Assembly: GCF_009908315.1 (NCBI RefSeq)
Contig: NZ_JAAATW010000001.1
Coordinates: forward strand, 1,116,001-1,180,000
From: Paragemmobacter ruber
GTDB taxonomy: Bacteria; Pseudomonadota; Alphaproteobacteria; Rhodobacterales; Rhodobacteraceae
DNA: 64,000 nucleotides
Direction: 5' to 3'
Shown here: positions 1 through 64,000 of the stretch, one piece after another
Numbering within the stretch: position 1 is the first letter of the stretch
Layout: each line of letters starts with the position of its first letter
The notes under the pieces: generated by a model
The model's input: only the letters and a program-made list of their open reading frames with translations
Database searches by the model: none
What the model was told of the DNA's origin: nothing
Program-made: the position numbers and the translations under genes

Positions 1-1
1 C

Positions 2-1999
2 ATCCTGATCCTTGACGAGCCTACCGCTGCCCTTGACCAAGAGGCGACGGACATGCTCTTCGACCGCATCCGTGCGGTCGTGGCAAAGGGGACGGCGGTG
101 ATCTACATCACGCACCGGCTGGCGGAGCTGCGCCAGATCGCGCGGCGCGTGACGGTGCTGCGCGACGGGCGGGTCGAGGGGCGCGCGCTGGTTGCGGATG
201 TGTCCGACGACGACCTTCTGGGAATGATCGTGGGGCGCAGCCTTGCCTCGGCCTTTCCGCCGAAATGCGCGGAGGCTGCGCCGCCCGTGAATTTCACCGT
301 TCGCGGGCTGACGGGGCGCAAGGTGCGCGACGTGTCCTTCGAGGTCGGACGAGGCCAGATCATCGGGATCGCCGGGGTCGAGGGGAACGGTCAGGCCGAG
401 GTGATGCGCGCGCTGGCCGGGCTGGAAAGCTGGCAGGGCGAGGTGGTGCTGAACGGGGCATCGCTGGCACCGGCCGCGGTTAAGGCCAAGGCGGCCTACA
501 TGCCGTCAGATCGCCATTCCGAAGGGATCGCGTCGGAACTGACGGTGCGCGAGAATGCGACGTTTTCGGCGGTGGACCGCTTTGCAAGCGCAGGGATCGT
601 GGATCGTCGCCGCGAACTGGCCGAAGTCGGGCGCATTTTCGGATCGCTGGCGGTCAAGGCACCGGGGATGGAGGCGGGCATCCTGTCGCTGTCCGGCGGA
701 AACCAGCAGAAGGTGGTGATGGCGCGCGCGCTGCTGTCGCAGCCGGGCTTCATTCTGGCCGACGAGCCGACGCAGGGCGTGGACGTTGGCGCGCGGTTCG
801 AGATCTATCGCATCCTGCGCGAGGTTTCGGCCTCGGGCGTGCCGGTGATCGTCAACTCATCGGACGCGGCGGAGCTGGAGGGGCTGTGCGACGTGGTCGT
901 CGTGCTGTCGCGGGGCCGCGTGGCCGAGACGCTGCGCGGCGATGAGGTGACCGAGGATCGCATCGTCGCGGCGGCGGTGAAGGCGCAGTCGCATGTGACG
1001 GGCGACGGAGCGTCAACGCGCGCCGTGTCGGACCGTAAGGCGGGGCTGCGGCAGCTGATCGACAGCGACAATGCGACGGTCTATCCGCTGGCGGCGGTGA
1101 TCGTGGCGCTGGCGCTTTATGTGTTCAGCCAGAACGGGAATTACCTTTCTTCCTTCAACATCTCGAACATCCTGCTTCTGGCGACAGCGCTGGGCTTCAT
1201 CGCGTTGGGGCAGACGGTGGCGCTGCTGATGGGGGGGATCGACCTGTCGGTCGGGCCTCTGGCCGGGTTCCTTGTCGTGGTGGCGTCGTTCTTCATCAAT
1301 GACGGGCAGGCCCCGCAGACCATCGCGCTGGGCTTTGCGTTGATGTTCGGGGTGGCGGTTGTCGTGGGGGCGGTGAACGGGTGCCTGATCCGGTTCGCCC
1401 ATTTCACCCCGATCGCGGCCACTCTGGCCATGTATATCGGCCTGCAAGGCATGAGTTTCGTGCTGCGGGATGGCCCGGACGGGTACATCAACTTTGCCGT
1501 GATGGATTTCATCGGCTGGAAGCTTGGGCCGATCCCGCTGGCCTTTGTCGTTCTGGTGATCGTCGCGCTGGTGGCCGAGCGGGTGTTGAGGCATCGCCGC
1601 GCGGGCTGGCAACTGCGTGCGATCGGATCGGACGAGGGCGCGGCGCGGCGCATGGGCATCCGCATCGACCGCACGGTGATCGCGGGCTACGTCGCGGTGT
1701 CGCTGTTCACGGCTCTGGGGGCGGTGATGCTGATGGCGCAGATCGGCGTCGGTGATCCGCAGCAGGGCGTCAGCTACACGCTGGCTTCCATTACGGCGGT
1801 GGTTCTGGGCGGAACGAGCCTGCGGGGCGGGCGCGGCACCTTCATCGGGACGCTCATGGGGGCGGTCCTGCTGACCGAGGTGTTGAACGCGGTATCGTTC
1901 CTCGGGCTGTCCCAGATGTGGCAGTACCTGTTCCAAGGCGCGCTGATCCTTGCCGCAGCTCTGGTCTATTCGACCGCTCGCAGTCGCGCGCAGGCCTGA
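2..1999 (+). CDS. Fused sugar ABC transporter ATPase-permease (RbsA-RbsC type), 5' partial
   Basis: The reading frame is open from base 2, so the N-terminal ATPase half is largely outside the window. The first visible residues are the Walker B motif of the first nucleotide-binding domain (LILDEPTAALD). A second RbsA-type domain follows, with signature LSGGNQQK and Walker B ILADEPTQGVD. After a linker near bases 950-1080 the same chain continues into a multi-spanning permease with the RbsC-family motif GIDLSVG. Ribose-type systems normally make these as two proteins, so this is a natural fusion importing a sugar or related solute. The binding protein is presumably upstream. The next genes are aromatic-type enzymes, so the substrate could be unusual. 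I am confident of the family and not of the substrate. Confidence 0.92.
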   Translation: MLILDEPTAALDQEATDMLFDRIRAVVAKGTAVIYITHRLAELRQIARRVTVLRDGRVEGRALVADVSDDDLLGMIVGRSLASAFPPKCAEAAPPVNFTVRGLTGRKVRDVSFEVGRGQIIGIAGVEGNGQAEVMRALAGLESWQGEVVLNGASLAPAAVKAKAAYMPSDRHSEGIASELTVRENATFSAVDRFASAGIVDRRRELAEVGRIFGSLAVKAPGMEAGILSLSGGNQQKVVMARALLSQPGFILADEPTQGVDVGARFEIYRILREVSASGVPVIVNSSDAAELEGLCDVVVVLSRGRVAETLRGDEVTEDRIVAAAVKAQSHVTGDGASTRAVSDRKAGLRQLIDSDNATVYPLAAVIVALALYVFSQNGNYLSSFNISNILLLATALGFIALGQTVALLMGGIDLSVGPLAGFLVVVASFFINDGQAPQTIALGFALMFGVAVVVGAVNGCLIRFAHFTPIAATLAMYIGLQGMSFVLRDGPDGYINFAVMDFIGWKLGPIPLAFVVLVIVALVAERVLRHRRAGWQLRAIGSDEGAARRMGIRIDRTVIAGYVAVSLFTALGAVMLMAQIGVGDPQQGVSYTLASITAVVLGGTSLRGGRGTFIGTLMGAVLLTEVLNAVSFLGLSQMWQYLFQGALILAAALVYSTARSRAQA

Positions 2000-2025
2000 C
2001 GGGTGCTGCACCTACACTGACACGG

Positions 2026-2048
2026 CGGACCGACGGCGCGTCGGTCCG
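2026..2048 (+). terminator. Intergenic hairpin after the ABC fusion gene
   Basis: A perfect 9-bp stem (CGGACCGAC with GTCGGTCCG) encloses a 5-base loop, 27 bases after the transporter stop and 30 bases before the dioxygenase start. There is no U-tract, so it could be a weak terminator, a processing site or an mRNA stabiliser that lowers or shifts expression between the transporter and the catabolic genes. Confidence 0.5.
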
Positions 2049-2078
2049 ACCGGAACATGATGACTGAAAGGACCAAAG

Positions 2079-2939
2079 ATGACTTCCCAAGCCGTTGCGT
2101 ATTTCACCGAACACGGATCGGTCGAGGCGGTGAACGCCCGCATCGGGGCAGGCTGCGATGCGCGGCTGGCGCTGGTGATGTCTCGGCTGGTCCATCACCT
2201 GCATGCCTTCGTGAAGGATGTCGCGCTGACGCAGGAGGAATGGGGGCTGGCCATCGATTTCCTGACGCGAACCGGCCAGATGTGCGACGACAAGCGGCAG
2301 GAATACATACTGCTGTCCGACGTGCTGGGCGTGTCGATGCTGGTCGATGCGATCAACAACCGCCGACCGGAGGGAGCGACGGAGAACACGGTGCTGGGGC
2401 CCTTCCATGTGGACGGCGTGCCCGAGATGCCTATGGGCACGAATATCTGCAAGGACGGGGCAAAGGAGCCCTGCCTGTTCGAAGGCGTCGTGACGGACCT
2501 TCAGGGCAGGCCGTTGCAGGGGGTGCGGATCGACGTCTGGTCAGACAATGAGGAGGGTTTCTACGACGTGCAACAGCCCGGCGTTCAGCCGGAGCACAAC
2601 AATCGGGGCGTCTTTGTCACCGGGGCGGACGGGCGGTACTGGTTCGAAGGGATCAAGCCGGTTTCCTATCCCATCCCAGATGATGGTCCGGTCGGGCAGC
2701 TTCTGGGACGGCTGGGACGCCATCCCTATCGTCCGGCGCATATGCATTTCATGGTCAGCCGCGAGGGGTTCGACACCATCGTCACCCATACCTTCGTGGG
2801 CGGCGATGCCTATCTGGCGTCTGATGCAGTGTTCGGCGTGAAGGCGTCGCTGATTGCGCCCTTCGATCCGGTCGAGGGGGGCGCGACCAAGTGGCGGTCG
2901 CGCTTCGACTTCGTGATGAACCCGCGCGACGTGGTCTGA
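2079..2939 (+). CDS. Intradiol ring-cleavage dioxygenase (hydroxyquinol/catechol 1,2-dioxygenase type)
   Basis: The 286-residue protein has a helical N-terminal dioxygenase domain (about 20-100) and a beta-sandwich catalytic domain. The four iron(III) ligands of the family are visible as Tyr162 (GFYDVQ), Tyr197 (SYPIP), and His221 and His223 (RPAHMHF). Enzymes of this family open a catechol or hydroxyquinol ring between the two hydroxyls to give a muconate or maleylacetate. The start follows a GAAAGGA ribosome-binding site. It lies in an apparent operon with a ketopantoate-reductase-like gene, a tautomerase-like gene and a VOC gene. The N-terminal region and length favour hydroxyquinol 1,2-dioxygenase over protocatechuate dioxygenase. 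No maleylacetate reductase is present, so the exact substrate remains open. Confidence 0.9.
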   Translation: MTSQAVAYFTEHGSVEAVNARIGAGCDARLALVMSRLVHHLHAFVKDVALTQEEWGLAIDFLTRTGQMCDDKRQEYILLSDVLGVSMLVDAINNRRPEGATENTVLGPFHVDGVPEMPMGTNICKDGAKEPCLFEGVVTDLQGRPLQGVRIDVWSDNEEGFYDVQQPGVQPEHNNRGVFVTGADGRYWFEGIKPVSYPIPDDGPVGQLLGRLGRHPYRPAHMHFMVSREGFDTIVTHTFVGGDAYLASDAVFGVKASLIAPFDPVEGGATKWRSRFDFVMNPRDVV

Positions 2940-2949
2940 GGGGTTCGCC

Positions 2950-4023
2950 ATGGACGTGCAAGCCACCCCTCCCGTCCGTCCGCGCATCGCCTTTCTCGGC
3001 ACCGGGGCGCAGGGCTCCTCCATCGCTGCCGACTTCGCGCTGGCAGGCCATGATGTCACTTTCATCGACCAGTGGCCCGCGCATGTCGAAGCGATCCGCG
3101 CGAAGGGCATAACGGTCAACTTCCCTGCGCGCAGCGTGAACGTGAAGGTGCCCGCGCTGCATCTTTGCGAGGTGGCGGAGGTCAAGGGGAAGTTCGACCT
3201 GATCTTCCTTGTGGTGAAAGCCTATGACACGACATGGGCGACCCATCTGATCAGGCCAGTGCTGGCCGAAGACGGTTTTGTCATCGGTCTGCAGAACGGC
3301 ATGACGCATGAGGAGATCGCGGCCGTCGTCGGACGGCACCGGACCATCGGCGCGGTGATCGAGATTGCGTCCAACATGTGGGTTCCGGGGGTCGTGAACC
3401 GGCAGAACGACCATGATGAAAGCTGGTTCGCACTTGGTGCCCTAGACCCTGACCAACAGCACAGGGTAGAGGGCGTGGCTGATATCCTGCGCTCGACCGG
3501 TCGGGTCGAGGTGATGGAGGACATCCGTTCGGCCAAGTGGATGAAGCTGGTCGTGAATGCGGCGGAACTGATCCCTTCGGCCATCATCGACACCGCCCTG
3601 AACGATGCCGCCCGCATCCCCGAGATGCTGGAGATCATGCGCGCCGCCGGATACGAGGCGATCCACGCCGCCCTGGCCGACGGGGCGACCATCATGCCGA
3701 TCATCGGGATGCAGCCGGTGATGAGCAATGATCCCGAACGCTATGTGGACGAGATCTTTGCCGAGGTCCTGCGCACATTCTCACGCGAAGATACGCTGAC
3801 GACGTCGTTGCAGGATTGGCGCAAGGGCCGCCGCGCCGAGGTGCAGGAGGTCAATGGCTGGGTTGTCGACATCCTGCGCGCGCATGGGCGTGATGCGCCC
3901 GTGAACCGCCGGATCGTGGAGGTGGCCTTCGAGATCGAGGCAGGGCGCGCGCGGCCGGAGCCCGGCAATCTGGCGCTGTTAAGGGCTACTCCGCAGCAGC
4001 AGGACGGGGCAAGTCATGCCTAA
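2950..4023 (+). CDS. Ketopantoate reductase family NAD(P)-dependent oxidoreductase
   Basis: The 357-residue protein starts with a Rossmann dinucleotide-binding fold (GTGAQGSS, about residues 14-21) and has the PanE/ApbA-type motifs GLQNGM and AKWMKLVVNA that carry the substrate-binding lysine and asparagine. The C-terminal domain is helical. Family members reduce 2-keto acids or oxidise 2-hydroxy acids with NADP. It begins 10 bases after the dioxygenase stop and overlaps the next gene by 8 bases, so it is cotranscribed. The setting argues for a catabolic reductase acting on a ring-cleavage or side-chain intermediate, not pantothenate synthesis, but this is inferred from context only. Confidence 0.85.
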   Translation: MDVQATPPVRPRIAFLGTGAQGSSIAADFALAGHDVTFIDQWPAHVEAIRAKGITVNFPARSVNVKVPALHLCEVAEVKGKFDLIFLVVKAYDTTWATHLIRPVLAEDGFVIGLQNGMTHEEIAAVVGRHRTIGAVIEIASNMWVPGVVNRQNDHDESWFALGALDPDQQHRVEGVADILRSTGRVEVMEDIRSAKWMKLVVNAAELIPSAIIDTALNDAARIPEMLEIMRAAGYEAIHAALADGATIMPIIGMQPVMSNDPERYVDEIFAEVLRTFSREDTLTTSLQDWRKGRRAEVQEVNGWVVDILRAHGRDAPVNRRIVEVAFEIEAGRARPEPGNLALLRATPQQQDGASHA

Positions 4024-4354
4024 CGTAAAGCTCTATGTGGATGATGGGGTGTTCCGGGACCGGCCATCGACGGTCGACGCGCTTCTGCCCCGCCTGCGCG
4101 ATTTGATCTGCTCGGGGCTGGGCGTCACGACAGAGGCCTGCCACATCGTCGCGTTGGTTGTCCGGTCGCTGCCCGGGCAGACCCCCGTCAACATCGAACT
4201 CTGCCTGCTGCATAAGCCGGGTCGCACCCGTGCCGCGCTGGAATTGCTCTGTGGCGACCTGCGCGATCTTGCAGCCCGTGCGCTTGACGCGCCTGCCGCC
4301 GTCCGGTGCACCCTCGCGGAACCCGAAAACTACATCGTCATCCGTGCCGGATGA
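4016..4354 (+). CDS. Small tautomerase-like protein
   Basis: The 112-residue protein begins MPNVKLYVDD. A proline directly after the initiator Met is the catalytic Pro-1 of the tautomerase superfamily once Met is removed. Length and pattern resemble 5-carboxymethyl-2-hydroxymuconate isomerase-like proteins. The start overlaps the previous stop (ATGCCTAA), which supports translational coupling. Tautomerases interconvert enol and keto forms of muconates, which fits an aromatic ring-fission operon. Sequence resemblance beyond the N-terminus is weak, so the family call is tentative. Confidence 0.6.
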   Translation: MPNVKLYVDDGVFRDRPSTVDALLPRLRDLICSGLGVTTEACHIVALVVRSLPGQTPVNIELCLLHKPGRTRAALELLCGDLRDLAARALDAPAAVRCTLAEPENYIVIRAG

Positions 4355-4389
4355 CAAACCCCTGACGCCGCCCGAAGGAGGAGACCATC

Positions 4390-4908
4390 ATGGCCGAGAA
4401 AGTCTATGGAATGCACCATATCGGGATCACGGTGCCCGATATCGAAGAGGGCATACGCTTCTTCAAGGCCGTGTTCGGCGCGGTGGAGGTGTTCCGCACC
4501 GGGGCCTTCGATGTGGACGAATCTTTCATGGAACGGCGGTTGGGAACCCCGCCGCATACGCGCATCCGCGATCTGGTCTTCCTGCGCTGCGGGGCAGGGA
4601 CGAATGTCGAACTGTTCGAATACAGCGGCGAGGACAGCAGCGCGCGTCCGCGCCGGAACTCCGAGATCGGGGGAACGCATCTCTGCTTCGAAGTGGAAGA
4701 TGTCTTTGCGTCGGTCGAGCGGTTGCGGGCGGAGGGAGTTGAATTCCTTGATGGTCCCAATACGGTGACGGAGGGGCCGCTGGCCGGGTTCAACTGGATC
4801 TATTTCAATGCCCCTTGGGGCCAATCTCTGGAAATCGCCAGTTTCACTTCACTTGGTTATGAAAAGGACACGGGCGAACGTATCTGGCGCGCCAAACCCG
4901 AGACCTGA
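4390..4908 (+). CDS. VOC (glyoxalase/dioxygenase fold) family protein
   Basis: The 172-residue protein has the paired beta-alpha-beta-beta-beta modules of the vicinal oxygen chelate fold. The first starts with the typical MHHIGITVPDIEEG (residues about 8-21) and the second with THLCFEVEDVFASV. Candidate metal ligands are His near residue 10, a Glu in NVELFEY, His in GTHLCF and Glu near the end (QSLEIAS). Members act as glyoxalases, epimerases, isomerases or extradiol dioxygenases. A GGAGGAG ribosome-binding site lies 7 bases ahead. As the last gene of the aromatic cluster it may process a ring-cleavage product. Specific activity cannot be read from sequence. Confidence 0.82.
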   Translation: MAEKVYGMHHIGITVPDIEEGIRFFKAVFGAVEVFRTGAFDVDESFMERRLGTPPHTRIRDLVFLRCGAGTNVELFEYSGEDSSARPRRNSEIGGTHLCFEVEDVFASVERLRAEGVEFLDGPNTVTEGPLAGFNWIYFNAPWGQSLEIASFTSLGYEKDTGERIWRAKPET

Positions 4909-5200
4909 GAACCGGCCAAAACCTACACTTCAGCCCGCTCTATAGCATTTGGTGCGGTGCGGCGTTGCCCAAGTATACGCCGGGAACCAAAGGAAGGCAG
5001 TTGTTCGATAGAGGCTCACTAAGGACGGTCGTCCGCTTTCCGCCCCGTCGACCTTCGCCGCATTCGCGAAGTGTAGGTATTGTAGGATGGGTTGAACGTC
5101 CGCTGTAACCACTCAGAACAATCAGACCCGTCATTTGTGGTATGCTCGACGAGCCGGATAGGCCGGAGAATGGGAGGGACGGTGGACAGGAGTATACGTC
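4909..5200. other. Non-coding stretch holding an 11-bp inverted repeat
   Basis: No convincing gene is present. A perfect 11-bp inverted repeat, ACCTACACTTC at 4921-4931 and GAAGTGTAGGT at 5068-5078, brackets 136 bases of sequence that looks like decayed coding DNA. The region directly precedes the recombinase gene and may be the remnant of a mobile or recombined segment. Confidence 0.5.
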
Positions 5201-5833
5201 ATGTCCAACGAACAACTGCCCGCACTTCGCCCAACCCGACCTGTCTGGAACAAGGGTCGCATCGTCGGCCAGAAGAGGCCCCTTGCACCGAAGCACGTCT
5301 GGTCGATACGCGTCCGCCTCGAAATGTCAGGCAACCTTCGCGACCTCGCGCTCTTCAACACCGCCATCGACAGTAAGCTACGCGGCTGTGATCTGGTGCG
5401 GATGAAGGTGCGTGACGTTTACGCCGCAAGCTCCGTCAAAGAACGGACGTCGGTTGTTCAGAGCAAGACCGGGAAACCCGTCCGCTTCGAGATAACCGAA
5501 ACCACGCGACACTCGCTCCAGCGCTGGATCGCGGACGCGGAGATGACGGGCGCCGAGTTCCTGTGGCCAAGTCGCGTCCATGGAAGCCCGCACCTTTCGA
5601 CCAGACAATACGCACGGATCATGCGCGGTTGGGTGATCTCCATAGGGCTCGAACCTAGTGGTTATGGCACGCATTCGATGCGCCGGACTAAAGTCGCCCA
5701 GATCTACAAGAAGACAGGCAACCTTCGTGCGGTGCAACTTCTTCTAGGCCACACGAAGATGGACAGCACGGTCAGATACCTGGGCGTCGACCTTGATGAT
5801 GCCTTGTCACTGTCCGAAGCGATCGACCTATAG
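5201..5833 (+). CDS. Minimal tyrosine recombinase/integrase
   Basis: The 210-residue protein contains the catalytic domain of a tyrosine recombinase. Visible active-site residues are Arg in DSKLRGCDL (about 60), the H-x-x-R box HSMRRTK, His in LLGHTK and the nucleophilic Tyr in VRYLGVD. The usual N-terminal SAM-like core-binding domain (about 100 residues) is absent, leaving only about 35 residues before the catalytic fold. Such short integrases are scattered in alphaproteobacterial genomes and plasmids. No excisionase, transposase or tRNA target is nearby, so what it mobilises is unknown. A 10-bp stem follows the stop. The catalytic set is complete, so it may be functional. Confidence 0.88.
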   Translation: MSNEQLPALRPTRPVWNKGRIVGQKRPLAPKHVWSIRVRLEMSGNLRDLALFNTAIDSKLRGCDLVRMKVRDVYAASSVKERTSVVQSKTGKPVRFEITETTRHSLQRWIADAEMTGAEFLWPSRVHGSPHLSTRQYARIMRGWVISIGLEPSGYGTHSMRRTKVAQIYKKTGNLRAVQLLLGHTKMDSTVRYLGVDLDDALSLSEAIDL

Positions 5834-5838
5834 ACTGA

Positions 5839-5867
5839 ACCGCCCGGCATCGCTCAAGCCGGGCGGT
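5839..5867 (+). terminator. Hairpin after the integrase gene
   Basis: A perfect 10-bp GC-rich stem (ACCGCCCGGC with GCCGGGCGGT) with a 9-base loop starts 6 bases after the integrase stop. It has no U-tract. It is probably a transcription end or mRNA-stabilising structure. The 220 bases after it, up to the SorC gene, hold no recognisable gene. Confidence 0.55.
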
Positions 5868-6088
5868 CGCCATGATGTTGAGGGCCGTCACGGAGCCAAA
5901 CGTCGGCTTTTCGGCTGATCACTGCCAACGGGGACGAGGTTGCCTTTGGACGTTCGCAATCGCGCACAGCGTTCTAACGGGCGGAGAGCGGACATTGGCA
6001 AAGCCGTTGGATAGCTATCATTAAGTCTTGGCTGACAGATCGCCCATTTGCCTTAGGGTCGTGAACCTATTGAAAGCCCCGTGGCCAT

Positions 6089-7048
6089 TTACGAAAGCAG
6101 ACTGATCGCCGTCTGTTCGTCGGTGACAAGCGTGGTCGGCACCAAGGTCCGCATGGCCGCCTTGATCGCAATGCGCTTTTCTTTTCCGCCGGAAATAAGA
6201 ACCCTCTCCGGACAGCGGCGTATGAGGCTGAGGTCCGCCGAGATTACGCGGTCGTTCACCTCGTGCTGGACGGGTTTTCCATCTTCGGAAATGAAGTTGT
6301 AAAGGACGTCGCCGACGGCACCTGCCTCGATCAATGATCGGCGGTCGGCTTCCGTGATATAGCCTGTGCGGTAGCTCGTCGTCAGAGTGGAAATGCCACC
6401 GACCGACAGGAGGGCAACGTCCAACTTGGTTGCCATCTCAAAGATCGCAGCTAGTCCGCAGCGCTCCAGCAAGGCGTGTTTCGTCTCAGGGCTGTCCACG
6501 ACGGCGGGGGCTGGGATCAGGAACCCTTCGCCCTGAAAAAGCTCGGCAAACTGCCATGCGAATTCAGCAGGGTTGAAGCGCCGTGCCGCTGCGATCCCGC
6601 CGAGAAGCGAAACGACGCGGAAATCCTCCAGCGTCTCGCCCGATATGAACGGCAGGGAGTTGTAAAGCGTGCGCCCCCAGCCAACTCCGACCGTCATTCC
6701 CGAAGTCATAAGACTTGAAATGAACGCGCCCGCCGCAGCCGCAATGACGCGCACGGGGTCTTCGTCCGGGTCGGCAAAGGGCGCAACGATCACGCGGTTT
6801 ATGCCGAAGGTCGCCTCGATACGGCGTTCGATTTCTGTCAATTCAGCCAAGGGTGCCGAGACGGTGACGCGAACCTCGTTCCGGCGGCGCGCATCGGCCA
6901 GAAGGCGGACGACCATGACACGGCTGATGCCCAACTGCTGTGCGATGTCGTTCTGCGTGATGCCTTCCACATGATAAAGCCAGACCGCCCGCGCCCGCAG
7001 GCGGTCTGCTTCACTCTGGGTGCCTGGGGCTTGCCTTTCCAGCAGCAT
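6089..7048 (-). CDS. SorC/DeoR-like sugar-binding transcriptional regulator
   Basis: The 319-residue protein has an N-terminal helix-turn-helix (about residues 30-55, GITQNDIAQQLGISRVMVVRL) and a long C-terminal sugar-phosphate-binding domain with SorC-family motifs GVGWGRTLYN and LLSVGGI. Regulators of this family bind phosphorylated sugars or polyols and control the adjacent catabolic operon. It is the last gene of the minus-strand operon, 25 bases after the E2-like gene, so it is probably co-expressed with the enzymes it controls. The likely operator is the divergent intergenic region at 12082-12344. The inducer is probably the product of the PfkB kinase encoded on the opposite arm. Confidence 0.88.
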   Translation of the reverse strand: MLLERQAPGTQSEADRLRARAVWLYHVEGITQNDIAQQLGISRVMVVRLLADARRRNEVRVTVSAPLAELTEIERRIEATFGINRVIVAPFADPDEDPVRVIAAAAGAFISSLMTSGMTVGVGWGRTLYNSLPFISGETLEDFRVVSLLGGIAAARRFNPAEFAWQFAELFQGEGFLIPAPAVVDSPETKHALLERCGLAAIFEMATKLDVALLSVGGISTLTTSYRTGYITEADRRSLIEAGAVGDVLYNFISEDGKPVQHEVNDRVISADLSLIRRCPERVLISGGKEKRIAIKAAMRTLVPTTLVTDEQTAISLLS

Positions 7049-7073
7049 GAAGACCCCGATCCTTCCACACGGT

Positions 7074-8732
7074 TCAGTTCCCGGAAGCCGCCGACAGGTG
7101 CAGCCTCAAGATGCGCGCCACCCTGTCCGGGCATTCGATCTGCGGAACATGGCCCGCTTCGGACAAAAGGTGAAGCGCGAAATCGCCGGTGACGGATATG
7201 GATTGCCGCCAAGGAAGGATGTGGTCCTTGCGGCCCCAGATTAAGGTCGTGGGGCAGACCAACCGCGACAGCGCGGGGCGCAAGTCGAAGGGCTGTACAC
7301 TGTCGGGGAAGAGCACGTCTGCCAGATCGCTCTGATAGGCCCGCAGCGAGGCATCCGCCCGCAAGCGCATCGCCGCTTTGGCGTAATCGTCGCTGATCCC
7401 GTCGGGCGTTGCTGTTAGTAACCGCAGCCACGGTGCAAGGCTTTCGGCACGGGTGGCGCGGGTAATGCCCGCCAGCGCCTGAGCGTGGACTTCCGGCCCA
7501 AGCCCCGCGGGCGCGATCATCGCAAGCGACCGCACCCGACGCGGCCGTATATCGACAAGCGCCAGCGCGAGGGCACCACCCAAGGAATGGCCGAGGATGT
7601 CGATGCGGTCATGGTCACGACAGGCATCGTCAAAGGTCTCCACGACCTGCCGCGCAAGATCGGTAAAGGACGCAACCCGCCGCCGCGGCGAACGTCCGTG
7701 ACCTGGCAGGTCGATGCGGATCAGGGGACGGTCGCCGCCCATCGCCTTTTCCAGCGGAGCCCAGCTTTGGCTATCGGCGGTGAAGCCATGCAGCATGAGA
7801 AGCGGCGTGCCAGTTCCCTTGCGAGTCGTGACGTTGAGCTTGCCCGCCTCGGGCGTCCATACAGCGGCCACTGCTGGAGCATGCAGCGCCTCGGCCTGCG
7901 GCGGGGCGAAATTGGCGACGTCGTCGCGCTGGATCCTGCCCTTGGGGCCGGTTCCGGTTACTCGCGACAGGTCAATTCCTGCCCTGCGCGCCGCTGCCCG
8001 CGCCGCAGGCGTGGCGCGTAGGGCTGCGCCCTCCACCGACATGGCCGCCGTCGCGGCAATGACAGGTACTGTCGCAGGGGCAGAAGGCGCAGGCTTTGTC
8101 TCTGTTTCCGGGGTATCTGCAAGTTGCACCGACTGCGCCGATGGCCTTGGCCCAACGGCTACACCCACCGGATAGATGTAGGCCACGACCGAACCGACCG
8201 GCACCTTTTCACCGGATCGCGCCATGACGCGATGCAAGACGCCGCTTGCGGGGGCTTCCACCTCCATAGCGGCCTTGTCGGTTTCAATGTCGAACAGCGC
8301 GGCTCCCTTGTCGACGAGCTGTCCTTCGGAGACATGCCATGTGGCCAGCGTGCCGTGGGTCATATCCATGTCGACCTTGGGCAGGATCACCTCCACCGCC
8401 CCGGCTGTCGCCGCGACCGGCGCGGATGCAGTCGCAGGTGAAGAAGCAGGCGCAGCTGTGCTCTGTTTGGCCGTTTCCACCGCGTCAGCCTCGCCTTCGG
8501 CGTAGATCAGCGCAACGACCGTGCCGACAGCAACCTTGTCCCCCGGCTGCGCGGTTACGCCAGCCAGACGGCCAGAGGCTGGGGCTTCCACCTCCATTGC
8601 AGCCTTGTCGGTTTCGATGTCGAACAGGGCGGCCCCTTTGGTGACCGTCTGGCCCGGCAAGACATGCCATGTGGCAAGCGTGCCGTGGGTCATGTCCATG
8701 TCGACCTTCGGCAGAATGACTTCGACAGGCAT
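7074..8732 (-). CDS. Di-lipoyl E2-like protein with C-terminal alpha/beta hydrolase (AcoC type)
   Basis: The 552-residue protein has two nearly identical lipoyl domains (about 1-78 and 112-190, lipoylated Lys43 and Lys153 in ETDKAAM), linked by Ala/Pro-rich segments. Next come an E1/E3-binding domain (about 238-273, motif GTGPKGRI) and an alpha/beta-hydrolase fold. The catalytic triad is Ser383 (GHSLGG), Asp503 and His528. A hydrolase domain instead of the usual acyltransferase is known for acetoin dehydrogenase AcoC of pseudomonads, where one lipoyl domain is usual. The start at MPVEVILPK is chosen because it follows the E1 beta stop by one base and begins the lipoyl fold. No dihydrolipoamide dehydrogenase gene lies nearby. 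Confidence 0.9.
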   Translation of the reverse strand: MPVEVILPKVDMDMTHGTLATWHVLPGQTVTKGAALFDIETDKAAMEVEAPASGRLAGVTAQPGDKVAVGTVVALIYAEGEADAVETAKQSTAAPASSPATASAPVAATAGAVEVILPKVDMDMTHGTLATWHVSEGQLVDKGAALFDIETDKAAMEVEAPASGVLHRVMARSGEKVPVGSVVAYIYPVGVAVGPRPSAQSVQLADTPETETKPAPSAPATVPVIAATAAMSVEGAALRATPAARAAARRAGIDLSRVTGTGPKGRIQRDDVANFAPPQAEALHAPAVAAVWTPEAGKLNVTTRKGTGTPLLMLHGFTADSQSWAPLEKAMGGDRPLIRIDLPGHGRSPRRRVASFTDLARQVVETFDDACRDHDRIDILGHSLGGALALALVDIRPRRVRSLAMIAPAGLGPEVHAQALAGITRATRAESLAPWLRLLTATPDGISDDYAKAAMRLRADASLRAYQSDLADVLFPDSVQPFDLRPALSRLVCPTTLIWGRKDHILPWRQSISVTGDFALHLLSEAGHVPQIECPDRVARILRLHLSAASGN

Positions 8733-8733
8733 G

Positions 8734-9744
8734 TCAGACCTCGCGCCGGGCCAGACGGCGGGCGGCGGCTTCAATGGTGTCGACCTGCGGCACGGCAGCG
8801 CGTTCCAGATCGGGGTTATAGGGAACCGGCGCATCGGCTGCGCCAAGCCGCAGGATTGGCGCGTCGAGATAGTCGAAGGCATCGCTTTCGGCGACCATCG
8901 CGCTGATTTCTGCCCCGACGCCGAAGGCTTTGACGCCTTCATAGACCACCATCAGACGCCCCGTCTTACGGACCGAGGCGAGGATCGTCTCATGATCTAT
9001 GGGCCGGATTGACCGAAGGTCGATCACCTCAGCGTTGATGCCTTCGGCAGCCAGCTTCTCGGCCGCTTCCAGAGCGCGATGCACCATGATGGAACCGGCA
9101 ACGATGGTGACATCGGTTCCCGCCCGCCGCACAAGCGCCTTGCCGATGGGAGTGTGATAGCTGCCCTCCGGCACTGGACCCTTCATCTTGTAGAGCAGCT
9201 TGTGCTCGAAGATCATCACGGGATCAGGGTCGGCCAAGGCCGCAAGCAACATGCCCTTCGCATCCTCGGGCGTTGCAGGTTGCAGGACCTTCAAGCCGGG
9301 GACATGGCCGAACCAAGCTTCGATCGACTGGCTGTGCTGGGCCGCCGCGCCAGTGCCCGAACCCGACGGCAGACGGAAAACGACCGGCACCGACGCCTCG
9401 CCCCCAAGCATGTAACGCAGCTTGGCGGCCTGATTGACAATCTGTTCCATCGCCAGCATGGCGAAATCCGAGAATTGGAACTCGTAGATTGGTTTCAGGC
9501 CCGTCAGAGCCGCACCGACCGCGACCCCGGCCCCGCCCAGTTCGGAAATCGGCGTATCCATCACGCGATCCTTGCCAAAGCGATCGACCAGATCGAGCGT
9601 CACCTGAAACGCCCCACCATAGACGCCGATATCCTCGCCCATCAAAATGACCGTGGGATCGGCTTCCATCGCGATGGCCATCGCCTCGCGGATCGCTTCG
9701 GAATAGGACAGGACACGCAGGCCTGCATCGCTCATGGCGTTCAT
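8734..9744 (-). CDS. Thiamine-dependent dehydrogenase E1 beta subunit (AcoB/PDH-beta type)
   Basis: The 336-residue protein has the transketolase central and C-terminal folds of E1 beta subunits. Typical motifs are [10 protein letters not shown] near the N-terminus, the [14 protein letters not shown] stretch and the later DLRSIRPID segment. With the alpha subunit it forms the thiamine diphosphate enzyme that decarboxylates a 2-oxo acid or cleaves acetoin and transfers the acyl group to lipoate. The start MNAMSD lies one base after the E1 alpha stop and is preceded by GGAGAG. A second in-frame Met three codons later is possible. It is tightly packed between alpha and E2 in one operon. Confidence 0.9.
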
Positions 9745-9745
9745 C

Positions 9746-10765
9746 TCAGCTCTCCGCGTAGACATAGCGTGTGACATCGGTGACGGCGGGGGACGGGCTG
9801 TCCTTGGCGAAGGCGATGCCCGCCTCGACCGTCGCCACGGCATCGGCCGCAATCGCATCGGCCCCGGCTTCATCCAGAATACCATGCGCGATCAGTTCGG
9901 CGCGGAAACGGGCGATCGGATCGCGCGCCATCCATTCCTCGATCTCTTCCTTGGTCCGATAGCGGTTGCGGTCGGACTTGGAATGTCCGCGCCATCGATA
10001 GGTCAGATTTTCAACGAGACTCGGTCCTTCGCCCGCCCGCGCACGTGCGACGGCGATATGCACCGCCTCGGCCACGGCGGAAAAATCGTTGCCGTCTACC
10101 GTGACACCAGGCATCGCATAGGCCACTGCGCGGTCTGCGATGTTGCGGACTGCGGTTGCATAGGCGGCGGGGGTGGACATGCCATAACGGTTGTTTTCGC
10201 AGACAAAGACCACCGGCAATTTCCAGACTGCCGCCATGTTCAGCGCCTCGTGGAAAGCACCTTCGTTGTTGGCACCATCCCCGAAGAAGCAGACTGTCAC
10301 GTCATCGCGCCCCAGTCTTTTTGCCGTCAGCGCAGCTCCCACCGCGATGGGCAGACCGCCCCCCACGATGCCATTCGCGCCAAGGTTCCCCGTCCGAACA
10401 TCAGCAATGTGCATGGACCCGCCACGTCCGTGGCAATAGCCGGTTTCCTTGCCGAAAAATTCCGCGAACATCCTGCCCACGTCCGCGCCCTTGGCAATGC
10501 AGTGACCGTGGCCGCGATGGGTGGAGGTGATCTTGTCCGCGTCGGTCAGTTCCATGCATGTCGCCATGGCACTCGCTTCCTGACCGATCGACAGGTGCAT
10601 CGTGCCGTGGATCAGGCCGCGCATATAGCTGTCTTCGGCACCCTCTTCGAAGCGTCGGATCAGATACATCCGACGCAGCGCTTCGCGCAGTTGGGCGGGC
10701 GCGTAGGTGCGGATGGCAAAGGGTCGGTTGTCGGCAGAAATTGCTTCGGCAGCGGTCATGGTCAC
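9746..10765 (-). CDS. Thiamine-dependent dehydrogenase E1 alpha subunit (AcoA/PDH-alpha type)
   Basis: The 339-residue protein carries the thiamine diphosphate-binding motif of E1 alpha subunits, [15 protein letters not shown] (about residues 165-180), the HLSIGQEA entry motif and the conserved GRGGSMH loop. It forms the active site with the beta subunit. The length and the partner hydrolase-type E2 resemble acetoin dehydrogenase more than pyruvate dehydrogenase. The gene starts within the end of the COG4091 gene (4-base overlap) and runs directly into E1 beta. The true substrate may be a hydroxyketone or 2-oxo acid formed by that oxidoreductase. Confidence 0.9.
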
Positions 10766-12081
10766 AGCCCCAGCATCTTGTCCTGCCGAGCGCGCAGGGC
10801 CGCGATCTTGCTGCCTGCAGGAACGGTGGTGTTGGAATAGGTGATAAGTTCGCCCCGGCGGATCGGCGCGGTGACCTTGGCACCGGCCAGCAGGCCGCAG
10901 GGAATAGCGCCGTCCCTGCGCGCCTCGCCCGCTTCCATGATCCAGGCGCGGTAGCAGTATTCGCCGATCTGATCGAGGGTGTCCCCAACCGCCAGATCCT
11001 TCTTTGCCACGGCGCAGACCTCGGCCACCGGGCGCGACAATGGCACCATGTCGGCCTTGCCATACAGCACCACGCGGGCGCAGGTCAGCGGCACTTCAAG
11101 GCTGGTCAGGTGGTAGGGGCGGAAGAAGGTGAAATAGGGACCCTTGCCCATCTTCAGGTCTTCCATCCGCTCCCAGATGCGGGGGTGATCCATCTCGGCC
11201 ACGACAAAGACGCCGGGGGCCACACCCTTGCCGATGGTGTAATCAACCCGCCCCTCGCCCGAAGACAAAAGCCCCCCCGCCGATTGCGGAACAAGGATCT
11301 TGTTCAACTCGTCACGCCCGGCAGCGGGGCCGTGCATACCCGGCTTGTCGGGGATCAGGCCGGTCGCGTTGGCGATGGCCGCCATCTCCACCATCGTCTT
11401 GGATCCATCCACGAATTCGACCAGCATCCGCGGGTTCATGTGCCGCCGGATCGCCTCTGCGGTGTATTCATCCGGGGTCGCGTCGATGTTCAGCGGGTTG
11501 TTCTTACCCTTGCCGGCCGAGACGATCCGATGGCCCATCGCGCTGACGAATTCGATCAGTTCCATGCAGGACGACGGCTCATCCCCCGCGCCGAGCGAAT
11601 AGACAACGCCGAGACGTTCGGCCTCGGACCGCAGATAGGCGCCGATGGTGACATCCGCCTCGACATTCATCATCACCAGATGCTTGCCGCGCTCCATTGC
11701 GTGAAGGCCGATTTCCGCCCCCACGGCCGGAACCCCCGTCGCATCCACCACCACGTCGATCAGGCCCGCCTCCAGCAGCGCATCGACATTGTCCGTTACC
11801 GCGACCTTGCCCGCCTCCATCGCCGCATTTGCCGCATCGGACGACGACACGTCCTGCACGCGGTCCGCCGATCCATAAGCGATCTCCACCGACTTCGCCG
11901 CAGCCCCGGGCTTCAACTCGCTGATGGCGCCGATTTCGATCCCTTTCATATGCGCGACACGGCTGACGATGTCGGTGCCCATCTCGCCGGCGCCGACAAG
12001 GCCGATACGAATCGGCTTCCCGGAGTCGCCCCGCGCAGCCAGATCCTTAGCAAGCCCAGTCAGGGCAACATTCGTGGGCAT
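10762..12081 (-). CDS. COG4091-type NAD(P)-dependent oxidoreductase with SAF domain
   Basis: The 439-residue protein resembles homoserine dehydrogenase in its N-terminal Rossmann domain (GLVGAGEMG, about residues 27-35) and has a C-terminal SAF domain (about 360-435). This matches the group described as predicted homoserine dehydrogenases with a SAF domain. True threonine biosynthesis is unlikely: the gene heads an operon with a lipoate-linked dehydrogenase and a SorC regulator, opposite a sugar importer and kinase. Inference: it oxidises or isomerises a sugar or polyol (phosphate) intermediate that feeds the E1/E2 complex. The specific reaction is not known to me. Confidence 0.85.
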   Translation of the reverse strand: MPTNVALTGLAKDLAARGDSGKPIRIGLVGAGEMGTDIVSRVAHMKGIEIGAISELKPGAAAKSVEIAYGSADRVQDVSSSDAANAAMEAGKVAVTDNVDALLEAGLIDVVVDATGVPAVGAEIGLHAMERGKHLVMMNVEADVTIGAYLRSEAERLGVVYSLGAGDEPSSCMELIEFVSAMGHRIVSAGKGKNNPLNIDATPDEYTAEAIRRHMNPRMLVEFVDGSKTMVEMAAIANATGLIPDKPGMHGPAAGRDELNKILVPQSAGGLLSSGEGRVDYTIGKGVAPGVFVVAEMDHPRIWERMEDLKMGKGPYFTFFRPYHLTSLEVPLTCARVVLYGKADMVPLSRPVAEVCAVAKKDLAVGDTLDQIGEYCYRAWIMEAGEARRDGAIPCGLLAGAKVTAPIRRGELITYSNTTVPAGSKIAALRARQDKMLGL

Positions 12082-12344
12082 GGACTGTCTCCTATCTTCA
12101 CTACCCGGACGCTAATTGAACTTATGTTCTTGTGTCAATCAAGAGTTCATGCCGCAATGCAGCGAACAGCCATCAAAAAATCCATTGACAGGCTTTCACC
12201 CCAGAACACAGTATCTACATGCGAAACGAAAGTTCACGCAACGCCGCGAAGGCAGTCAATGCGTCCTGAGGAGACCGCAGCGACGACTTGCTTGCGCCGC
12301 GCGCGTCAGACCGTTCAAGTATCGCCAATGGGAGGAAGACAAAG
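12082..12344. promoter_or_regulatory. Divergent regulatory region of the sugar/polyol locus
   Basis: These 263 bases separate the COG4091 operon from the importer operon and must hold both promoters. Near the minus-strand gene there are nested dyads: GAAC-TTAT-GTTC at 12118-12129, TGAACT at 12117-12122 facing AGTTCA at 12144-12149, and ATTGA at 12115-12119 facing TCAAT at 12135-12139. These are candidate SorC-regulator sites. TTGACA at 12185-12190 is a possible -35 element for the importer, but no strong -10 follows at standard spacing. Assignment is by inspection only. Confidence 0.5.
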
Positions 12345-13898
12345 ATGACCATTCGTTTGGGGGGCATGTCCCGCCGCTCGTTTCTGCGCACGGGGGCAGC
12401 CTTTGGCGTTGCAACTGGCGCGGCCGGGCTGAAAATGCCAGCACTCGCGCAGGATAGCCTGCCCGATATCCAGGCCACGCTCGACAGCATCTCGGTCGAG
12501 AAATACGTGCGCGAGGACTATCGCAAGCTCTACAACATGTCGAACGAGCCGCTGTGGGACCCGGCCAAGGACTGGATCCGCACGGTCGATTGGGAAGCGG
12601 TCCGCAGCCAGCTGGGCGGCACGACCGTGCGTTTCGCCATCGGCGCGGCCGATCAGGAATCGGCCGCCGAAGGCCTCAAACCCTTCGAGGCGCTCTCGGG
12701 CATCAAGGTTGAACTGGTTCCGATCCCGGATGACAGCATCTACGACAAGGCGATTTCCGAATTCATCTCGGGCAATGCCTCCTTCGACGCGCTGCAGTTC
12801 TTCTCCGCCTGGCTGGGCGACTTTGCCGCGCCGGGCTTCCTGGCGCCGCTCGACGACTATGCCGCCAAGTGGAACCTGCCGCTGGACGATTTCTATGACA
12901 CCTACCGCCTGAACTATGGCTACTTCAACGGCAAGCTGGTCGGCATCCCCTTCGACTGCGACATCCAGATGGTCCATCTGCGCAAGTCGGTGATGGAAAA
13001 GGTGCTTGGCGGTCCGATCGACCGCGCGAATTCCGTCCCGACCTATGACGAGTTGATCCGCATCACCGCCGAAGCCAACAAGCTGGGCGGTGGCGTGGCG
13101 GGCGTCGGCCTTTTGGGCGCGCGCGGCTTCTGGTCCACCTACACCTGGGAACACATCGCGGCACAGGCCGGGATGCAGCTCTTCGACGACAAGTGGAACC
13201 CGACGCTGAACACCGATGCCGGCATGAAGGGCATGGAGACGCTGCTCGCGCTGGCCCAGAACGCGATCGAAGGCGTGTCGGGCGCAGGCTGGGGCGAAAA
13301 CCGCGCGGCATGGCTGGGCGGTCAGGTCGCGGCGAACATCAGCTGGCAGGACAGTGGCACACAGGCCATGCGCCCCGACCAAAGCCAGATCGTCGATGAC
13401 TTCGTCACGATCTACGAACCGCGCATCGCAGGCGGCATCTTTGCGCCCCCGAACATCGCGGGTTCGACTTCGGTCGTCACGGCCACCAGCCAGAACCCCG
13501 AAGGCGCCTTCCTGATGCTGGCCTTCCTGACCACCTCGTCGATCATGGCGATGAACGAAGCCAACGCCAACGGCGTGGCGCCGGGCTACCGCTCGGTCCT
13601 GTCGAACGAACGTCTGCGCGCCGTGTCGCAGCCGATGGAAGTCTGGGCGAACAGCCTTGAACACGCCTGGTGCAGCCCGCGCCTGCCCGGCATGTTCGAG
13701 ATGGAGCAGGCGCTTGGCAACGAAATCAACCGGGCGATCACCGGCCAGATCACCGCCAAGGAAGCGCTCGACAATGGCCAGGCCGCCTGGAAGGCGATCA
13801 TGGAAAAGAACGGGTTCAAGGATGGCTCCGGTCCCGTCGACTATGCCTCGGTTGCACCGGGGCTCTATGTCGGCGGCGGCAAGGCCCTTCCGTTCTGA
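12345..13898 (+). CDS. Extracellular solute-binding protein, family 1, Tat-exported
   Basis: The 517-residue protein begins with a twin-arginine signal (MSRRSFLRT at residues 8-16, followed by a hydrophobic stretch and cleavage near ALA-QD). The rest resembles family 1 sugar-binding proteins of MalE/UgpB size. It would capture a carbohydrate in the periplasm and deliver it to the two permeases encoded next. The ATG at 12345 is preferred over an upstream in-frame start because GGAGGAAGA lies 6 bases ahead and the Tat signal begins there. It is the first gene of the plus-strand importer-kinase operon. Export folded by Tat is common for such proteins in this family of bacteria. Confidence 0.9.
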   Translation: MTIRLGGMSRRSFLRTGAAFGVATGAAGLKMPALAQDSLPDIQATLDSISVEKYVREDYRKLYNMSNEPLWDPAKDWIRTVDWEAVRSQLGGTTVRFAIGAADQESAAEGLKPFEALSGIKVELVPIPDDSIYDKAISEFISGNASFDALQFFSAWLGDFAAPGFLAPLDDYAAKWNLPLDDFYDTYRLNYGYFNGKLVGIPFDCDIQMVHLRKSVMEKVLGGPIDRANSVPTYDELIRITAEANKLGGGVAGVGLLGARGFWSTYTWEHIAAQAGMQLFDDKWNPTLNTDAGMKGMETLLALAQNAIEGVSGAGWGENRAAWLGGQVAANISWQDSGTQAMRPDQSQIVDDFVTIYEPRIAGGIFAPPNIAGSTSVVTATSQNPEGAFLMLAFLTTSSIMAMNEANANGVAPGYRSVLSNERLRAVSQPMEVWANSLEHAWCSPRLPGMFEMEQALGNEINRAITGQITAKEALDNGQAAWKAIMEKNGFKDGSGPVDYASVAPGLYVGGGKALPF

Positions 13899-13903
13899 CC
13901 GTG

Positions 13904-14851
13904 ATGAGAACCGACGCTCCCTCGGTTCCGGCAGGGGGGGTGGCTTCGGCCACCCCCGACCGGTCGGGCAATCCGCCCCGTCGCCGCAGCCCCGCGCTGC
14001 GCAAGGCCTTCCCTTACCTCCTTCTCGCGCCCGCGATGATCTACCTTCTGGCGATCACGCTCTACCCTGGGCTTTTCGCGATCTACCAAAGCCTGTTCGT
14101 CGTCAAATTCCTTAACTGGACGTGGACGGGTTTGGGCAACTATTCCCAGATCCTTCAGGATCGGGAGTTCTGGGCCGCGCTTGGCAACACCGCGCTGATT
14201 GGCGGCATCTCGCTGACATTGCAGACGGCCATCGCGCTGACCTTGGCCTATTTCGCCTATCGCGATCCCCTGATCCGCGGCTGGCGGATCATCTTCCTGA
14301 TGCCGATGCTGTTCATGCCTTCGGCCGTGGCCTTCATCTGGAAGCTGGCCTTCAATGACGGGCGGGTGATCTCGGATCTCTTGATGTCCGTGGGCCTTGT
14401 CGATGGGAACGTGGACTGGCTCGCCTCGGTCTGGCTCGCCCGGATGACGCTGATCGTTGCCGATGTTTGGCAGTGGACCCCGTTCCTGTTCATCATCTTC
14501 GTCGCCGCCCTGCAGGGCCAGGATCAAGAGATCGAAGAGGCCGCGCGCCTGGATGGCGCCAGCTGGCCCGAAATCTTCTGGAACATCTCGCTGCCGATGA
14601 TGCGGCCCGTGATCGTGGTCGCCGTCACCCTGCGCGGGATCGACATCACCACCATGTTCACCAACGTCTTCGTCATGACGCAAGGAACCCCCGGCGGCGC
14701 GACCGAGACGATGAGCTATTTCATCTACCGTCAAGGGTTCCGCATGTTCAACTTCGGCTATGCCTCTGCGGCCTCGGTCCTGATGCTGATCCTCACGATC
14801 ATCATCGCGCAGACTGTCGTGAAGCGCGCCTTCCACTCGGGGAAAAAGTGA
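13904..14851 (+). CDS. Sugar ABC transporter permease, MalF/UgpA type
   Basis: The 315-residue protein has about six transmembrane segments after a proline-rich cytoplasmic N-terminus. It has the EAA coupling loop of binding-protein-dependent permeases (EEAARLDGASWPEIF, about residues 210-225). It begins 5 bases after the binding-protein stop (a GTG one codon earlier is also possible) and its stop TGA overlaps the next start in TGATG. It would pair with the following permease to form the membrane channel. The family is clear and the substrate unknown. Confidence 0.9.
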   Translation: MRTDAPSVPAGGVASATPDRSGNPPRRRSPALRKAFPYLLLAPAMIYLLAITLYPGLFAIYQSLFVVKFLNWTWTGLGNYSQILQDREFWAALGNTALIGGISLTLQTAIALTLAYFAYRDPLIRGWRIIFLMPMLFMPSAVAFIWKLAFNDGRVISDLLMSVGLVDGNVDWLASVWLARMTLIVADVWQWTPFLFIIFVAALQGQDQEIEEAARLDGASWPEIFWNISLPMMRPVIVVAVTLRGIDITTMFTNVFVMTQGTPGGATETMSYFIYRQGFRMFNFGYASAASVLMLILTIIIAQTVVKRAFHSGKK

Positions 14852-15693
14852 TGGCCACCGCCCGCAAATCCCGCGGCGAAAGCCGGATCCTGCGCTACCT
14901 CATCCTCGGTACATGGGCGTTGGTGTGCCTCTTGCCGATCCTGTGGTTCCTCTCCATCGGCTTTCGTCCGCGGACCGAGGTCATCACGCCCGAGCCGATC
15001 TACTGGCCGACCTTCAGCCTCGATGCCTGGCGGCTTCTGCTCAGCGACTGGCCGATTGCGAAATATCTGCTGAACTCGGTGCTGGCTGTCGGCGGATCGG
15101 TGGTGATCAGCCTGATCCTCGGCATCCCTGCGGCCTATGCGCTGTCGCGCTATGAATTCCGGTGGCGCGAGGATATCGGCTTCTACATCCTGTCCACCCG
15201 GATGATGGCGCCGGCCATCGTGGCCGTGCCGATCTTCTTTTTGTTCCGCTCCATGGGCCTTCTGGACACGATCTGGGCGCTGATGCTGATCTATGCGGCG
15301 GTCAACCTGTCGCTCGTGATCTGGATCATCCGCAGCTACATGCTCGACATCCCCAAAGAGCTTGAGGATGCCGCCCGCACCGATGGCGCATCCGACCTGC
15401 GCATCCTGTGGGAGATCATCATCCCCGCCTGCCTGCCGGGGATCATCACCGCCGCCGTGATCGCGGCCATCTTCGCGATCAACGAGTTCCTCTTCACGCT
15501 GCTGATCGCCTCGACCGCGAACGCCTATACCATGTCGGTGGCGCTTGCGAACTTCACGGGCGGCTCTGACGGCATCATCTACAACGCAATCGCCCTCGTC
15601 TCCTTCATCGCCTTCGTGCCGATCCTGATCCTCGTGATCCTGATCCAAAAGCACCTGTCGCGCGGTCTGACGATGGGCGCAGTGAAAGGCTGA
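14851..15693 (+). CDS. Sugar ABC transporter permease, MalG/UgpE type
   Basis: The 280-residue protein has six predicted membrane segments and the EAA loop ELEDAARTDGASDLRI (about residues 170-185). Length and order are typical of the second, MalG-like permease of carbohydrate uptake systems type 1. The ATG shares a base with the previous stop codon, showing translational coupling, and the ATPase gene starts 4 bases after its stop. Confidence 0.9.
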   Translation: MATARKSRGESRILRYLILGTWALVCLLPILWFLSIGFRPRTEVITPEPIYWPTFSLDAWRLLLSDWPIAKYLLNSVLAVGGSVVISLILGIPAAYALSRYEFRWREDIGFYILSTRMMAPAIVAVPIFFLFRSMGLLDTIWALMLIYAAVNLSLVIWIIRSYMLDIPKELEDAARTDGASDLRILWEIIIPACLPGIITAAVIAAIFAINEFLFTLLIASTANAYTMSVALANFTGGSDGIIYNAIALVSFIAFVPILILVILIQKHLSRGLTMGAVKG

Positions 15694-15696
15694 CCC

Positions 15697-16743
15697 ATGG
15701 CATCGATCCACCTCCAGAACATCGTCAAGCGCTATGGCGGCTTTGTCGGCGTGCAGAACATGTCGCTCGACATCGCGGATGAGGAATTCCTCGTGCTGCT
15801 CGGCCCTTCCGGCTGCGGCAAGACGACGACCATGCGCATGATCGCCGGGCTTGAAGAACCGACCGAAGGCCAGATCGTGATCGGAGGCGAAGTCGTCAAC
15901 GACATCGACGCCCGCGACCGTGACGTGGCGATGGTGTTTCAGGGCTACGCGCTCTACCCCAACATGTCGATCTACGAAAACATCCGCTTCCCCCTGCGGA
16001 TGCGGGGCATCCCGGCCTCCGAACACGATGCCCGCATCCGCAAGGCGGCCGAGATGGTGGAACTTGGCAGCTTCCTCGACCGCAAACCCGGCGCGCTTTC
16101 CGGTGGCCAGCGCCAGCGCGCGGCCCTTGCCCGCGCAGTCGTGCGCCAGCCGCAGGTCTTTCTCATGGACGAGCCGCTGTCGAACCTCGACGCGAAACTG
16201 CGCCAGTCGATGCGCGTGCAGATCAAGCATATGCAGCGCCAGCTCAAGGTCACGACCGTCTACGTGACCCACGACCAGATCGAAGCGATGACCTTGGCCG
16301 ACCGCATCGTGATCATGAACAAGGGCGCGATCCAGCAGGTTGGCACCCCGGATGAAATCTATTCCGACCCGGCCAACACCTTCGTTGCGGGCTTCATCGG
16401 CAGCCCACCTATGAACCTGATCCAAGGCACGGCCCGGGATGGCCGCTTCACCGCACCCGGCATCTCGGTTCCTTGCCCCCGTTTCGTGCATGGGCAAGTC
16501 ACCCTTGGCGTCCGGCCGGAAGATTGCCATGTGGGGGGCGACAACCTGCAAGGTCAGGTCTATGGCGTAGAACCGACGGGGGATGTCACCTATCTCACCG
16601 TCCTAGGCGGCACCAACAAGATCGAGGTGAAGGCAGCCCGCGACTATCGTTCCGATATCGACGTTGCGATCGGCATCGCCTTCGATCCCGCCCATCTCTA
16701 CTTCTTCGATGAAAGCGGCCAGCGCATCCGGGGGGCGGCATGA
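15697..16743 (+). CDS. Sugar ABC transporter ATP-binding protein, MalK/UgpC type
   Basis: The 348-residue ATPase has Walker A GPSGCGKTT (residues 36-44), Q-loop VFQGYALYP, signature LSGGQRQR, Walker B VFLMDEP and the H-loop VTHD. A C-terminal TOBE/OB regulatory domain of the MalK class follows (about 240-348). One such ATPase can energise the two permeases upstream. Its stop overlaps the kinase start by 4 bases (ATGA), placing import and phosphorylation in one operon. Confidence 0.93.
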   Translation: MASIHLQNIVKRYGGFVGVQNMSLDIADEEFLVLLGPSGCGKTTTMRMIAGLEEPTEGQIVIGGEVVNDIDARDRDVAMVFQGYALYPNMSIYENIRFPLRMRGIPASEHDARIRKAAEMVELGSFLDRKPGALSGGQRQRAALARAVVRQPQVFLMDEPLSNLDAKLRQSMRVQIKHMQRQLKVTTVYVTHDQIEAMTLADRIVIMNKGAIQQVGTPDEIYSDPANTFVAGFIGSPPMNLIQGTARDGRFTAPGISVPCPRFVHGQVTLGVRPEDCHVGGDNLQGQVYGVEPTGDVTYLTVLGGTNKIEVKAARDYRSDIDVAIGIAFDPAHLYFFDESGQRIRGAA

Positions 16744-17720
16744 CCCCGCGCTTCGACTATACCTCGATGGGCTTCATCACCTTCGATGCCCTCTGCCGCC
16801 CGGTGACCCAGATCCCGCCCGGCGGTGACACCTATTTCGTCGAGGATTTCGCCCTTGCGGTGTCGGGGGCCGCGGGAAGCGCCGTGATCGTCGCCGCCAA
16901 GCATGGGCTCAAGGCGCGTGCCGTGGGCGGGGTGGGCCATGACGACATGGGCGACTGGGTCCTGATGAAACTGGCAAGCTTCGGCATCGACATCGGCATG
17001 ATGGCGCGGTGCGAAGGGTTCGCCACCTCGTCCTCCATCGTGACGACGCGGCCGGATGGCGCCCGCCCCGCGCTGCACAAGCGCGGCGCGACCGACGGCT
17101 TCTACATTGCCGACGACCAGATCGACGATCTGCTCGACACCCGCATCCTGCATGTGGGCGGCGTCGGGCTGATGAACCGGATGGATCAGGGCCGCACAGA
17201 AGAGATCATGGCCGAAGCCAAGCGGCGCGGAGTCATCACCACGCTGGATGTCTTCGCCTCCACCCCCGACGACCTGCCAAAGGTTGCGCGGCTGCTGCCG
17301 CATACCGATTACTTCCTGCCATCCGAAGAAGAGGCGCGCGCCCTGTCCGGGCTGACCGAAAACCGCGATCTGGCACAGTTCCTGATCGACCGTGGGGCGG
17401 GCTGCGTGATCCTGACACTCGGCGCGGATGGCGCCTATTGCCGCAGCCGCGATGGCAGCGAATTCGCCACACCCGCCTTCGCGGTCGAGGTGAAATGCAC
17501 CTGCGGCTGCGGCGACTGCTTCAATGGCGGCTTTGCAACCGGTCTGATCAAGGGCATGGATCTGCGCGACGCCGTGCAGGTTGCGCAGGCCTCCTCCGCC
17601 CAGAACGCCACCGGGCTGGGCAGTCAGGCGGGTGTGCGGGACTTTGCCGCCACGATGCAGTTCATCGCATCGACCCCGGTCCGCACGCCCACGCATCGCT
17701 TGGTAAGCGCCACGGGCTAG
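16740..17720 (+). CDS. PfkB-family carbohydrate kinase with cysteine-rich active-site loop
   Basis: The 326-residue ribokinase-fold protein has the N-terminal glycine-rich substrate motif (SGAAGSA, about 42-48) and the C-terminal PfkB signature. The catalytic base is Asp259. The anion-hole loop reads CTCGCGDC, with cysteines at 253, 255, 257 and 260, where most members have DTTGAGD. Such kinases phosphorylate sugars or nucleosides with ATP. It is the last clear member of the importer operon, so it probably phosphorylates the imported sugar or polyol, and its product may be the SorC inducer. The cysteine replacements keep the catalytic Asp and glycines, so activity is likely retained. Confidence 0.88.
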   Translation: MTPRFDYTSMGFITFDALCRPVTQIPPGGDTYFVEDFALAVSGAAGSAVIVAAKHGLKARAVGGVGHDDMGDWVLMKLASFGIDIGMMARCEGFATSSSIVTTRPDGARPALHKRGATDGFYIADDQIDDLLDTRILHVGGVGLMNRMDQGRTEEIMAEAKRRGVITTLDVFASTPDDLPKVARLLPHTDYFLPSEEEARALSGLTENRDLAQFLIDRGAGCVILTLGADGAYCRSRDGSEFATPAFAVEVKCTCGCGDCFNGGFATGLIKGMDLRDAVQVAQASSAQNATGLGSQAGVRDFAATMQFIASTPVRTPTHRLVSATG

Positions 17721-17752
17721 GCTATGCTGGGCGCGTAAGAAGGACACCAGCC

Positions 17753-18457
17753 GTGCCGCGACCAAACCTAGCGCCCCCCGATGCCGCCCCCCTGCGCGAA
17801 GCCCTCCGCGGCATCCGCTTCCTGCTGCGGCGCGGCGGAGCGACCGTGGCCGATACGCTCACCCTCGACGCCCTGCCCGATCCGGCCGCAGGCCTTGCCA
17901 AGCGCATGATCCGCGAGGTTGAGGGCCTCGCCCGCAGCGTGGACGAGGCCGCCTCGGCCGCCGCGAAGGGCGTGCTGGGTGGCCATGACAACCCGGCCGA
18001 AAAGCTGGACGAAATCGTAGGCCATTCATCCGCCGCCGCCGAATTCGGGCGGGCGATCTACACGGCGCTGGACGCCGTTCTGCGCCGCATCGGCGTGGAC
18101 GACGCCTTCATCAGCGAAATGTCTGCCCGCGCCGTTTTTGCCGCTTGGCGGCAGGACCATCCCCATGGCCAACCCCAGGACTGGGCAGCTGACCTGACGT
18201 TGCGCCTGCTTGCGGCCCGCGTGATCCGTGGCGCCGTTCCGGCAGGCAGCGGCAGCATCGGCCGCGTCGAGCCCGTCGCTGTTTTCGCCGTTCTGCTCTG
18301 GCTGCAATCAGATCGATCCGAAAGTGAGAACGAGGCAGTGCTGGAAGCTGCGGCCGACATCGCGCTGGCCCGCGCCACGGAAATCGCGGCAACCATCGGC
18401 AGCGGGGATCAAGGCCGGATCGCCGCGCTGTACCGCAAATATGTTGACCATGTCTAA
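17753..18457 (+). CDS. Conserved hypothetical protein, unknown function
   Basis: The 234-residue protein starts at GTG 17753 behind AAGAAGGA. It is rich in Ala and Arg and appears largely helical, with no signal peptide or clear membrane segment. A mildly hydrophobic stretch near residues 187-195 (VAVFAVLLWL) is probably a buried helix. I recognise no family. It starts 32 bases after the kinase stop and its end overlaps the next gene by 8 bases. It may be transcribed with the importer-kinase operon or from its own promoter. An ORF extending far upstream in this frame is antisense-like overlap with the kinase and was not used. Confidence 0.6.
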   Translation: MPRPNLAPPDAAPLREALRGIRFLLRRGGATVADTLTLDALPDPAAGLAKRMIREVEGLARSVDEAASAAAKGVLGGHDNPAEKLDEIVGHSSAAAEFGRAIYTALDAVLRRIGVDDAFISEMSARAVFAAWRQDHPHGQPQDWAADLTLRLLAARVIRGAVPAGSGSIGRVEPVAVFAVLLWLQSDRSESENEAVLEAAADIALARATEIAATIGSGDQGRIAALYRKYVDHV

Positions 18458-19031
18458 GGTCCGCCTCACCCCCGACGGCCTGCCGCCCACGAACGAACCC
18501 CTGCGCGTCGCCGTGCGTCGCCTTCGCTGGTTCAAGGCGGCCTTCCTCAAACATGCCGAAGAGATGGGGGCCGAACTTGGTTCCCGTTTTGAGGTGGATG
18601 ACACCAAACTCGCAGCCGCCTTCACGCGCTGGCTCGACGCGATTGAACTGCAGCGCCCCGCCGACAAGTCGCAAAGACGGGCCTTCTTCGAATTCGCCGC
18701 AGCCCTGATGATGCGGGAACTGACCGTGGACATGCCGCTGAAGGCGGTGGGGGAGCCCAGCCGCGCCCAGACCGGCTCTGCCGCCGCCTTCTGGCCCGAA
18801 GGCTATTGCTGCACCCTCTTCTGCCTGTCGGTCCACGCCGCGGCCACCGCACAGGAATTCCACGCAGACACCACCATCGACCCCGCCATAGATGACCTGC
18901 GGCATTGGTGGTCCTTCAAGGAAAACACCATCCGCGACGCCAGCTTTTCAGCCGGATTCCTGCAAATGCTGCTCGGAAGCCAGCCGAACTGGGTGATGCC
19001 GGATGTGTTCAGGGCAAAGCCCCGCGGCTAG
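18450..19031 (+). CDS. Conserved hypothetical protein, unknown function
   Basis: The 193-residue soluble protein is translationally coupled to the previous unknown gene: ATG at 18450 lies 8 bases inside it, and another ATG at 18441 is possible. It has several Trp residues near the C-terminus (LRHWWSFKEN, QPNWVMPD) and two adjacent cysteines (GYCCTLFC) in mid-protein. No signal peptide, membrane segment or known domain is recognised. Overlap with its neighbour suggests the two products act together. Confidence 0.6.
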   Translation: MSKVRLTPDGLPPTNEPLRVAVRRLRWFKAAFLKHAEEMGAELGSRFEVDDTKLAAAFTRWLDAIELQRPADKSQRRAFFEFAAALMMRELTVDMPLKAVGEPSRAQTGSAAAFWPEGYCCTLFCLSVHAAATAQEFHADTTIDPAIDDLRHWWSFKENTIRDASFSAGFLQMLLGSQPNWVMPDVFRAKPRG

Positions 19032-19257
19032 TCTGGCCAAAAGGACTGGCTGCGTCCCATGTTCTTGTCGACCGTCTGCTTTGGGCCGATCCCGGCATGC
19101 TGCGGGTGCAAAGAGTTTGGAGCACCGCACCCCACGTGACCGTCCGCTATGGGCTCGGAGCAGCCATTCGCCGCACTGTGCCTCGTCCTCAAAAGCCGAG
19201 AGCAGCCTCTAGCTTCAACCGGTTCGTAGGTCAGCGAACAGTCAGACGCGTCCGAGC
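19032..19257. other. Intergenic stretch without a recognised gene
   Basis: About 226 bases between the unknown gene pair and the terminator of the convergent trcR gene. Short overlapping ORFs exist on both strands but none has a plausible start or protein pattern. No tRNA-like or repeat structure was seen. Confidence 0.5.
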
Positions 19258-19291
19258 AAAAAACAAGCGGGGCGGCAAGAAAGCCACCCCG
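19258..19291 (-). terminator. Rho-independent terminator of trcR
   Basis: On the minus strand a 9-bp stem (CGGGGTGGC with GCCGCCCCG, one G-T pair) with a 6-base loop is followed by CTTG and a run of six T. It lies about 66 bases beyond the trcR stop, as expected for its transcription end. Confidence 0.75.
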
Positions 19292-19357
19292 TTTGAGATG
19301 TCCCAATGGCTGGAAGTGTCAGAAACGCCCCCGGCCCCTGATCCTGCACCCGGTCGA

Positions 19358-20116
19358 TCAGCGACGGGGATTGTCGTCCTCGTCCTCATCCTCGTCATCA
19401 TCGTTCTGCGGCAGGTTGAAGAAGCTTTCCGCATCCGAGAAATCGGCGGGTTTTTCTTCCCGCTCGCTGAGCGTGAAGGCCTCGAGCCCCGCGATGCCGG
19501 CGGGCATCTTCGCCTCGGGCGCCATGCCGAGCGATTGTTCGGTGGAGACGAGCTTGCGCCGTTCGTCATCCGACATCACCACGCCTTCCGCCGCGCGCTT
19601 GCGCGCCGCCGCCTGCACCGCGGCATCCAGTTCCGACTGGCGGCAGAGGCCGAGGGCGACCGGGTCGATCGGGGTGATGTTGTTGATGTTCCAGTGGCTG
19701 CGGTCGCGGATCGACTGGATGGTGGGCTTGGTGGTGCCCACGAGCTTGCCAATGGCGCCATCGGACAGTTCGGGGTGGAACTTGACCAGCCAGAGGATCG
19801 CCGCCGGGCGATCCTGCCGCTTGGACAGCGGCGTGTAGCGGGGACCGCGGCGCTTTTCCTCGCCCTCGGCGGCCTTGTTGTGCTTGAGGCGCAGGCGATA
19901 GGCCGGGTCGGCCTGACCGCGTTCGATCTCGATCGGGTCAAGCTGGTTGTTGGCGATGGGATCGAAGCCCTTCACCCCTGCGGCCACATCGCCATCGGCG
20001 ATGCCCTGCACTTCCAGCTCATGCATTTCGCAGAAATCGGCGATCTGCTTGAAGGACAGCGTGGTGTTGTCGACAAGCCAGACGGCGGTGGCTTTTGCCA
20101 TGAGCGGCTTCGTCAT
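19358..20116 (-). CDS. trcR: Cell-cycle transcriptional regulator TrcR (DUF1013)
   Basis: The 252-residue protein matches the DUF1013/TrcR family of alphaproteobacteria. It starts MTKPLMAKATAVWLVDN, has two helix-turn-helix-like segments (TLSFKQIADFC near 20-30 and LSDGAIGKLVGTTKPTI near 120-136) and ends in a very acidic Asp/Glu tail. TrcR in Caulobacter relatives is linked to cell-cycle gene control and RNA polymerase association. The start at 20116 is preferred over a longer frame because AAGGAG lies 8 bases upstream and family members begin here. It stands alone as a monocistronic gene with its own terminator. Confidence 0.88.
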   Translation of the reverse strand: MTKPLMAKATAVWLVDNTTLSFKQIADFCEMHELEVQGIADGDVAAGVKGFDPIANNQLDPIEIERGQADPAYRLRLKHNKAAEGEEKRRGPRYTPLSKRQDRPAAILWLVKFHPELSDGAIGKLVGTTKPTIQSIRDRSHWNINNITPIDPVALGLCRQSELDAAVQAAARKRAAEGVVMSDDERRKLVSTEQSLGMAPEAKMPAGIAGLEAFTLSEREEKPADFSDAESFFNLPQNDDDEDEDEDDNPRR

Positions 20117-20240
20117 CGGATGGCTCCTTGCAATATCTCTCTCGGGCCGGGAAATCGGCTGCGGCCTGGGCCGCCATTCCACGATTTCGGGGAAGTTCAA
20201 GCGGCGATATAGTCAGTTTTGCAGTCGGAGGGAAGTGAAA

Positions 20241-20876
20241 ATGCGTGGGATTGTTCTGGCACTGGTGGCGCTGATGACGGCCGCCCCGGCGCGGGCCGAG
20301 GGCGAGCGGGCCGGGGATTTCGAATACTATGTCATGGCGCTGTCCTGGTCAGCCAACTGGTGCGCGCGGGAGGGGGATGCGCGGGACGATCCGCAATGCG
20401 ATGCGGGGCGCGGGCATGATTTCGTGCTGCACGGGCTGTGGCCGCAATATGAGGAGGGCTGGCCCAGCTTCTGCCGCACGGCAGAGCGCGATCCGCCGCG
20501 TTCGCTGACCGCCGCGCAGGCCGATCTGTTCGGCGGCGCGGGGGCGGCCTTCTATCAGTGGAAGAAGCACGGGCGCTGTTCGGGCCTGTCGGCGGGCGAC
20601 TATTTCCGCACGGCGCGGGCGGCGTTCGACCGTGTGGCGGTGCCGGAGGTGTTCACCCAGCTGCGGCAGGATATCCGCCTGCCCGCCGATGTGGTGGAAG
20701 AGGCGTTTCTGGAGGCAAACCCCGCGCTGGGGCCGGAGGGCGTGGTAGTCACCTGCCGTGACGGGATGGTGCAGGAGGTGCGCATCTGCCTGACGCGGGA
20801 TCTGGACCTGCGGGCCTGCAATGCCGATGTCGGCCGTGTCTGCCGGGGGACGGTGGGAATGGAGGCGGTTCGGTAG
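20241..20876 (+). CDS. Secreted ribonuclease T2 family protein with altered second active-site motif
   Basis: The 211-residue protein has a signal peptide (residues 1-19, cleavage near ARA-EG) and the RNase T2 fold. The first active-site motif HGLWPQ is intact (catalytic His64). The second motif reads FYQWKKHGRC, with His110 present but Gln106 where nearly all family members have the catalytic Glu. T2 enzymes cut RNA through a 2',3'-cyclic phosphate and act in periplasm or outside. Six or more cysteines suggest disulfides and export. Activity may be reduced or altered. The gene appears monocistronic, with GGAGGGAAG ahead of the start. Confidence 0.87.
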   Translation: MRGIVLALVALMTAAPARAEGERAGDFEYYVMALSWSANWCAREGDARDDPQCDAGRGHDFVLHGLWPQYEEGWPSFCRTAERDPPRSLTAAQADLFGGAGAAFYQWKKHGRCSGLSAGDYFRTARAAFDRVAVPEVFTQLRQDIRLPADVVEEAFLEANPALGPEGVVVTCRDGMVQEVRICLTRDLDLRACNADVGRVCRGTVGMEAVR

Positions 20877-20924
20877 GATGGGCAGGATTGCCCATCCTAC
20901 GCCAGAGGGACGGACAGCCGGCCG

Positions 20925-21113
20925 ATGAACATCCTTCTGATGGTGCTTCGTGACTGGGCGTATCGCCACTTTCGGCGCCGGCCCGTCCTTGCGACGCTGG
21001 CGCTGGGTCTGGTCGCGGCGGTTTCCGCCATCTCTTTCGCGCTGTGGCTTTACGATCTGACCGTGTGGGATGCGACGGATCTTTGGCCGATCCTCGTGCT
21101 GCCGGGCCATTAG
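20925..21113 (+). CDS. Possible small membrane protein
   Basis: A 62-residue frame encodes a basic N-terminus and one likely transmembrane helix (VLATLALGLVAAVSAISFAL, residues 21-40), then a short tail. No family is recognised and the ribosome-binding site is weak. It lies between RNase T2 and the next small gene. It could be real or a chance frame in GC-rich DNA. Confidence 0.35.
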   Translation: MNILLMVLRDWAYRHFRRRPVLATLALGLVAAVSAISFALWLYDLTVWDATDLWPILVLPGH

Positions 21114-21221
21114 GGCGAAAGCGGCGCGCGGCGGTGCGGAAACTTGCGCCAGATCATGGCGGAGTGCCGCGACTTGTGATTCTCATTCCGGGAGAGGGCA
21201 ATTCCGGAAGGCTTTGCGATC

Positions 21222-21572
21222 GTGCCTGTGAGAAAGGATGCCAAGATTGCACTGATGGATGGGAAGAGTTCCATCCTGATCGAAACGGGCCACATGCCGG
21301 ACGCGCCGCGCCTGCCAGAGGCGGACCGGACCATGGGCGAGCGGCTGGTGGCCGAAGTGGTATCGCATCTGCGCAAGATCGCGGGGGACCGGCCGCTGGT
21401 GATGGCGGCAGCACCGCAACTGATCCGGGCGGTCCGGGCGGAACTGGATCGCCCGTCGGCACTGACGGGGCAGGAGAAGTTGACGCTGCTCAGCCTGCTG
21501 GACAAGGCGGTGACGGGCGTGGCCTCGGCCAGCCTGCCCGCGATCCTGCAGGCCGCGCGGGACAGGGCCTGA
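21222..21572 (+). CDS. Small hypothetical protein, weakly like host-attachment/BaeRF-type domains
   Basis: The 116-residue frame starts at GTG (an ATG at 21255 is an alternative) with GGAAGG about 12 bases upstream. The second half (RLVAEVVSHLRK, then PLVMAAAPQLIRAVRAEL) resembles the C-terminal half of small host-attachment family proteins, which have a ribosome-release-factor-like fold. The resemblance is weak and the function is unknown. There is no signal peptide or membrane segment. Confidence 0.5.
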   Translation: MPVRKDAKIALMDGKSSILIETGHMPDAPRLPEADRTMGERLVAEVVSHLRKIAGDRPLVMAAAPQLIRAVRAELDRPSALTGQEKLTLLSLLDKAVTGVASASLPAILQAARDRA

Positions 21573-21637
21573 CGCGGACGGCTGTAGCGGGCGGCTGTGG
21601 CGCGACCTGGGGACGGGTGTTCCGGTGTGGCCTTTGG

Positions 21638-22627
21638 CTATTCCACCTTCAGCACGATCTTGCCCACATGGCCGGAGCTTTCCATCCGGGCATGGGCGGC
21701 GACGGCCTGGTCCAGCGGGAATTCGCTGTCCATCACGGGGCGGAACTTTCCGGCCGCGATCATCGGCCAGACATGCGCCTCGACCTCGGCGGCGATGCGG
21801 GATTTGGCGAGGTCGCTTTGCGGGCGCAGGGTGGAACCGGTGATGGTGAGGCGGCGCATCATTACCTCGGCGAAGTTCAATTCCACCTTGGGGCCTTGCA
21901 GGAAGGCGATCTGGACAAGGCGGCCTTCGGTCGCCAGCGCCTTGACGTTGCGGGGCAGGTAGGGGCCGCCGACCATGTCGAGGATCAGTTGCGCGCCGCC
22001 TTCGTCATGCATCATGGCGACGAAATCGCCGCTGCGGTAGTTCAGCGCCTTTTCCGCGCCAAGCGCTTCGCAGGCGGCGCATTTCTCATCCGATCCGGCG
22101 GTGGTGAAGACGCGAGCGCCCAGCGCGCGGGCGATCTGGATGGCGGTGGTGCCGATGCCGGAGGATCCGCCATGGACGAGGAAGCGTTCCCCCGCCTTCA
22201 GGCCGCCACGCATCACCGCGTTGGACCAGACGGTGAAGCACGTTTCCGGCAGGCAGGCCGCCTCGGCCATGGTCAGCCCATCGGGGATGGGCAGGGCATG
22301 GGCTTCGGGGGTGGCGACATATTCGGCATAGCCGCCCCCGGGGAGCAGGGCGCAGACCTTATCGCCGATGCTGTAGCGCGTGACGCCGGGGCCGAGTTCG
22401 ACCACGGTTCCCGATGCCTCCAGCCCCGGCAGGGGCGAGGCATTGGCGGGGGGCGCGTAGCTGCCCGCGCGCTGCAGCGCATCGGGGCGGTTCACCCCGG
22501 CATAGGCCACGCGGATGACGATCTGGCCATGGCCGGGCACCGGCACCGGGCGCGTGCAGGGTTTGAGCACCTCGGGGCCGCCGGGTTCGGTGATTTCCAC
22601 CGCGCGCATCGTGTGGGACAGTTCCAT
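21638..22627 (-). CDS. NAD(P)H quinone oxidoreductase, zinc-independent MDR family
   Basis: The 329-residue protein is a medium-chain dehydrogenase of the quinone oxidoreductase (p53-induced gene 3/QOR-like) class. It has the N-terminal GroES-like domain with YAGVNRPDALQR and the nucleotide-binding loop HGGSSGIGTTAIQ (about 150-160). Zinc-binding cysteines of alcohol dehydrogenases are missing. Members reduce quinones or enones with NADPH. The start MELSHTMRAVEI is preferred because AGAAGG precedes it and family proteins begin here. It lies directly downstream of the COQ9-like gene on the same strand (25-base gap), which suggests a shared operon and a quinone-related role. Confidence 0.88.
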   Translation of the reverse strand: MELSHTMRAVEITEPGGPEVLKPCTRPVPVPGHGQIVIRVAYAGVNRPDALQRAGSYAPPANASPLPGLEASGTVVELGPGVTRYSIGDKVCALLPGGGYAEYVATPEAHALPIPDGLTMAEAACLPETCFTVWSNAVMRGGLKAGERFLVHGGSSGIGTTAIQIARALGARVFTTAGSDEKCAACEALGAEKALNYRSGDFVAMMHDEGGAQLILDMVGGPYLPRNVKALATEGRLVQIAFLQGPKVELNFAEVMMRRLTITGSTLRPQSDLAKSRIAAEVEAHVWPMIAAGKFRPVMDSEFPLDQAVAAHARMESSGHVGKIVLKVE

Positions 22628-22652
22628 TGGCCTTCTTTCCTGTCGGCCCGCC

Positions 22653-23351
22653 TCAGCGGAAGGGGTTCCTGAACCGGCCGGGCAGATCATCGGGGACTGT
22701 CGGCGCGCGCCATTTCTCCATCACCTTGGCGGGGCCTGCAAGCAGGGCCTTGCCCAAGGGGTTATCGCGCATCCTGGCCTTGATGGTTTCGATCTGCATC
22801 ACATCGGCGATGCGGCGGTCGAGGAAATCCCAGGTGGCCTGATGGCCGGTGCTGTCATCGCCCAGCCAGTAGAGGACGGTGGAGCCGTAGACGGCGGAAA
22901 GCGTGGCGCGCTTGGTGTACCAGTTCACGTCGCGCGAGGTGTCGCCCAGCGCCGTCCAGATGGCATCGGCCGTGCCCCAGATCAGTTTTGCGCCCTCGGC
23001 CGCGTGCTGCGGCAGGGCGAAAAGGGTGGTGCCGCGGCGGACAAGCTCGCGATCTTCGATCAGGTCGAGCCGGGTGCGGATGGCGAAGGCCACGCGGTCG
23101 CGAAAGCGCATCGACGACAGGTCTGTGGCGGCGAGCGTGTCGGTCATCCGCTGGTCGCCGCGCTTGTGGAAGGCCACGGCCAGATCAATGCCGCCGCGCG
23201 GGAACAGGGCGCGGGCCAGACCCTCGGCCACGCCCGAATCGGCGATGGCGGCGCGCAGGGTGGCGTCAGACCAGCCGTCAAAGGGGACGTGGATCAGCGC
23301 CGCCTCCAGCACCTGATCGCGGGCGTTTTCCAGGGTGGTCTGGGTTTCCAT
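22653..23351 (-). CDS. COQ9 family protein (ubiquinone biosynthesis)
   Basis: The 232-residue protein matches the COQ9 family, which has a TetR-like helical fold that binds lipid and assists the COQ7 hydroxylation step of ubiquinone synthesis. Characteristic features are the N-terminal helix region (LEAALIHVPFDGWSDATL) and the C-terminal DVNWYTKRATLSAVYGSTVLYWLGD segment with membrane-binding aromatic residues. It is divergent from rpsU and shares a strand with the quinone oxidoreductase gene. Confidence 0.92.
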   Translation of the reverse strand: METQTTLENARDQVLEAALIHVPFDGWSDATLRAAIADSGVAEGLARALFPRGGIDLAVAFHKRGDQRMTDTLAATDLSSMRFRDRVAFAIRTRLDLIEDRELVRRGTTLFALPQHAAEGAKLIWGTADAIWTALGDTSRDVNWYTKRATLSAVYGSTVLYWLGDDSTGHQATWDFLDRRIADVMQIETIKARMRDNPLGKALLAGPAKVMEKWRAPTVPDDLPGRFRNPFR

Positions 23352-23470
23352 GACGTCTCCTTCGGGCGTGGGGTGGGCGCTGTCAGTGGACAGGGGCGGT
23401 TTCCTTTGTTATAGGGCGCGCGCCTGCACACTGTAGTGCAACTCTAGCTTAGGAAGGTGGTGACAACCAC

Positions 23471-23677
23471 ATGCAGGTCAGCGTCCGCGACAATAACGTC
23501 GAACAGGCCCTCCGGGCCCTCAAGAAAAAGCTCCAGCGCGAAGGCGTGTTCCGCGAAATGAAGCTCAAGCAGCATTTCGAGAAGCCGTCGGTCAAGAAAG
23601 CGCGCGAGCAGGCCGAAGCCGTCCGCCGTGCGAGGAAACTCGCCCGGAAAAAGCTTCAGCGTGAGGGCGGCCTCTAA
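23471..23677 (+). CDS. rpsU: 30S ribosomal protein S21
   Basis: The 68-residue basic protein is a full-length S21 ([20 protein letters not shown] at the start, Arg/Lys-rich C-terminus), a small-subunit protein at the mRNA exit region. Length matches alphaproteobacterial S21. GGAAGGTGG precedes the start and a good terminator follows, so it is monocistronic. The leader contains a short dyad TGCAC/GTGCA at 23425-23440 that could be regulatory. Confidence 0.97.
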
Positions 23678-23716
23678 GCCGTTCAGCGACACTGGGGCAG
23701 CGATGCCCGCCCGATC

Positions 23717-23746
23717 AACCCCCGTCCGCAAGGCCGGGGGTTTTTC
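23717..23746 (+). terminator. Rho-independent terminator of rpsU
   Basis: The stem AACCCCCG pairs with CGGGGGTT, followed inward by a T/C mismatch and CC-GCAA-GG, so the hairpin ends in a GCAA tetraloop. A run of T at 23741-23745 follows. It starts 40 bases after the rpsU stop and is a textbook terminator. Confidence 0.88.
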
Positions 23747-24144
23747 ATTTTCGGATCAAGGGTTTGGCGGGAGAACGGGAATGTGCGCGGCGTGCAGCTT
23801 TCTGTGCAGCAGGGCGTGCAGCAATGTGTATGCACGCGGCGGGCGGTGGGTTAGGGGTTTCGGGCGGTTTTGTTAAGGTTTGCGGGCCGGGGGTAAAGGG
23901 CGCGGACGGACCCTGGGCGGGAAAGGTTGCTGGTGCGTAAAGGTGCCGCGCGGTGGAAGCGATTTCTGACGAAGAAATCGGGGCGAAATCTGCGTCAGAT
24001 TTCGAGCAGGAATTTGCGTCAAATTCCGATTACGGGTGGCGTTTAGAGCACGACACGATCAGGTCGCCGTTTGGGCATCGAATTGCGCCATTCTTAGGAT
24101 ATGTCCGGAACCGAGAAGATGGGCAAAGACCACAGCACGTTCTG
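23747..24144. other. Non-coding stretch between rpsU and a small membrane-protein gene
   Basis: About 400 bases without a credible gene. The notable content is a three-hairpin array at 23960-24027. An ORF runs through these hairpins in frame with the downstream small gene, but its predicted residues there are an artefact of the palindromes. Confidence 0.55.
23960..24027. repeat. Array of three related AT-rich hairpins
   Basis: Three perfect hairpins stand in a row: 23960-23980 (8-bp stem CGATTTCT/AGAAATCG), 23984-24004 (9-bp stem CGAAATCTG/CAGATTTCG, loop CGT) and 24009-24027 (8-bp stem GGAATTTG/CAAATTCC, loop CGT). They share an AAATCT/AATTTG theme and are much less GC-rich than their surroundings. 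They resemble the 44-bp double palindromes at 35734 and 46062 in style but not in exact sequence. Confidence 0.8.
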
Positions 24145-24420
24145 ATGAAGACCATTCAGATCACCGCAGAGCCAGAACCGTGGGTTGCACTTTTGATAAT
24201 CGCATTGGCGGTTCTGTGCCTTTGGGGTTTGTTGCGGCTGTTGGTTCGCTTGGGTGGCAGACAACGAACCCGAGTAGCATGCCGGTGGCGGCGCGCGGCT
24301 ACGAAAGACAGTGAGGCGCTGAAGGCGTGGACCTGCAAATCCTGTAGCGAGATAGCCTATTCCGCGACGGGAAAGCCGCCCGCGCAATGCAAGCGCGGCC
24401 TGTCACCCCGCGCCTTGTGA
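24145..24420 (+). CDS. Small membrane protein with C-terminal cysteine ribbon, unknown function
   Basis: From ATG 24145 the 91-residue product has one transmembrane helix (about residues 11-32, rich in Leu, Ile and Val) and a basic stretch. Its tail has the spacing W-x-C-x-x-C, then Y-S-x-x-G-x-x-P-x-x-C, typical of a small zinc-ribbon-like motif. This pattern is unlikely by chance. The ribosome-binding site is poor and codon use is less GC-biased than in neighbours, which may mean recent acquisition or weak constraint. It converges on the lrp gene with a 4-base gap. Confidence 0.5.
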   Translation: MKTIQITAEPEPWVALLIIALAVLCLWGLLRLLVRLGGRQRTRVACRWRRAATKDSEALKAWTCKSCSEIAYSATGKPPAQCKRGLSPRAL

Positions 24421-24424
24421 ACCG

Positions 24425-24886
24425 CTACACCGCCAGCGCCGTCGTCTTGACCACGGTCCGCAGCGCGAAGGAGGAGTGCATCTGCCGCACGCCCGGCAGG
24501 CGCGACAGGTACTGGCGGTGGATGCGGGCGAAATCTTCGGTATCCTCGGCGAGGATCTTGATCAGGTAATCGGCCTGCCCCGCCATCAGGTGACATTCGA
24601 GGATGTCGGGGATGCGGGCCACCTCACGCTCGAACGCGTCGAGCAGTTCGTCGGCCTGACCCTGCAGGGTGATTTCCACGAAGACCGTGGTCGGGCGGCC
24701 AAGGCGGCGCGGGTCGAGGAGGGCCACGTACCCTTCGATGAACCCCTCTTCCTCAAGCCGCTGGGTGCGGCGGTGGCAGGCGGAGGGCGAGAGGTTCACC
24801 CGTTCGGACAGTTCCGCATTCGTGATGCGGCCTTCCTTCTGCAACACGGTCAGGATGCGGCGGTCGGTTGCGTCGAGTTCTGACAT
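24425..24886 (-). CDS. Lrp/AsnC family transcriptional regulator (probable ald regulator)
   Basis: The 153-residue protein has an N-terminal winged helix ([22 protein letters not shown], then [16 protein letters not shown]) and a C-terminal RAM ligand-binding domain (about 65-150, with [13 protein letters not shown]). Such regulators sense amino acids and bind DNA as octamers. It is divergent from alanine dehydrogenase with 158 bases between, so it probably activates ald in response to alanine, as AldR/Lrp regulators do elsewhere. Confidence 0.92.
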
Positions 24887-25044
24887 TGCGGGAGAGTCTT
24901 TCTAGAAATGGCGCTTTGGCGCGGAATTCTACCGCGCAGGGCGGGGTGCCGTCATCCAGAATTCACAACATTTGCGGGCGATGTGACGGAGACTTTCCCC
25001 ATGAGCCCCGCCCTGAGAGGCCGGGCCGCACTGGGAGAGAGAAG
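24887..25044. promoter_or_regulatory. lrp-ald divergent regulatory region with candidate Lrp site
   Basis: The region holds an imperfect dyad TAGAAAT (24903-24909) facing AATTCTA (24925-24931), centred on GC-rich DNA, and a further AGAATTC near 24957. Lrp-type regulators bind degenerate AT-rich dyads, so this is a plausible operator. It is close to the lrp start, which suggests autoregulation as well. Confidence 0.45.
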
Positions 25045-26163
25045 ATGAAGATCGGTTGTCCGAAAGAGATCAAGCCGCAGGAATTTCGTGTGGGCCTGAC
25101 GCCCCATGCGGCGCGCGAGGCGGTGGCGCATGGGCATGAGGTGATGGTCGAGACGCAGGCCGGGGTGGGTGCGGGCTTTGCCGATGCGGATTACGTCGCG
25201 GCGGGCGCGCGGATCGTGGACACGGCGGAAGAGGTGTTCGCGCAGGCCGAGATGGTGGTGAAGGTGAAGGAGCCGCAGGCAGTGGAGCGCGCGCGGCTGC
25301 GGGCGGGGCAGGTGCTGTTCACCTATCTGCATCTGGCCCCCGATCCGGCGCAGACCCATGACCTGCTGGCATCGGGCGTCACGGCGATTGCCTATGAGAC
25401 GGTGACGGATGACCGGGGCGGGCTGCCCCTGCTGGCGCCGATGTCGGAGGTGGCGGGGCGGCTGGCGCCGCAGGTCGGCGCCTGGACCTTGCAGAAGGCC
25501 AATGGCGGGCGCGGCGTGCTGATGGGCGGCGTGCCGGGCGTGCTGCCTGCGCGCGTGGTGGTGATCGGCGGCGGGGTGGTGGGCACCCATGCGGCGCGAG
25601 TCGCCGCCGGAATGGGGGCGGATGTGACGATCTTGGACCGGTCGCTGCCGCGCCTGCGCTATCTGGACGACATCTTTCACGGCACGGTGAAGACCGGCTA
25701 TGCCAGCGCGGGCACCACGGCGGAACTGGTGGCCGAGGCCGACATGGTGATCGGTGCGGTGCTGATCCCCGGGGCCGCCGCGCCCAAGCTGGTGACGCGG
25801 GCGCAGCTTTCCACGATGAAACCCGGCGCGGCCATCGTGGATGTGGCGATTGATCAGGGCGGGTGTTTCGAGACCAGCCGCGCGACCACCCATCAGGACC
25901 CGATCTACGAAGTCGACGGCATCCTGCATTACTGCGTGGCCAACATGCCGGGCGCCGTGGCGCGGACATCGACGCTGGCCTTGGGCAATGCGACCATGCC
26001 CTTCATGCTGGCCTTGGCCGACAAGGGGTGGAAGCGCGCCTGTGCCGAGGATCGGCATCTGCTGGCCGGGCTGAACACCCATGCGGGCAAGCTGACCTAT
26101 GCGGCGGTGGGCGCCGCGCTGGGACTGCCGTCGATCAGCGCGACAGAGGCGCTGGCGATCTGA
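25045..26163 (+). CDS. ald: Alanine dehydrogenase
   Basis: The 372-residue protein matches alanine dehydrogenase, which interconverts L-alanine and pyruvate with NAD and ammonia. The N-terminal domain starts [18 protein letters not shown] and includes the catalytic His in FTYLHLAPD. The NAD fold contains [14 protein letters not shown] (about residues 168-181). The later stretch [14 protein letters not shown] is characteristic. The start at 25045 follows GGGAGAGAGAAG and matches the family N-terminus. A longer frame upstream would run into the lrp promoter. Divergent Lrp control is likely. Confidence 0.96.
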
Positions 26164-26170
26164 GAGGACG

Positions 26171-26206
26171 GGGGTGCCGCAGGGGTTATGCCCCCTGCGG
26201 CACCCC
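26171..26206. terminator. Bidirectional terminator hairpin between ald and mscL
   Basis: A perfect 15-bp stem (GGGGTGCCGCAGGGG with its complement) encloses a 6-base loop in the short gap between the convergent ald and mscL genes. Neither side has a clear U-tract, but strength and position suit a shared transcription end. Confidence 0.7.
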
Positions 26207-26214
26207 TTGGCGCG

Positions 26215-26634
26215 TCACTTTTTCAGCGCGTCGCGGATTTCCATGAGGATATCCAGTTCGGTCGGGCCGGCGGGGGCAGCCTCGGCGGCCTCTTTCTTGG
26301 CGGTGGCTTCTTTCAGCTTGTTCACCGCCTTGACCAGCAGGAAGACGACCCAGGCGATGATCAGGAAGTTGATGACCGCCGTGATGAAGGCGCCATAGGC
26401 GAAGACCGGCGCGCCCGCCTCTTTCGCGGCGGCGAGCGAGGCCGGATCGGTGCCGGACAGGTCGATGAAGAGGTTGGAGAAATCCACCCCGCCGGTGATC
26501 AGGCCGATGATCGGGTTGATCAGATCGCCCACGAGCGAATTGACGATGGCGGTGAAGGCCGCCCCGATGATGATACCCACGGCAAGATCGACGACGTTGC
26601 CACGGGCGATAAACGTCTTGAACTCATTCAGCAT
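26215..26634 (-). CDS. mscL: Large-conductance mechanosensitive channel
   Basis: The 139-residue protein is a full-length MscL: N-terminal amphipathic helix ([18 protein letters not shown]), first transmembrane helix with [16 protein letters not shown] forming the gate, periplasmic loop, second helix ([14 protein letters not shown]) and a charged C-terminal bundle. It opens under membrane tension to release solutes on osmotic downshift. A longer frame starting upstream was rejected because family members begin at this Met. Confidence 0.96.
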
Positions 26635-26815
26635 TCCACGGTTCCCACTGTCTTTTCGTTGTTTGACGCCCCGTCGAGACGGGTTTGGCGTGCCGCGCGT
26701 TCCGGCGACAGGGAAAGTTATGCAGAAAACGGGATGCAATTCATCGTAAAATTGAAACGATCCGGCCCGGAACGGGTGATCTGTTGCAGGATCGTCGGCG
26801 GCGCGTGAACGGGCG

Positions 26816-27397
26816 TCAGATGGGCCGCACCATGGAATGGGCGGCGCGGAAGCCGAAGATCAGGCGCAGGGGGCCGATGCCTTCGGTGCGGTCGATGACG
26901 AAGCCGCGCCGTTCATAGAGCGCGCGGGCGCGGTCGTTGGTATCCACCACATCCAGCCGGACGGCGCGGTAGCCGCGGGCGCGGCCTTCGGCCACTATCG
27001 CCTCAAGGAGCAGGGTGCCGACGCCCTGCCCGCGGGCGGCATCGCTGACGCAGAGGCCATCGAGCAGGAAGCGGGTGGTGTCGCCGTCATTGCCCAGAAG
27101 GCGCAGGACCGTGGCGCGCCAGCGCCCGCCGATGGGGCCGTAGACGGCGCGCAGATCGGCATCGGTGCCGCCGGCAAAGCTGCCGCGCGTGGTCTTGAAC
27201 CCGGCAAGGCCAACGAGGCGGTCATCGCGGTTGAAGGCGGTCAGGCAATGGTCGGCGCGCATGACGCGGCGCAGGAATTCCAGCGCCTTGTCTTCCGGCC
27301 CGAGCACGCGGCCCAGCTTGCCCCCGAAGGCCTGCCAGTAGAGGACCGCCGCCTCGGCGCGCAGATGTTCGGGCAGGCCTTGCCGGATGCGGATCAT
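26816..27397 (-). CDS. GNAT family N-acetyltransferase
   Basis: The 193-residue protein has the GNAT acetyl-CoA-binding motif A ([21 protein letters not shown], with the R/Q-x-x-G-x-G/A core RGQGVG) and the following motif B with [15 protein letters not shown]. Members acetylate small molecules or protein N-termini. It overlaps the start of the MobB fusion gene by 4 bases (shared ATGA), so it is cotranscribed with mob genes. The substrate is unknown. Confidence 0.88.
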
Positions 27398-28779
27398 GGT
27401 GCGGCCCCTGTGGTGGCCTCTGTGGCGGCGTCGATGAGGGTGGCTTCGTGCCCGGCGCCGAGGATCCAGCCTTCCTCGATGGCGCGGGGATCATCGGGCG
27501 GGGCGAGGAGCGGGGCAAGCGCCCCCTGCCCCGACAGGCGGAACAGCGCGCGGGCGAGGAGGGTGACTTGGGCGGCATCCTTGATGCCGGGGGTCTGTGC
27601 CACCAGCGGGGCGAGGAGCGAGGGGTAGACTTCCGCCAGCGTGACTGGGGCTGTGCCGGGGGGATCGAAGGGCCAAACGGTGACGCCCGCGCGCTGTGAC
27701 AGGCGGTGGATCATGGGCAGGCCCATGAGCGCCTGCGATCCGACCGAGCCTGTGGTGTAGAGCTTCCACACCGGCTGGGCGCGGGGGATGCGGGTTTCGA
27801 TGGCGCGGCGTTCGGGCAGGCCGAGGGCGGGGTAGTTGATGGACTTGCGTTCGGGCAGATGCGGCAGGGGCAGGCTGGCGGGACGGCCCCAGAAGGGGCC
27901 GCCCCCCATCTGCGCGTTGATGGCATCGGCCACGGCAAAGCGGTTGTTGCGGTTGCCGTCATCGGTGATGCGGTCGGCCAGCCAGCGCCAGAGCGCGCGG
28001 GGGCTGGCCTCGCACGTGAGGCGGGCGGCGAAGCCTGCGGGATAGCCCAGCGGGAAATCAAAGCCCACAAGCAGGCGGCGGCCTGCGGCCTGTTCGGTGG
28101 CGATCAGGGTGGCGAGGTGCGCCTCGGCCTCCGCCCGGGTGCGGAAGTAATGGGCGGTTTCGCCCGTGGCACTGGCGGTGCCGATCCAGATGGCATCGGG
28201 CGAGGGTTTTGCGGGGGACGGGCCGTTGGTGGCGGACCAGTCCGCGATGGCCACGGTATCGAAGCGGGGGCTTTCGCCGTTGGCGGGGACAAGGCCCACC
28301 TCGGACAGGATGAAATCGGCCACGGCGGCGGTGTCGTTGAGGTCGAGCACGGGGACGGGCAGCGCCACGCCCTTGGCATCGGTGGCCACGGCGCGGACGA
28401 GGGGATCGCCCGGCTGGATCATCGCCTGCCCGGTCTCAGCGCGCCACACCTCCAGTTTGCGGTGGGTGTCGCGCTTGTAGCCTTCGACCAGAACCAGATC
28501 GACGGGCGCAAGGCGGGCGAGGATGGCGGCGAGATCGGGTTCCGGCCCGCGATGTTCCACCATCAGGGCGAAGCGGTCCTTTGAGGCCAGCACCACCTCG
28601 CGCGCGCCGGCCTGACGGTGGCGGAAGGTGTCTTTGCCGGGCTGGTCGAGGTCCACCTCATGGTGGACATGCTTGACGGTGGAGACGGAGAAGCCGCGCG
28701 CGGTGATGTCGGCCACCAGCCGCTCCATCAGGCTGGTCTTGCCCGAGTTCTTCCAGCCGATGACGCCGTAGACCTTCAT
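27394..28779 (-). CDS. mobB: MobB fused to a DUF429-like RNase H-fold domain
   Basis: The 461-residue protein has an N-terminal MobB GTPase domain of about 160 residues (P-loop GWKNSGKT at 8-15, then HHEVDLDQPGKDT and VLVEGYK). MobB assists MobA in adding GMP to molybdopterin. The C-terminal 290 residues are extra. They begin with an RNase H-like strand and Asp (VAIADWSATNGP) and continue with FDFPLGYP and a long region resembling DUF429-type proteins. MobB is usually about 170 residues. The fusion sits directly after mobA (ATGA overlap). The role of the added domain is unknown. Confidence 0.85.
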   Translation of the reverse strand: MKVYGVIGWKNSGKTSLMERLVADITARGFSVSTVKHVHHEVDLDQPGKDTFRHRQAGAREVVLASKDRFALMVEHRGPEPDLAAILARLAPVDLVLVEGYKRDTHRKLEVWRAETGQAMIQPGDPLVRAVATDAKGVALPVPVLDLNDTAAVADFILSEVGLVPANGESPRFDTVAIADWSATNGPSPAKPSPDAIWIGTASATGETAHYFRTRAEAEAHLATLIATEQAAGRRLLVGFDFPLGYPAGFAARLTCEASPRALWRWLADRITDDGNRNNRFAVADAINAQMGGGPFWGRPASLPLPHLPERKSINYPALGLPERRAIETRIPRAQPVWKLYTTGSVGSQALMGLPMIHRLSQRAGVTVWPFDPPGTAPVTLAEVYPSLLAPLVAQTPGIKDAAQVTLLARALFRLSGQGALAPLLAPPDDPRAIEEGWILGAGHEATLIDAATEATTGAAP

Positions 28780-29366
28780 GCCACGCCCCCGATGCGGGCG
28801 GCGGCGGCGGCGAGGTCTTCGGGCGTGTTGAGGTTGGTGAAGGCCCCGTCATCCGCGAAATCGGCGCGGGCGGCGTTGTGGGCATCGGCGAAGGTGCGGA
28901 CGCGGGCCTTTGCGCCGCTGGCGAGGAAGGCGCGCAGCGGATCGCGCAAGGCGACGGGCCAGAGGCCGAAGGTGGGGTGATCGTTGCCGCCCGAGCGGGC
29001 CATCGCCACGCCCCCCGCGCCTTCGCCCGCAAGGATCAGGCGGGGGACCAGATCGGGGGGCAGGAAGGGGGCATCGACGGGCGCCGAGACGACGGCCGTG
29101 GCGCCGAGCGGCGCCGCCCAGTCGAGCGCGGCGAGGATGCCCGACAGCGGGCCTTCGGAGCGCGCATCGGGCAGGACGGGCAGGCCGAGGAAGGTAAGAC
29201 GGGCGGGATCGCCATTGGCGCTGAGGGCCAGCCGTTCCACCTGCGGCTCCAGCCGGTCGGCCGCATGGGCGATCAGCGGGCGGGCGGCAAGGGGCAGAAG
29301 CGCCTTGTCGGCCCCGCCCATCCGGCGGCCCTGCCCGCCGGCCAGTATCACCCCGAAGATGCGCAC
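28776..29366 (-). CDS. mobA: Molybdenum cofactor guanylyltransferase
   Basis: The 196-residue protein carries the nucleotidyltransferase motif GVILAGGQGRRMGGADKALL (residues about 5-24), the defining GTP-binding site of MobA, which joins GMP to molybdopterin for bis-MGD enzymes. The GTG start at 29366 is preferred over an upstream ATG because GGAAGGGCGGAAC precedes it and the motif is then at the usual distance. It overlaps mobB by 4 bases. Confidence 0.93.
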   Translation of the reverse strand: MRIFGVILAGGQGRRMGGADKALLPLAARPLIAHAADRLEPQVERLALSANGDPARLTFLGLPVLPDARSEGPLSGILAALDWAAPLGATAVVSAPVDAPFLPPDLVPRLILAGEGAGGVAMARSGGNDHPTFGLWPVALRDPLRAFLASGAKARVRTFADAHNAARADFADDGAFTNLNTPEDLAAAAARIGGVA

Positions 29367-29435
29367 GTTCCGCCCTTCCCCTTTGCTGACCAATGGCCTA
29401 AGCCCATCCCGGCGCAAGGTAAAGCGCGAGGCAGC

Positions 29436-30140
29436 ATGTCACCCACACGCAAGGCATTTCTTCGTGGCCTGATTGCCGCGGCCCCGATGACCGTGGTCGT
29501 CGGCCCCTTTGCCATGCTGTTTGGCGTGGTGGCGACCGAGGCCGGGTTGAACCTGTTCGAGGCGATGCTGTTTTCGGTTTCGGTCTTTGCGGGCGCGTCG
29601 CAGTTTGCGGCCCTGCAGACGATGCAGGAGCAGGCGCCCGCGCTGGTGGTGCTGGCCACGTCGCTGGCGGTGAACCTGCGGATGGTGATGTATTCGGTCA
29701 CGCTGGCCCCGCATTTCGGGGAGTTGCCGCTGCGGTCGCGTGCGCTGATGGCCTATTTCCTGGTGGATCAGAGCTTTGCCACCACGGTGGCCGAGATTGA
29801 CCGCAACCCCGCCATGACGGCGGGCGAAAAGCGTGCGGTGTTCTTCGGCGCGGTGGTGGCGGTGGCGCCCTTGTGGTTCGTGGCCTGTCTGGTGGGCGGG
29901 ATGATCGGCACGGCGATCCCGCCCGATTATGCGCTGGATTTCGCGCTGCCGATCACCTTTCTGGCCATGGTCGCGCCGATGCTGCACAGCATGCCCCATC
30001 TGGTGGCGGCGGGGGTGTCGATCCTGCTGTCGCTCCTCTTGGCGGGGATGCCTTATGGCACGGGGCTTTTGGTTGCGGCGTCAGGCGCCATGGCGGTGGG
30101 GGCGGGGCTGGACCGGTGGCTAAAGGTGCGGCGAGCATGA
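29436..30140 (+). CDS. azlC: AzlC family branched-chain amino acid exporter, large subunit
   Basis: The 234-residue membrane protein matches AzlC. The N-terminal region has FLRGLIAAAPMTVVVGPFAMLFGV, and FAGASQFAALQ and LAVNLRMVMYS are family hallmarks. AzlC with AzlD exports branched-chain amino acids or analogues. The ATG at 29436 is 69 bases from the divergent mobA start. The last 4 bases overlap azlD. Confidence 0.92.
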   Translation: MSPTRKAFLRGLIAAAPMTVVVGPFAMLFGVVATEAGLNLFEAMLFSVSVFAGASQFAALQTMQEQAPALVVLATSLAVNLRMVMYSVTLAPHFGELPLRSRALMAYFLVDQSFATTVAEIDRNPAMTAGEKRAVFFGAVVAVAPLWFVACLVGGMIGTAIPPDYALDFALPITFLAMVAPMLHSMPHLVAAGVSILLSLLLAGMPYGTGLLVAASGAMAVGAGLDRWLKVRRA

Positions 30141-30463
30141 TCGACAAGGCCACCTTCTGGATCGTGCTACCGGTGCTGGCGCTGGGGACCTATGCGATCC
30201 GGTTTTCGTTCCTTGGCACGCTGGGGGCGCGGCCCCTGCCGGGCTGGCTGACGCGGGCCTTGCGCTATACGGCGGTGGCGGTGCTGCCCGCGCTGGTGGC
30301 GCCCGGTGTGCTGTGGCCGCCCGCCACGGGGGGCGAGACGGACCCGGCCCGGCTTGCGGCGGCGCTGGTGACGCTGGCGGTGGGGATCGCCACGCGCAGC
30401 ACGATGGGGGCCATCGTGGCGGGGGGCGTTACGCTATACGCCCTGCTGGCGGTGGCGGGTTAG
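30137..30463 (+). CDS. azlD: AzlD family branched-chain amino acid exporter, small subunit
   Basis: The 108-residue hydrophobic protein has the AzlD pattern: GTYAIRFSFL near the N-terminus, the LRYTAVAVLPALVAPGVL helix and the terminal TRSTMGAIVAGGV helix. It is coupled to azlC by an ATGA overlap. It converges with a lipoprotein gene, overlapping that gene's stop by 4 bases. Confidence 0.9.
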   Translation: MIDKATFWIVLPVLALGTYAIRFSFLGTLGARPLPGWLTRALRYTAVAVLPALVAPGVLWPPATGGETDPARLAAALVTLAVGIATRSTMGAIVAGGVTLYALLAVAG

Positions 30464-31068
30464 AGCGGCAGTTCGCCTGCCTGCACCAGAAGGACGCCAT
30501 GGTTCTTGTCGGCATCCTCATCGCGGATGGTGCGGGTGGTGACGCCGGGCAGCTTGGCGAAATCGTCCATCAGGCGGTTGGGATACCAGGTGGCGCCGAT
30601 CGCTTCGAAGCCCGGCACGCCGCGCAGGATATCCGAGATCGAGCGGGCGCATTGCGCCTTTGGCACCGCGCCATAGGCGCGCGCGCGCTGCGCCACGAGT
30701 GCGGCCACTTCGGGCGAGACGATGACCGTCTGTTCCACCACGCGATAGGTTTCGCGGGCGTGATAGTCGATGTAGAAATTCACGATCCGGGGCGTGATGC
30801 CGAAATGCACGTCATTGCGTTCGGGGATGCGCGGATGGTTCCATGTGCCTGCCGGATCGAACATGATCCGTTCCGCCCCGTTAATCATCAGCCCGCTATG
30901 CGCCCCGGAATCGGAGCGGTTGTTGATCACGGTGAACAGGGTGATCGCGGGCGGCCCGTCATGCACGTAGCGCGCGGCCTGCACCCGTTCCTCGGGCGCC
31001 CAGACAGGCTCTGCCCCGCAGGCCGCAAGGCTGAGGAGCGCGAAAAGGGCGAGGATGGCGCGCAGCAT
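30460..31068 (-). CDS. Hypothetical lipoprotein
   Basis: The 202-residue protein has a lipoprotein signal (hydrophobic helix then LAACG, lipidated Cys at residue 16). It is predicted to be anchored in a membrane facing the periplasm. The mature part contains INNRSDSGAHSGLMI and WYPNRLMDDF and is of a type found widely in Rhodobacteraceae, with no function known to me. The start at 31068 places the lipobox correctly. An upstream frame extension would bury it. Confidence 0.75.
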   Translation of the reverse strand: MLRAILALFALLSLAACGAEPVWAPEERVQAARYVHDGPPAITLFTVINNRSDSGAHSGLMINGAERIMFDPAGTWNHPRIPERNDVHFGITPRIVNFYIDYHARETYRVVEQTVIVSPEVAALVAQRARAYGAVPKAQCARSISDILRGVPGFEAIGATWYPNRLMDDFAKLPGVTTRTIRDEDADKNHGVLLVQAGELPL

Positions 31069-31104
31069 GGGGACTTCCAGATCTTCGGGCAGGAAAGGCA
31101 GGGG

Positions 31105-31124
31105 GCGGCCCCGGACGGGGCCGC
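31105..31124 (-). terminator. GC hairpin after cytochrome oxidase subunit IV gene
   Basis: A perfect 8-bp stem (GCGGCCCC with GGGGCCGC) and a 4-base loop lie 11 bases past the subunit IV stop on the minus strand. It has no U-tract and is a probable 3' end structure. Confidence 0.45.
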
Positions 31125-31135
31125 GCGGCGACGCG

Positions 31136-31282
31136 TCAGGCCCGCGCCAGCGCGAGGAACACAAGAAGCGCGACGATGATGATCACGCCCCATTGGACGT
31201 ATTTCATGAAGCCCGCGAAGGTTTTCTCCTGTTCGCGGATGTCCATGCTGCCGGGTGTGAAATCGGACTTGTGGTCGGCCAT
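31136..31282 (-). CDS. aa3-type cytochrome c oxidase subunit IV
   Basis: This 48-residue frame encodes a small protein with a polar N-terminus (MADHKSDFTPGSMD), the conserved IREQEKTFAGFMKY segment and a single transmembrane helix (WGVIIIVALLVFLALARA). This is the bacterial aa3 oxidase subunit IV pattern known from Paracoccus and Rhodobacter. GGGAA precedes the start. The catalytic oxidase genes are not in this window. Confidence 0.9.
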   Translation of the reverse strand: MADHKSDFTPGSMDIREQEKTFAGFMKYVQWGVIIIVALLVFLALARA

Positions 31283-31356
31283 GTCGGTTCCCTTTCGTCT
31301 TGTCTCGGACGTGTTCTTTCGCGCCGCATAGCCGATTCATGCATCCATGTCACGCC

Positions 31357-31866
31357 TTACGGCGCATCGGCCACGGCCGAGGCATCGCCTGCCTCGCCCC
31401 CCGCCCATTGCTGCATCATCTGAAACCCGATGCGGCGCGGCGGGGCGGCGGGCTGTTCCTTTGGCACGGCGCGCAGGATGACGTTGAGCTGCGTGACATG
31501 CTGGATGAGCTGGGTGCGCAGGCCATCCTGATCGCGGCCATAGAAGGTGACGAGGTCGGGGTCGAAGAAGCCCACGCCTTCGATGGCCAGCACGCCCGCC
31601 TGCCCGCCGGTGAAGCCCATCGCTACCTCTTGCCCGGAATCGAGCTGGGATTCGAAGTTCTGGATATAGAGGATCAGCCGTTCATAGGCCCATTCGGCGG
31701 GGCTTTTCTCTTCCACCGGGCGGCGGGTGGCGGCATCGGGCAGGGGCGCGGTTTCAAGGCTGCCGCAACCCGACGGGTCGGCATGGACGGCGCGCACGCG
31801 CGGGAGGGTGGCGGTATCGGGCATCAGGGCGACGGGGTTGCCCTGTGGGGGATCGGCTTCTTTCAT
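31357..31866 (-). CDS. Conserved hypothetical protein, DUF6173-like
   Basis: The 169-residue protein has a variable N-terminus and a conserved core of about 80 residues (WAYERLILYIQNFE, then EVAMGFTGG, GVLAIEGVGFFDPDLVTFYG, and QLIQHVTQLNV). The pattern resembles the DUF6173 family of alphaproteobacteria, whose function is not known. The start at 31866 is chosen because it overlaps the metallo-hydrolase stop as ATGA, implying translational coupling. Confidence 0.65.
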   Translation of the reverse strand: MKEADPPQGNPVALMPDTATLPRVRAVHADPSGCGSLETAPLPDAATRRPVEEKSPAEWAYERLILYIQNFESQLDSGQEVAMGFTGGQAGVLAIEGVGFFDPDLVTFYGRDQDGLRTQLIQHVTQLNVILRAVPKEQPAAPPRRIGFQMMQQWAGGEAGDASAVADAP

Positions 31867-32918
31867 CTGTCCTGCATGCGTTGCCAGAGCCATGCGCCCT
31901 GTTCATTCAGGGAACGGGAAACCTGACCGCGCCGCAAGAGGCAGTTGAGATGGGCCACCGATTCGACCAGCGCCATGCCGAATTCCGGCCCGTCGATCTG
32001 GCGTCTGAACAGCGGCAGGAAGCAATCGGCGGCGACCTGCGGGGTGGCGAGGTGATCCAGCAGGCGCGACAGGGCGCCTTCGTGGTTCTCGGCCATCTGG
32101 CGCAGCCGCAGCGGCAGGCCGGTGAAGGGCAGCTTGTGGCCGGGAAGGACAAGCTGATCGTCGGTGGCAAAGGCCGAAAGCCGCGCGCAGCTGTCCAGCC
32201 ATTCGGTCAGGGGATCGGCATCGGGTTCGGTCGGATAGACGCCGATATTGGCGGAGATGCCGGGAAGAAGCTGGTCGCCGCCGAGGATGAGGTTGTCCTC
32301 CATGCTCCACAGTGTCGCATGTTCCGGGGCGTGGCCATCGCCGCAGCGCACGCGCCAGCGGCGACCGGCGGCGGTGAGGGTGTCGCCGTCGCGGATGCGG
32401 GTGAAGCCCAGGGGGAGCGGCGTCACCACATCGGCAAAGTTGAAGGGGCGGGTGGTGGCGTAGGCCTTTAGCCGGGCGGGCGGCACCCCGGCGCGGCGCT
32501 GGAACGCCACCGCCTGTGGGGGCGGCGTGGCGTGTTCATCAAGCACCAGCATGCGGGCGTAAAGCCAGCTGGTGCGGGTGGTGATCAGTTCGGCGCCCTG
32601 CGCCTGAAACCAGCCCGCCAGACCGATATGGTCGGGGTGGTAATGGGTGACGATGACGCGGCGGACCGGGCGCCCGGCCAGCGGGCCAGCCAAGAGCGCC
32701 TGCCAGATCGCCCGGGCGCGGGTGGAGGCAAAGCCCGTATCCACCACCGTCCAGCCATCGCCATCGTCCAGCGCGTAGACATTCACATGGTCGAGCGCCA
32801 TGGGCAGCGGCAGGCGCATCCAGAGGATGCCGGGCGCCACCTCGACCGCCGCGCCTTCGTCTGGCGGCGTGGGAAAGGGGTGGCGGATGCCGTCATCGCT
32901 GGCGGGGGCGTCCCTCAC
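31863..32918 (-). CDS. MBL-fold metallo-hydrolase (beta-lactamase-like, BLACT winged-helix type)
   Basis: The 351-residue protein has the metallo-beta-lactamase metal motif THYHPDH (two-zinc site), later GHAPEH and ILGGDQLLPG, and GHKLPF. A C-terminal winged-helix region is typical of LACTB2-like hydrolases. Such enzymes hydrolyse thioesters, nucleic acids or other esters. It is sandwiched by 4-base overlaps between an acyl-CoA dehydrogenase and a DUF6173-like gene, so a thioesterase-like role is plausible but inferred. Confidence 0.88.
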   Translation of the reverse strand: MRDAPASDDGIRHPFPTPPDEGAAVEVAPGILWMRLPLPMALDHVNVYALDDGDGWTVVDTGFASTRARAIWQALLAGPLAGRPVRRVIVTHYHPDHIGLAGWFQAQGAELITTRTSWLYARMLVLDEHATPPPQAVAFQRRAGVPPARLKAYATTRPFNFADVVTPLPLGFTRIRDGDTLTAAGRRWRVRCGDGHAPEHATLWSMEDNLILGGDQLLPGISANIGVYPTEPDADPLTEWLDSCARLSAFATDDQLVLPGHKLPFTGLPLRLRQMAENHEGALSRLLDHLATPQVAADCFLPLFRRQIDGPEFGMALVESVAHLNCLLRRGQVSRSLNEQGAWLWQRMQDR

Positions 32919-34618
32919 GCGGCCAGATCCTCGGGCGAGAGGGCGTAGAGCTGGGCCGCGCCTTCGCGCGCCTCGGCCAGAAGGGGGGCGTATTCCGGCA
33001 GGAGGCGGCGGATCGCCACGCGGGCCAGCGCGGTGCGCGCGCCCCCGGCAGCGTGGGCGGCGCGCAGATGGGCGTCGGCGCCAAGCACCAGCGCGAAGGC
33101 GCGCAGATAGGGTGCGGCCCCGGCGAAGCGATCGGTCATGTCCTGTTTCACGAGCGTCTCGGTCGCGTCGCGCAGGGCCTCGGCCGCCTGCCAGACATCA
33201 CCGGCGAGGTCGGGAAGGGTGGCGCGGGCGGCTTCGGCCCCGGCCTGCACCTCATCCACCAGCGCGAGGGCAGCGGCCCCGCCATCGGCCATCTTGCGGG
33301 CGACAAGATCCATCGCCTGGATGCCGTTGGTGCCTTCGTAGATCGTGGTCACGCGCACGTCGCGGGCGAACTGGGCGGCGCCGGTTTCTTCGACAAAGCC
33401 CATGCCGCCGTGGATCTGGATGCCCAGATGGGCGACCTCGTTCCCGGTATCGGTGCCATAGGCCTTGGCGATGGGGGTAAGGAGCGCGGCGCGGGCCTGC
33501 CATTCGGGGGCGTCGGTGGCGCGGGCCATGTCGATGGCCACGGCGCAGGAGAGCGCGATGGCGCGGGCCGAAAAGACCTGCGCCCGCATCCGCGCCAGCA
33601 TCCGGCGCACATCGGCATGATCGGTGATCGGCGCGCGCCCCGTGGGCGTGCGGCCCTGCACCCGGCCTTCGGCATAGGCCAGTGCCTGCTGGAAGGCGGC
33701 CTCGGCGATGCCCACGCCCTGCACGGCCACGCCCAGACGGGCGTTGTTCATCATGGTGAACATGGCCGCCATACCGCGATGCGCCTCGCCCACCAGCCAG
33801 CCTTGCGCGCCGTCATATTGCATCACGCAGGTGGGGCTGCCGTGCAGGCCCAGCTTGTGTTCGAGACTGACCACCGACAGGCTGTTGCGGCGGCCCGGAT
33901 TACCCGCCGCATCGGGGATGAACTTCGGCACGAGGAAGAGGCTGATGCCCGATGTCCCCGGCGCGCCATCGGGCAGGCGGGCCAGCACCAGATGGCAGAT
34001 GTTCGGCAGGAAATCCGCATCGCCCCAGCTGATATAAATCTTCTGCCCGGTGATCGCATAGGTGCCGTCGGGATTGGGTTCCGCCCGCGTCCGCAGCGCC
34101 CCCACATCCGACCCGGCCTGCGGTTCGGTCAGGTTCATCGTGCCGCCCCATTCCCCCGCGATGAGGCGCGGCAGATAGGTGGCGCGGATCGCGTCGGAGC
34201 CGTGATGTTCCAGCGCCTCGATCTGGCCTTGGGTCAGCAGCGGGCCCACCTGCAACGACAGGCAGGCCGCCGACATCATCTCGTTCACCGCGGTTGCGAG
34301 CGTCATGGGCAGGCCCATGCCGCCGTTTTCAGGCTGGGCCGCCATGCCGACCCAGCCGCCCTGCGCCACCGCGCGGTAGCCTTCGGCAAAACCGGGGGAG
34401 GTGCGGACCACGCCGTTTTCCAGCCGCGCGCCCTGTTTGTCGCCCACGCGGTTGAGGGGGGCGAGCACGGTTTCGGCCAGACGCGCCGCCTCGGCCAGCA
34501 CGGCGGCGGCGGTATCGGCGCCGGCTTCCGCAAAGCGGGGCGTGGCTGCGACGCGGCCATAGCCCAGGACCTGGGACAGGAGCAGATCGAAATCGGCAAG
34601 CGGGGCGCGGTAGGGCAT
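32915..34618 (-). CDS. Acyl-CoA dehydrogenase, long-form (DmdC-like)
   Basis: The 567-residue flavoprotein is longer than ordinary acyl-CoA dehydrogenases (about 380) and matches the long form with a C-terminal extension, the class that includes 3-methylmercaptopropionyl-CoA dehydrogenase DmdC. Motifs include LTEPQAGSDVGALRT, the FAD/substrate loop KIYISWGDADF and the catalytic-region segment IYEGTNGIQAMDLVARK. It oxidises an acyl-CoA to an enoyl-CoA, passing electrons to ETF. It overlaps the metallo-hydrolase gene by 4 bases. Whether it acts on sulphur compounds or ordinary fatty acyl-CoAs cannot be told. Confidence 0.88.
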   Translation of the reverse strand: MPYRAPLADFDLLLSQVLGYGRVAATPRFAEAGADTAAAVLAEAARLAETVLAPLNRVGDKQGARLENGVVRTSPGFAEGYRAVAQGGWVGMAAQPENGGMGLPMTLATAVNEMMSAACLSLQVGPLLTQGQIEALEHHGSDAIRATYLPRLIAGEWGGTMNLTEPQAGSDVGALRTRAEPNPDGTYAITGQKIYISWGDADFLPNICHLVLARLPDGAPGTSGISLFLVPKFIPDAAGNPGRRNSLSVVSLEHKLGLHGSPTCVMQYDGAQGWLVGEAHRGMAAMFTMMNNARLGVAVQGVGIAEAAFQQALAYAEGRVQGRTPTGRAPITDHADVRRMLARMRAQVFSARAIALSCAVAIDMARATDAPEWQARAALLTPIAKAYGTDTGNEVAHLGIQIHGGMGFVEETGAAQFARDVRVTTIYEGTNGIQAMDLVARKMADGGAAALALVDEVQAGAEAARATLPDLAGDVWQAAEALRDATETLVKQDMTDRFAGAAPYLRAFALVLGADAHLRAAHAAGGARTALARVAIRRLLPEYAPLLAEAREGAAQLYALSPEDLAA

Positions 34619-34773
34619 GGATCAATCCTCTGGCATGCCGGGGGCCTGCCCACCGGGGAGCGGACCGCTTGGCAAAGCGGGCTGCGGCGGATAAGGCACC
34701 GGGCAGGGCGAGGTTTGCAGACCGTCCGCGCCTTCTCAACCCCTACGCAGCGTCACGGCGCGGAGTGCCCGGC

Positions 34774-35733
34774 ATGATCGCCACGCAAGACCTGACCGAC
34801 AGCCCCGAGGATATCGCCCGCGCGGCAGAAATCCTGCGCGCGGGCGGGCTTGTCGCCTTTCCGACCGAGACGGTGTATGGGCTGGGCGGGGATGCGCGGT
34901 CGGATCATGCGGTGGCGCGGATTTTCGAGGCGAAGGGGCGGCCCCGGTTCAACCCGCTGATCGTGCATGTGCCGGATGTGGACAGCGCGCGGCGCTTCGC
35001 GCGCCTCGACGCGCGGGCCGAGGCGGTGGCGGCGGCGTTCTGGCCCGGCCCCCTGACGCTGGTGCTGCCGCTGCGCGCGGATGCGGGCGTGTCGCCGTTG
35101 GTGACGGCGGGGCTGGAGACGGTGGCGATCCGGGTGCCTGCCCATCCCGTGGCGCGGGCGCTGTTGCAGGCCTTTGGCGGGCCGCTGGCCGCGCCATCGG
35201 CCAATCCGTCGGGCAAGGTATCGCCGACGCGGGCGGATCATGTGCGCGCGGGGCTGGCCGGGCGGATCGAGGCAATCCTTGACGGCGGGGCCTGCGCGGT
35301 GGGGGTGGAATCCACCATCCTCGGGCTTGAGGGAGCGCCCAGCCTGCTGCGCCCCGGCGGGGTGCCGGCCGAGGCGCTGGAGGCGGTGCTGGACTGCGCG
35401 CCGGTGGCAGGGGGCAGTGCCGCGCGGCCCAATGCGCCGGGGCAACTGGCCAGCCATTACGCGCCGGGGGCCATGGTGCGGCTGGAGGTGACGGTGCCGG
35501 AGCCGGGCGAGATCTGGGTGGGCTTCGGCCCCTGCCCCGGCGCGGCGCTGAGCCTGTCGGAGACAGGCGATCTGGTGGAGGCGGCGGCGCGGCTGTTCCA
35601 TGTGCTGCGCGAGGCGGATGCGCTGGCCGGTGCGGGGGCGAGCGGGCGGATCGCCTTCGCACCCGTGCCGGAGACGGGGCTGGGGCGCGCGATCAACGAT
35701 CGGCTGCGGCGGGCGGCGGCGCCACGCGGGTGA
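34774..35733 (+). CDS. L-threonylcarbamoyladenylate synthase (Sua5 type)
   Basis: The 319-residue protein has the YrdC domain (AFPTETVYGLGGDA, then PLIVHV, RIPAHP-type motifs and SANPSGKVSPT) and a C-terminal Sua5 domain (about 220-319). It makes the threonylcarbamoyl-AMP used for t6A in ANN-decoding tRNAs. The ATG at 34774 is preferred to a longer frame because the YrdC domain begins shortly after. The 44-bp double palindrome starts immediately at its stop codon. Confidence 0.93.
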   Translation: MIATQDLTDSPEDIARAAEILRAGGLVAFPTETVYGLGGDARSDHAVARIFEAKGRPRFNPLIVHVPDVDSARRFARLDARAEAVAAAFWPGPLTLVLPLRADAGVSPLVTAGLETVAIRVPAHPVARALLQAFGGPLAAPSANPSGKVSPTRADHVRAGLAGRIEAILDGGACAVGVESTILGLEGAPSLLRPGGVPAEALEAVLDCAPVAGGSAARPNAPGQLASHYAPGAMVRLEVTVPEPGEIWVGFGPCPGAALSLSETGDLVEAAARLFHVLREADALAGAGASGRIAFAPVPETGLGRAINDRLRRAAAPRG

Positions 35734-35777
35734 CAAATTTCTTCGAAGAAATTTGCAAAAATCTTCGAAGATTTTTG
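35734..35777. repeat. 44-bp double palindrome, copy 1
   Basis: Two adjacent perfect 22-bp palindromes, the first centred on the CTTCGAAG core with AAATTT arms and the second with AAAAAT arms. The block begins one base after the sua5-type stop codon and lies between convergent genes. The same 44 bases occur at 46062-46105. Confidence 0.95.
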
Positions 35778-35808
35778 ATCGGATGGCCCAGGCAATCCGA
35801 TGCCCGGT

Positions 35809-36807
35809 TCAGTCGAAGGTCCCGGTCACCCGCCCGAACAGCATGAAGGCGCGCGCCGTGCGGGTATCGGCGAGAGCGTTGAGATCGGCGTCCGAGGCGT
35901 TGCGTTCAAATTCCTGAAACGTCTTGTCGAAGCTGCGCAGGAAATGGTGCGCGGCATCGCGGAAGACCGGGTCTTCGCGCATCCTTGCCCCAGTCAGCGC
36001 GAGGGAAGAGCGGTCGCGGATGCCGCCCAGCGCGGCGATGGGGCGGCCGCGTTCGCCTTGGGCGAACTTGCGCCAGAGTTCTGGGCGGGCGCGTTCGGGG
36101 GGCAGGTCATCCATGTAGATGCCTTCCTGCGACAGAAGCGTCAGCACATCCTGCGCGGCGCGGATCAGCTTGGCGGTGGTGCGATCCTCCAGCGCGGCGC
36201 GCAGGGCGCGGAACCCCTCGCGGTCATCGGGGTTGTCGGGAAAGTTCAGCGCGCGGATGAAATCGGCAACCGACAGGGGGGCGCGCAGATCTTCGGCCGG
36301 GGTGCCGAGGGCGAGGGCGGGCTGTTCCTCCTGCGGGGCGGGGCGAGGGGGCACCAGCGCGGCCTTGCGGTCTGCCGAGGGCACGGTGAGGCCCGGATCG
36401 CGCCGGGTCTGGAAACTGGCCTGCGGGGCGGGGGCGTCTTCGCCGCGCGGATCGGGCGCGGGCTTGATCGCGGCCTGTTTCTGCTGGCCGGCGAGATAGG
36501 CCTTGCGCATCGCATCCACCGTTGCCTGCAGGCGCGCGGCTTCGGCCCGCAGGACGCGGACGGAGCGCAGGGTTGTGACCGCGGCCCAAATCAGCGCCAG
36601 CGGCAGGAAGACGGCGACCAGCGTCATCACGGTGCCGAACACACCGCCAAAGCCGCCTTCGGGTGCGAGCAGGACATAGGCGATGACCGCAAGCACCCAG
36701 ACCACCGCCAGAAGCCCGCCCACCAGTTCGGTCGGGCCGAAGGCGGGGCCGTCCTCGCGGCGCTGGTAAATCCCCAAGGGTTCGGGTCTGTCGTGGTCTT
36801 CCGGCAT
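35809..36807 (-). CDS. Hypothetical two-helix membrane protein
   Basis: The 332-residue protein has two transmembrane helices near the N-terminus (about 28-48 and 56-76), followed by a coiled-coil-like stretch (RVLRAEAARLQATVDAMRKAYLAGQQKQ). A Pro/Ala-rich linker leads to a conserved helical domain (about 175-332). I know of no assigned function. It lies 66 bases after greA on the same strand and may be cotranscribed. Confidence 0.7.
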   Translation of the reverse strand: MPEDHDRPEPLGIYQRREDGPAFGPTELVGGLLAVVWVLAVIAYVLLAPEGGFGGVFGTVMTLVAVFLPLALIWAAVTTLRSVRVLRAEAARLQATVDAMRKAYLAGQQKQAAIKPAPDPRGEDAPAPQASFQTRRDPGLTVPSADRKAALVPPRPAPQEEQPALALGTPAEDLRAPLSVADFIRALNFPDNPDDREGFRALRAALEDRTTAKLIRAAQDVLTLLSQEGIYMDDLPPERARPELWRKFAQGERGRPIAALGGIRDRSSLALTGARMREDPVFRDAAHHFLRSFDKTFQEFERNASDADLNALADTRTARAFMLFGRVTGTFD

Positions 36808-36841
36808 TCTGTTCCCGTCTTCCCCTTCTGCGCCTGGCCAT

Positions 36842-36858
36842 CGCGACGGAACGTCGCG
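36842..36858 (-). terminator. Hairpin after greA
   Basis: A perfect 7-bp stem (CGCGACG with CGTCGCG) and GAA loop lie 15 bases downstream of the greA stop. No U-tract follows, so it may only partly end transcription before the membrane-protein gene. Confidence 0.4.
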
Positions 36859-36873
36859 GCGACCGGGCCGCGT

Positions 36874-37344
36874 TCAGACGTAGAGGATCTTCAGGATCTC
36901 ATAGCTTTTCTGGCCGCCGGGGGTTTTCACCTCGACGCTGTCGCCCTCTTCCTTGCCGATCAGGGCGCGGGCGAGGGGGGAGCGCATGTTCAGAAGCCCG
37001 CGTTCGATATCGGCCTCGGCCTCGCCCACGATCTGGTAGGTGCGCTCTTCGTCGGTATCTTCATCGACGATGGTGACGGTGGCGCCGAACTTGATCGCGC
37101 CGGACAGTTTCGACGGGTCGATCACATCGGCCAGCGACAGCATCGCCTCAAGCTCCTTGATGCGGCCTTCGATGAAGGACTGCTTTTCGCGGGCGGCGTG
37201 GTATTCGGCGTTTTCCGACAGGTCGCCATGTTCGCGCGCCTCGGCGATGGCGCGGATCACGGCGGGGCGTTCGACCGATTTCAGGGTCTTGAGCTCTTCG
37301 TCCAGCGCGGTGAAACCCGCGCGCGTCATCGGAATCTTTTCCAT
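36874..37344 (-). CDS. greA: Transcription elongation factor GreA
   Basis: The 156-residue protein is full-length GreA. The N-terminal coiled coil (about 1-75, with [21 protein letters not shown] carrying the catalytic acidic tip) inserts into the RNA polymerase secondary channel to rescue backtracked complexes. The C-terminal FKBP-like domain ends [17 protein letters not shown]. Confidence 0.97.
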
Positions 37345-37640
37345 CGGTCCCTGCGTAACAAAAGGAAGGCCACGGCCCCGTTTCGGGGGCAGTGGCGCGG
37401 TACGATCTGCGATCTTCTGTCACAACTGAACCGACCGGGGGCGCAATTGCAAGGGGCTGCCCGCCGCGGGCGCGGCCCGGCGCGCGCGAAAGCGCCGCAA
37501 GAACGGGCAGGATGCCGCAATGCGACATTGTGATGCCGCGTTACGATTGACCCCCGCGCGCGGCTTGGGCTAGGGGAAAGGCCGCGACGGCAATATTATT
37601 GCGCGGAGCCAGTGGGAAACGCGGTGAGGGAGCAGGCAGC
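37345..37640. promoter_or_regulatory. Divergent intergenic region between greA and ETF-QO
   Basis: About 296 bases holding the promoters of both genes. TTGACC at 37547-37552 is followed 18 bases later by TAGGGG, a weak promoter pattern for the plus-strand gene. GCAAT-ATT-ATTGC near 37591 is a small dyad. No gene is seen. Confidence 0.35.
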
Positions 37641-39287
37641 ATGGCCGACATCGTCCGTGAGTCGATGGAATATGATGTGGTGATCGTGGGGGCAGGCCCG
37701 GCGGGCCTGTCGGCGGCGATCCGGCTGAAGCAGCTTGACCCCGACATGACGGTGGTGGTGCTGGAGAAGGGGTCCGAGGTCGGGGCGCATATCCTGTCGG
37801 GTGCGGTGCTGGATCCCAGCGGCCTGGACGCGCTGCTGCCCGATTGGCGCAGCATGGGCGCGCCGATCAAGACCGAGGTGACGGAGGACAATTTCTATAT
37901 CCTCGGCCCTGCCGGGCAGGTGCGGATTCCGAATTTCCCCATGCCGCCCCTGATGAACAACCACGGCAATTACATCGTTTCCATGGCCAATGTCTGCCGC
38001 TGGATGGCGGGGGTGGCCGAGGGCCTTGGCGTGGAGATTTTCCCGGGCATGAGCGCGAGTGCGCTGGTCTATGACGGCGACCGGGTGAAGGGCGTGGTCG
38101 CGGGCGAGTTCGGCCGCGATCCGGCGACGGGCGAGCCGGGGCCGGCTTACGAGCCGGGGATGGAACTGCACGGGAAATACGTCTTCCTGTCCGAAGGCGT
38201 GCGCGGGTCGCTGTCGAAAGAGGTCATCGCCAAGTATGACCTGTCGAAGGGGAAGTGCCCGCAGAAGTTCGGCCTTGGCATGAAGGAAATCTGGGAGATC
38301 GACCCCGCCAAGCACCGCGAAGGCACGGTCACGCATACGATGGGCTGGCCGCTGGGCAGCAATGCGGGCGGCGGGTCGTTCATCTATCACCTTGAGAACA
38401 ATCAGGTTTATGTGGGTTTCGTCGTTCACCTGAACTATGAGAACCCGCATCTCTATCCCTATATGGAATTCCAGCGGTTCAAGCATCACCCGATGGTGGC
38501 CGAGCTTCTGAAGGGCGGCAAGCGCGTGGCCTATGGCGCGCGGGCCATCAGCGAGGGGGGCTGGCAGTCGATCCCCAAGATGGTGGCGCCGGGTGTGGCG
38601 CTGCTGGGCTGTTCGGCGGGCCTCGTGAACGTGCCGCGCATCAAGGGCAACCACAACGCCATGCTGTCGGGCAAAGCCGCCGCCGAGGCCGCCCATGCCG
38701 CGATCAAGGCGGGCCGCGCGGGCGACGAACTGGCGGAATATGAAACCGCCGTGCGGACCGGGCCGATCGGCAAGGACCTGCGCAAGGTGCGCAACGTCAA
38801 GCCGCTGTGGTCCAAGTACGGGCTGGTGGCGAGCCTGATGGGCGGCGGGATCGACATGTGGGCCAATACCTTCGGCCTGACGATCTTTGGCACGCTCAAG
38901 CACGGCAAATCGGACGCGGCGGCGACGGGGCTGGCCAAGAACCACAAGCCCATCGACTACCCCAAGCCCGATGGCGTTCTGTCCTTCGACCGGCTGACCA
39001 ACGTCGCCTACAGCTTTACAAACCATGACGAGGCGCAGCCTGCGCATCTGAAGCTGAAGGATCCGTCGATCCCGATTGCGGTGAACCTGCCGAAATATGC
39101 CGAACCGGCGCAGCGCTATTGCCCGGCGGGGGTGTATGAAGTGCTGGGCGAAGGCGATGATGCCAAGTTCAGGATCAATTTCCAGAACTGCGTGCATTGC
39201 AAGACCTGCGATATCAAGGACCCGAGCCAGAATATCAACTGGACCACGCCGCAGGGCGGGGGCGGGCCGAACTATCCCAACATGTGA
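37641..39287 (+). CDS. Electron transfer flavoprotein-ubiquinone oxidoreductase
   Basis: The 548-residue protein has an N-terminal FAD-binding motif (VVIVGAGPAGLSAAI, about 13-27), the LEKGSEVGAH strand, a ubiquinone-binding middle region and a C-terminal 4Fe-4S module (NCVHCKTCDIKDPSQNI with an upstream Cys in YCPAGVYE). It passes electrons from ETF, and hence from acyl-CoA dehydrogenases such as the one at 32915-34618, to ubiquinone in the inner membrane. The ATG at 37641 follows GGGAGCAGG and fits family starts. Confidence 0.96.
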   Translation: MADIVRESMEYDVVIVGAGPAGLSAAIRLKQLDPDMTVVVLEKGSEVGAHILSGAVLDPSGLDALLPDWRSMGAPIKTEVTEDNFYILGPAGQVRIPNFPMPPLMNNHGNYIVSMANVCRWMAGVAEGLGVEIFPGMSASALVYDGDRVKGVVAGEFGRDPATGEPGPAYEPGMELHGKYVFLSEGVRGSLSKEVIAKYDLSKGKCPQKFGLGMKEIWEIDPAKHREGTVTHTMGWPLGSNAGGGSFIYHLENNQVYVGFVVHLNYENPHLYPYMEFQRFKHHPMVAELLKGGKRVAYGARAISEGGWQSIPKMVAPGVALLGCSAGLVNVPRIKGNHNAMLSGKAAAEAAHAAIKAGRAGDELAEYETAVRTGPIGKDLRKVRNVKPLWSKYGLVASLMGGGIDMWANTFGLTIFGTLKHGKSDAAATGLAKNHKPIDYPKPDGVLSFDRLTNVAYSFTNHDEAQPAHLKLKDPSIPIAVNLPKYAEPAQRYCPAGVYEVLGEGDDAKFRINFQNCVHCKTCDIKDPSQNINWTTPQGGGGPNYPNM

Positions 39288-39357
39288 TCGGCCCGTAATC
39301 TGATTGGCGCGTCATCCCTCCGGTCTGACATTTGCGTGTGAATCAGCAGGAAACGGC

Positions 39358-39386
39358 GGGCCGGGACGGGGAAACCCGCCCGGCCC
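39358..39386 (+). terminator. Hairpin with GAAA tetraloop after the ETF-QO gene
   Basis: A 12-bp GC stem (with one bulged A at 39366) is capped by a GAAA tetraloop 70 bases after the stop. It has no U-tract. It probably marks the 3' end of the upstream mRNA, before the TPR protein gene. Confidence 0.55.
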
Positions 39387-39446
39387 GATTGCCTATGGCC
39401 CATGGCGCGGCTAGCTTTGAGGCAGCCCTGCAGGAGATGCTTGTCG

Positions 39447-41180
39447 ATGCCGTTGCACCCCCGCCGCCTTGTTGCCGTGGTTCTTGCCGGGGCGCTGGCC
39501 CTGCCCCCTGCCCTGCCCGTTGCCGCGCAGACGCCGATGCCCACGCCAGAAGGATCGGCGGGGGCCTATCTTTCGGCACAGGTGGCCGCATCGCAGAGCG
39601 ATTTCCGCGAGGCCGCGCGCTGGTATGACCGGCTGATCGAGCTGGGCGTGATGGACCCGGCCACGCTGGAAGGCGCGGTGATCGCGCATCTGAGCCTTGG
39701 CGATGTGGCGCGGTCGGCGGAACTGGCGCGGCTTTTGGTGCAGCAGGGCGGGCGCAGCCAGACGGCCTATATCGCGCTGCTGACCGATCAGGCCCAGCGG
39801 GGCGAGTTTGCCGCGCTGATCGCCGATACGCAGGCGGGCCGGTCCATCGGGCGGCTGCTCGACGATCTGGTGCTGGCCTGGGCGGCGCTGGGTGACGGGC
39901 GGATGTCGGATGCGGTGGCGGGGTTCGACACGCTGGCCGCCTCGCCGGGGCTGGAGGCGTTCGGCCTGTATCACAAGGCGCTGGCGCTGGCATCGGTCGG
40001 GGATTTCGAGGGGGCGGACAACATCCTTTCGGGGCGTGAGGCGGGGCAGATCGCGCTGATGCGGCGGGGGGCCATTGCCCATGCCCAGATCCTGAGCCAG
40101 CTGGAACGCAACCCCGAGGCGCTGGCCCTGCTGGAGCGGGCCTTTGGCACCGAGGCGGACCCGCAGATCGACCCGCTGCGCGCGCGGCTGGCGGCGGGGG
40201 AGCCGGTGCCCTTTGACATCGTCACCTCGCCCGTGGACGGGATCGCCGAGGTGTTCTTTACCCTGTCCACCGCCCTGCGCGGCGAGGCGGAGGATGGCTA
40301 TACCCTGCTATACGCGCAGGCGGCGGCCTATCTGCGGCCCACCCATTCCGAGGCCGTGCTGATGGCGGCGGGGCTTTTGGAGGCGCTGGACCAGCACGCG
40401 CTGGCGGGCGAGACCTATGCCCGGATCGCAGCCGATGATCCGGCCTATCACGTGGCCGAGATCGGGCGCGCGAACACGCTGATCGCGCAGGACAAGACCG
40501 AGGCCGCGCTGGAAGTGCTGCAGGCGCTGACGCGCAGCCATGGCCAGATCATCGAGGTGCCGGCCGCGCTGGCCGATGCGCTGCGGCGGCAGGAACGCTT
40601 TGCCGATGCGATCCCGGTCTATACGCAGGCGATCGCGCTGATCCCGGAGGCCGAGCAGCGGCATTGGACGCTGTATTACTCGCGCGGGATCAGCAATGAA
40701 CGCGCGGGCAACTGGCCCGAGGCCGAGGCCGATTTCCGCCGCGCGCTGGAGTTGAACCCCGACCAGCCGCAGGTGTTGAACTATCTGGGCTATTCCTTCG
40801 TGGACCGGGGCGAGAATCTGGAAGAGGCGCTGGGGATGATCGAACGCGCGGTCGCCGCGCAGCCGGACGCGGGCTATATCATCGACAGTCTTGCCTGGGC
40901 GCTGTTCCGGCTGGGCCGCTATCAGGATGCGCTGGAGCCGATGGAACGCGCGGCGCTGCTGGAGCCCGTCGATCCTGTGGTGACGGACCATCTGGGCGAT
41001 GTCTATTGGGCCGTGGGCCGCAAGCTTGAGGCGCGGTTCCAGTGGCACCGGGCGCTGTCCTTCGACCCGACGGAGAAGGACGCCGCCCGCATCCGCCGCA
41101 AGCTGGAGGTGGGGCTGGATGCCGTGCTGGCCGAAGAGGGCGCAAAGCCGCTGACCGAAGTGGCGAATGGCGGCAACTGA
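39447..41180 (+). CDS. Exported tetratricopeptide repeat protein
   Basis: The 577-residue protein has a signal peptide ([19 protein letters not shown], cleavage near VAA-Q). It is built largely of TPR-like helical repeats. The clearest are near the C-terminus, with [38 protein letters not shown] and [23 protein letters not shown] arrays act as protein-binding scaffolds, here presumably periplasmic or membrane-attached. It overlaps ispE by 14 bases, a common order in Rhodobacteraceae. No specific partner can be named. Confidence 0.85.
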
Positions 41181-42009
41181 GTTCGCCCCGGCCAAGATCA
41201 ACCTGACCCTGCATGTCATCGGGCGGCGGGCGGATGGCTATCATCTGCTGGATTCGCTGGTGGTCTTTGCCGGGGTGGGGGATCGCGTGTCGGCGATTCT
41301 GTCGGATCTGCCGTCGCTTGACGTGACGGGGCCGATGGCGGCGGGGCTGACGGGTGAGGGCGACAATCTGGTACTGCGGGCGGCGCGGGTGATGGGCGTT
41401 TCGGCGCGGATCGCGCTGGAAAAGGTGCTGCCCGTATCTTCCGGCATCGGCGGCGGATCGGCGGATGCGGCGGCGACGCTGCGGCTTCTGGCACGGATGA
41501 CCGGGCGGGCGCTGCCCGGGGCGGCCGAAGTGCTGGCGCTGGGGGCGGATGTGCCGGTCTGTCTGGCCGGGCGGGCGGCGCGGATGTCGGGGATCGGCGA
41601 GGGGCTGGCAGAGGTGCCCCCGCTGCCGCAGGCGTGGCTGGTGCTGGCCAATCCGCGGGTGGCGGTATCCACCCCTGCGGTGTTCCGGGCGCTGGTGCGG
41701 GCCGACAATGCGCCCATGCCGCGCGAGATGCCGCGCCTGCGCGGCGTGGCCGAGCTTGCGGCCTTTGTCGCCATGCAGCGCAACGATCTGGAAGCGCCTG
41801 CCATGGCCGAATTGCCGGTGATCGGCCGGGTCAAGGCGGCGCTGTCGGCGCAGGCAGGATGCCGGGTGGCGCGGATGTCGGGATCGGGGGCCACCTGTTT
41901 CGGCCTGTTCGACGATCCCCTGTCGGCGCGCGCGGCCGCGCAGGCCATCCGCGCGGCCGAACCGGCATGGTGGGTGGCGGATGCGCCGCTGCTTCAGCCC
42001 CAGTCGTGA
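41167..42009 (+). CDS. ispE: 4-diphosphocytidyl-2-C-methyl-D-erythritol kinase
   Basis: The 280-residue GHMP kinase has the N-terminal [21 protein letters not shown] motif and the ATP-binding glycine loop [15 protein letters not shown] (about residues 88-102). IspE carries out the ATP-dependent step of the non-mevalonate isoprenoid pathway, feeding polyprenyl synthesis (see the polyprenyl synthase at 42853). It overlaps the TPR gene upstream and the convergent OB-fold gene by 16 bases. Confidence 0.95.
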
Positions 42010-42320
42010 CGGAAAGCGATCTCTGTCCCATCGGCGCGGCGCAGGGCGCGAGCCACGAATTCGGGCGGGAACCCCTCTTCCAGCGCGCCCAGCACCGTCA
42101 CCTCTTCGCCCACCTGAACGGGCAGGTCATTGGGGCCGACATAGACGGTAACGACGCCGCTTTCATCTTTGAGCCGGAAGGCATCGGCATCGGTGATGCG
42201 CATCACCTTGCCCGTCACCGTGACGGGCTGGCCGCGCGGGGCCTTGGTGATGGGAACGGGGGCGGCGAAAGCGGCAGAGGCCGACAGAAGGACGGCGGCC
42301 ATGGCGGCGGAACGGATCAT
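41994..42320 (-). CDS. Exported OB-fold (BOF/YgiW-like) protein, copy A
   Basis: The 108-residue protein has a signal peptide ([18 protein letters not shown]) and a small beta-barrel of the bacterial OB-fold type ([22 protein letters not shown], then [20 protein letters not shown]). BOF proteins are periplasmic and bind small cations or ligands. The ATG at 42320 is favoured since AGGGAG lies 6 bases upstream; ATG 42326 is an alternative. It is a paralogue of the next gene. Confidence 0.75.
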
Positions 42321-42400
42321 CGTCATCTCCCTGCAGTGTTTTCGTTGCAAAGGGAGGTGGGAAAGCCGCCCGCCCTTGGCAAGGGGGCGGCTGGGCGGGA

Positions 42401-42760
42401 TCATTCATACGGATGATCAAAGGTCACACGGCTGCCATCCGCGCGGGTGGCGTCTCGCGCATAAACCGCCAGCCGGCCGAAATCGCGGTCCACGATCCCG
42501 CGGAGGGTGACCGTCTCGCCCGTGTCAAAAGGCACGATGCCCGGGCCGATATGGACGAGGACCGATCCGCTGTCGTCGCGCAGGCGGAATGTGTCCGCAC
42601 CCGTGATGCGGTCAACGATGCCGGTGATGGTGGCGGTGGTGCCGTCATGCAGATCGGCGATGGCGACAGTGTCGGTGGCGGGGCCAGTGTTTTCGGGGCC
42701 AGCGTTTGCAGGCGGCGGCGCACCCGGCAGGAGGCCGCCAAGGATGAGAAGGCTGCGCAT
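42401..42760 (-). CDS. Exported OB-fold (BOF/YgiW-like) protein, copy B
   Basis: The 119-residue protein has an N-terminal signal (MRSLLILGGLLPGAPPPANA) and the same OB-fold layout as copy A (TATITGIVDRITGADTFRLRD, then VLVHIGPGIVPFDTGETVTLRG). Shared order and motifs show tandem duplication with divergence. It lies upstream of copy A with an 80-base gap, so the two may be one transcript. Function unknown; periplasmic location predicted. Confidence 0.75.
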   Translation of the reverse strand: MRSLLILGGLLPGAPPPANAGPENTGPATDTVAIADLHDGTTATITGIVDRITGADTFRLRDDSGSVLVHIGPGIVPFDTGETVTLRGIVDRDFGRLAVYARDATRADGSRVTFDHPYE

Positions 42761-42852
42761 GGTTGTCCCCCCGGATGTTTTCCAGGAGGTCGGGGGGCGT
42801 CGGTCCGGGTGCAAGCGGCCTGACGCGAAGTTGACCCTGCGTGAGGGGCGGA

Positions 42853-43854
42853 TCAGTTGATCCGCGCCACCACGTAATCGGCCAGATCCGACAGCATGTC
42901 GCGCAATTCATGGGCGGGCAGGATGTCCAGCGACCGGCGGGCCGTATCGGCCCAATGCAGCGCCGCATCGCGCGCGGCCTGCATCGCGCCATGGCGATCC
43001 ATGATGGCGCGGGCGCGGGCGAGGTCGCCTTCCTGCTGATCGCCCTTTTCGATGGTGCGCTGCCAGAAGGCGCGTTCTTCCGCATCGGCCTGCGCCACGG
43101 CCTTGATGACCGGCAGCGTCAGCTTGCGTTCGCGGAAATCATCGCCGGTGTTCTTGCCGATGGCGGCATCCGTGCCGCCGTAATCCAGAAGATCATCGAC
43201 GATCTGGAACGCGATGCCCAGCGCATCGCCATAGGCGCGGAGCGCCTGCACCTGCGCCTCTGGCGCGGCGGCGACGACGCCGCCCACCTCCATCGCGGCG
43301 GCAAACAGCGCCGCCGTCTTGCCCCGGATCACCTGCAGATAGATGGCTTCGGTCGTGGCCAGATCCTGCGCGGCGGTGAGTTGCAGCACCTCGCCTTCGG
43401 CGATCACGGCAGAGGCATTGGCGAGGATGTCCATCACCCGCAGCGATTCCGTTTCCACCATCAGCTGGAAGGACCGGGCAAAGAGGTAATCCCCGACAAG
43501 GACCGAGGACTTGTTGTCCCACAGCAGGTTCGCCGTGGGCCGCCCCCGGCGGCGTTCGCTTTCATCGACCACATCGTCATGCAGGAGCGTGGCGGTGTGG
43601 ATGAATTCCACGGTGGCGGCCAGTTTCACATGGTTGTCGCCGTCATAGCCGCACATGCGCGCGGCGGCGAGGGTGAGCATGGGACGCAGGCGTTTTCCCC
43701 CGGCCTCGACCAGATGGGCGGTCACTTCGGGGATGCGCGGGGCGTGTTCGCTGGCCATGCGGGTGCGGATCAGTGCATTGACCGCCGCCATGTCGGCGGC
43801 CAGCCATGCGGCCAAACGATCATGCGGTTTGCGCGCGGCTTCGTCCAAACCCAT
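42853..43854 (-). CDS. Polyprenyl diphosphate synthase (octaprenyl/decaprenyl type)
   Basis: The 333-residue trans-isoprenyl diphosphate synthase has the first aspartate-rich motif LLHDDVVDESERRRGRPT and the second DDLLDYGG, with the GKRLRPML entry motif near residue 53. It condenses isopentenyl diphosphates into the long side chain of ubiquinone, so it draws on the IspE pathway. The residues before the first DDxxD favour long-chain products (C40-C50). Alphaproteobacteria usually make C50, so the chain length is not fixed here. Confidence 0.93.
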   Translation of the reverse strand: MGLDEAARKPHDRLAAWLAADMAAVNALIRTRMASEHAPRIPEVTAHLVEAGGKRLRPMLTLAAARMCGYDGDNHVKLAATVEFIHTATLLHDDVVDESERRRGRPTANLLWDNKSSVLVGDYLFARSFQLMVETESLRVMDILANASAVIAEGEVLQLTAAQDLATTEAIYLQVIRGKTAALFAAAMEVGGVVAAAPEAQVQALRAYGDALGIAFQIVDDLLDYGGTDAAIGKNTGDDFRERKLTLPVIKAVAQADAEERAFWQRTIEKGDQQEGDLARARAIMDRHGAMQAARDAALHWADTARRSLDILPAHELRDMLSDLADYVVARIN

Positions 43855-43909
43855 GCCCCTGTTCCCCCGCCTCTCGACATTCCGGGGCGCTGCCCCTTAA
43901 CTCTGCTCC

Positions 43910-44128
43910 ATGAGAGAGCTTTTGCGCAGCACCGACCCGACGATCATCGCTTTTGCCACCGCCCTGCTCGAGGGCGAGGGTATAGACGTGTTTGATCTGG
44001 ACGTCCACATGAGCATCCTCGATGGCAGCCTTGGCATATTGCCGCGCCGGTTGATGGTGCGGGATGCCGATCATTTCATGGCCTCGGCCGTGCTGCGTGA
44101 CAACGGGATTCCCACGGGGCTGGAATGA
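43910..44128 (+). CDS. DUF2007 domain protein
   Basis: The 72-residue protein has the DUF2007 pattern: RELLRSTDPTIIAFATALLEGEGID, followed by a loop and RLMVRDADHFMASAVLRDNGI. Such proteins have a ferredoxin-like fold and are thought to be signal-transduction or PII-like. It overlaps the methyltransferase by 4 bases and is divergent from the prenyl synthase. Confidence 0.85.
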   Translation: MRELLRSTDPTIIAFATALLEGEGIDVFDLDVHMSILDGSLGILPRRLMVRDADHFMASAVLRDNGIPTGLE

Positions 44129-44910
44129 CCGAAGGCGGCGGGGTCTTTGCCGAGGCGGACCTGTCGGATGACAAGTTCCTGATGGGGCGGCTGCGGCTGC
44201 TGCAACCCCTGCGCGGCTATCGCGCGGCGACCGATCCGGTGCTGCTGGCCGCCGCCTGCCCGGCCGGGGCGGGCGAGAGCGTGCTGGATCTGGGCTGCGG
44301 GGCGGGGGCGGCGGCGCTGTGCCTTGCGGCGCGGGTGCCGGGGGTGGTGCTTTCGGGGCTGGAGGTGCAGGCGGGCTATGCCGATCTGGCGCGTCGCAAT
44401 GCAGCGCGCAACGAGGTGGTGATGGAGGTGGTGCAGGGCGATCTGGCCGCGATGCCGCGCGCGCTGCGCCGGGATTTCGATCATGTGATCGCCAACCCGC
44501 CCTATTACGCCCCGGGCGGCACGCCATCGCCCATCGCCGAACGTGACCGCGCGCTGCGGGTGGAGACGCCGATCGCCGCCTGGGTGGCGGCGGCCGGGGC
44601 GCGGCTGCGGCCGGGCGGGTGGCTGACGATGATCTTTGCCACGCCCTGCCTGCCCGAAGCGCTGACGGCGCTGGCGCCAAAGCTGGGCTCGGCGGTCGTG
44701 CTGCCGCTGGAGCCGCGCGCAGGCCGCGCGGCGCCGCGCGTGATCCTGCGGGCGCGCAAGGGCGGGCGGGCGGCGTTCCGGCTGCTGGCGCCCTTTACCC
44801 TGCATGCGGGCGCAGGCCATGACGGGGACCGGGAAAGCTATACCCCCGCCGCCACGGCGGTTCTGCGGGAAGGTGCCGATCTGTCGGCGGCTTTTGGCAA
44901 GATCACTTAA
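44125..44910 (+). CDS. tRNA1(Val) adenine-N6 methyltransferase-like SAM enzyme
   Basis: The 261-residue protein has the class I SAM-binding motif VLDLGCGAGAAAL and the N6-adenine methyltransferase signature NPPYY, with the GYRAATDPVLLAAACP N-terminal segment of the TrmN6/YfiC family. It probably methylates A37 of a tRNA or another nucleic acid. It is translationally coupled to the DUF2007 gene. Confidence 0.87.
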   Translation: MTEGGGVFAEADLSDDKFLMGRLRLLQPLRGYRAATDPVLLAAACPAGAGESVLDLGCGAGAAALCLAARVPGVVLSGLEVQAGYADLARRNAARNEVVMEVVQGDLAAMPRALRRDFDHVIANPPYYAPGGTPSPIAERDRALRVETPIAAWVAAAGARLRPGGWLTMIFATPCLPEALTALAPKLGSAVVLPLEPRAGRAAPRVILRARKGGRAAFRLLAPFTLHAGAGHDGDRESYTPAATAVLREGADLSAAFGKIT

Positions 44911-45002
44911 GACTGTCAGAATTCTGATGTCGATTGTCCGTGACACGACTCGGGGGTTGTGATGCACTTGTTACATTGCAACCAGACATGAGGAGGACAG
45001 AT

Positions 45003-45170
45003 ATGACGATTGCTTCGCATCTGCAGGAACTGCGCCGCAAGCATGAGCACCTCTCTGACATGGTCGAGCGTGAGCAGCGAAGCCCCGGCGCGGATGCCTT
45101 GCGGATTGCCGAGCTGAAGAAGCAGAAGCTCAAGCTCAAGGAAGAAATGACCCGCCTGCAGCAGGCGTAA
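45003..45170 (+). CDS. DUF465 (YdcH-like) small coiled-coil protein
   Basis: The 55-residue protein is a charged helix (LQELRRKHEHLSDMVEREQRSP, then RIAELKKQKLKLKEEMTRLQ), matching the DUF465 family of small antiparallel coiled-coil hairpins. AGGAGGACAG gives a strong ribosome-binding site. Function unknown. Confidence 0.85.
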   Translation: MTIASHLQELRRKHEHLSDMVEREQRSPGADALRIAELKKQKLKLKEEMTRLQQA

Positions 45171-45174
45171 GGGA

Positions 45175-46050
45175 TCATTCCCCGGCGCTGGCCCCCGCGC
45201 CTGCCGAGGCGCGGGCGGCCAGCGCTGCCCCCCCGGTGATCAGCACCGCCGCCGCGAGCAGGGTCCAGCTGGCGGGTGTGATACCGGTTGCGACAAGTGC
45301 CAGCGTAGAAAGCAGCGGCGCCGCGTAGGAGGCGACGCCCAGAAGCTGGATATCGCCCTGCTTCATGCCGATGTCCCAAGTGAAGAAGGCCGCGCCCACC
45401 GGCCCGATGCCCAGCGCGAGTATGGACAGCCAGCCGATCCCGGTGGCAGGCCAGACGGTTTCTTCCCATGCCAGATGGGCGAGGGCCGACAGCACCGCCG
45501 TGCCAAGGCAAAAGACAGTGACACTTTCGGTGGGCACATCGCCCAGGCGGCGCGACAGGGTGGAATAGCCCGCCCATGTGATCGCGCAGAGAAAGCCCAG
45601 AAACAGACCCAGCGGCGTGGCATTTCCCCCCGCGTCGCGCCCCAGAACGATCAGCGCGGCCCCGGCAAAGGCGACCACGGCCCCGATCAGCACGATGGGG
45701 CGCAGGCGTTCCCCGGGCAGGAAACTGGCGAAAAGGACGATGAAGAGCGGCCAGAGATAGGCCATAAGCCCCGTTTCCGCCGACGGCGCGATGCGGAAGG
45801 CGGTGAAGTAAAGCGCGTGATAGCCGAAAAGGCCGATGATGCCGAAGGCATAGACGCGCCAGGATATGCCGCGCAGGCGGCCCAGCCCGCCCCGCAGCGT
45901 CCAGATCAGGCCTAGCGTGCCGCCGATGGCAAAGGTCAGCGCGTTCAAGAGGAAGGGCGGCACCGGGGCCGATCCGATGGTGAAGAGCGCCAGCAGCGCC
46001 CACATCAGGACGGCAGTAAAGCCGATGGCGGTTGCGCGTGACGTCTTCAT
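45175..46050 (-). CDS. EamA/DMT family transporter
   Basis: The 291-residue protein has ten predicted transmembrane helices in two EamA repeats (about 10-135 and 150-280), with motifs such as RIAPSAETGLMAYLWPLFIVLFASFLPGERL and GPVGAAFFTWDIGM. DMT permeases export metabolites or amino acids. The start at 46050 follows AGGCAGGG. An upstream frame runs through the palindromic repeat and was rejected. The 44-bp repeat ends 12 bases before its start codon. Confidence 0.87.
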   Translation of the reverse strand: MKTSRATAIGFTAVLMWALLALFTIGSAPVPPFLLNALTFAIGGTLGLIWTLRGGLGRLRGISWRVYAFGIIGLFGYHALYFTAFRIAPSAETGLMAYLWPLFIVLFASFLPGERLRPIVLIGAVVAFAGAALIVLGRDAGGNATPLGLFLGFLCAITWAGYSTLSRRLGDVPTESVTVFCLGTAVLSALAHLAWEETVWPATGIGWLSILALGIGPVGAAFFTWDIGMKQGDIQLLGVASYAAPLLSTLALVATGITPASWTLLAAAVLITGGAALAARASAGAGASAGE

Positions 46051-46061
46051 CCCTGCCTCAC

Positions 46062-46105
46062 CAAATTTCTTCGAAGAAATTTGCAAAAATCTTCGAAGAT
46101 TTTTG
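46062..46105. repeat. 44-bp double palindrome, copy 2
   Basis: Identical over all 44 bases to the copy at 35734-35777. Here it lies between the phaB terminator and the EamA gene, so it forms the 5' leader of the latter. Flanking bases differ, so this is a dispersed repeat, not a duplicated gene region. Confidence 0.95.
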
Positions 46106-46132
46106 GCCCTTCTATCGGCTGCGGCGCAAAAG

Positions 46133-46161
46133 CAAAAGGCCCGCGCCGGGCGCGGGCCTTT
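46133..46161 (-). terminator. Rho-independent terminator of phaB
   Basis: On the minus strand a 12-bp stem (AAAGGCCCGCGC with its complement) and 3-base loop are followed by a T-rich tract, 20 bases past the phaB stop. This is a convincing terminator for the phaA-phaB transcript. Confidence 0.85.
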
Positions 46162-46180
46162 CTCTGCGACGGCTGTCGCT

Positions 46181-46906
46181 TCAAACGAAGAACTGCCCGC
46201 CATTGGCCGAGATGGTGGAGCCGGTGATGAAACCCGCATCGTCCGAGGCGAGGAAGACCACCGTCCGGGCGATCTCTTCCGGTTCGCCCAGACGGCCCAC
46301 CGGGATCTGCGGGATGATCCGCTCGTTCAGCACCTTTTCGTCGATGGCCTTGACCATCTCGGTCGCGATATAGCCCGGGCAGATCGCGTTCACCGTGATG
46401 CCCGCCCGCGCGCCTTCCTGCGCCAAGGCCTTGGTGAAGCCCAGATCGCCCGACTTGGCGGCGGAATAGTTGGCCTGCCCCGCCTGCCCCTTCTGCCCGT
46501 TGATCGACGAGATGTTGATCACCCGCCCGAACTTGCGGTCGCGCATCCCCGACCACAGCGGGTGGGTCATGTTGAACAGACCCGTCAGGTTGGTGTCGAT
46601 CACCTCTTTCCACTGCTGCGGGGTCATCTTGTGGAACATGGCGTCGCGGGTGATGCCCGCATTGTTCACCAGCACATCCACTGGGCCGACCTCGGCCTCG
46701 ACCTTGGCGATGCCCGCCACGCAGGCGTCGTAATCCGCGACCGACCATTTGTAGGTGGGGATGCCCGTTTCCTTGGTGAAGGCGGCCGCCGCCTCATCAT
46801 TCCCGGCATAGTTCGCGGCCACCTTGTAGCCCGCCGCCTTCAGCGCCACCGAAATCGCGGCGCCGATCCCGCGCGAACCACCTGTTACCAAAGCCACTCG
46901 TGCCAT
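46181..46906 (-). CDS. phaB: Acetoacetyl-CoA reductase
   Basis: The 241-residue short-chain dehydrogenase has the NADP motif VTGGSRGIGAAIS (residues 7-19), the catalytic Ser and Tyr-x-x-x-Lys (INISSINGQKGQAGQANYSAAK) and the family-specific C-terminal NGGQFFV. It reduces acetoacetyl-CoA to (R)-3-hydroxybutyryl-CoA for polyhydroxybutyrate. It is downstream of phaA on the same strand, but a strong hairpin lies between. Confidence 0.96.
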   Translation of the reverse strand: MARVALVTGGSRGIGAAISVALKAAGYKVAANYAGNDEAAAAFTKETGIPTYKWSVADYDACVAGIAKVEAEVGPVDVLVNNAGITRDAMFHKMTPQQWKEVIDTNLTGLFNMTHPLWSGMRDRKFGRVINISSINGQKGQAGQANYSAAKSGDLGFTKALAQEGARAGITVNAICPGYIATEMVKAIDEKVLNERIIPQIPVGRLGEPEEIARTVVFLASDDAGFITGSTISANGGQFFV

Positions 46907-46961
46907 TCGTCCCTCCTCCTGAAATCGGACATTCTTGAAACGGTGTTACCGAAATGAAGAA

Positions 46962-46986
46962 GGGCGCGCAACATTATTGCGCGCCC
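46962..46986 (-). terminator. Strong hairpin between phaA and phaB
   Basis: A perfect 10-bp stem (GGGCGCGCAA with TTGCGCGCCC) with 5-base loop CATTA is followed on the minus strand by a T-rich run (TTCTTCATTTC). It has the features of a terminator or attenuator within the apparent phaA-phaB unit. Confidence 0.75.
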
Positions 46987-47032
46987 ATTTCGCATCTGCG
47001 GCATTGTGGCCGCAGAAAGATCAGCGCGAGGA

Positions 47033-48205
47033 TCAGCGCTCTAGGCACATGGCCACGCCCATGCCGCCGCCGATGCACAGCGTGGCAAGGCCGCGCTTTG
47101 CATCGCGGCGGGCCATTTCGAACAGGAGCGTGTTCAGGATGCGCGCGCCCGAGGCACCGATCGGGTGGCCGATGGCGATGGCGCCGCCGTTCACGTTCAC
47201 GATGGCGGGGTCCCAACCCATGTCCTTGTTCACGGCGCAGGCCTGGGCGGCGAAGGCCTCGTTCGCCTCGACCAGATCCAGATCGCCGACCTTCCAGCCC
47301 GCCTTGGCCAGCGCCTTGCGGCTGGCATGGATCGGGCCGACGCCCATGATCGACGGATCGAGCCCCGCGGTGGCGTAAGAGGCGATGCGCGCCAGCGGCG
47401 TCAGCCCGCGCTTTTCCGCCTCTTCCGCCGACATGATCAGCACCGCCGCCGCGCCATCGTTCAGCCCGCTGGCATTGCCCGCCGTGACCGACCCGTCCTT
47501 GGTGAAGGCAGGCTTCAGCTTGGCCATCGACTCCAGCGTCGCGCCGTGGCGGATGTATTCATCCGAATCGACCGTCACATCGCCCTTGCGGGTGGAGATG
47601 GTGAAGGGGATCACCTCATCCTTGAACTTGCCGGCCTTCTGCGCGGCCTCGGCCTTGTTCTGGCTGGCCAGCGCGAATTCATCCTGCATGTCGCGGCTGA
47701 TCTGCCACTGGGCCGCCACGTTTTCCGCCGTCTGGCCCATATGATAGCCGTTGAAGGCATCCCAGAGCCCGTCCTTGATCATCGAATCGACGAATTTCAT
47801 GTCGCCCATCTTGGTGCCCGCGCGCATGTGCGCGACGTGGGGCGACAGCGACATGCTTTCCTGCCCGCCCGCGACCACGATCCGCGCATCGCCCAGTTGC
47901 ACATGCTGCGCGCCCAGCGCCACCGCCCGCAGGCCCGACCCGCAGACCTGATTGAGCGACCATGCGCTGGCCTCCTTGGGCAGGCCCGCCTTGATATGCG
48001 CCTGACGGGCCGGATTCTGCCCCTGCCCCGCCGTCAGAACCTGACCGAGGATCGTCTCCTCCACTTCGGCCTTGTCGATGCCCGCCCGTGCGACCACCGC
48101 TTCGATCACCGCGGCGCCAAGGTCATGCGCCGGGGTATTGGCGAAGGAACCGTTGAAACTGCCCACGGCCGTACGGCCTGCGGAAACGATGACGACATTG
48201 GTCAT
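47033..48205 (-). CDS. phaA: Acetyl-CoA acetyltransferase (beta-ketothiolase)
   Basis: The 390-residue thiolase has the active-site Cys in [14 protein letters not shown] (about residue 88), the C-terminal [19 protein letters not shown] with His, and the second Cys in [15 protein letters not shown]. It condenses two acetyl-CoA to acetoacetyl-CoA for PHB synthesis. The start [10 protein letters not shown] is preferred over a longer frame. Confidence 0.96.
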
Positions 48206-48369
48206 GACTGATCCTCTCTCCCAACCGGGCGAGGCCCCGCTGACCACGCCGCCTTGCAGCATGGCCTAATCGCGGGGGGAAACAAAAGCAACAATCTTGC
48301 GCCCATGCGCCCCTGCACCCGCCGATCCGCCGTCGGCGCGCCCCAGCGCCCTCTTTAGCGCCTCCCTCT

Positions 48370-49218
48370 TCAGCGCCGGACTTGGGGCAGGGCGTTGGGC
48401 GGACAGGTGCAGGGCTCCAATCCTTCGGGGATCAGCTTGGGCGCGGCAAAGTGATATCCCTGCAGGCAATCCACCCCCAATTGCGCCAACCATGCCGCCT
48501 CGCCCGCCTGTTCCACGCCCTGCGCGACAATCAGCATGTCGAACTGCCGCGCCACGGCCAGATAGGCCGCCATCAGAACCTGATTGTCGGCATGGGTGTG
48601 GATGCCCCGGCTGTACTGGGCGTCGATCTTGAGCAGATCAAAGCTCAGCTCCCGGAAATGGCGCAGGGCAAAGGCCCCCGCACCAAACCCATCCAGCGCG
48701 AAGGATACGCCCTTGGGGCGCAGCTCGGCGATCATCCCGACCAGCAGTTCCGGCACCGTCATGACGCTGGCCTCGCTGATTTCCAGAATCAGCCGGTCGC
48801 CCATTCCGGGGTGACGGGCCAGCCCGGCCTGCAAGAGCTTCATCCAGCGCGGCCAACCCACCGACCGTGCCGACATGTTCACCGACAGGCGCAGTTGCGG
48901 ATGACGGGCCAGCGCGTCGAGGCCCATTGCCAGCGCGGCGCAGTCGATCTCGCGGCCCAGCTCATGCGCCTCCACCGCATACATGAATTCCCGCGCGGGG
49001 ATCACGCGGCCCTGCGCATCCAGAACGCGCATCAGCCCTTCGTGAAATCCGATCCGCGCGGGCTTGGCCGCCAGCACGACCGGATGGTAGGCCAGACGCA
49101 AGCGGCGCCCGCGCACGGCGTCGGCGACCATGGCCACAGCTTCGGCCGTGCTTTCGGCGATCGCGAAGGACAGGGGGCTTGCCCCGCCCGCGAAATCGCT
49201 GTCGCTTTCCATCTTCAT
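48370..49218 (-). CDS. Degenerate EAL-domain protein
   Basis: The 282-residue protein is nearly all EAL domain. It keeps Glu60, Asn114 (SVNMSAR), Glu146 and Lys197/Asp199 (LLKID). Three catalytic motifs are altered: EAL reads EGL, DDFG reads DGFG at 176-179, and AEGVE reads AQGVE (Gln233). Active cyclic-di-GMP phosphodiesterases conserve these metal-binding acids, so this protein is probably inactive as an enzyme and may act as a c-di-GMP or protein-binding effector. No signal or sensor domain is present. It is divergent from tag with about 90 bases between. Confidence 0.87.
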   Translation of the reverse strand: MKMESDSDFAGGASPLSFAIAESTAEAVAMVADAVRGRRLRLAYHPVVLAAKPARIGFHEGLMRVLDAQGRVIPAREFMYAVEAHELGREIDCAALAMGLDALARHPQLRLSVNMSARSVGWPRWMKLLQAGLARHPGMGDRLILEISEASVMTVPELLVGMIAELRPKGVSFALDGFGAGAFALRHFRELSFDLLKIDAQYSRGIHTHADNQVLMAAYLAVARQFDMLIVAQGVEQAGEAAWLAQLGVDCLQGYHFAAPKLIPEGLEPCTCPPNALPQVRR

Positions 49219-49307
49219 CGCAAAACCCCAAAGACCCCGAAACACCCATCGACAAGGTTTCCGCGAAGCCCGTAAAGATCGGGTTAAACCGCAAGGAAGG
49301 ACCCCCG

Positions 49308-49901
49308 ATGGACCATGCCGATCCACCCACCCAGCGCTGCCCGTGGTGCGGGACGGATCCGCTCTATGTGGCCTATCACGATACGGAATGGGGCGTTCCG
49401 GAACACGATCCCCGCGCGCTTTGGGAAAAGCTGATCCTCGACGGGTTCCAGGCCGGCCTGAGCTGGATCACGATCCTGAAAAAGCGGGACAATTTCCGCA
49501 GCGCCTTCGCCGGGTTCCGCCCCGAAATCATCGCAGGATGGGGCGAATCGGATGTCGCCCGCCTGCTGGCCGATCCGGGCATCATCCGCCACAGGGGCAA
49601 GATCGAAGGCACCATCCGCTCCGCCCGCGCCTGGCTGGCGATCGAAGCGCGCGAAGGGTTTTCCCCTTATCTGTGGAAACATGTGGACGGGCGCCCGCTG
49701 CAGAACCGCCCCGCCACGATGCGCGACATTCCCACGGAAACGCCGCTGTCGCAGGCCATCTCGAAACAGCTGAAGAAGGACGGCTTCACCTTCTGCGGCC
49801 CGACCATCACCTATGCCTTCCTGCAGGCGACAGGCCTTGTGAACGATCACCTGATCACCTGCCCCGCCCATGCCCGGGTCGCCGCCCTAGGCCGCGCGTG
49901 A
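49308..49901 (+). CDS. tag: DNA-3-methyladenine glycosylase I
   Basis: The 197-residue protein has the N-terminal CPWCG zinc-binding segment, the YHDTEWGVP motif and the helical repair fold with GLSWITILKKRDNFR and FCGPTITYAFLQATGLVNDH, typical of Tag. It removes 3-methyladenine from alkylated DNA. The ATG at 49308 follows AAGGAAGG. Confidence 0.95.
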   Translation: MDHADPPTQRCPWCGTDPLYVAYHDTEWGVPEHDPRALWEKLILDGFQAGLSWITILKKRDNFRSAFAGFRPEIIAGWGESDVARLLADPGIIRHRGKIEGTIRSARAWLAIEAREGFSPYLWKHVDGRPLQNRPATMRDIPTETPLSQAISKQLKKDGFTFCGPTITYAFLQATGLVNDHLITCPAHARVAALGRA

Positions 49902-49997
49902 TCTTCATCTTGGCGGAAAATACCCCCGGGGGGGGCGCGGCACGCGCGGGGGGCTGGCCCCCCCTTGCCGGCACGGCGCCGCAAGGCGACGGGACGG

Positions 49998-50035
49998 AAA
50001 AAAGGCTTGCGCGTCGGGCGGCACGCCCGGCGCGC
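49998..50035 (-). terminator. Rho-independent terminator of tlpA
   Basis: On the minus strand a 12-bp stem (one G-T pair) with a 3-base loop is followed by AAGCC and six T at 50003-49998. It sits just beyond the tlpA stop. A further GC-rich hairpin-rich stretch separates it from the tag stop. Confidence 0.8.
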
Positions 50036-50040
50036 GCCGT

Positions 50041-50589
50041 TCAATTGCCCGCCATGAAGGCCCGCAGCACGGTCTGGGCGTGGGCGCTGTCCCATTCGGC
50101 ATCGCCGATCAGGCGGGCCACTTCCTGCCCCTGCGGGTTCAGGATCACCGTCACCGGCAGGCCCATCACCCCCATCGGGCGGGCGAGCTTGCTCTTGGGG
50201 TCGCGCAGGATGGGCAGGGCCTGCACGCCGGCCTCTTCATAGAACCGCTCGATCCCCTCCACCGCGTTGCGCCCGGTAGCGACGGGCAGCACGGCCAGTT
50301 CTGGCATCGCTTGCTGCAGGCGCAGGAGCGAGGGCATCTCTTCACGGCAGGGCGCGCACCATGTGGCCCAGAAGTTCAGCACCACCCATTGCCCCTGCCA
50401 ATTGGCCAGCGGAACCTCGGCATCCGCGGCATCGAGGAAGACGGCGACAGGCAGGTCCACCGGAGCGTCATGGATCGCCAGCTTGCGCATATCGCCTTCG
50501 CGCAGGGCTTCGGCATCGCCGGCGAGGGCGGCATTTGCACCGATGGCCAAGGCCGTGTAGAGGACGGCCAGAATTTTCCGCAGCATCAT
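50041..50589 (-). CDS. tlpA: TlpA-type thioredoxin-like disulfide reductase
   Basis: The 182-residue protein has an N-terminal hydrophobic anchor or signal ([21 protein letters not shown]) and a thioredoxin fold with [12 protein letters not shown], the redox-active CxxC pair, and the cis-Pro segment GLPVTVI. TlpA proteins reduce periplasmic disulfides needed for cytochrome oxidase or c-type cytochrome assembly. Two adjacent ATGs (50589 and 50586) are possible. It is divergent from argH with only 19 bases between, so their promoters overlap each other. Confidence 0.9.
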
Positions 50590-50608
50590 CCCTCCGAAGG
50601 CCGCCCCC

Positions 50609-52012
50609 ATGTCCGCTTCCCCCGATGCCAAATCCGCCAACCAGATGTGGGGCGGGCGCTTTGCCGAAGGGCCGGATGCCATCATGACGGCGATCAACGC
50701 CTCCATCGGCTTTGACAAACGGCTCTATGCGCAAGACATCGCAGGATCGCGCGCCCATGCGGCGATGCTCGCCGCCACAGGCATCCTGACGAATAAGGAT
50801 GCCGAGGCGATCGGGGAAGGCCTTCTCACGGTCTTGTCAGAGATTGAAACCGGTTCCTTCCCCTTCCGGACGGAACTGGAAGACATCCACATGAATGTGG
50901 AGGCCCGGCTGAAAGAGGTGATCGGCGCGCCCGCAGGCCGGCTGCACACCGCCCGGTCGCGCAACGATCAGGTGGCGGTGGATTTCCGGCTGTGGGTGCG
51001 CGACCAGTGCGATGCCGCGATTGCGGGGCTGGAGGCGCTGATGCGCGCCTTCCTCGCGCAAGCCGAGGCCGGGGCGGATTGGGTGATGCCGGGCTTCACC
51101 CATCTGCAGACCGCACAGCCCGTGACATGGGGCCACCACATGATGGCCTATGTCGAAATGCTGGCGCGCGACCGGGGGCGGTTCATCGACGCACGCGCGC
51201 GGATGAACGAATGTCCCCTTGGCGCGGCGGCGCTGGCAGGAACGTCTTTCCCCATCGACCGGGAGATGACGGCGCGGGCGCTGGGGTTTGACCGGCCCAC
51301 GGCCAATTCGCTGGATTCGGTGTCTGACCGGGATTTCGCGCTGGAATTCCTTGCCGCCAGCAGCATCTGCGCGATGCACCTGTCGCGCTTTGCCGAAGAG
51401 CTGGTGATCTGGTCCAGCGCGCAGTTCCGCTTTGTCCGCCTGTCGGACCGCTGGACGACCGGCAGCAGCATCATGCCGCAGAAGAAGAACCCCGATGCCG
51501 CCGAATTGCTGCGCGCCAAGCTGGGCCGCATCCTGGGGGCCACGGTGGCGCTGTTCACCGTGATGAAGGGGCTGGCGCTGACCTATTCCAAGGACATGCA
51601 GGAAGACAAGGAACAGGTCTTCGATGCCGCCGATACGCTGATGCTGGCCCTGGCCGCGATGACGGGGATGGTAGGCGACATGACCGCGAACCGCGCGGTG
51701 CTGGCGCAGGCCGCGGCATCGGGCTTTTCCACCGCCACCGACCTTGCCGACTGGCTGGTGCGCGAACTGGGCCTGCCCTTCCGCGAGGCGCATCATGTGA
51801 CCGGCACGCTGGTCGCCATGGCCGAGGCGCGGGGTTGCGACCTGCCCGATCTTTCGCTGGGCGACATGCAATCCGTCCATGCGGGCATCCGCGCCGATGT
51901 TTTCGACGTGCTGGGGGTGGAAAACTCCGTCCGGTCGCGCCGGTCCTATGGCGGGACTGCGCCCGATCAGGTGCGCGCGCAGGTCGCCGCCTGGAAGGCG
52001 AGACTGGCGTGA
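50609..52012 (+). CDS. argH: Argininosuccinate lyase
   Basis: The 467-residue protein of the fumarase/aspartase superfamily has the family signature [12 protein letters not shown] (about 288-299) and the N-terminal [13 protein letters not shown]. It splits argininosuccinate into arginine and fumarate. The gene begins an apparent unit with a few small lipoproteins, then DUF2834. Confidence 0.97.
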
Positions 52013-52044
52013 CAGGGGGCGCGGCACGAGATAGATTCTGTGCC

Positions 52045-52191
52045 ATGCTCCACGCGCTGCCCCGCCTTCTGCCTGGCCTGACGCCCGCGCTTTCGGGATG
52101 CGCCGCGGCGCGGCTGCCCGTGCTGGCGGTGCTGGCGGTGCTGGCGGTGCTGGGCATCATCTTCACCGATCCCCTGCACAGGATGCACTGA
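52045..52191 (+). CDS. Possible 48-residue membrane peptide with internal triplet repeat
   Basis: A frame of 48 codons encodes a short N-terminus and a hydrophobic helix in which the sequence LAV repeats three times, from three tandem copies of a 9-base unit. It has no good ribosome-binding site and no recognised family. It is included because it sits tightly between argH and a lipoprotein gene, but it could be spurious. Confidence 0.25.
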   Translation: MLHALPRLLPGLTPALSGCAAARLPVLAVLAVLAVLGIIFTDPLHRMH

Positions 52192-52193
52192 CC

Positions 52194-52358
52194 ATGCGCG
52201 CGGCCCTTGGTCTTTGCTTGCTTGTCGGCCTTTTCGGCCTTGCCGCCTGCTCGGCCCCCCGGCTGAATGCCGGGCTGAGCCTTGGGGCGGATGGGTTGAC
52301 CGTGACGCCGTCGGTTTCGGCCGGGCTGGGCGGCGGGCGGATCAGCTATTCCCCGTGA
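52194..52358 (+). CDS. Small lipoprotein, unknown function
   Basis: The 54-residue precursor has a lipobox (GLAACS, Cys near residue 19) and a short Gly-rich mature part. It is the first of two small lipoproteins between argH and lysA. It is probably anchored in the outer membrane or periplasm. No family is recognised. Confidence 0.65.
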   Translation: MRAALGLCLLVGLFGLAACSAPRLNAGLSLGADGLTVTPSVSAGLGGGRISYSP

Positions 52359-52383
52359 TCCTTCACCCTGAGGTGCCTTTGCG

Positions 52384-52536
52384 ATGAAATCCTTGCCTCT
52401 GCCTGCCCTGCCTGCCCTTGCGCTGATCGCGCTGCTGGCCGCCTGTGGGGCGGATGGCCCGCCTGTGCCGCCATCGCAGGCGACGGGCCTTGCCGTCAGC
52501 GGATCGGTGGAGACCGGCATCGTGGGGGGCAACTGA
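52384..52536 (+). CDS. Small lipoprotein, LptM-like candidate
   Basis: The 50-residue precursor has a signal of leucine/alanine helices and lipobox LLAACG. The mature N-terminus CGADGPPVPP resembles the short C-G-x-x-G-P-x-x-P motif of LptM lipoproteins, which help mature the LPS transporter and often sit beside argH/lysA/dapF. The match is short, so it is only a candidate. The stop TGA overlaps the DUF2834 start (TGATG). The frame is shorter than usual gene-finding limits. Confidence 0.6.
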   Translation: MKSLPLPALPALALIALLAACGADGPPVPPSQATGLAVSGSVETGIVGGN

Positions 52537-52850
52537 TGGCCCCGCTGCGCATGGTCTGGCTGGCGCTGGCAGTCTGGGGCGCGATCCACCCGATGTACTG
52601 GTTCGTGACCTATATGCGGGAAACCGGCACCGGGCTGTCAGGGCTGATCGACGCGTGGTATGTGAACGCTTCGACCACCGGGCTGACATGGGATCTGACC
52701 ATCGCCGCCGTCACCCTGACGGTCTGGGTTCTGGCAGAAACGGTGTCGCGCAAGGCGTGGCTTGGGTTGATCGCCATCCCCGCCACCTTCTGCATCGGCG
52801 TCAGCTGCGGACTGCCGCTTTATCTGTTCCTGCGGTCGCGTCCCCACTAG
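52536..52850 (+). CDS. DUF2834 small membrane protein
   Basis: The 104-residue protein has three predicted transmembrane helices and matches the DUF2834 pattern (AVWGAIHPMYWFVTYMRETG, then WDLTIAAVTLTVWVLAE and a C-terminal helix). Function unknown. It is coupled to the preceding lipoprotein by a TGATG overlap and converges with the quinone oxidoreductase gene. Confidence 0.75.
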   Translation: MAPLRMVWLALAVWGAIHPMYWFVTYMRETGTGLSGLIDAWYVNASTTGLTWDLTIAAVTLTVWVLAETVSRKAWLGLIAIPATFCIGVSCGLPLYLFLRSRPH

Positions 52851-52855
52851 GCGGA

Positions 52856-53830
52856 TCAGAGCGTCAGGATCGTCTGCCCGGTCGTTGCCCGCGCTTCCAG
52901 CGCGCGGTGGGCATCGGCCACCCGTTCCAGCGGGAAGCGCTGGTCGATGCGGATCTTCACCGCGCCGGAGGTGACCATGGCGAACAGGTCCTGCGCCATG
53001 GCCTGACAGGTGGTGGGATCGGCGATATGGGTGAACAGCGTCTGCCGCGTGATCTTGAGCGATCCCTTGGCGGCCAGCAGGCCGATATCGAAGGGTGGCA
53101 CCTTGCCGCTGGCATTGCCGAAGGAGATGAACATCCCAAAGGGTTTCAGGCTGTTCAGGCTGCCGTCAAAGGTATCCTTGCCCACGGCATCCATCACCAC
53201 ATCCACGCCCTTGCCCCCGGTCAGGTCGCGCACGCGGGCGGCGAAATCCTCGGTCCGGTAGTTGATCGCATGGCTTGCCCCGTGGTCCAGCGCGAGGCGG
53301 CATTTCTCATCCGATCCGGCGGTCGCGATCAGGGTGATGCCTTCCGCCCGCGCCCATTGGCAGGCGATCAGGCCCACCCCGCCCGCCGCGGCATGGAACA
53401 GCACCGTATCGCCGCGCTTGAGCGGTGTGGTGCGGCGGAACAGGTATTGCACCGTCATGCCCTTCAGCATCATGGCGGCGCCTTCGTCGAAGCTGATCCC
53501 GTCGGGCAGGGGGCAGACCTGCGCGGCAGGCATCACCCGCGCTTCGGCATAGGCGCCGGGGGGCTGGGCGGCATAGGCCACACGGTCGCCGGGTTTGACA
53601 TGGGTGACGCCGTGACCCACCGCCTCGACCACGCCGCTGGCTTCCATCCCGAGCGCGGCGGGCAGGGCCATGGGATAGAGGCCCGACCGTTGGTAGACGT
53701 CGATGAAGTTCAACCCGCAGGCGCGATGTGCGATGCGCACCTCGCCCGCGCCGGGGTCGCCCACGGGGCGATCCACCAGCGTCAACACCTCGGGTCCGCC
53801 GGTCGCTTCGATGATGACGGTGCGCGCCAT
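52856..53830 (-). CDS. NADPH:quinone oxidoreductase
   Basis: The 324-residue zinc-independent MDR protein of the QOR family has CGLNFIDVYQRSGLYP at the N-terminus and FHAAAGGVGLIACQWA as the nucleotide-binding loop, plus the DAVGKDTFDGSL segment. It reduces quinones with NADPH. A second, more distant member of the superfamily lies at 21638-22627. It is divergent from lysA. Confidence 0.93.
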   Translation of the reverse strand: MARTVIIEATGGPEVLTLVDRPVGDPGAGEVRIAHRACGLNFIDVYQRSGLYPMALPAALGMEASGVVEAVGHGVTHVKPGDRVAYAAQPPGAYAEARVMPAAQVCPLPDGISFDEGAAMMLKGMTVQYLFRRTTPLKRGDTVLFHAAAGGVGLIACQWARAEGITLIATAGSDEKCRLALDHGASHAINYRTEDFAARVRDLTGGKGVDVVMDAVGKDTFDGSLNSLKPFGMFISFGNASGKVPPFDIGLLAAKGSLKITRQTLFTHIADPTTCQAMAQDLFAMVTSGAVKIRIDQRFPLERVADAHRALEARATTGQTILTL

Positions 53831-53973
53831 GGCTTGCCTCTCCCTCTGACTTTACACCAGCCTAGCCCGGCCTGCGGCGGGGTCCAGTCCGAAGGATGGG
53901 AAACAGGGTGGAAATCGCCTGTGCTTGCGGCTAGATGCAGCGGTCAGTCCGGGCGAAGGGTGGTTGGGGAACG

Positions 53974-55239
53974 ATGGATCATTTCCTGTACAGGAACGGC
54001 ATCCTGCATGCCGAGGATGTGGCGATCCCCGACATCGCGGCGCAGGTCGGCACGCCCTTCTATGTCTATTCCGCCGCCACGCTGACGCGCCATTACCACC
54101 TGTTCACCGAGGCGCTTTCCCCCCTGCCGCATCTGGTGTGCTTTGCCATCAAGTCGCTGTCCAACGTGGCGGTCTTGAAACTGCTGGGCGATCTGGGCGC
54201 AGGCATGGATGTGGTGTCGGGCGGCGAATATCGCCGGGCGCGGGCGGCGGGCGTGCCGGGGGACCGGATCGTTTTTTCCGGCGTGGGCAAGACGCGCGAA
54301 GAGATGCGGCTGGCGCTGACCGGGGGCATCCGGCAGTTCAACGTGGAAAGCGAACCCGAGTTGCGCGCCCTGTCCGAGGTGGCGGTGTCGCTGGGCGTCA
54401 CGGCCCCCATCACCATCCGCGTGAACCCGGATGTGGATGCCCGCACACATGAGAAGATCGCGACGGGGAAGAAGGAAAACAAGTTCGGCATCCCCATCGC
54501 CCGCGCGTCCGAGGTCTATGCCGAAGCGGCGCGCCTTCCGGGGATCGAGGTGATCGGGATCGACGTCCATATCGGCAGCCAGCTGACCGAGCTGGAACCC
54601 TTTGAGCAGGCCTATCTGAAGGTGGCCGATCTGACCCGCCGCCTGCGGGCCGAGGGGCATGACATCCGCCGCCTTGATCTGGGGGGCGGGCTTGGCATCC
54701 CCTATACGCGGTCGAACGAGGCCCCGCCTTTGCCCACGGATTACGGCGCGCTGATCAAGCGCACGGTGAGCGATCTGGGCTGCGAGGTGGAGATCGAACC
54801 CGGCCGCCTGATTTCCGGCAATGCGGGCCTGCTGGTTGCGGGCGTGATCTATGTGAAGAACGGCGAGGGGCGGGATTTCCTGATCCTTGACGCCGCGATG
54901 AACGATCTGGTCCGCCCGTCGATGTATGGCGCGCATCACGACATCGTGCCGGTGCTGGAACCCCCCGCCGCCAGCCCGACGCAGCCCTATGATGTGGTGG
55001 GCCCGGTCTGCGAGACGGGCGACACCTTCGCCAAGGCGCGCGAGATTGCGCTTCTGGCCGAGGGCGATCTGGTGGCCTTCCGTTCGGCGGGGGCCTACGG
55101 GGCGGTGATGGCGTCGGAATACAACACCCGCCCGCTGGTGCCCGAGGTGCTGGTGCGGGGGGATCAATTCGCCGTCATCCGGGAAAGACCGTCCTTTGAC
55201 GAAATCCTGAACCGCGATACCATCCCTGCATGGTTGTAA
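53974..55239 (+). CDS. lysA: Diaminopimelate decarboxylase
   Basis: The 421-residue PLP enzyme has the Lys-containing FAIKSLSNVAVLK motif (PLP Schiff base), the HIGSQLTEL loop, the GGGLGIPY glycine-rich phosphate site and the C-terminal PVCETGDTFA region with the catalytic Cys. It makes lysine from meso-diaminopimelate. The start at 53974 behind GGGGA is chosen over a longer frame. Confidence 0.95.
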   Translation: MDHFLYRNGILHAEDVAIPDIAAQVGTPFYVYSAATLTRHYHLFTEALSPLPHLVCFAIKSLSNVAVLKLLGDLGAGMDVVSGGEYRRARAAGVPGDRIVFSGVGKTREEMRLALTGGIRQFNVESEPELRALSEVAVSLGVTAPITIRVNPDVDARTHEKIATGKKENKFGIPIARASEVYAEAARLPGIEVIGIDVHIGSQLTELEPFEQAYLKVADLTRRLRAEGHDIRRLDLGGGLGIPYTRSNEAPPLPTDYGALIKRTVSDLGCEVEIEPGRLISGNAGLLVAGVIYVKNGEGRDFLILDAAMNDLVRPSMYGAHHDIVPVLEPPAASPTQPYDVVGPVCETGDTFAKAREIALLAEGDLVAFRSAGAYGAVMASEYNTRPLVPEVLVRGDQFAVIRERPSFDEILNRDTIPAWL

Positions 55240-55245
55240 GGCGGC

Positions 55246-57819
55246 ATGGCCGCGATCAGCGGCAAAGGCCACGCCCCCCGGATGCAGGATCACCAGAACA
55301 GCGCGCTTGCCACGATTGCCCGCCCCCTGCGGCTGACGCTGTTGGGAATGTGGGCAGAGCGGCTGACCCGCGCGTTCTGGCCGCTGTGGACGGTGCTGCT
55401 GCTGGCCCTTTCCGCGCTGGCCTTCGGGGTGCAGGACCATCTGCCGCTTGAGGCGGCATGGACGGCCCTTGTGCTGGCCATCGCGGCGGCGGGCTGGACG
55501 CTGTGGCGGGGTCTGCGGGCCTTTCGCGCGCCCACGCGGACCGAGGCGCTGATCCGGCTTGATTCGCGGCTGCCGGGCCAGCCCATCGCCGCGTTGACCG
55601 ATACGCAGGCGATCGGCGGGGATGATCCGGCCTCGTTGGCGGTGTGGCAGGCGCACCGCGCGCGCATGGCCGCACGGGCCGCACAGGCGCGGGCGGTTGA
55701 GCCGGACCTGAAACTCGCCCGGCGCGACCCTTTCGCCCTGCGCTATGTGGCGCTGACGGCCTTTGTGATGGCGATGATCTTCGGCTCGCTCTGGCGTGTG
55801 ACGTCGGTGCAGGCGCTGGCGCCGGGGGCGGGCAATGAACTGGCGGCGGGGCCGACATGGGAAGGCTGGGCGCAGCCGCCCGCCTATACGGGCAAGCCGT
55901 CGATCTACATGAACGACATTGCCGAAGGGCGGCTGGAACTGCCCATCGGCACGCGGCTGCAATTCCGCCTCTATGGCGAGGTGGGCGATCTGACCCTGTC
56001 GGAAACCGTATCGGGCCGCACGGATGTGCCCGCCGCATCAGAGACGACGCATGACTTCACCCTGACGCGCCCGGGCGAGGTGGTGATCGCAGGCCCCGGC
56101 GGGCGGACATGGGCGCTGTCGGCCACGCCCGACACCGCGCCGACGGTCACACCCGCCACCAGCGCCGAGCGCGAAGGGGATGGCCGCTTCACCATGGAAT
56201 TCACCGCGCGCGACGATTACGGCGTGGCGGCGGGGCAGGTTAGCATCGCGCTGGACCTGCCGGCGGTGGAGCGGATCTATGGCCTGACGGTGGAGCCGGA
56301 ACCGCGCGAGGCGGTGGTGCTGGATCTGCCGATGCCGATGACCGGCAACCGGGCCGAATTCACCGAGGCGCTGATCGACGATCTGTCGGAACATCCCTTT
56401 GCGAACCTGCCCGTGGCGATGACCTTCACCGTCACCGATGCGGCCGGTCAGGAAGGGCGGGCCGAACCGGTGAACCTGATCCTGCCGGGGCGGCGGTTCT
56501 TTGATCCGCTGGCCGCCGCACTGATCGAGGTGCGCCGCGATCTGCTGTGGAGCCGCGCGAATGCCGCGCGGTCGGCGCAGATCCTGAAGGCCATCACCCA
56601 CCGGCCCGAGGAATTGATCCGCAACGAACGCGCCTATCTGCGCCTGCGCGTGCTGATGCGCGATCTGGACGTGCAGAAGGCCAGCCTGTCGCCCGACACG
56701 CGCGATGCGATGGCGGCGGAGTTGTGGGAAATCGCGCTGATGGTGGAAGAGGGCGATCTGGCTTCGGCCATGGAACGCCTGCGCCGCGCGCAGGACCGTC
56801 TGGATGAGGCGATCCGCAACGGCGCCGAACAGGGCGAGATCGACGAACTGATGCAGGAGTTGCGCGAGGCGCTGAACGATTACATGCGCGAACTGGCCGA
56901 AGAGGCCGAGCGCAACCCCGACAGCCAGCTGTCCCAGAACATGGACGGGATGGAGATGTCGGGCGACCAGCTGCAACAGATGCTGGATGAATTGCAGCGC
57001 CTGATGGAAGAGGGCCGGATGGCCGAGGCGCAGGAACTGATGGAGATGCTGCGCCAGCTGATGGAGAACATGCAGGTGGCGCAGGGCGAAGGTCAGGGGC
57101 AGGGCCAGGGCGGCCCGGGCCAGCAGGCCATGCGCGAATTGCAGGATACGCTGCGCGGGCAGCAGGGCCTGTCGGATGATGCATTCCGCGATCTGCAGGA
57201 CGGGCAGGAAGGCAATGAAGGCCAGCGTCCCGGTCAGCAGGGGCAGCAGGGGCAGGGCCAGCAAGGGGAGGGCCAGCAACCCGGCGAAGGTCAGGGCGAA
57301 GGCGAAGGTCAGGGCGAGGGCCGCAGCCTCGCCCAGCGCCAGCAGGACCTGCGCGACAGGCTGGGCCAGTTGCAGGGGGGCCAGTTGCCCGGCGACGGCA
57401 CCGAACGCGGCGAGGAAGGACGCCGTCAGCTGGATCGTGCCGGACGCGCCATGGAAGAGGCCGAAGAAGCGCTGCGCGACGGCGATCTGCCCGGCGCGCT
57501 GGACCGGCAGGCCGAGGCGATGGAAGCGCTGCGCGACGGGATGCAGCAGTTCGGCGAGGCGCTGGCCGAAAACCAGATGGAAGGCAATGCCGAGCAGGGG
57601 CAGGAATTCGGGCAGGCCGATCCGAATGGCCAGCGCGATCCGCTGGGGCGCGAGCCCGGCAATTCCGCCCGGATCGGATCGGATCGCAACATGCTGCAGG
57701 GCGAGGATGTCTATCGCCGCGCACAGGATCTGCTGGATGAAATCCGCCGCCGGTCGGGCGAACAGGCCCGCCCGGAAGGCGAACGCGAATATCTGCGCCG
57801 CCTGCTCGACATGTTCTGA
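55246..57819 (+). CDS. TIGR02302 family membrane protein with Gly/Gln-rich region
   Basis: The 857-residue protein is of the DUF4175/TIGR02302 type. It has two or three hydrophobic helices near the N-terminus (about 45-85 and 165-185), a large middle domain, and a long coiled-coil and low-complexity C-terminal half with a Gly/Gln/Glu-rich stretch (about 610-700) before a conserved C-terminus (EYLRRLLDMF). It is 6 bases after lysA. The family is conserved in alphaproteobacteria with unclear function. Confidence 0.85.
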   Translation: MAAISGKGHAPRMQDHQNSALATIARPLRLTLLGMWAERLTRAFWPLWTVLLLALSALAFGVQDHLPLEAAWTALVLAIAAAGWTLWRGLRAFRAPTRTEALIRLDSRLPGQPIAALTDTQAIGGDDPASLAVWQAHRARMAARAAQARAVEPDLKLARRDPFALRYVALTAFVMAMIFGSLWRVTSVQALAPGAGNELAAGPTWEGWAQPPAYTGKPSIYMNDIAEGRLELPIGTRLQFRLYGEVGDLTLSETVSGRTDVPAASETTHDFTLTRPGEVVIAGPGGRTWALSATPDTAPTVTPATSAEREGDGRFTMEFTARDDYGVAAGQVSIALDLPAVERIYGLTVEPEPREAVVLDLPMPMTGNRAEFTEALIDDLSEHPFANLPVAMTFTVTDAAGQEGRAEPVNLILPGRRFFDPLAAALIEVRRDLLWSRANAARSAQILKAITHRPEELIRNERAYLRLRVLMRDLDVQKASLSPDTRDAMAAELWEIALMVEEGDLASAMERLRRAQDRLDEAIRNGAEQGEIDELMQELREALNDYMRELAEEAERNPDSQLSQNMDGMEMSGDQLQQMLDELQRLMEEGRMAEAQELMEMLRQLMENMQVAQGEGQGQGQGGPGQQAMRELQDTLRGQQGLSDDAFRDLQDGQEGNEGQRPGQQGQQGQGQQGEGQQPGEGQGEGEGQGEGRSLAQRQQDLRDRLGQLQGGQLPGDGTERGEEGRRQLDRAGRAMEEAEEALRDGDLPGALDRQAEAMEALRDGMQQFGEALAENQMEGNAEQGQEFGQADPNGQRDPLGREPGNSARIGSDRNMLQGEDVYRRAQDLLDEIRRRSGEQARPEGEREYLRRLLDMF

Positions 57820-57861
57820 TCGTGTCGTGATCCGGGCGGCGGGAGGTGGGTGCTGCGGCCG

Positions 57862-58743
57862 TCAGTTGCCTTGAGCCGAAACCTCGCGCACGGCTTCGGT
57901 GGCCGACCGCAGGACACCGTCCAGCCACAGGCGCAGGCCATCCACCCCGGCGACATAGGCCGTCACCGCGCCCTCTGTCACGGGAACCATCGCCACAAGG
58001 CGCGGCGCGGCGACATAGACCGCCAGCAGGATCAGCGCGAAGACGACCGCCACGGCGAAACCCGACCGGAAGCCGCGCGCGGTGGAGGGGCCTGCGTCAG
58101 GCCCGCCGTCCATCGGCAGGACGGGGGGTTCGGCCCCCTTGAGCGAGGAGTTGATCTCTTCGATATCCGGCAGAAGATCGCGCCGTGTGGCGGGTTTCGG
58201 CGGCGCGGGGGGCGGGGCGTCCGGGTCAAGCCCCTTGAGCTGCGCGATGCGCCTTGCGGCGGCGGCCAGCCCGCCCGCATGGGCGGGCGACGGCGTGACG
58301 CCCGCCGCGCTGGAGCGTTCCGCCGATGCGGTGACGGCTGCGGCCGCCGCCGCCACGGCCGCAGCGGCGGGGGCATCAAGGCCCATCTCTGTCTGCGTCT
58401 CGATCGGCGCGGCCTCGGCCTTGCGGGCGGCGGCCTCGCGCTCGGCCTCTTCGCGCAGGATGGCCATCAGGTTTTCGTCGATGCTGCGCTTGGGCGCCTC
58501 GGCCTCGGGGAAGGCGGCAGTGGCGGGGGGCGGGAGGTTGTCCTCATCCTCGTCCAGCAGCGGATCGGGCGCGCCGGACAGGCCGAAAAGCTCGTCTTCC
58601 TGTTCCAGCGCCAGTTCGATTTCAGGGGGCAACTGGAACCACGCATGGCCGCAGTTGGAGCATTGCACGTCGCGGCCCGTGTCCGGGATCGCCGCATCGT
58701 CCACTTCGTATTCGGCCTCGCAATTCGGACAGATGAGCCGCAT
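57862..58743 (-). CDS. Zinc-ribbon (MJ0042 finger) membrane protein
   Basis: The 293-residue protein starts with the MJ0042-type finger (CPNCEAEYEVDDA with CSNCGHAWF further on), then an acidic/Ala-rich linker and one transmembrane segment near residues 235-256 (FAVAVVFALILLAVYVAAP). Such proteins sit beside ftsEX in Rhodobacteraceae and may report membrane or division state. The function is not established. It is divergent from ftsE. Confidence 0.8.
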   Translation of the reverse strand: MRLICPNCEAEYEVDDAAIPDTGRDVQCSNCGHAWFQLPPEIELALEQEDELFGLSGAPDPLLDEDEDNLPPPATAAFPEAEAPKRSIDENLMAILREEAEREAAARKAEAAPIETQTEMGLDAPAAAAVAAAAAAVTASAERSSAAGVTPSPAHAGGLAAAARRIAQLKGLDPDAPPPAPPKPATRRDLLPDIEEINSSLKGAEPPVLPMDGGPDAGPSTARGFRSGFAVAVVFALILLAVYVAAPRLVAMVPVTEGAVTAYVAGVDGLRLWLDGVLRSATEAVREVSAQGN

Positions 58744-58906
58744 TCGAACCTTCCCCGCTTCCCCCGCCCGCGCAGGCAGGTGCCTGCAGGACCGTCACCG
58801 CACGATTACACCATATTTCCGGGTCCACAACCGGCACCCACCCGGATTGCAACCGCGCCCACCTTGGGCAATGCTGCGGGCGCAAGCAAGGGGCTGTGAA
58901 ACACAA

Positions 58907-59578
58907 GTGATCGCGTTCGACAACGTCGCCTACAATTACGGCGGAGGGGAGCTTTTGTCAGAGGTCAGCCTGCGGCTTGCGCCCGGGTCTTTCCATTTCC
59001 TCACTGGCCCGTCAGGGGCGGGGAAATCCACCTTCCTCAAGCTCGCCTATGCCGAGCTTCTGCCCACGGCGGGCCGCGTCACGATCTTTGACCGCGAGGT
59101 GCGCAGCCTGACCCGCGATGACGTGGCCCGCACCCGCCGCCGCATCGGCGTGGTGCATCAGGATGTGCAGTTCCTCGACCATCTGCCCTTGGCGGCGAAT
59201 GTGTCGCTGCCCTTGATGGTATCGGGGCGGACGGGCGACAGCCGCGATCTGACCGATCTTCTGCAATGGGTGGGGCTGGGGCAGTTGGCCGATGCCCTGC
59301 CACCCCAGCTTTCGGGCGGGGAACGCCAGCGCGCGGCGCTGGCGCGGGCGGTGATCATGGGGCCGGATGTCATTCTGGCGGATGAACCCACCGGCAACCT
59401 TGATTGGGAGATGTCGCTGCGCCTGCTGACGCTGCTGGTGGAGTTGAACAAGATGGGCAAAACGATCCTTGTGGCCACCCATGACCTGAACCTGATCCGC
59501 ACCGCCAAGAACCAGGTCGCCGCGCGGGTGCTGCGCATCCGCAACCGCCGCATCCAGCTTGCGGGGGCGGACCTGTGA
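58907..59578 (+). CDS. ftsE: Cell division ATP-binding protein FtsE
   Basis: The 223-residue ATPase has Walker A GPSGAGKST, Q-loop VHQDVQFL, signature LSGGERQR, Walker B VILADEPTGNLD and H-loop THD. FtsE with FtsX regulates peptidoglycan hydrolases at the septum. The GTG at 58907 matches the usual FtsE N-terminus; an in-frame ATG at 58871 would add 12 residues. It overlaps ftsX by 4 bases. Confidence 0.93.
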   Translation: MIAFDNVAYNYGGGELLSEVSLRLAPGSFHFLTGPSGAGKSTFLKLAYAELLPTAGRVTIFDREVRSLTRDDVARTRRRIGVVHQDVQFLDHLPLAANVSLPLMVSGRTGDSRDLTDLLQWVGLGQLADALPPQLSGGERQRAALARAVIMGPDVILADEPTGNLDWEMSLRLLTLLVELNKMGKTILVATHDLNLIRTAKNQVAARVLRIRNRRIQLAGADL

Positions 59579-60471
59579 TCGCCCGGCTGCGCCTTCTTGT
59601 CACCCCCGACCGGCAGGCCGACCGGGTGGTGCCGCCTTCGGGCCATACCGCATGGCTGACCGTGTTCACCGCCGCAACGATGACCTTTCTCGCCGTCTTC
59701 GCGCTGGCCTTGTCGATGGCGTCGGGGCGGCTGGCGGACGCTTGGGCCGATGCGCTGGCCCGCACTGCCACGGTGCGCATCTCGGCCCCGCCCGACCAGA
59801 TGGAGGCGCAGACCTTCGCCGTGCTGGAGGTGCTGAAGACCACCCCCGGCATCGCCGCCGCCCGGGCGCTGGACGATGACGAACAGAAGGCGCTGCTTGC
59901 ACCGTGGTTCGGCCCCGACCTGCCGCTGGATGCCCTGCCCCTGCCCCGCCTGATCGAGGTGACGGAGGCCGCGGAAGGCTATGACAGCGAAGGCCTGCGC
60001 CAGCGTCTGGCGGCCGAGGCGCCGGGGGCGGTGCTGGATGATCACACCCGCTGGCGGCGCCCGCTGGCCACGGCGGCGGCGCGGCTGAACCTGCTGGGCG
60101 GACTGTCGATGGTGCTGATCGGGGCCAGCATGGCCGCGATGATCACGCTGGCCGCCAATGCCGCGCTGGCGGCCAATGCGCAGGTGATCCGCGTGCTGCG
60201 GATCGTGGGGGCGCAGGATGACTATATCGCCGCCGCCTTCGTGCGCCGCTTTACCCTGCGGGCGCTGACCGGGTCGGCGGTGGGGGCGGTGGCCGGGCTG
60301 ATCGGCGTGGCGCTGTTGCCCCCGGTGGATGAGGCGGGTGGATTCCTGACGGGTTTGGGCTTTCAGGGGGCTGGATGGTTGCTGCCGCTTCTGCTACCCC
60401 CGGTGGCCGCGGCCGTGGCGCTGATCGCCACGCGGACCGCCGCGTTCAGGAAGCTCCGGGAATTGCCATGA
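59575..60471 (+). CDS. ftsX: Cell division protein FtsX
   Basis: The 298-residue protein has an N-terminal helix, a periplasmic domain (about 50-170) and three C-terminal membrane helices in a FtsX/permease arrangement. It starts at GTG within the ftsE stop (GTGA) and overlaps the acyltransferase start (ATGA). With FtsE it controls septal cell-wall hydrolases; divergent sequence is normal for this family. Confidence 0.88.
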   Translation: MIARLRLLVTPDRQADRVVPPSGHTAWLTVFTAATMTFLAVFALALSMASGRLADAWADALARTATVRISAPPDQMEAQTFAVLEVLKTTPGIAAARALDDDEQKALLAPWFGPDLPLDALPLPRLIEVTEAAEGYDSEGLRQRLAAEAPGAVLDDHTRWRRPLATAAARLNLLGGLSMVLIGASMAAMITLAANAALAANAQVIRVLRIVGAQDDYIAAAFVRRFTLRALTGSAVGAVAGLIGVALLPPVDEAGGFLTGLGFQGAGWLLPLLLPPVAAAVALIATRTAAFRKLRELP

Positions 60472-61208
60472 TCTATGCGCTGCGCTGGCTGATGTCGCTT
60501 TTGTTCATCATCCAGATGTATCTGGCCATGGTTGTGCTGGCCATCGTCTTTGCCCCCTATGCCATCGCCTCGCGCAAGGGGGCATGGGCGGGCATCCATA
60601 CCTATTGCAACTGGGTGCGGCTGTCGGCGCGCTGGATGGTGGGCCTGCGGTCCGAGGTGCGCGGGCCGGTGCCGACGGGCGAGGTGATGATCGCCTCGAA
60701 ACATCAGAGCTTCTTTGACATCATCCTGATCTGTTCGGTCGTGCCGCGGCCGAAGTTCATCATGAAGAAAGAGCTGAAATGGGCGCCGATCCTGGGCTTC
60801 TATGCCTGGCGGATCGGGTGCATCCCGGTGGATCGCGGCAAGAAGGGCCGCGCGATTGCCGAAATGAAGAAGGCCGTGGCCGCCGGGGCGGCGATACCGG
60901 GGCAGTTGATCATCTATCCGCAGGGCACGCGGGTGGCCCCGGGGGCCACGCCGCCCTACAAGGTGGGATCGGGGCTTCTTTATCAGCAACTGGCCCAGCC
61001 CTGCATCCCGGCGGCCACCAATGTGGGCGTGTTCTGGCCGCGCCACGGCATCTATCGCAAGCCGGGGCTGGCGGTGGTGGAGTTCCTGCCCGCCATCCCG
61101 CCGGGCCGCCCGGTGGCCGATTTCATGACGGAACTGGAACGCGTGATCGAAGGCGCATCGAACCGGCTGATGGCCGATGCGGGATTTGCCGTGGCACGCG
61201 CTGCCTGA
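60468..61208 (+). CDS. 1-acyl-sn-glycerol-3-phosphate acyltransferase (PlsC type)
   Basis: The 246-residue membrane protein has the H-x4-D motif KHQSFFD (catalytic) and the YPQGTR motif, with GCIPVDRGKK between. It acylates lysophosphatidate in phospholipid synthesis. It is translationally coupled to ftsX. Confidence 0.9.
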   Translation: MIYALRWLMSLLFIIQMYLAMVVLAIVFAPYAIASRKGAWAGIHTYCNWVRLSARWMVGLRSEVRGPVPTGEVMIASKHQSFFDIILICSVVPRPKFIMKKELKWAPILGFYAWRIGCIPVDRGKKGRAIAEMKKAVAAGAAIPGQLIIYPQGTRVAPGATPPYKVGSGLLYQQLAQPCIPAATNVGVFWPRHGIYRKPGLAVVEFLPAIPPGRPVADFMTELERVIEGASNRLMADAGFAVARAA

Positions 61209-61222
61209 GCAGGGGGAAGGCG

Positions 61223-61828
61223 ATGGAGTTCATCACCACGCTAGAGGCGCTGCACGCCCACTACGGCACGCCTGCCGATCCGGCGATCCGCAAGGTGACG
61301 CGCCACATCATCCCGGCCTACAGGCAGGTGATCGAACGCAGCCGGTTCTGCATCCTGACGACCGTAGGGCCAGAGGGCACCGATGGCAGCCCGCGCGGCG
61401 ATGACGGGCCGGTGGTGGCGGTGCTGGATGACCGCAGCCTCGCCCTGCCCGACTGGAAGGGCAACGAACGCATCGACAGCCTGCGCAACATCGTGCGGGA
61501 TGGGCGCGTCAGCCTGTGCTTCCTGATCCCCGGCTGGAAGAACCTTTTGCGCGTCAACGGCACCGCCCGGCTGACCGCCGATGCAGCCCTGCGCGCGCGG
61601 TTCGAACGGGGTGGGGTGCAACCGCGCACGGTGATCGTGATCGACGTGGCCGAGGTCTATTCCCAATGCGCCCGCGCGGTGGTGCGGGCAGGGCTTTGGA
61701 CGGCGGGGGATCAGTCGGCGGGTCTGCCGACCATCGGGCAGATGATGGATGAGGCATCGGCTGGGGCCATCGACGGGGCCACCTATGACGCCGTGCGCGC
61801 CGGTCGCGCCATGACCGACATCTGGTAG
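61223..61828 (+). CDS. Pyridoxamine 5'-phosphate oxidase family protein (MSMEG_1061-like)
   Basis: The 201-residue flavin split-barrel protein has the pattern RSRFCILTTVGPEGTDGSPRGDDG and the RIDSLRNIVRDGRVSLCFLIPG core. This subfamily binds FMN or F420-like cofactors; its substrates are often unknown. GGGGGAAGG precedes the ATG. It converges on the regulator gene by 1 base. Confidence 0.83.
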   Translation: MEFITTLEALHAHYGTPADPAIRKVTRHIIPAYRQVIERSRFCILTTVGPEGTDGSPRGDDGPVVAVLDDRSLALPDWKGNERIDSLRNIVRDGRVSLCFLIPGWKNLLRVNGTARLTADAALRARFERGGVQPRTVIVIDVAEVYSQCARAVVRAGLWTAGDQSAGLPTIGQMMDEASAGAIDGATYDAVRAGRAMTDIW

Positions 61829-61829
61829 G

Positions 61830-63227
61830 TCACACCTCGAACCGCGTCGCGCCGCGCCGCTTTTCATCCACCGGCTGGGACAGCACCACCGCCTGATGCG
61901 CCCGCTGGTCGCAGCCTGCGCGCGGGCAGATGCGGCAGTTGATGCCCACGGGCGTCATCCGCGCGCCCGCGACTGAGAACGCCTCAGCATAGCCGATTTC
62001 CGGCGCGTGTTCGATCGCGCAGCCCATCGCCACGGCAAGGCGGTTGTCCTGCGCGTGCCGCGCCCAGGTGGGGCGGTCCACCGTGCGCGAAAAGACGAAG
62101 AACTGCGATCTGTCGGGCATTTCCACGAATTGCGGCACGATCCGGCCCGGCGTGCGGAAACTGGTATGCACATCCAGCCGGGGGCAGGCGCCGCCATGTT
62201 CGGCCAGATGGAACCCGGTTGCGTTGAAGCGCTTGGTCACGTTGCCACCCTTGTCGATCCGCAGGAAGAAGAACGGCACCCCCTGCGCGCCTTCGCGCTG
62301 CATCGTCGTCGCCCGGTGGCAGGCCTGTTCAAAGCTAACCCCGAACCGCGTGGCGATATGGTCAAGGTCGTATTTCGTCGCCCGTGCTTCGGCCAGAAAG
62401 GCATCATAGGGCATCAGCACGGCGGCGGCGAAGTAGTTCGCCAGTTCCACCCGCAGCCGCGCCACCCCGCGCGGATCGGTGATGCCGGACCGCGCCGCCA
62501 GCGCATCGAGCAGCGCGCGCTGTTCCAGAAGCCCGCACATATGGACCAGCTGGAAGATGCGGTTGGTGTGATCCAGCGCCTCGGACAGCAGGATTTCGCG
62601 ACGCGCCTCGTCATACTGGCGCAGGGTACCGGGCAGGTCTTCCACCCGCACCAGCCGGACCGTCACCCCCACCCCGTCGCGCAGCCGCCGCTTCAGCGCG
62701 ACATAAGTTTCATCCGGCTCTACCGCCGCGCCGTTCCAGAAGCCGAAGGCCGCCTCTTCCAGCTCGCGGAAGTGGTTCCGGTGGCGGCGGAACTCGTTAT
62801 GCACGGCGGATTCCGGCGTGGCCACGATCTGCGGCGCCTCCCCCTCGGTCAGCGACAGGAGCTGATCCGTCGCCGCCTGATAGGCGCTGTGCAGGCGCAG
62901 AAAGCTTTGCACCAGCCCAGGCGAATGGACCAGCGCCGCGCGCATCTGGGGCAGATCGGGGCGGGTTTCGGCAAAGAGCGGATCCTGCATCACCGCGCGC
63001 AGATCGACAAGCTGGCTGGTGCCATCCTCATCCGCGATGTCGCGCCAATCGACGCCATAGACCTCGAACAGCCGCAACAGGACCGAAACGGAGACGGATC
63101 GTTCGTTGTTTTCCAACAGGTTGACATAGGACGCGCTGATCCCCAGCGCCCGCGCCATCGCGCCCTGCGTTTCCCCCCGTTCGATCCGCAGACGGCGCAG
63201 ATGGGGGCCGATGAAGGTTTTCTGCAT
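61830..63227 (-). CDS. ScfR/RamB-type short-chain fatty-acyl transcriptional regulator
   Basis: The 465-residue protein has an N-terminal Xre helix-turn-helix (about 8-62, GETQGAMARALGISASYVNLLEN), an ImmA/IrrE-like domain in the middle (FAAAVLMPYDAFLAEAR region, about 270-290) and a C-terminal cysteine cluster (NCRICPRAGCDQRAH). This architecture is that of short-chain acyl-CoA sensing regulators of the RamB/ScfR group, which control glyoxylate or propionate genes. It is divergent from the aminotransferase gene. Confidence 0.9.
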   Translation of the reverse strand: MQKTFIGPHLRRLRIERGETQGAMARALGISASYVNLLENNERSVSVSVLLRLFEVYGVDWRDIADEDGTSQLVDLRAVMQDPLFAETRPDLPQMRAALVHSPGLVQSFLRLHSAYQAATDQLLSLTEGEAPQIVATPESAVHNEFRRHRNHFRELEEAAFGFWNGAAVEPDETYVALKRRLRDGVGVTVRLVRVEDLPGTLRQYDEARREILLSEALDHTNRIFQLVHMCGLLEQRALLDALAARSGITDPRGVARLRVELANYFAAAVLMPYDAFLAEARATKYDLDHIATRFGVSFEQACHRATTMQREGAQGVPFFFLRIDKGGNVTKRFNATGFHLAEHGGACPRLDVHTSFRTPGRIVPQFVEMPDRSQFFVFSRTVDRPTWARHAQDNRLAVAMGCAIEHAPEIGYAEAFSVAGARMTPVGINCRICPRAGCDQRAHQAVVLSQPVDEKRRGATRFEV

Positions 63228-63256
63228 ACTGTCGCACACATTGAGGGGTTCGTCAT

Positions 63257-63290
63257 ATTTACAATATTACAAATTACAGCTTCTGTAAAT
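63257..63290. promoter_or_regulatory. Candidate ScfR/RamB operator
   Basis: A perfect 7-bp inverted repeat ATTTACA (63257-63263) and TGTAAAT (63284-63290) flanks two internal TTACA/TACAA direct repeats. The AT-rich pattern stands out and lies between divergent regulator and target genes, as for RamB-type boxes. It is 30 bases upstream of the regulator start. Confidence 0.6.
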
Positions 63291-63373
63291 TCTCGCATTC
63301 ACAGCAGAACCCGCTTTCGTTTTGCACACGGGGCGACTGGTGGCATGGAAGGTTCAACCAATGGGAGGACGCC

Positions 63374-64000
63374 ATGAAAACCGGAACGCAGCACCTTTAC
63401 ATCCCCGGCCCGACCAACGTGCCCGAGGCTGTGCGTCAGGCCATGATCGTGCCGATGCAGGATCACCGCGCCCCCGATTTCGGCGATCTGACGCTGGGGC
63501 TGTTCGCCGATCTGAAAAAGGTTTTCAAAACGGAAACCGGCACGGTGATGATGTTCCCCGGCTCTGGCACCGGCTGCTGGGAAGCGGCGATCACCAACAC
63601 ACTGAACCCGGGCGACAAGGTGCTGATGGCGCGGCACGGGCAGTTTTCGTTGCTCTGGGCCGATATGGCGGTGAAGCTGGGTCTGGATGTGGAGATCGTC
63701 GATCTGGCCTGGGGCGCGGGGACGCCCGCGAATGAATTTGCCCGCATCCTCGGGAATGACCGGCACGGCAAGATCAAGGCGGTGTTCGTCACGCAGAACG
63801 AAACCGCCACGGGTGTGACGTCGGACGTTGCCGCCGTGCGCCGCGCGCTGGACGAGTCGTTCCATGATGCGCTTTTGTTCGTGGATGGCGTGTCTTCCAT
63901 CGGCTCCATCGACTTCCGCATGGATGAATGGGGCGTCGATCTCGCCGTGACGGGCAGCCAGAAGGGGTTCATGCTGCCCGCCGGTCTGGGGATGCTGGGC
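63374..64000 (+). CDS. Class V aminotransferase, serine/alanine/aspartate-glyoxylate type, 3' partial
   Basis: The first 209 residues of a PLP fold type I class V aminotransferase are visible, starting MKTGTQHLYIPGPTNVPE. The glyoxylate-aminotransferase motifs FPGSGTGCWEAAITNTLNPGD, NETATGVTSD and the PLP-lysine segment VTGSQKGFMLP (Lys near residue 199) are present. GGGAGGA precedes the ATG. The family covers serine-glyoxylate and aspartate-glyoxylate (BhcA) enzymes, and this piece cannot separate them. The C-terminus lies beyond the window. Divergent regulation by the ScfR-type gene is likely. Confidence 0.9.
   Translation, partial: MKTGTQHLYIPGPTNVPEAVRQAMIVPMQDHRAPDFGDLTLGLFADLKKVFKTETGTVMMFPGSGTGCWEAAITNTLNPGDKVLMARHGQFSLLWADMAVKLGLDVEIVDLAWGAGTPANEFARILGNDRHGKIKAVFVTQNETATGVTSDVAAVRRALDESFHDALLFVDGVSSIGSIDFRMDEWGVDLAVTGSQKGFMLPAGLGMLG

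Follow-up and report, generated by a model that had tools for sequence, protein, structure and literature searches.

RIME and SIME, the mosaic elements of rhizobia, are alphaproteobacterial intergenic mosaics with palindromes and in this respect resemble the element described here. The GTAG- and CGTC-tagged REP and BIME elements are described as short intergenic palindromes that often occur as dimers of unlike units and lie mostly near 3' ends, where the neighbouring genes converge or run in the same direction (PMC3733652). The CGTC families belong mostly to alphaproteobacteria and seemingly have no dedicated transposase (PMC3733652). More than 100 REPs per genome has been called usual (PMC2817692), and REP families of 20-100 or fewer units have also been described (PMC3733652). 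REP dimers are said to prefer unlike partners with 'no obvious explanation', one suggestion being clearance through cleavage of the SbcCD type (PMC3733652). A REPIN folds into a single long hairpin, and REPINs are associated with RAYT genes (PMC3116915). Among terminators, V- and X-shaped forms are described classes (PMC8355165), and convergent sites are reported to be over-represented among the intrinsic terminators of Zymomonas (PMC7566282).

The window, the whole 64-kb stretch of DNA analysed, contains an unchanged 44-mer at 35734-35777 and 46062-46105, as the first-pass annotation had observed, and each copy consists of two perfect, abutting 22-bp palindromes, a structure we call a twin (Table 1). 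The annotation had placed copy 1 at a stop codon between convergent genes and copy 2 before a start codon, and both positions were confirmed. The first base of copy 1 is the base right after the stop codon of the Sua5-type gene. In the minus-strand sense, the reductase gene is upstream of copy 2. The core CTTCGAAG occurs seven times in the window, compared with 0.76 expected, and four of the seven lie within the two copies. The terminator scan detected no terminator-like site at copy 1, and it picked up only 46139-46151 of the conventional hairpin near copy 2. A search of Rfam over window positions 34000-48000 (E up to 10) gave 10 matches, all below the gathering score and none inside a twin, so the twin was not assigned to an Rfam RNA family. 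Two leader-family matches on the plus strand were centred on the adjacent hairpin and extended 3-5 bases into the end of copy 2. With the low-complexity filter on, the repeat had no plasmid match at E 0.01 and a single 21-base partial match among phages (E 0.06). The reductase protein matched three loci of viral contigs, which were left out of the analysis. Elsewhere in the window (8173-8751) is a 249-base direct repeat with 73% identity, 330 bases apart.

Table 1. Coordinates of the two twin copies and the features around them, numbered from the first base of the window.
Feature	Position	Strand	Details
L-threonylcarbamoyladenylate synthase gene (Sua5 type)	34765..35733	+	TIGR00057, PF01300, PF03481; stop codon adjoins copy 1
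Copy 1, palindrome 1	35734..35755	.	CAAATTTCTTCGAAGAAATTTG
Copy 1, palindrome 2	35756..35777	.	CAAAAATCTTCGAAGATTTTTG
Convergent gene	35809..36807	-	no Pfam match; end 31 bases from copy 1
EamA/YddG-type exporter gene	45175..46050	-	NF050091, PF00892; start codon 11 bases from copy 2
Copy 2, palindrome 1	46062..46083	.	
Copy 2, palindrome 2	46084..46105	.	
Conventional G+C-rich hairpin followed by a T-rich run	46135..46161	-	between reductase gene and copy 2
Acetoacetyl-CoA reductase gene (phaB-like)	46181..46906	-	TIGR01829; under the PhaB equivalog model cut-off

The 44-mer is one variant (allele) of a dispersed family of twins in Rhodobacteraceae. In the genome of 3.96 Mb, the 44-mer was present at eight places with up to three mismatches (four exact and four with one mismatch), and the reversed control was present at none; the annotation had named the existence of just two copies as the case against its reading. 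Counted genome-wide with up to three mismatches, the first half-palindrome was found at 37 places and the second at 17. A looser twin pattern, in which the core and the junction were fixed and the arms were free, was found at 27 places in the genome (reversed control, 0), and 28 twins of this genome entered the combined set. Each half has approximately the form CAA-nnnn-CTTCGAAG-nnnn-TTG, with near-fixed ends and core and variable, paired arms, and can be folded into its own hairpin of about nine pairs. The fixed features of the twin are its spacing (cores 22 bp apart), its core and its junction, TTGCAA. A sequence-blind search of 892,489 bases of GTDB loci, every one of which had been fetched because of a twin, gave 161 palindrome pairs at distances of 16-59 bp, and in 117 of these the distance was exactly 22 bp. 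In two genomes (L094, near 3471, and L095, near 1733), a third palindrome, CCGGAATTTTCGAAAATTCCGG, lies one base past the twin.

Of the 19 genus genomes, 18 had twins (up to three mismatches). In the sample of the order (up to two mismatches), twins were detected in 22 of 390 genomes, which represent 15 of 140 genera and all come from the same family. The sample of the class gave one positive genome among 385, which was the window's own, and none among the 380 outside Rhodobacteraceae. These patterns fix the core, and twins with other cores are therefore missed in these distribution counts. The GTDB scan gave at least 116 stretches with twins, 80 of them titled; among the matches listed, 71 of the 80 titled rows bear names that we take to be those of Rhodobacterales, and the other nine come from two MAGs labelled Exiguobacterium (eight rows) and Bosea (one row). 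The twin-bearing MAG loci are L107, L112, L114, L129, L137, L138, L147 and L157 (CP059262.1; labelled Exiguobacterium profundum) and L117 (labelled Bosea sp.). The flanks of L112, L147 and L117 are common to Rhodobacterales loci, so the Exiguobacterium and Bosea labels look wrong.

Searches were pooled and deduplicated to a set of 248 twins, which still includes chance or atypical pairs (the second entries of L101 and L196 and rows of L227 and L229); six twins of the set are inside a gene call and four are without usable neighbours. The stretches from G006, G008, G010, G011 and G016 came from a search with the region of copy 1 and therefore favour the copy 1 variant. Taking one site per orthologous group gave 124 independent sites, which may retain some of the L101, L196, L227 and L229 rows.

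The halves of the twins were each kept self-complementary and were kept different from one another. In an alignment of 69 distinct twins from the 124 sites, chosen for near-standard cores and at most two stem mismatches, 98.1% of stem cells were paired compared with 79.3% in shuffles, the covariation score was 0.517 compared with 0.147 (reached by 0 of 500 shuffles), and stem cells changed on both sides numbered 233 compared with 66. The cells of the rival long hairpin, which would join the two halves, were paired in 77.3% of cases, compared with a shuffle mean of 80.0%, and all 500 shuffles equalled or exceeded the observed value. Identical arms were absent from all 248 twins, compared with 28 expected when halves were re-paired, and a single arm difference was present in two. 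Among the 124 independent sites, one had at most one arm difference, compared with 35.8 expected and a minimum of 22 in 5,000 shuffles.

With DNA parameters, the difference between the halves was enough for two hairpins to beat the single 44-base hairpin. Two hairpins were preferred by 182 of 183 perfect natural twins and the long hairpin by one, where the long-hairpin energy is that of the register pairing position i with 45-i, evaluated without a full constrained fold. Two hairpins were preferred in none of 366 duplicated halves, and when natural halves were re-paired two hairpins won in a fraction of 0.54 for one arm difference and of 1.00 for two arm differences. Under RNA parameters, two hairpins were preferred by 135 of the 183 twins and the long hairpin by 48; in the window's own twin the long hairpin won (-11.8 for two hairpins vs. 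-14.9 kcal/mol). These calculated folding energies suggest a possible reason for the unlike halves.

The centre of the palindromes also departs from the standard CG in an ordered manner. Read from outer to inner, departures were GG (30) and TG (15) vs. CC (3) and CA (4), with six others, and they followed the dyad of the twin itself and not transcription (45 vs. 7; 13 vs. 3 at independent sites). In the standard form (TTCGAA/TTCGAA), one loop of the twin is the complement of the other. Most single loop changes disrupt one loop pair, and four twins altered in both loops stay complementary (GG with CC; fewer than one expected, by eye). Hairpin stability of the first vs. the second half along transcription had no clear bias (45 vs. 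52 of 122).

The annotation had proposed a protein-binding site as one possibility, and a duplex-DNA site for a host protein, with two dimers side by side, could be the target of a nucleoid factor or an insulator, to name two examples. Such a site would fit the constant spacing, the core CTTCGAAG and the TTGCAA junction, as well as the dyad-oriented departures at the centre and the lack of a sense-strand G-U preference (see below). A duplex dimer site leaves unexplained why the freely varying bases stay paired within each half and avoid pairing between the halves; neither would be required by a protein that reads fixed bases symmetrically. We consider a duplex site quite unlikely to be the explanation.

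Twins are mostly located right after stop codons, above all between convergent genes. Of 332 transcript entries, 194 had the start of the twin 0-9 nt past the stop codon and 244 had it at most 19 nt past. The 124 independent sites comprised 48 convergent, 60 tandem and nine divergent sites, four sites without usable neighbours and three inside a gene call. A stop codon was at most 20 nt away at 92 of the 117 independent sites with two neighbours (26 + 20 convergent, 46 tandem). At tandem sites, the upstream stop codon was within 20 nt at 46 of 60 and the downstream start codon was within 20 nt at 20 of 60. Convergent sites were in excess (48 of 117 vs. 136 of 834 gene pairs, p 6e-9) and divergent sites were in deficit (9 of 117 vs. 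134 of 834, p 0.02), with gene calls from a purpose-built gene finder and a baseline that includes twin-bearing gene pairs. When only gaps of 50-1000 bases were used as the baseline (92 convergent and 127 divergent of 508), the p-values were 5e-7 for the convergent excess and 2e-5 for the divergent deficit.

The placement right after stop codons and the convergent excess are also what an ordinary bidirectional, V-shaped intrinsic terminator acting through sense-strand RNA would produce. V- and X-shaped terminators, as described (PMC8355165), likewise have abutting hairpins after stop codons that are usable both ways, an architecture that the two predicted hairpins of the twin match, and terminators of Zymomonas are enriched at convergent sites (PMC7566282). 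A classic intrinsic terminator has a G+C-rich stem and a U-tract, and the twins lack the latter: TTTT was present in the next 12 nt in only 2 of 332 entries. T-run terminators were present at a smaller share of the convergent ends that have a twin (7 of 172) than of those that lack one (26 of 160) and were equally frequent at tandem ends with (14 of 103) and without a twin (52 of 383), in a comparison of gaps of 40-600 bases from which twinless gene ends bearing TTCGAA were dropped and in which orthologs were counted separately.

The evolution of the arms also differed from that reported for terminators. On 115 tree edges, stem pairs were changed on both sides in 63 cases and on one side in 43. 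The two-sided changes comprised 21 of the A-T/G-C type, 21 A-T/T-A swaps, six C-G/G-C swaps and 15 others, whereas 79% of switches were A-U/G-C in terminators of B. cereus (PMC5381666). Unpaired cells on the sense strand of tandem sites were G-U in 14, A-C in 12 and other in 17 cases (independent sites: four, three and seven, which are small counts), compared with a G-U intermediate in 68 and A-C in eight of the 76 resolved switches of B. cereus (PMC5381666); the tests against the B. cereus figures rest on non-independent counts. At convergent sites, G-T numbered 19 and A-C eight; each strand is a sense strand there, and the choice of orientation is arbitrary. The arm changes did not follow a G-U route, so the stems of the twins evolve differently from RNA hairpins of the sense strand. 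This means that both strands are of importance or that copies exchange half-words. Some of the arm changes could come from the exchange of entire half-words among copies, which would weaken the argument for selection on pairing. Given the missing U-tract and the arm changes, a sense-strand RNA terminator is a rather unlikely account of the twins.

Many twins were inherited in place. Both flanks were shared in 48 groups, although three of these (L113, L135 and L149) are two entries of one locus, and an orthologous twin was detected among the fetched loci for 22 of the 28 twins of the window's genome. The twin distance was 0.96 for orthologous pairs of sites (n = 49), 2.53 for different sites within one genome (n = 736) and 3.01 for all remaining pairs (n = 5,543), in a comparison of the 113 of 248 twins that had an assignable genome and at most two stem mismatches. 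The conservation of orthologous sites, together with the dispersed copies and the stems that stay paired while their letters vary, supports the proposal in the annotation that the repeat is selected.

The gene pair around copy 1 was kept in 10 of the 19 genomes of the genus. The same twin was present at this site in the window's genome, G011, G006, G004 and G007 (one loop base changed), a twin with different letters in both halves was present in G017, and a single palindrome was present in G015. G010 had hairpins with GACGC/GCGTC loops at this site, and G003 and G012 had no twin there though they kept the gene pair. At the site of copy 2, a twin was located between the reductase and exporter genes in 11 of the 19 genomes (by eye), that of G007 with small insertions, and all 11 twin-bearing genomes had a T-run hairpin between the reductase stop codon and the twin. 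G004 and G001 carry GACGC-type hairpins besides the twin, G003, G018 and G002 carry only GACGC-type arrays, and neither twin nor GACGC hairpin was seen by eye in G012, G013, G005 and G014 (the site in G009 was unreadable). G009 is a genus member of 1.5 Mb with a completeness of 96% and has one match for each hairpin family.

The position of copy 2 is the strongest fact against twins solely ending genes. The twin follows a conventional T-run hairpin, in an arrangement that relatives share, so ending the upstream gene is not its role there. A TAGAA-like box was seen by eye before the copy 2 twin, and a scan for consensus promoters before copy 2 detected no promoter. To judge from its location, the copy 2 twin may be in the 5' leader of the exporter gene.

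The annotation had suggested a mobile palindromic element, and new sites must indeed arise; near-identical copies dispersed among different flanks, the patchy occurrence across genera and the dimer architecture shared with REPs (PMC3733652) would be expected of a non-autonomous REPIN- or MITE-like palindrome whose gene-end position is simply where insertions are tolerated. The target duplications that the annotation had proposed to look for did not appear: direct repeats in the flanks were not above the control, which is unlike a MITE, and inverted 2-base flanks were in slight excess (27 vs. 15.3). A Y1-type REP transposase (PF01797 above cut-off) was detected in none of the 19 genus genomes, with one match below the cut-off in G006, whereas the same search was positive in 5 of 14 control genomes. 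In the genus, the twins thus differ from REPs that have a RAYT. The copies mostly stay put between species and are strongly biased to the first 20 nt past stop codons, and the long hairpin of the REPIN type is avoided, in the pairing of stem cells as well as in the energies with DNA parameters, all of which argues against mobility. A mobile palindrome is accordingly the least probable of these alternatives, and we think it improbable.

REP dimers are the closest known kind to the twins. Like REP dimers (PMC3733652), twins are dimers of unlike partners at gene ends. They satisfy the general description of REPs as palindromic, 20-40 bp long, mostly intergenic and present in many copies (22 bp; the 28 twins of the genome are at the low end), and they are next to 3' ends with few between divergent genes. 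They differ from REPs and BIMEs in having no GTAG or CGTC tag, a zero spacer, a length of 22 + 22, near-perfect palindromes and no identical halves (0 of 248). No unpaired GTAG or CGTC was typical of the twin ends: within 8 nt of a twin end at the 124 independent sites, GTAG was present twice, CGTC five times, CTAC twice and GACG seven times, compared with 0, 12, 0 and 10 in a control window 32-40 nt away. Like REPINs (PMC3116915), twins combine two palindromic units, one inverted relative to the other, in a single element, but they avoid the long hairpin (cross pairs in 77.3% of cells, with no shuffle lower) and have no Y1-type gene above cut-off in the genus. Since tags and a Y1 transposase above cut-off were absent in the genus and the REPIN fold was avoided, we filed the twins as REP-like and untagged. 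The evolution of the stems, which is not of the G-U type, and the absence of a U-tract set the twins apart from V- and X-shaped terminators.

A second hairpin family, with GACGC/GCGTC loops, occurs in the same genomes. The sequence GGAATTTGACGCAAATTCC was present with up to two mismatches in all 19 genus genomes, and the window's genome had 10 forward and 11 reverse matches of the family. Forty loci (37 from G002 and three from G003) contained 42 clusters of at least two hairpins, 25 of which consisted of two GACGC-type followed by two GCGTC-type loops. Abutting hairpins with the same inner stem numbered one in 66, a count with no computed expectation. The family, observed at G002 loci L364-L400, in the window's genome and at L211, L338 and L342, has directional loops, often four hairpins, unlike neighbouring stems and a location near gene ends. 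It appears to follow both rules of the twins, namely unlike neighbouring stems and dyad-symmetric loops. The numbers of TTCGAA twins and GACGC hairpins showed no trade-off over the 19 genomes (rho -0.14, p 0.56). Other paired hairpins, with the loops TCGCCAGA, TCTGCGA and TGCGCGCA/TGCGCCCA, were observed in Rhodobacterales loci L132 (around 6095-6150) and L170.

The best explanation of the whole, to which we assign a probability of roughly 0.55, is that the twin is an untagged, REP-like heterodimer of palindromes in Rhodobacteraceae. The number of about 28 twins is low for such a family, since more than 100 REPs per genome has been called usual (PMC2817692). Several features of this reading can be graded separately. 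We lean towards the removal of identical halves through the long hairpin: a twin with identical halves would form a long perfect hairpin that could be cleaved, deleted or misfolded. We judge it an even bet that the relevant hairpins are those of both strands, whether in DNA or in the two transcripts, and not those of the sense RNA alone. The sequence-based suggestion that a twin in place would act as a two-way gene-end barrier, through termination, 3'-end protection, or a host factor that stops or insulates from either side, is more tentative, its odds being slightly short of even; nine of the 124 independent sites are divergent, which argues against it. A further, unlikely possibility is a DNA-level code for folding apart, in which selection or clearance would keep the pair at least two arm differences apart, two hairpins with complementary standard loops would form on both strands at the ends of transcription units, a factor of Rhodobacteraceae would read them, and the twins would spread without RAYT.

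A search of the open-access literature found no report on this repeat, and a 13-base piece of it also had no match, so the twins give Rhodobacteraceae a set of gene-end elements with no earlier report found in that literature. The rule of unlike halves is near absolute in this family (0 of 248 twins have identical arms), and its threshold matches DNA folding energies. A rule that is near absolute and has a measurable threshold makes both the clearance of long hairpins and the function of separate hairpins directly testable.
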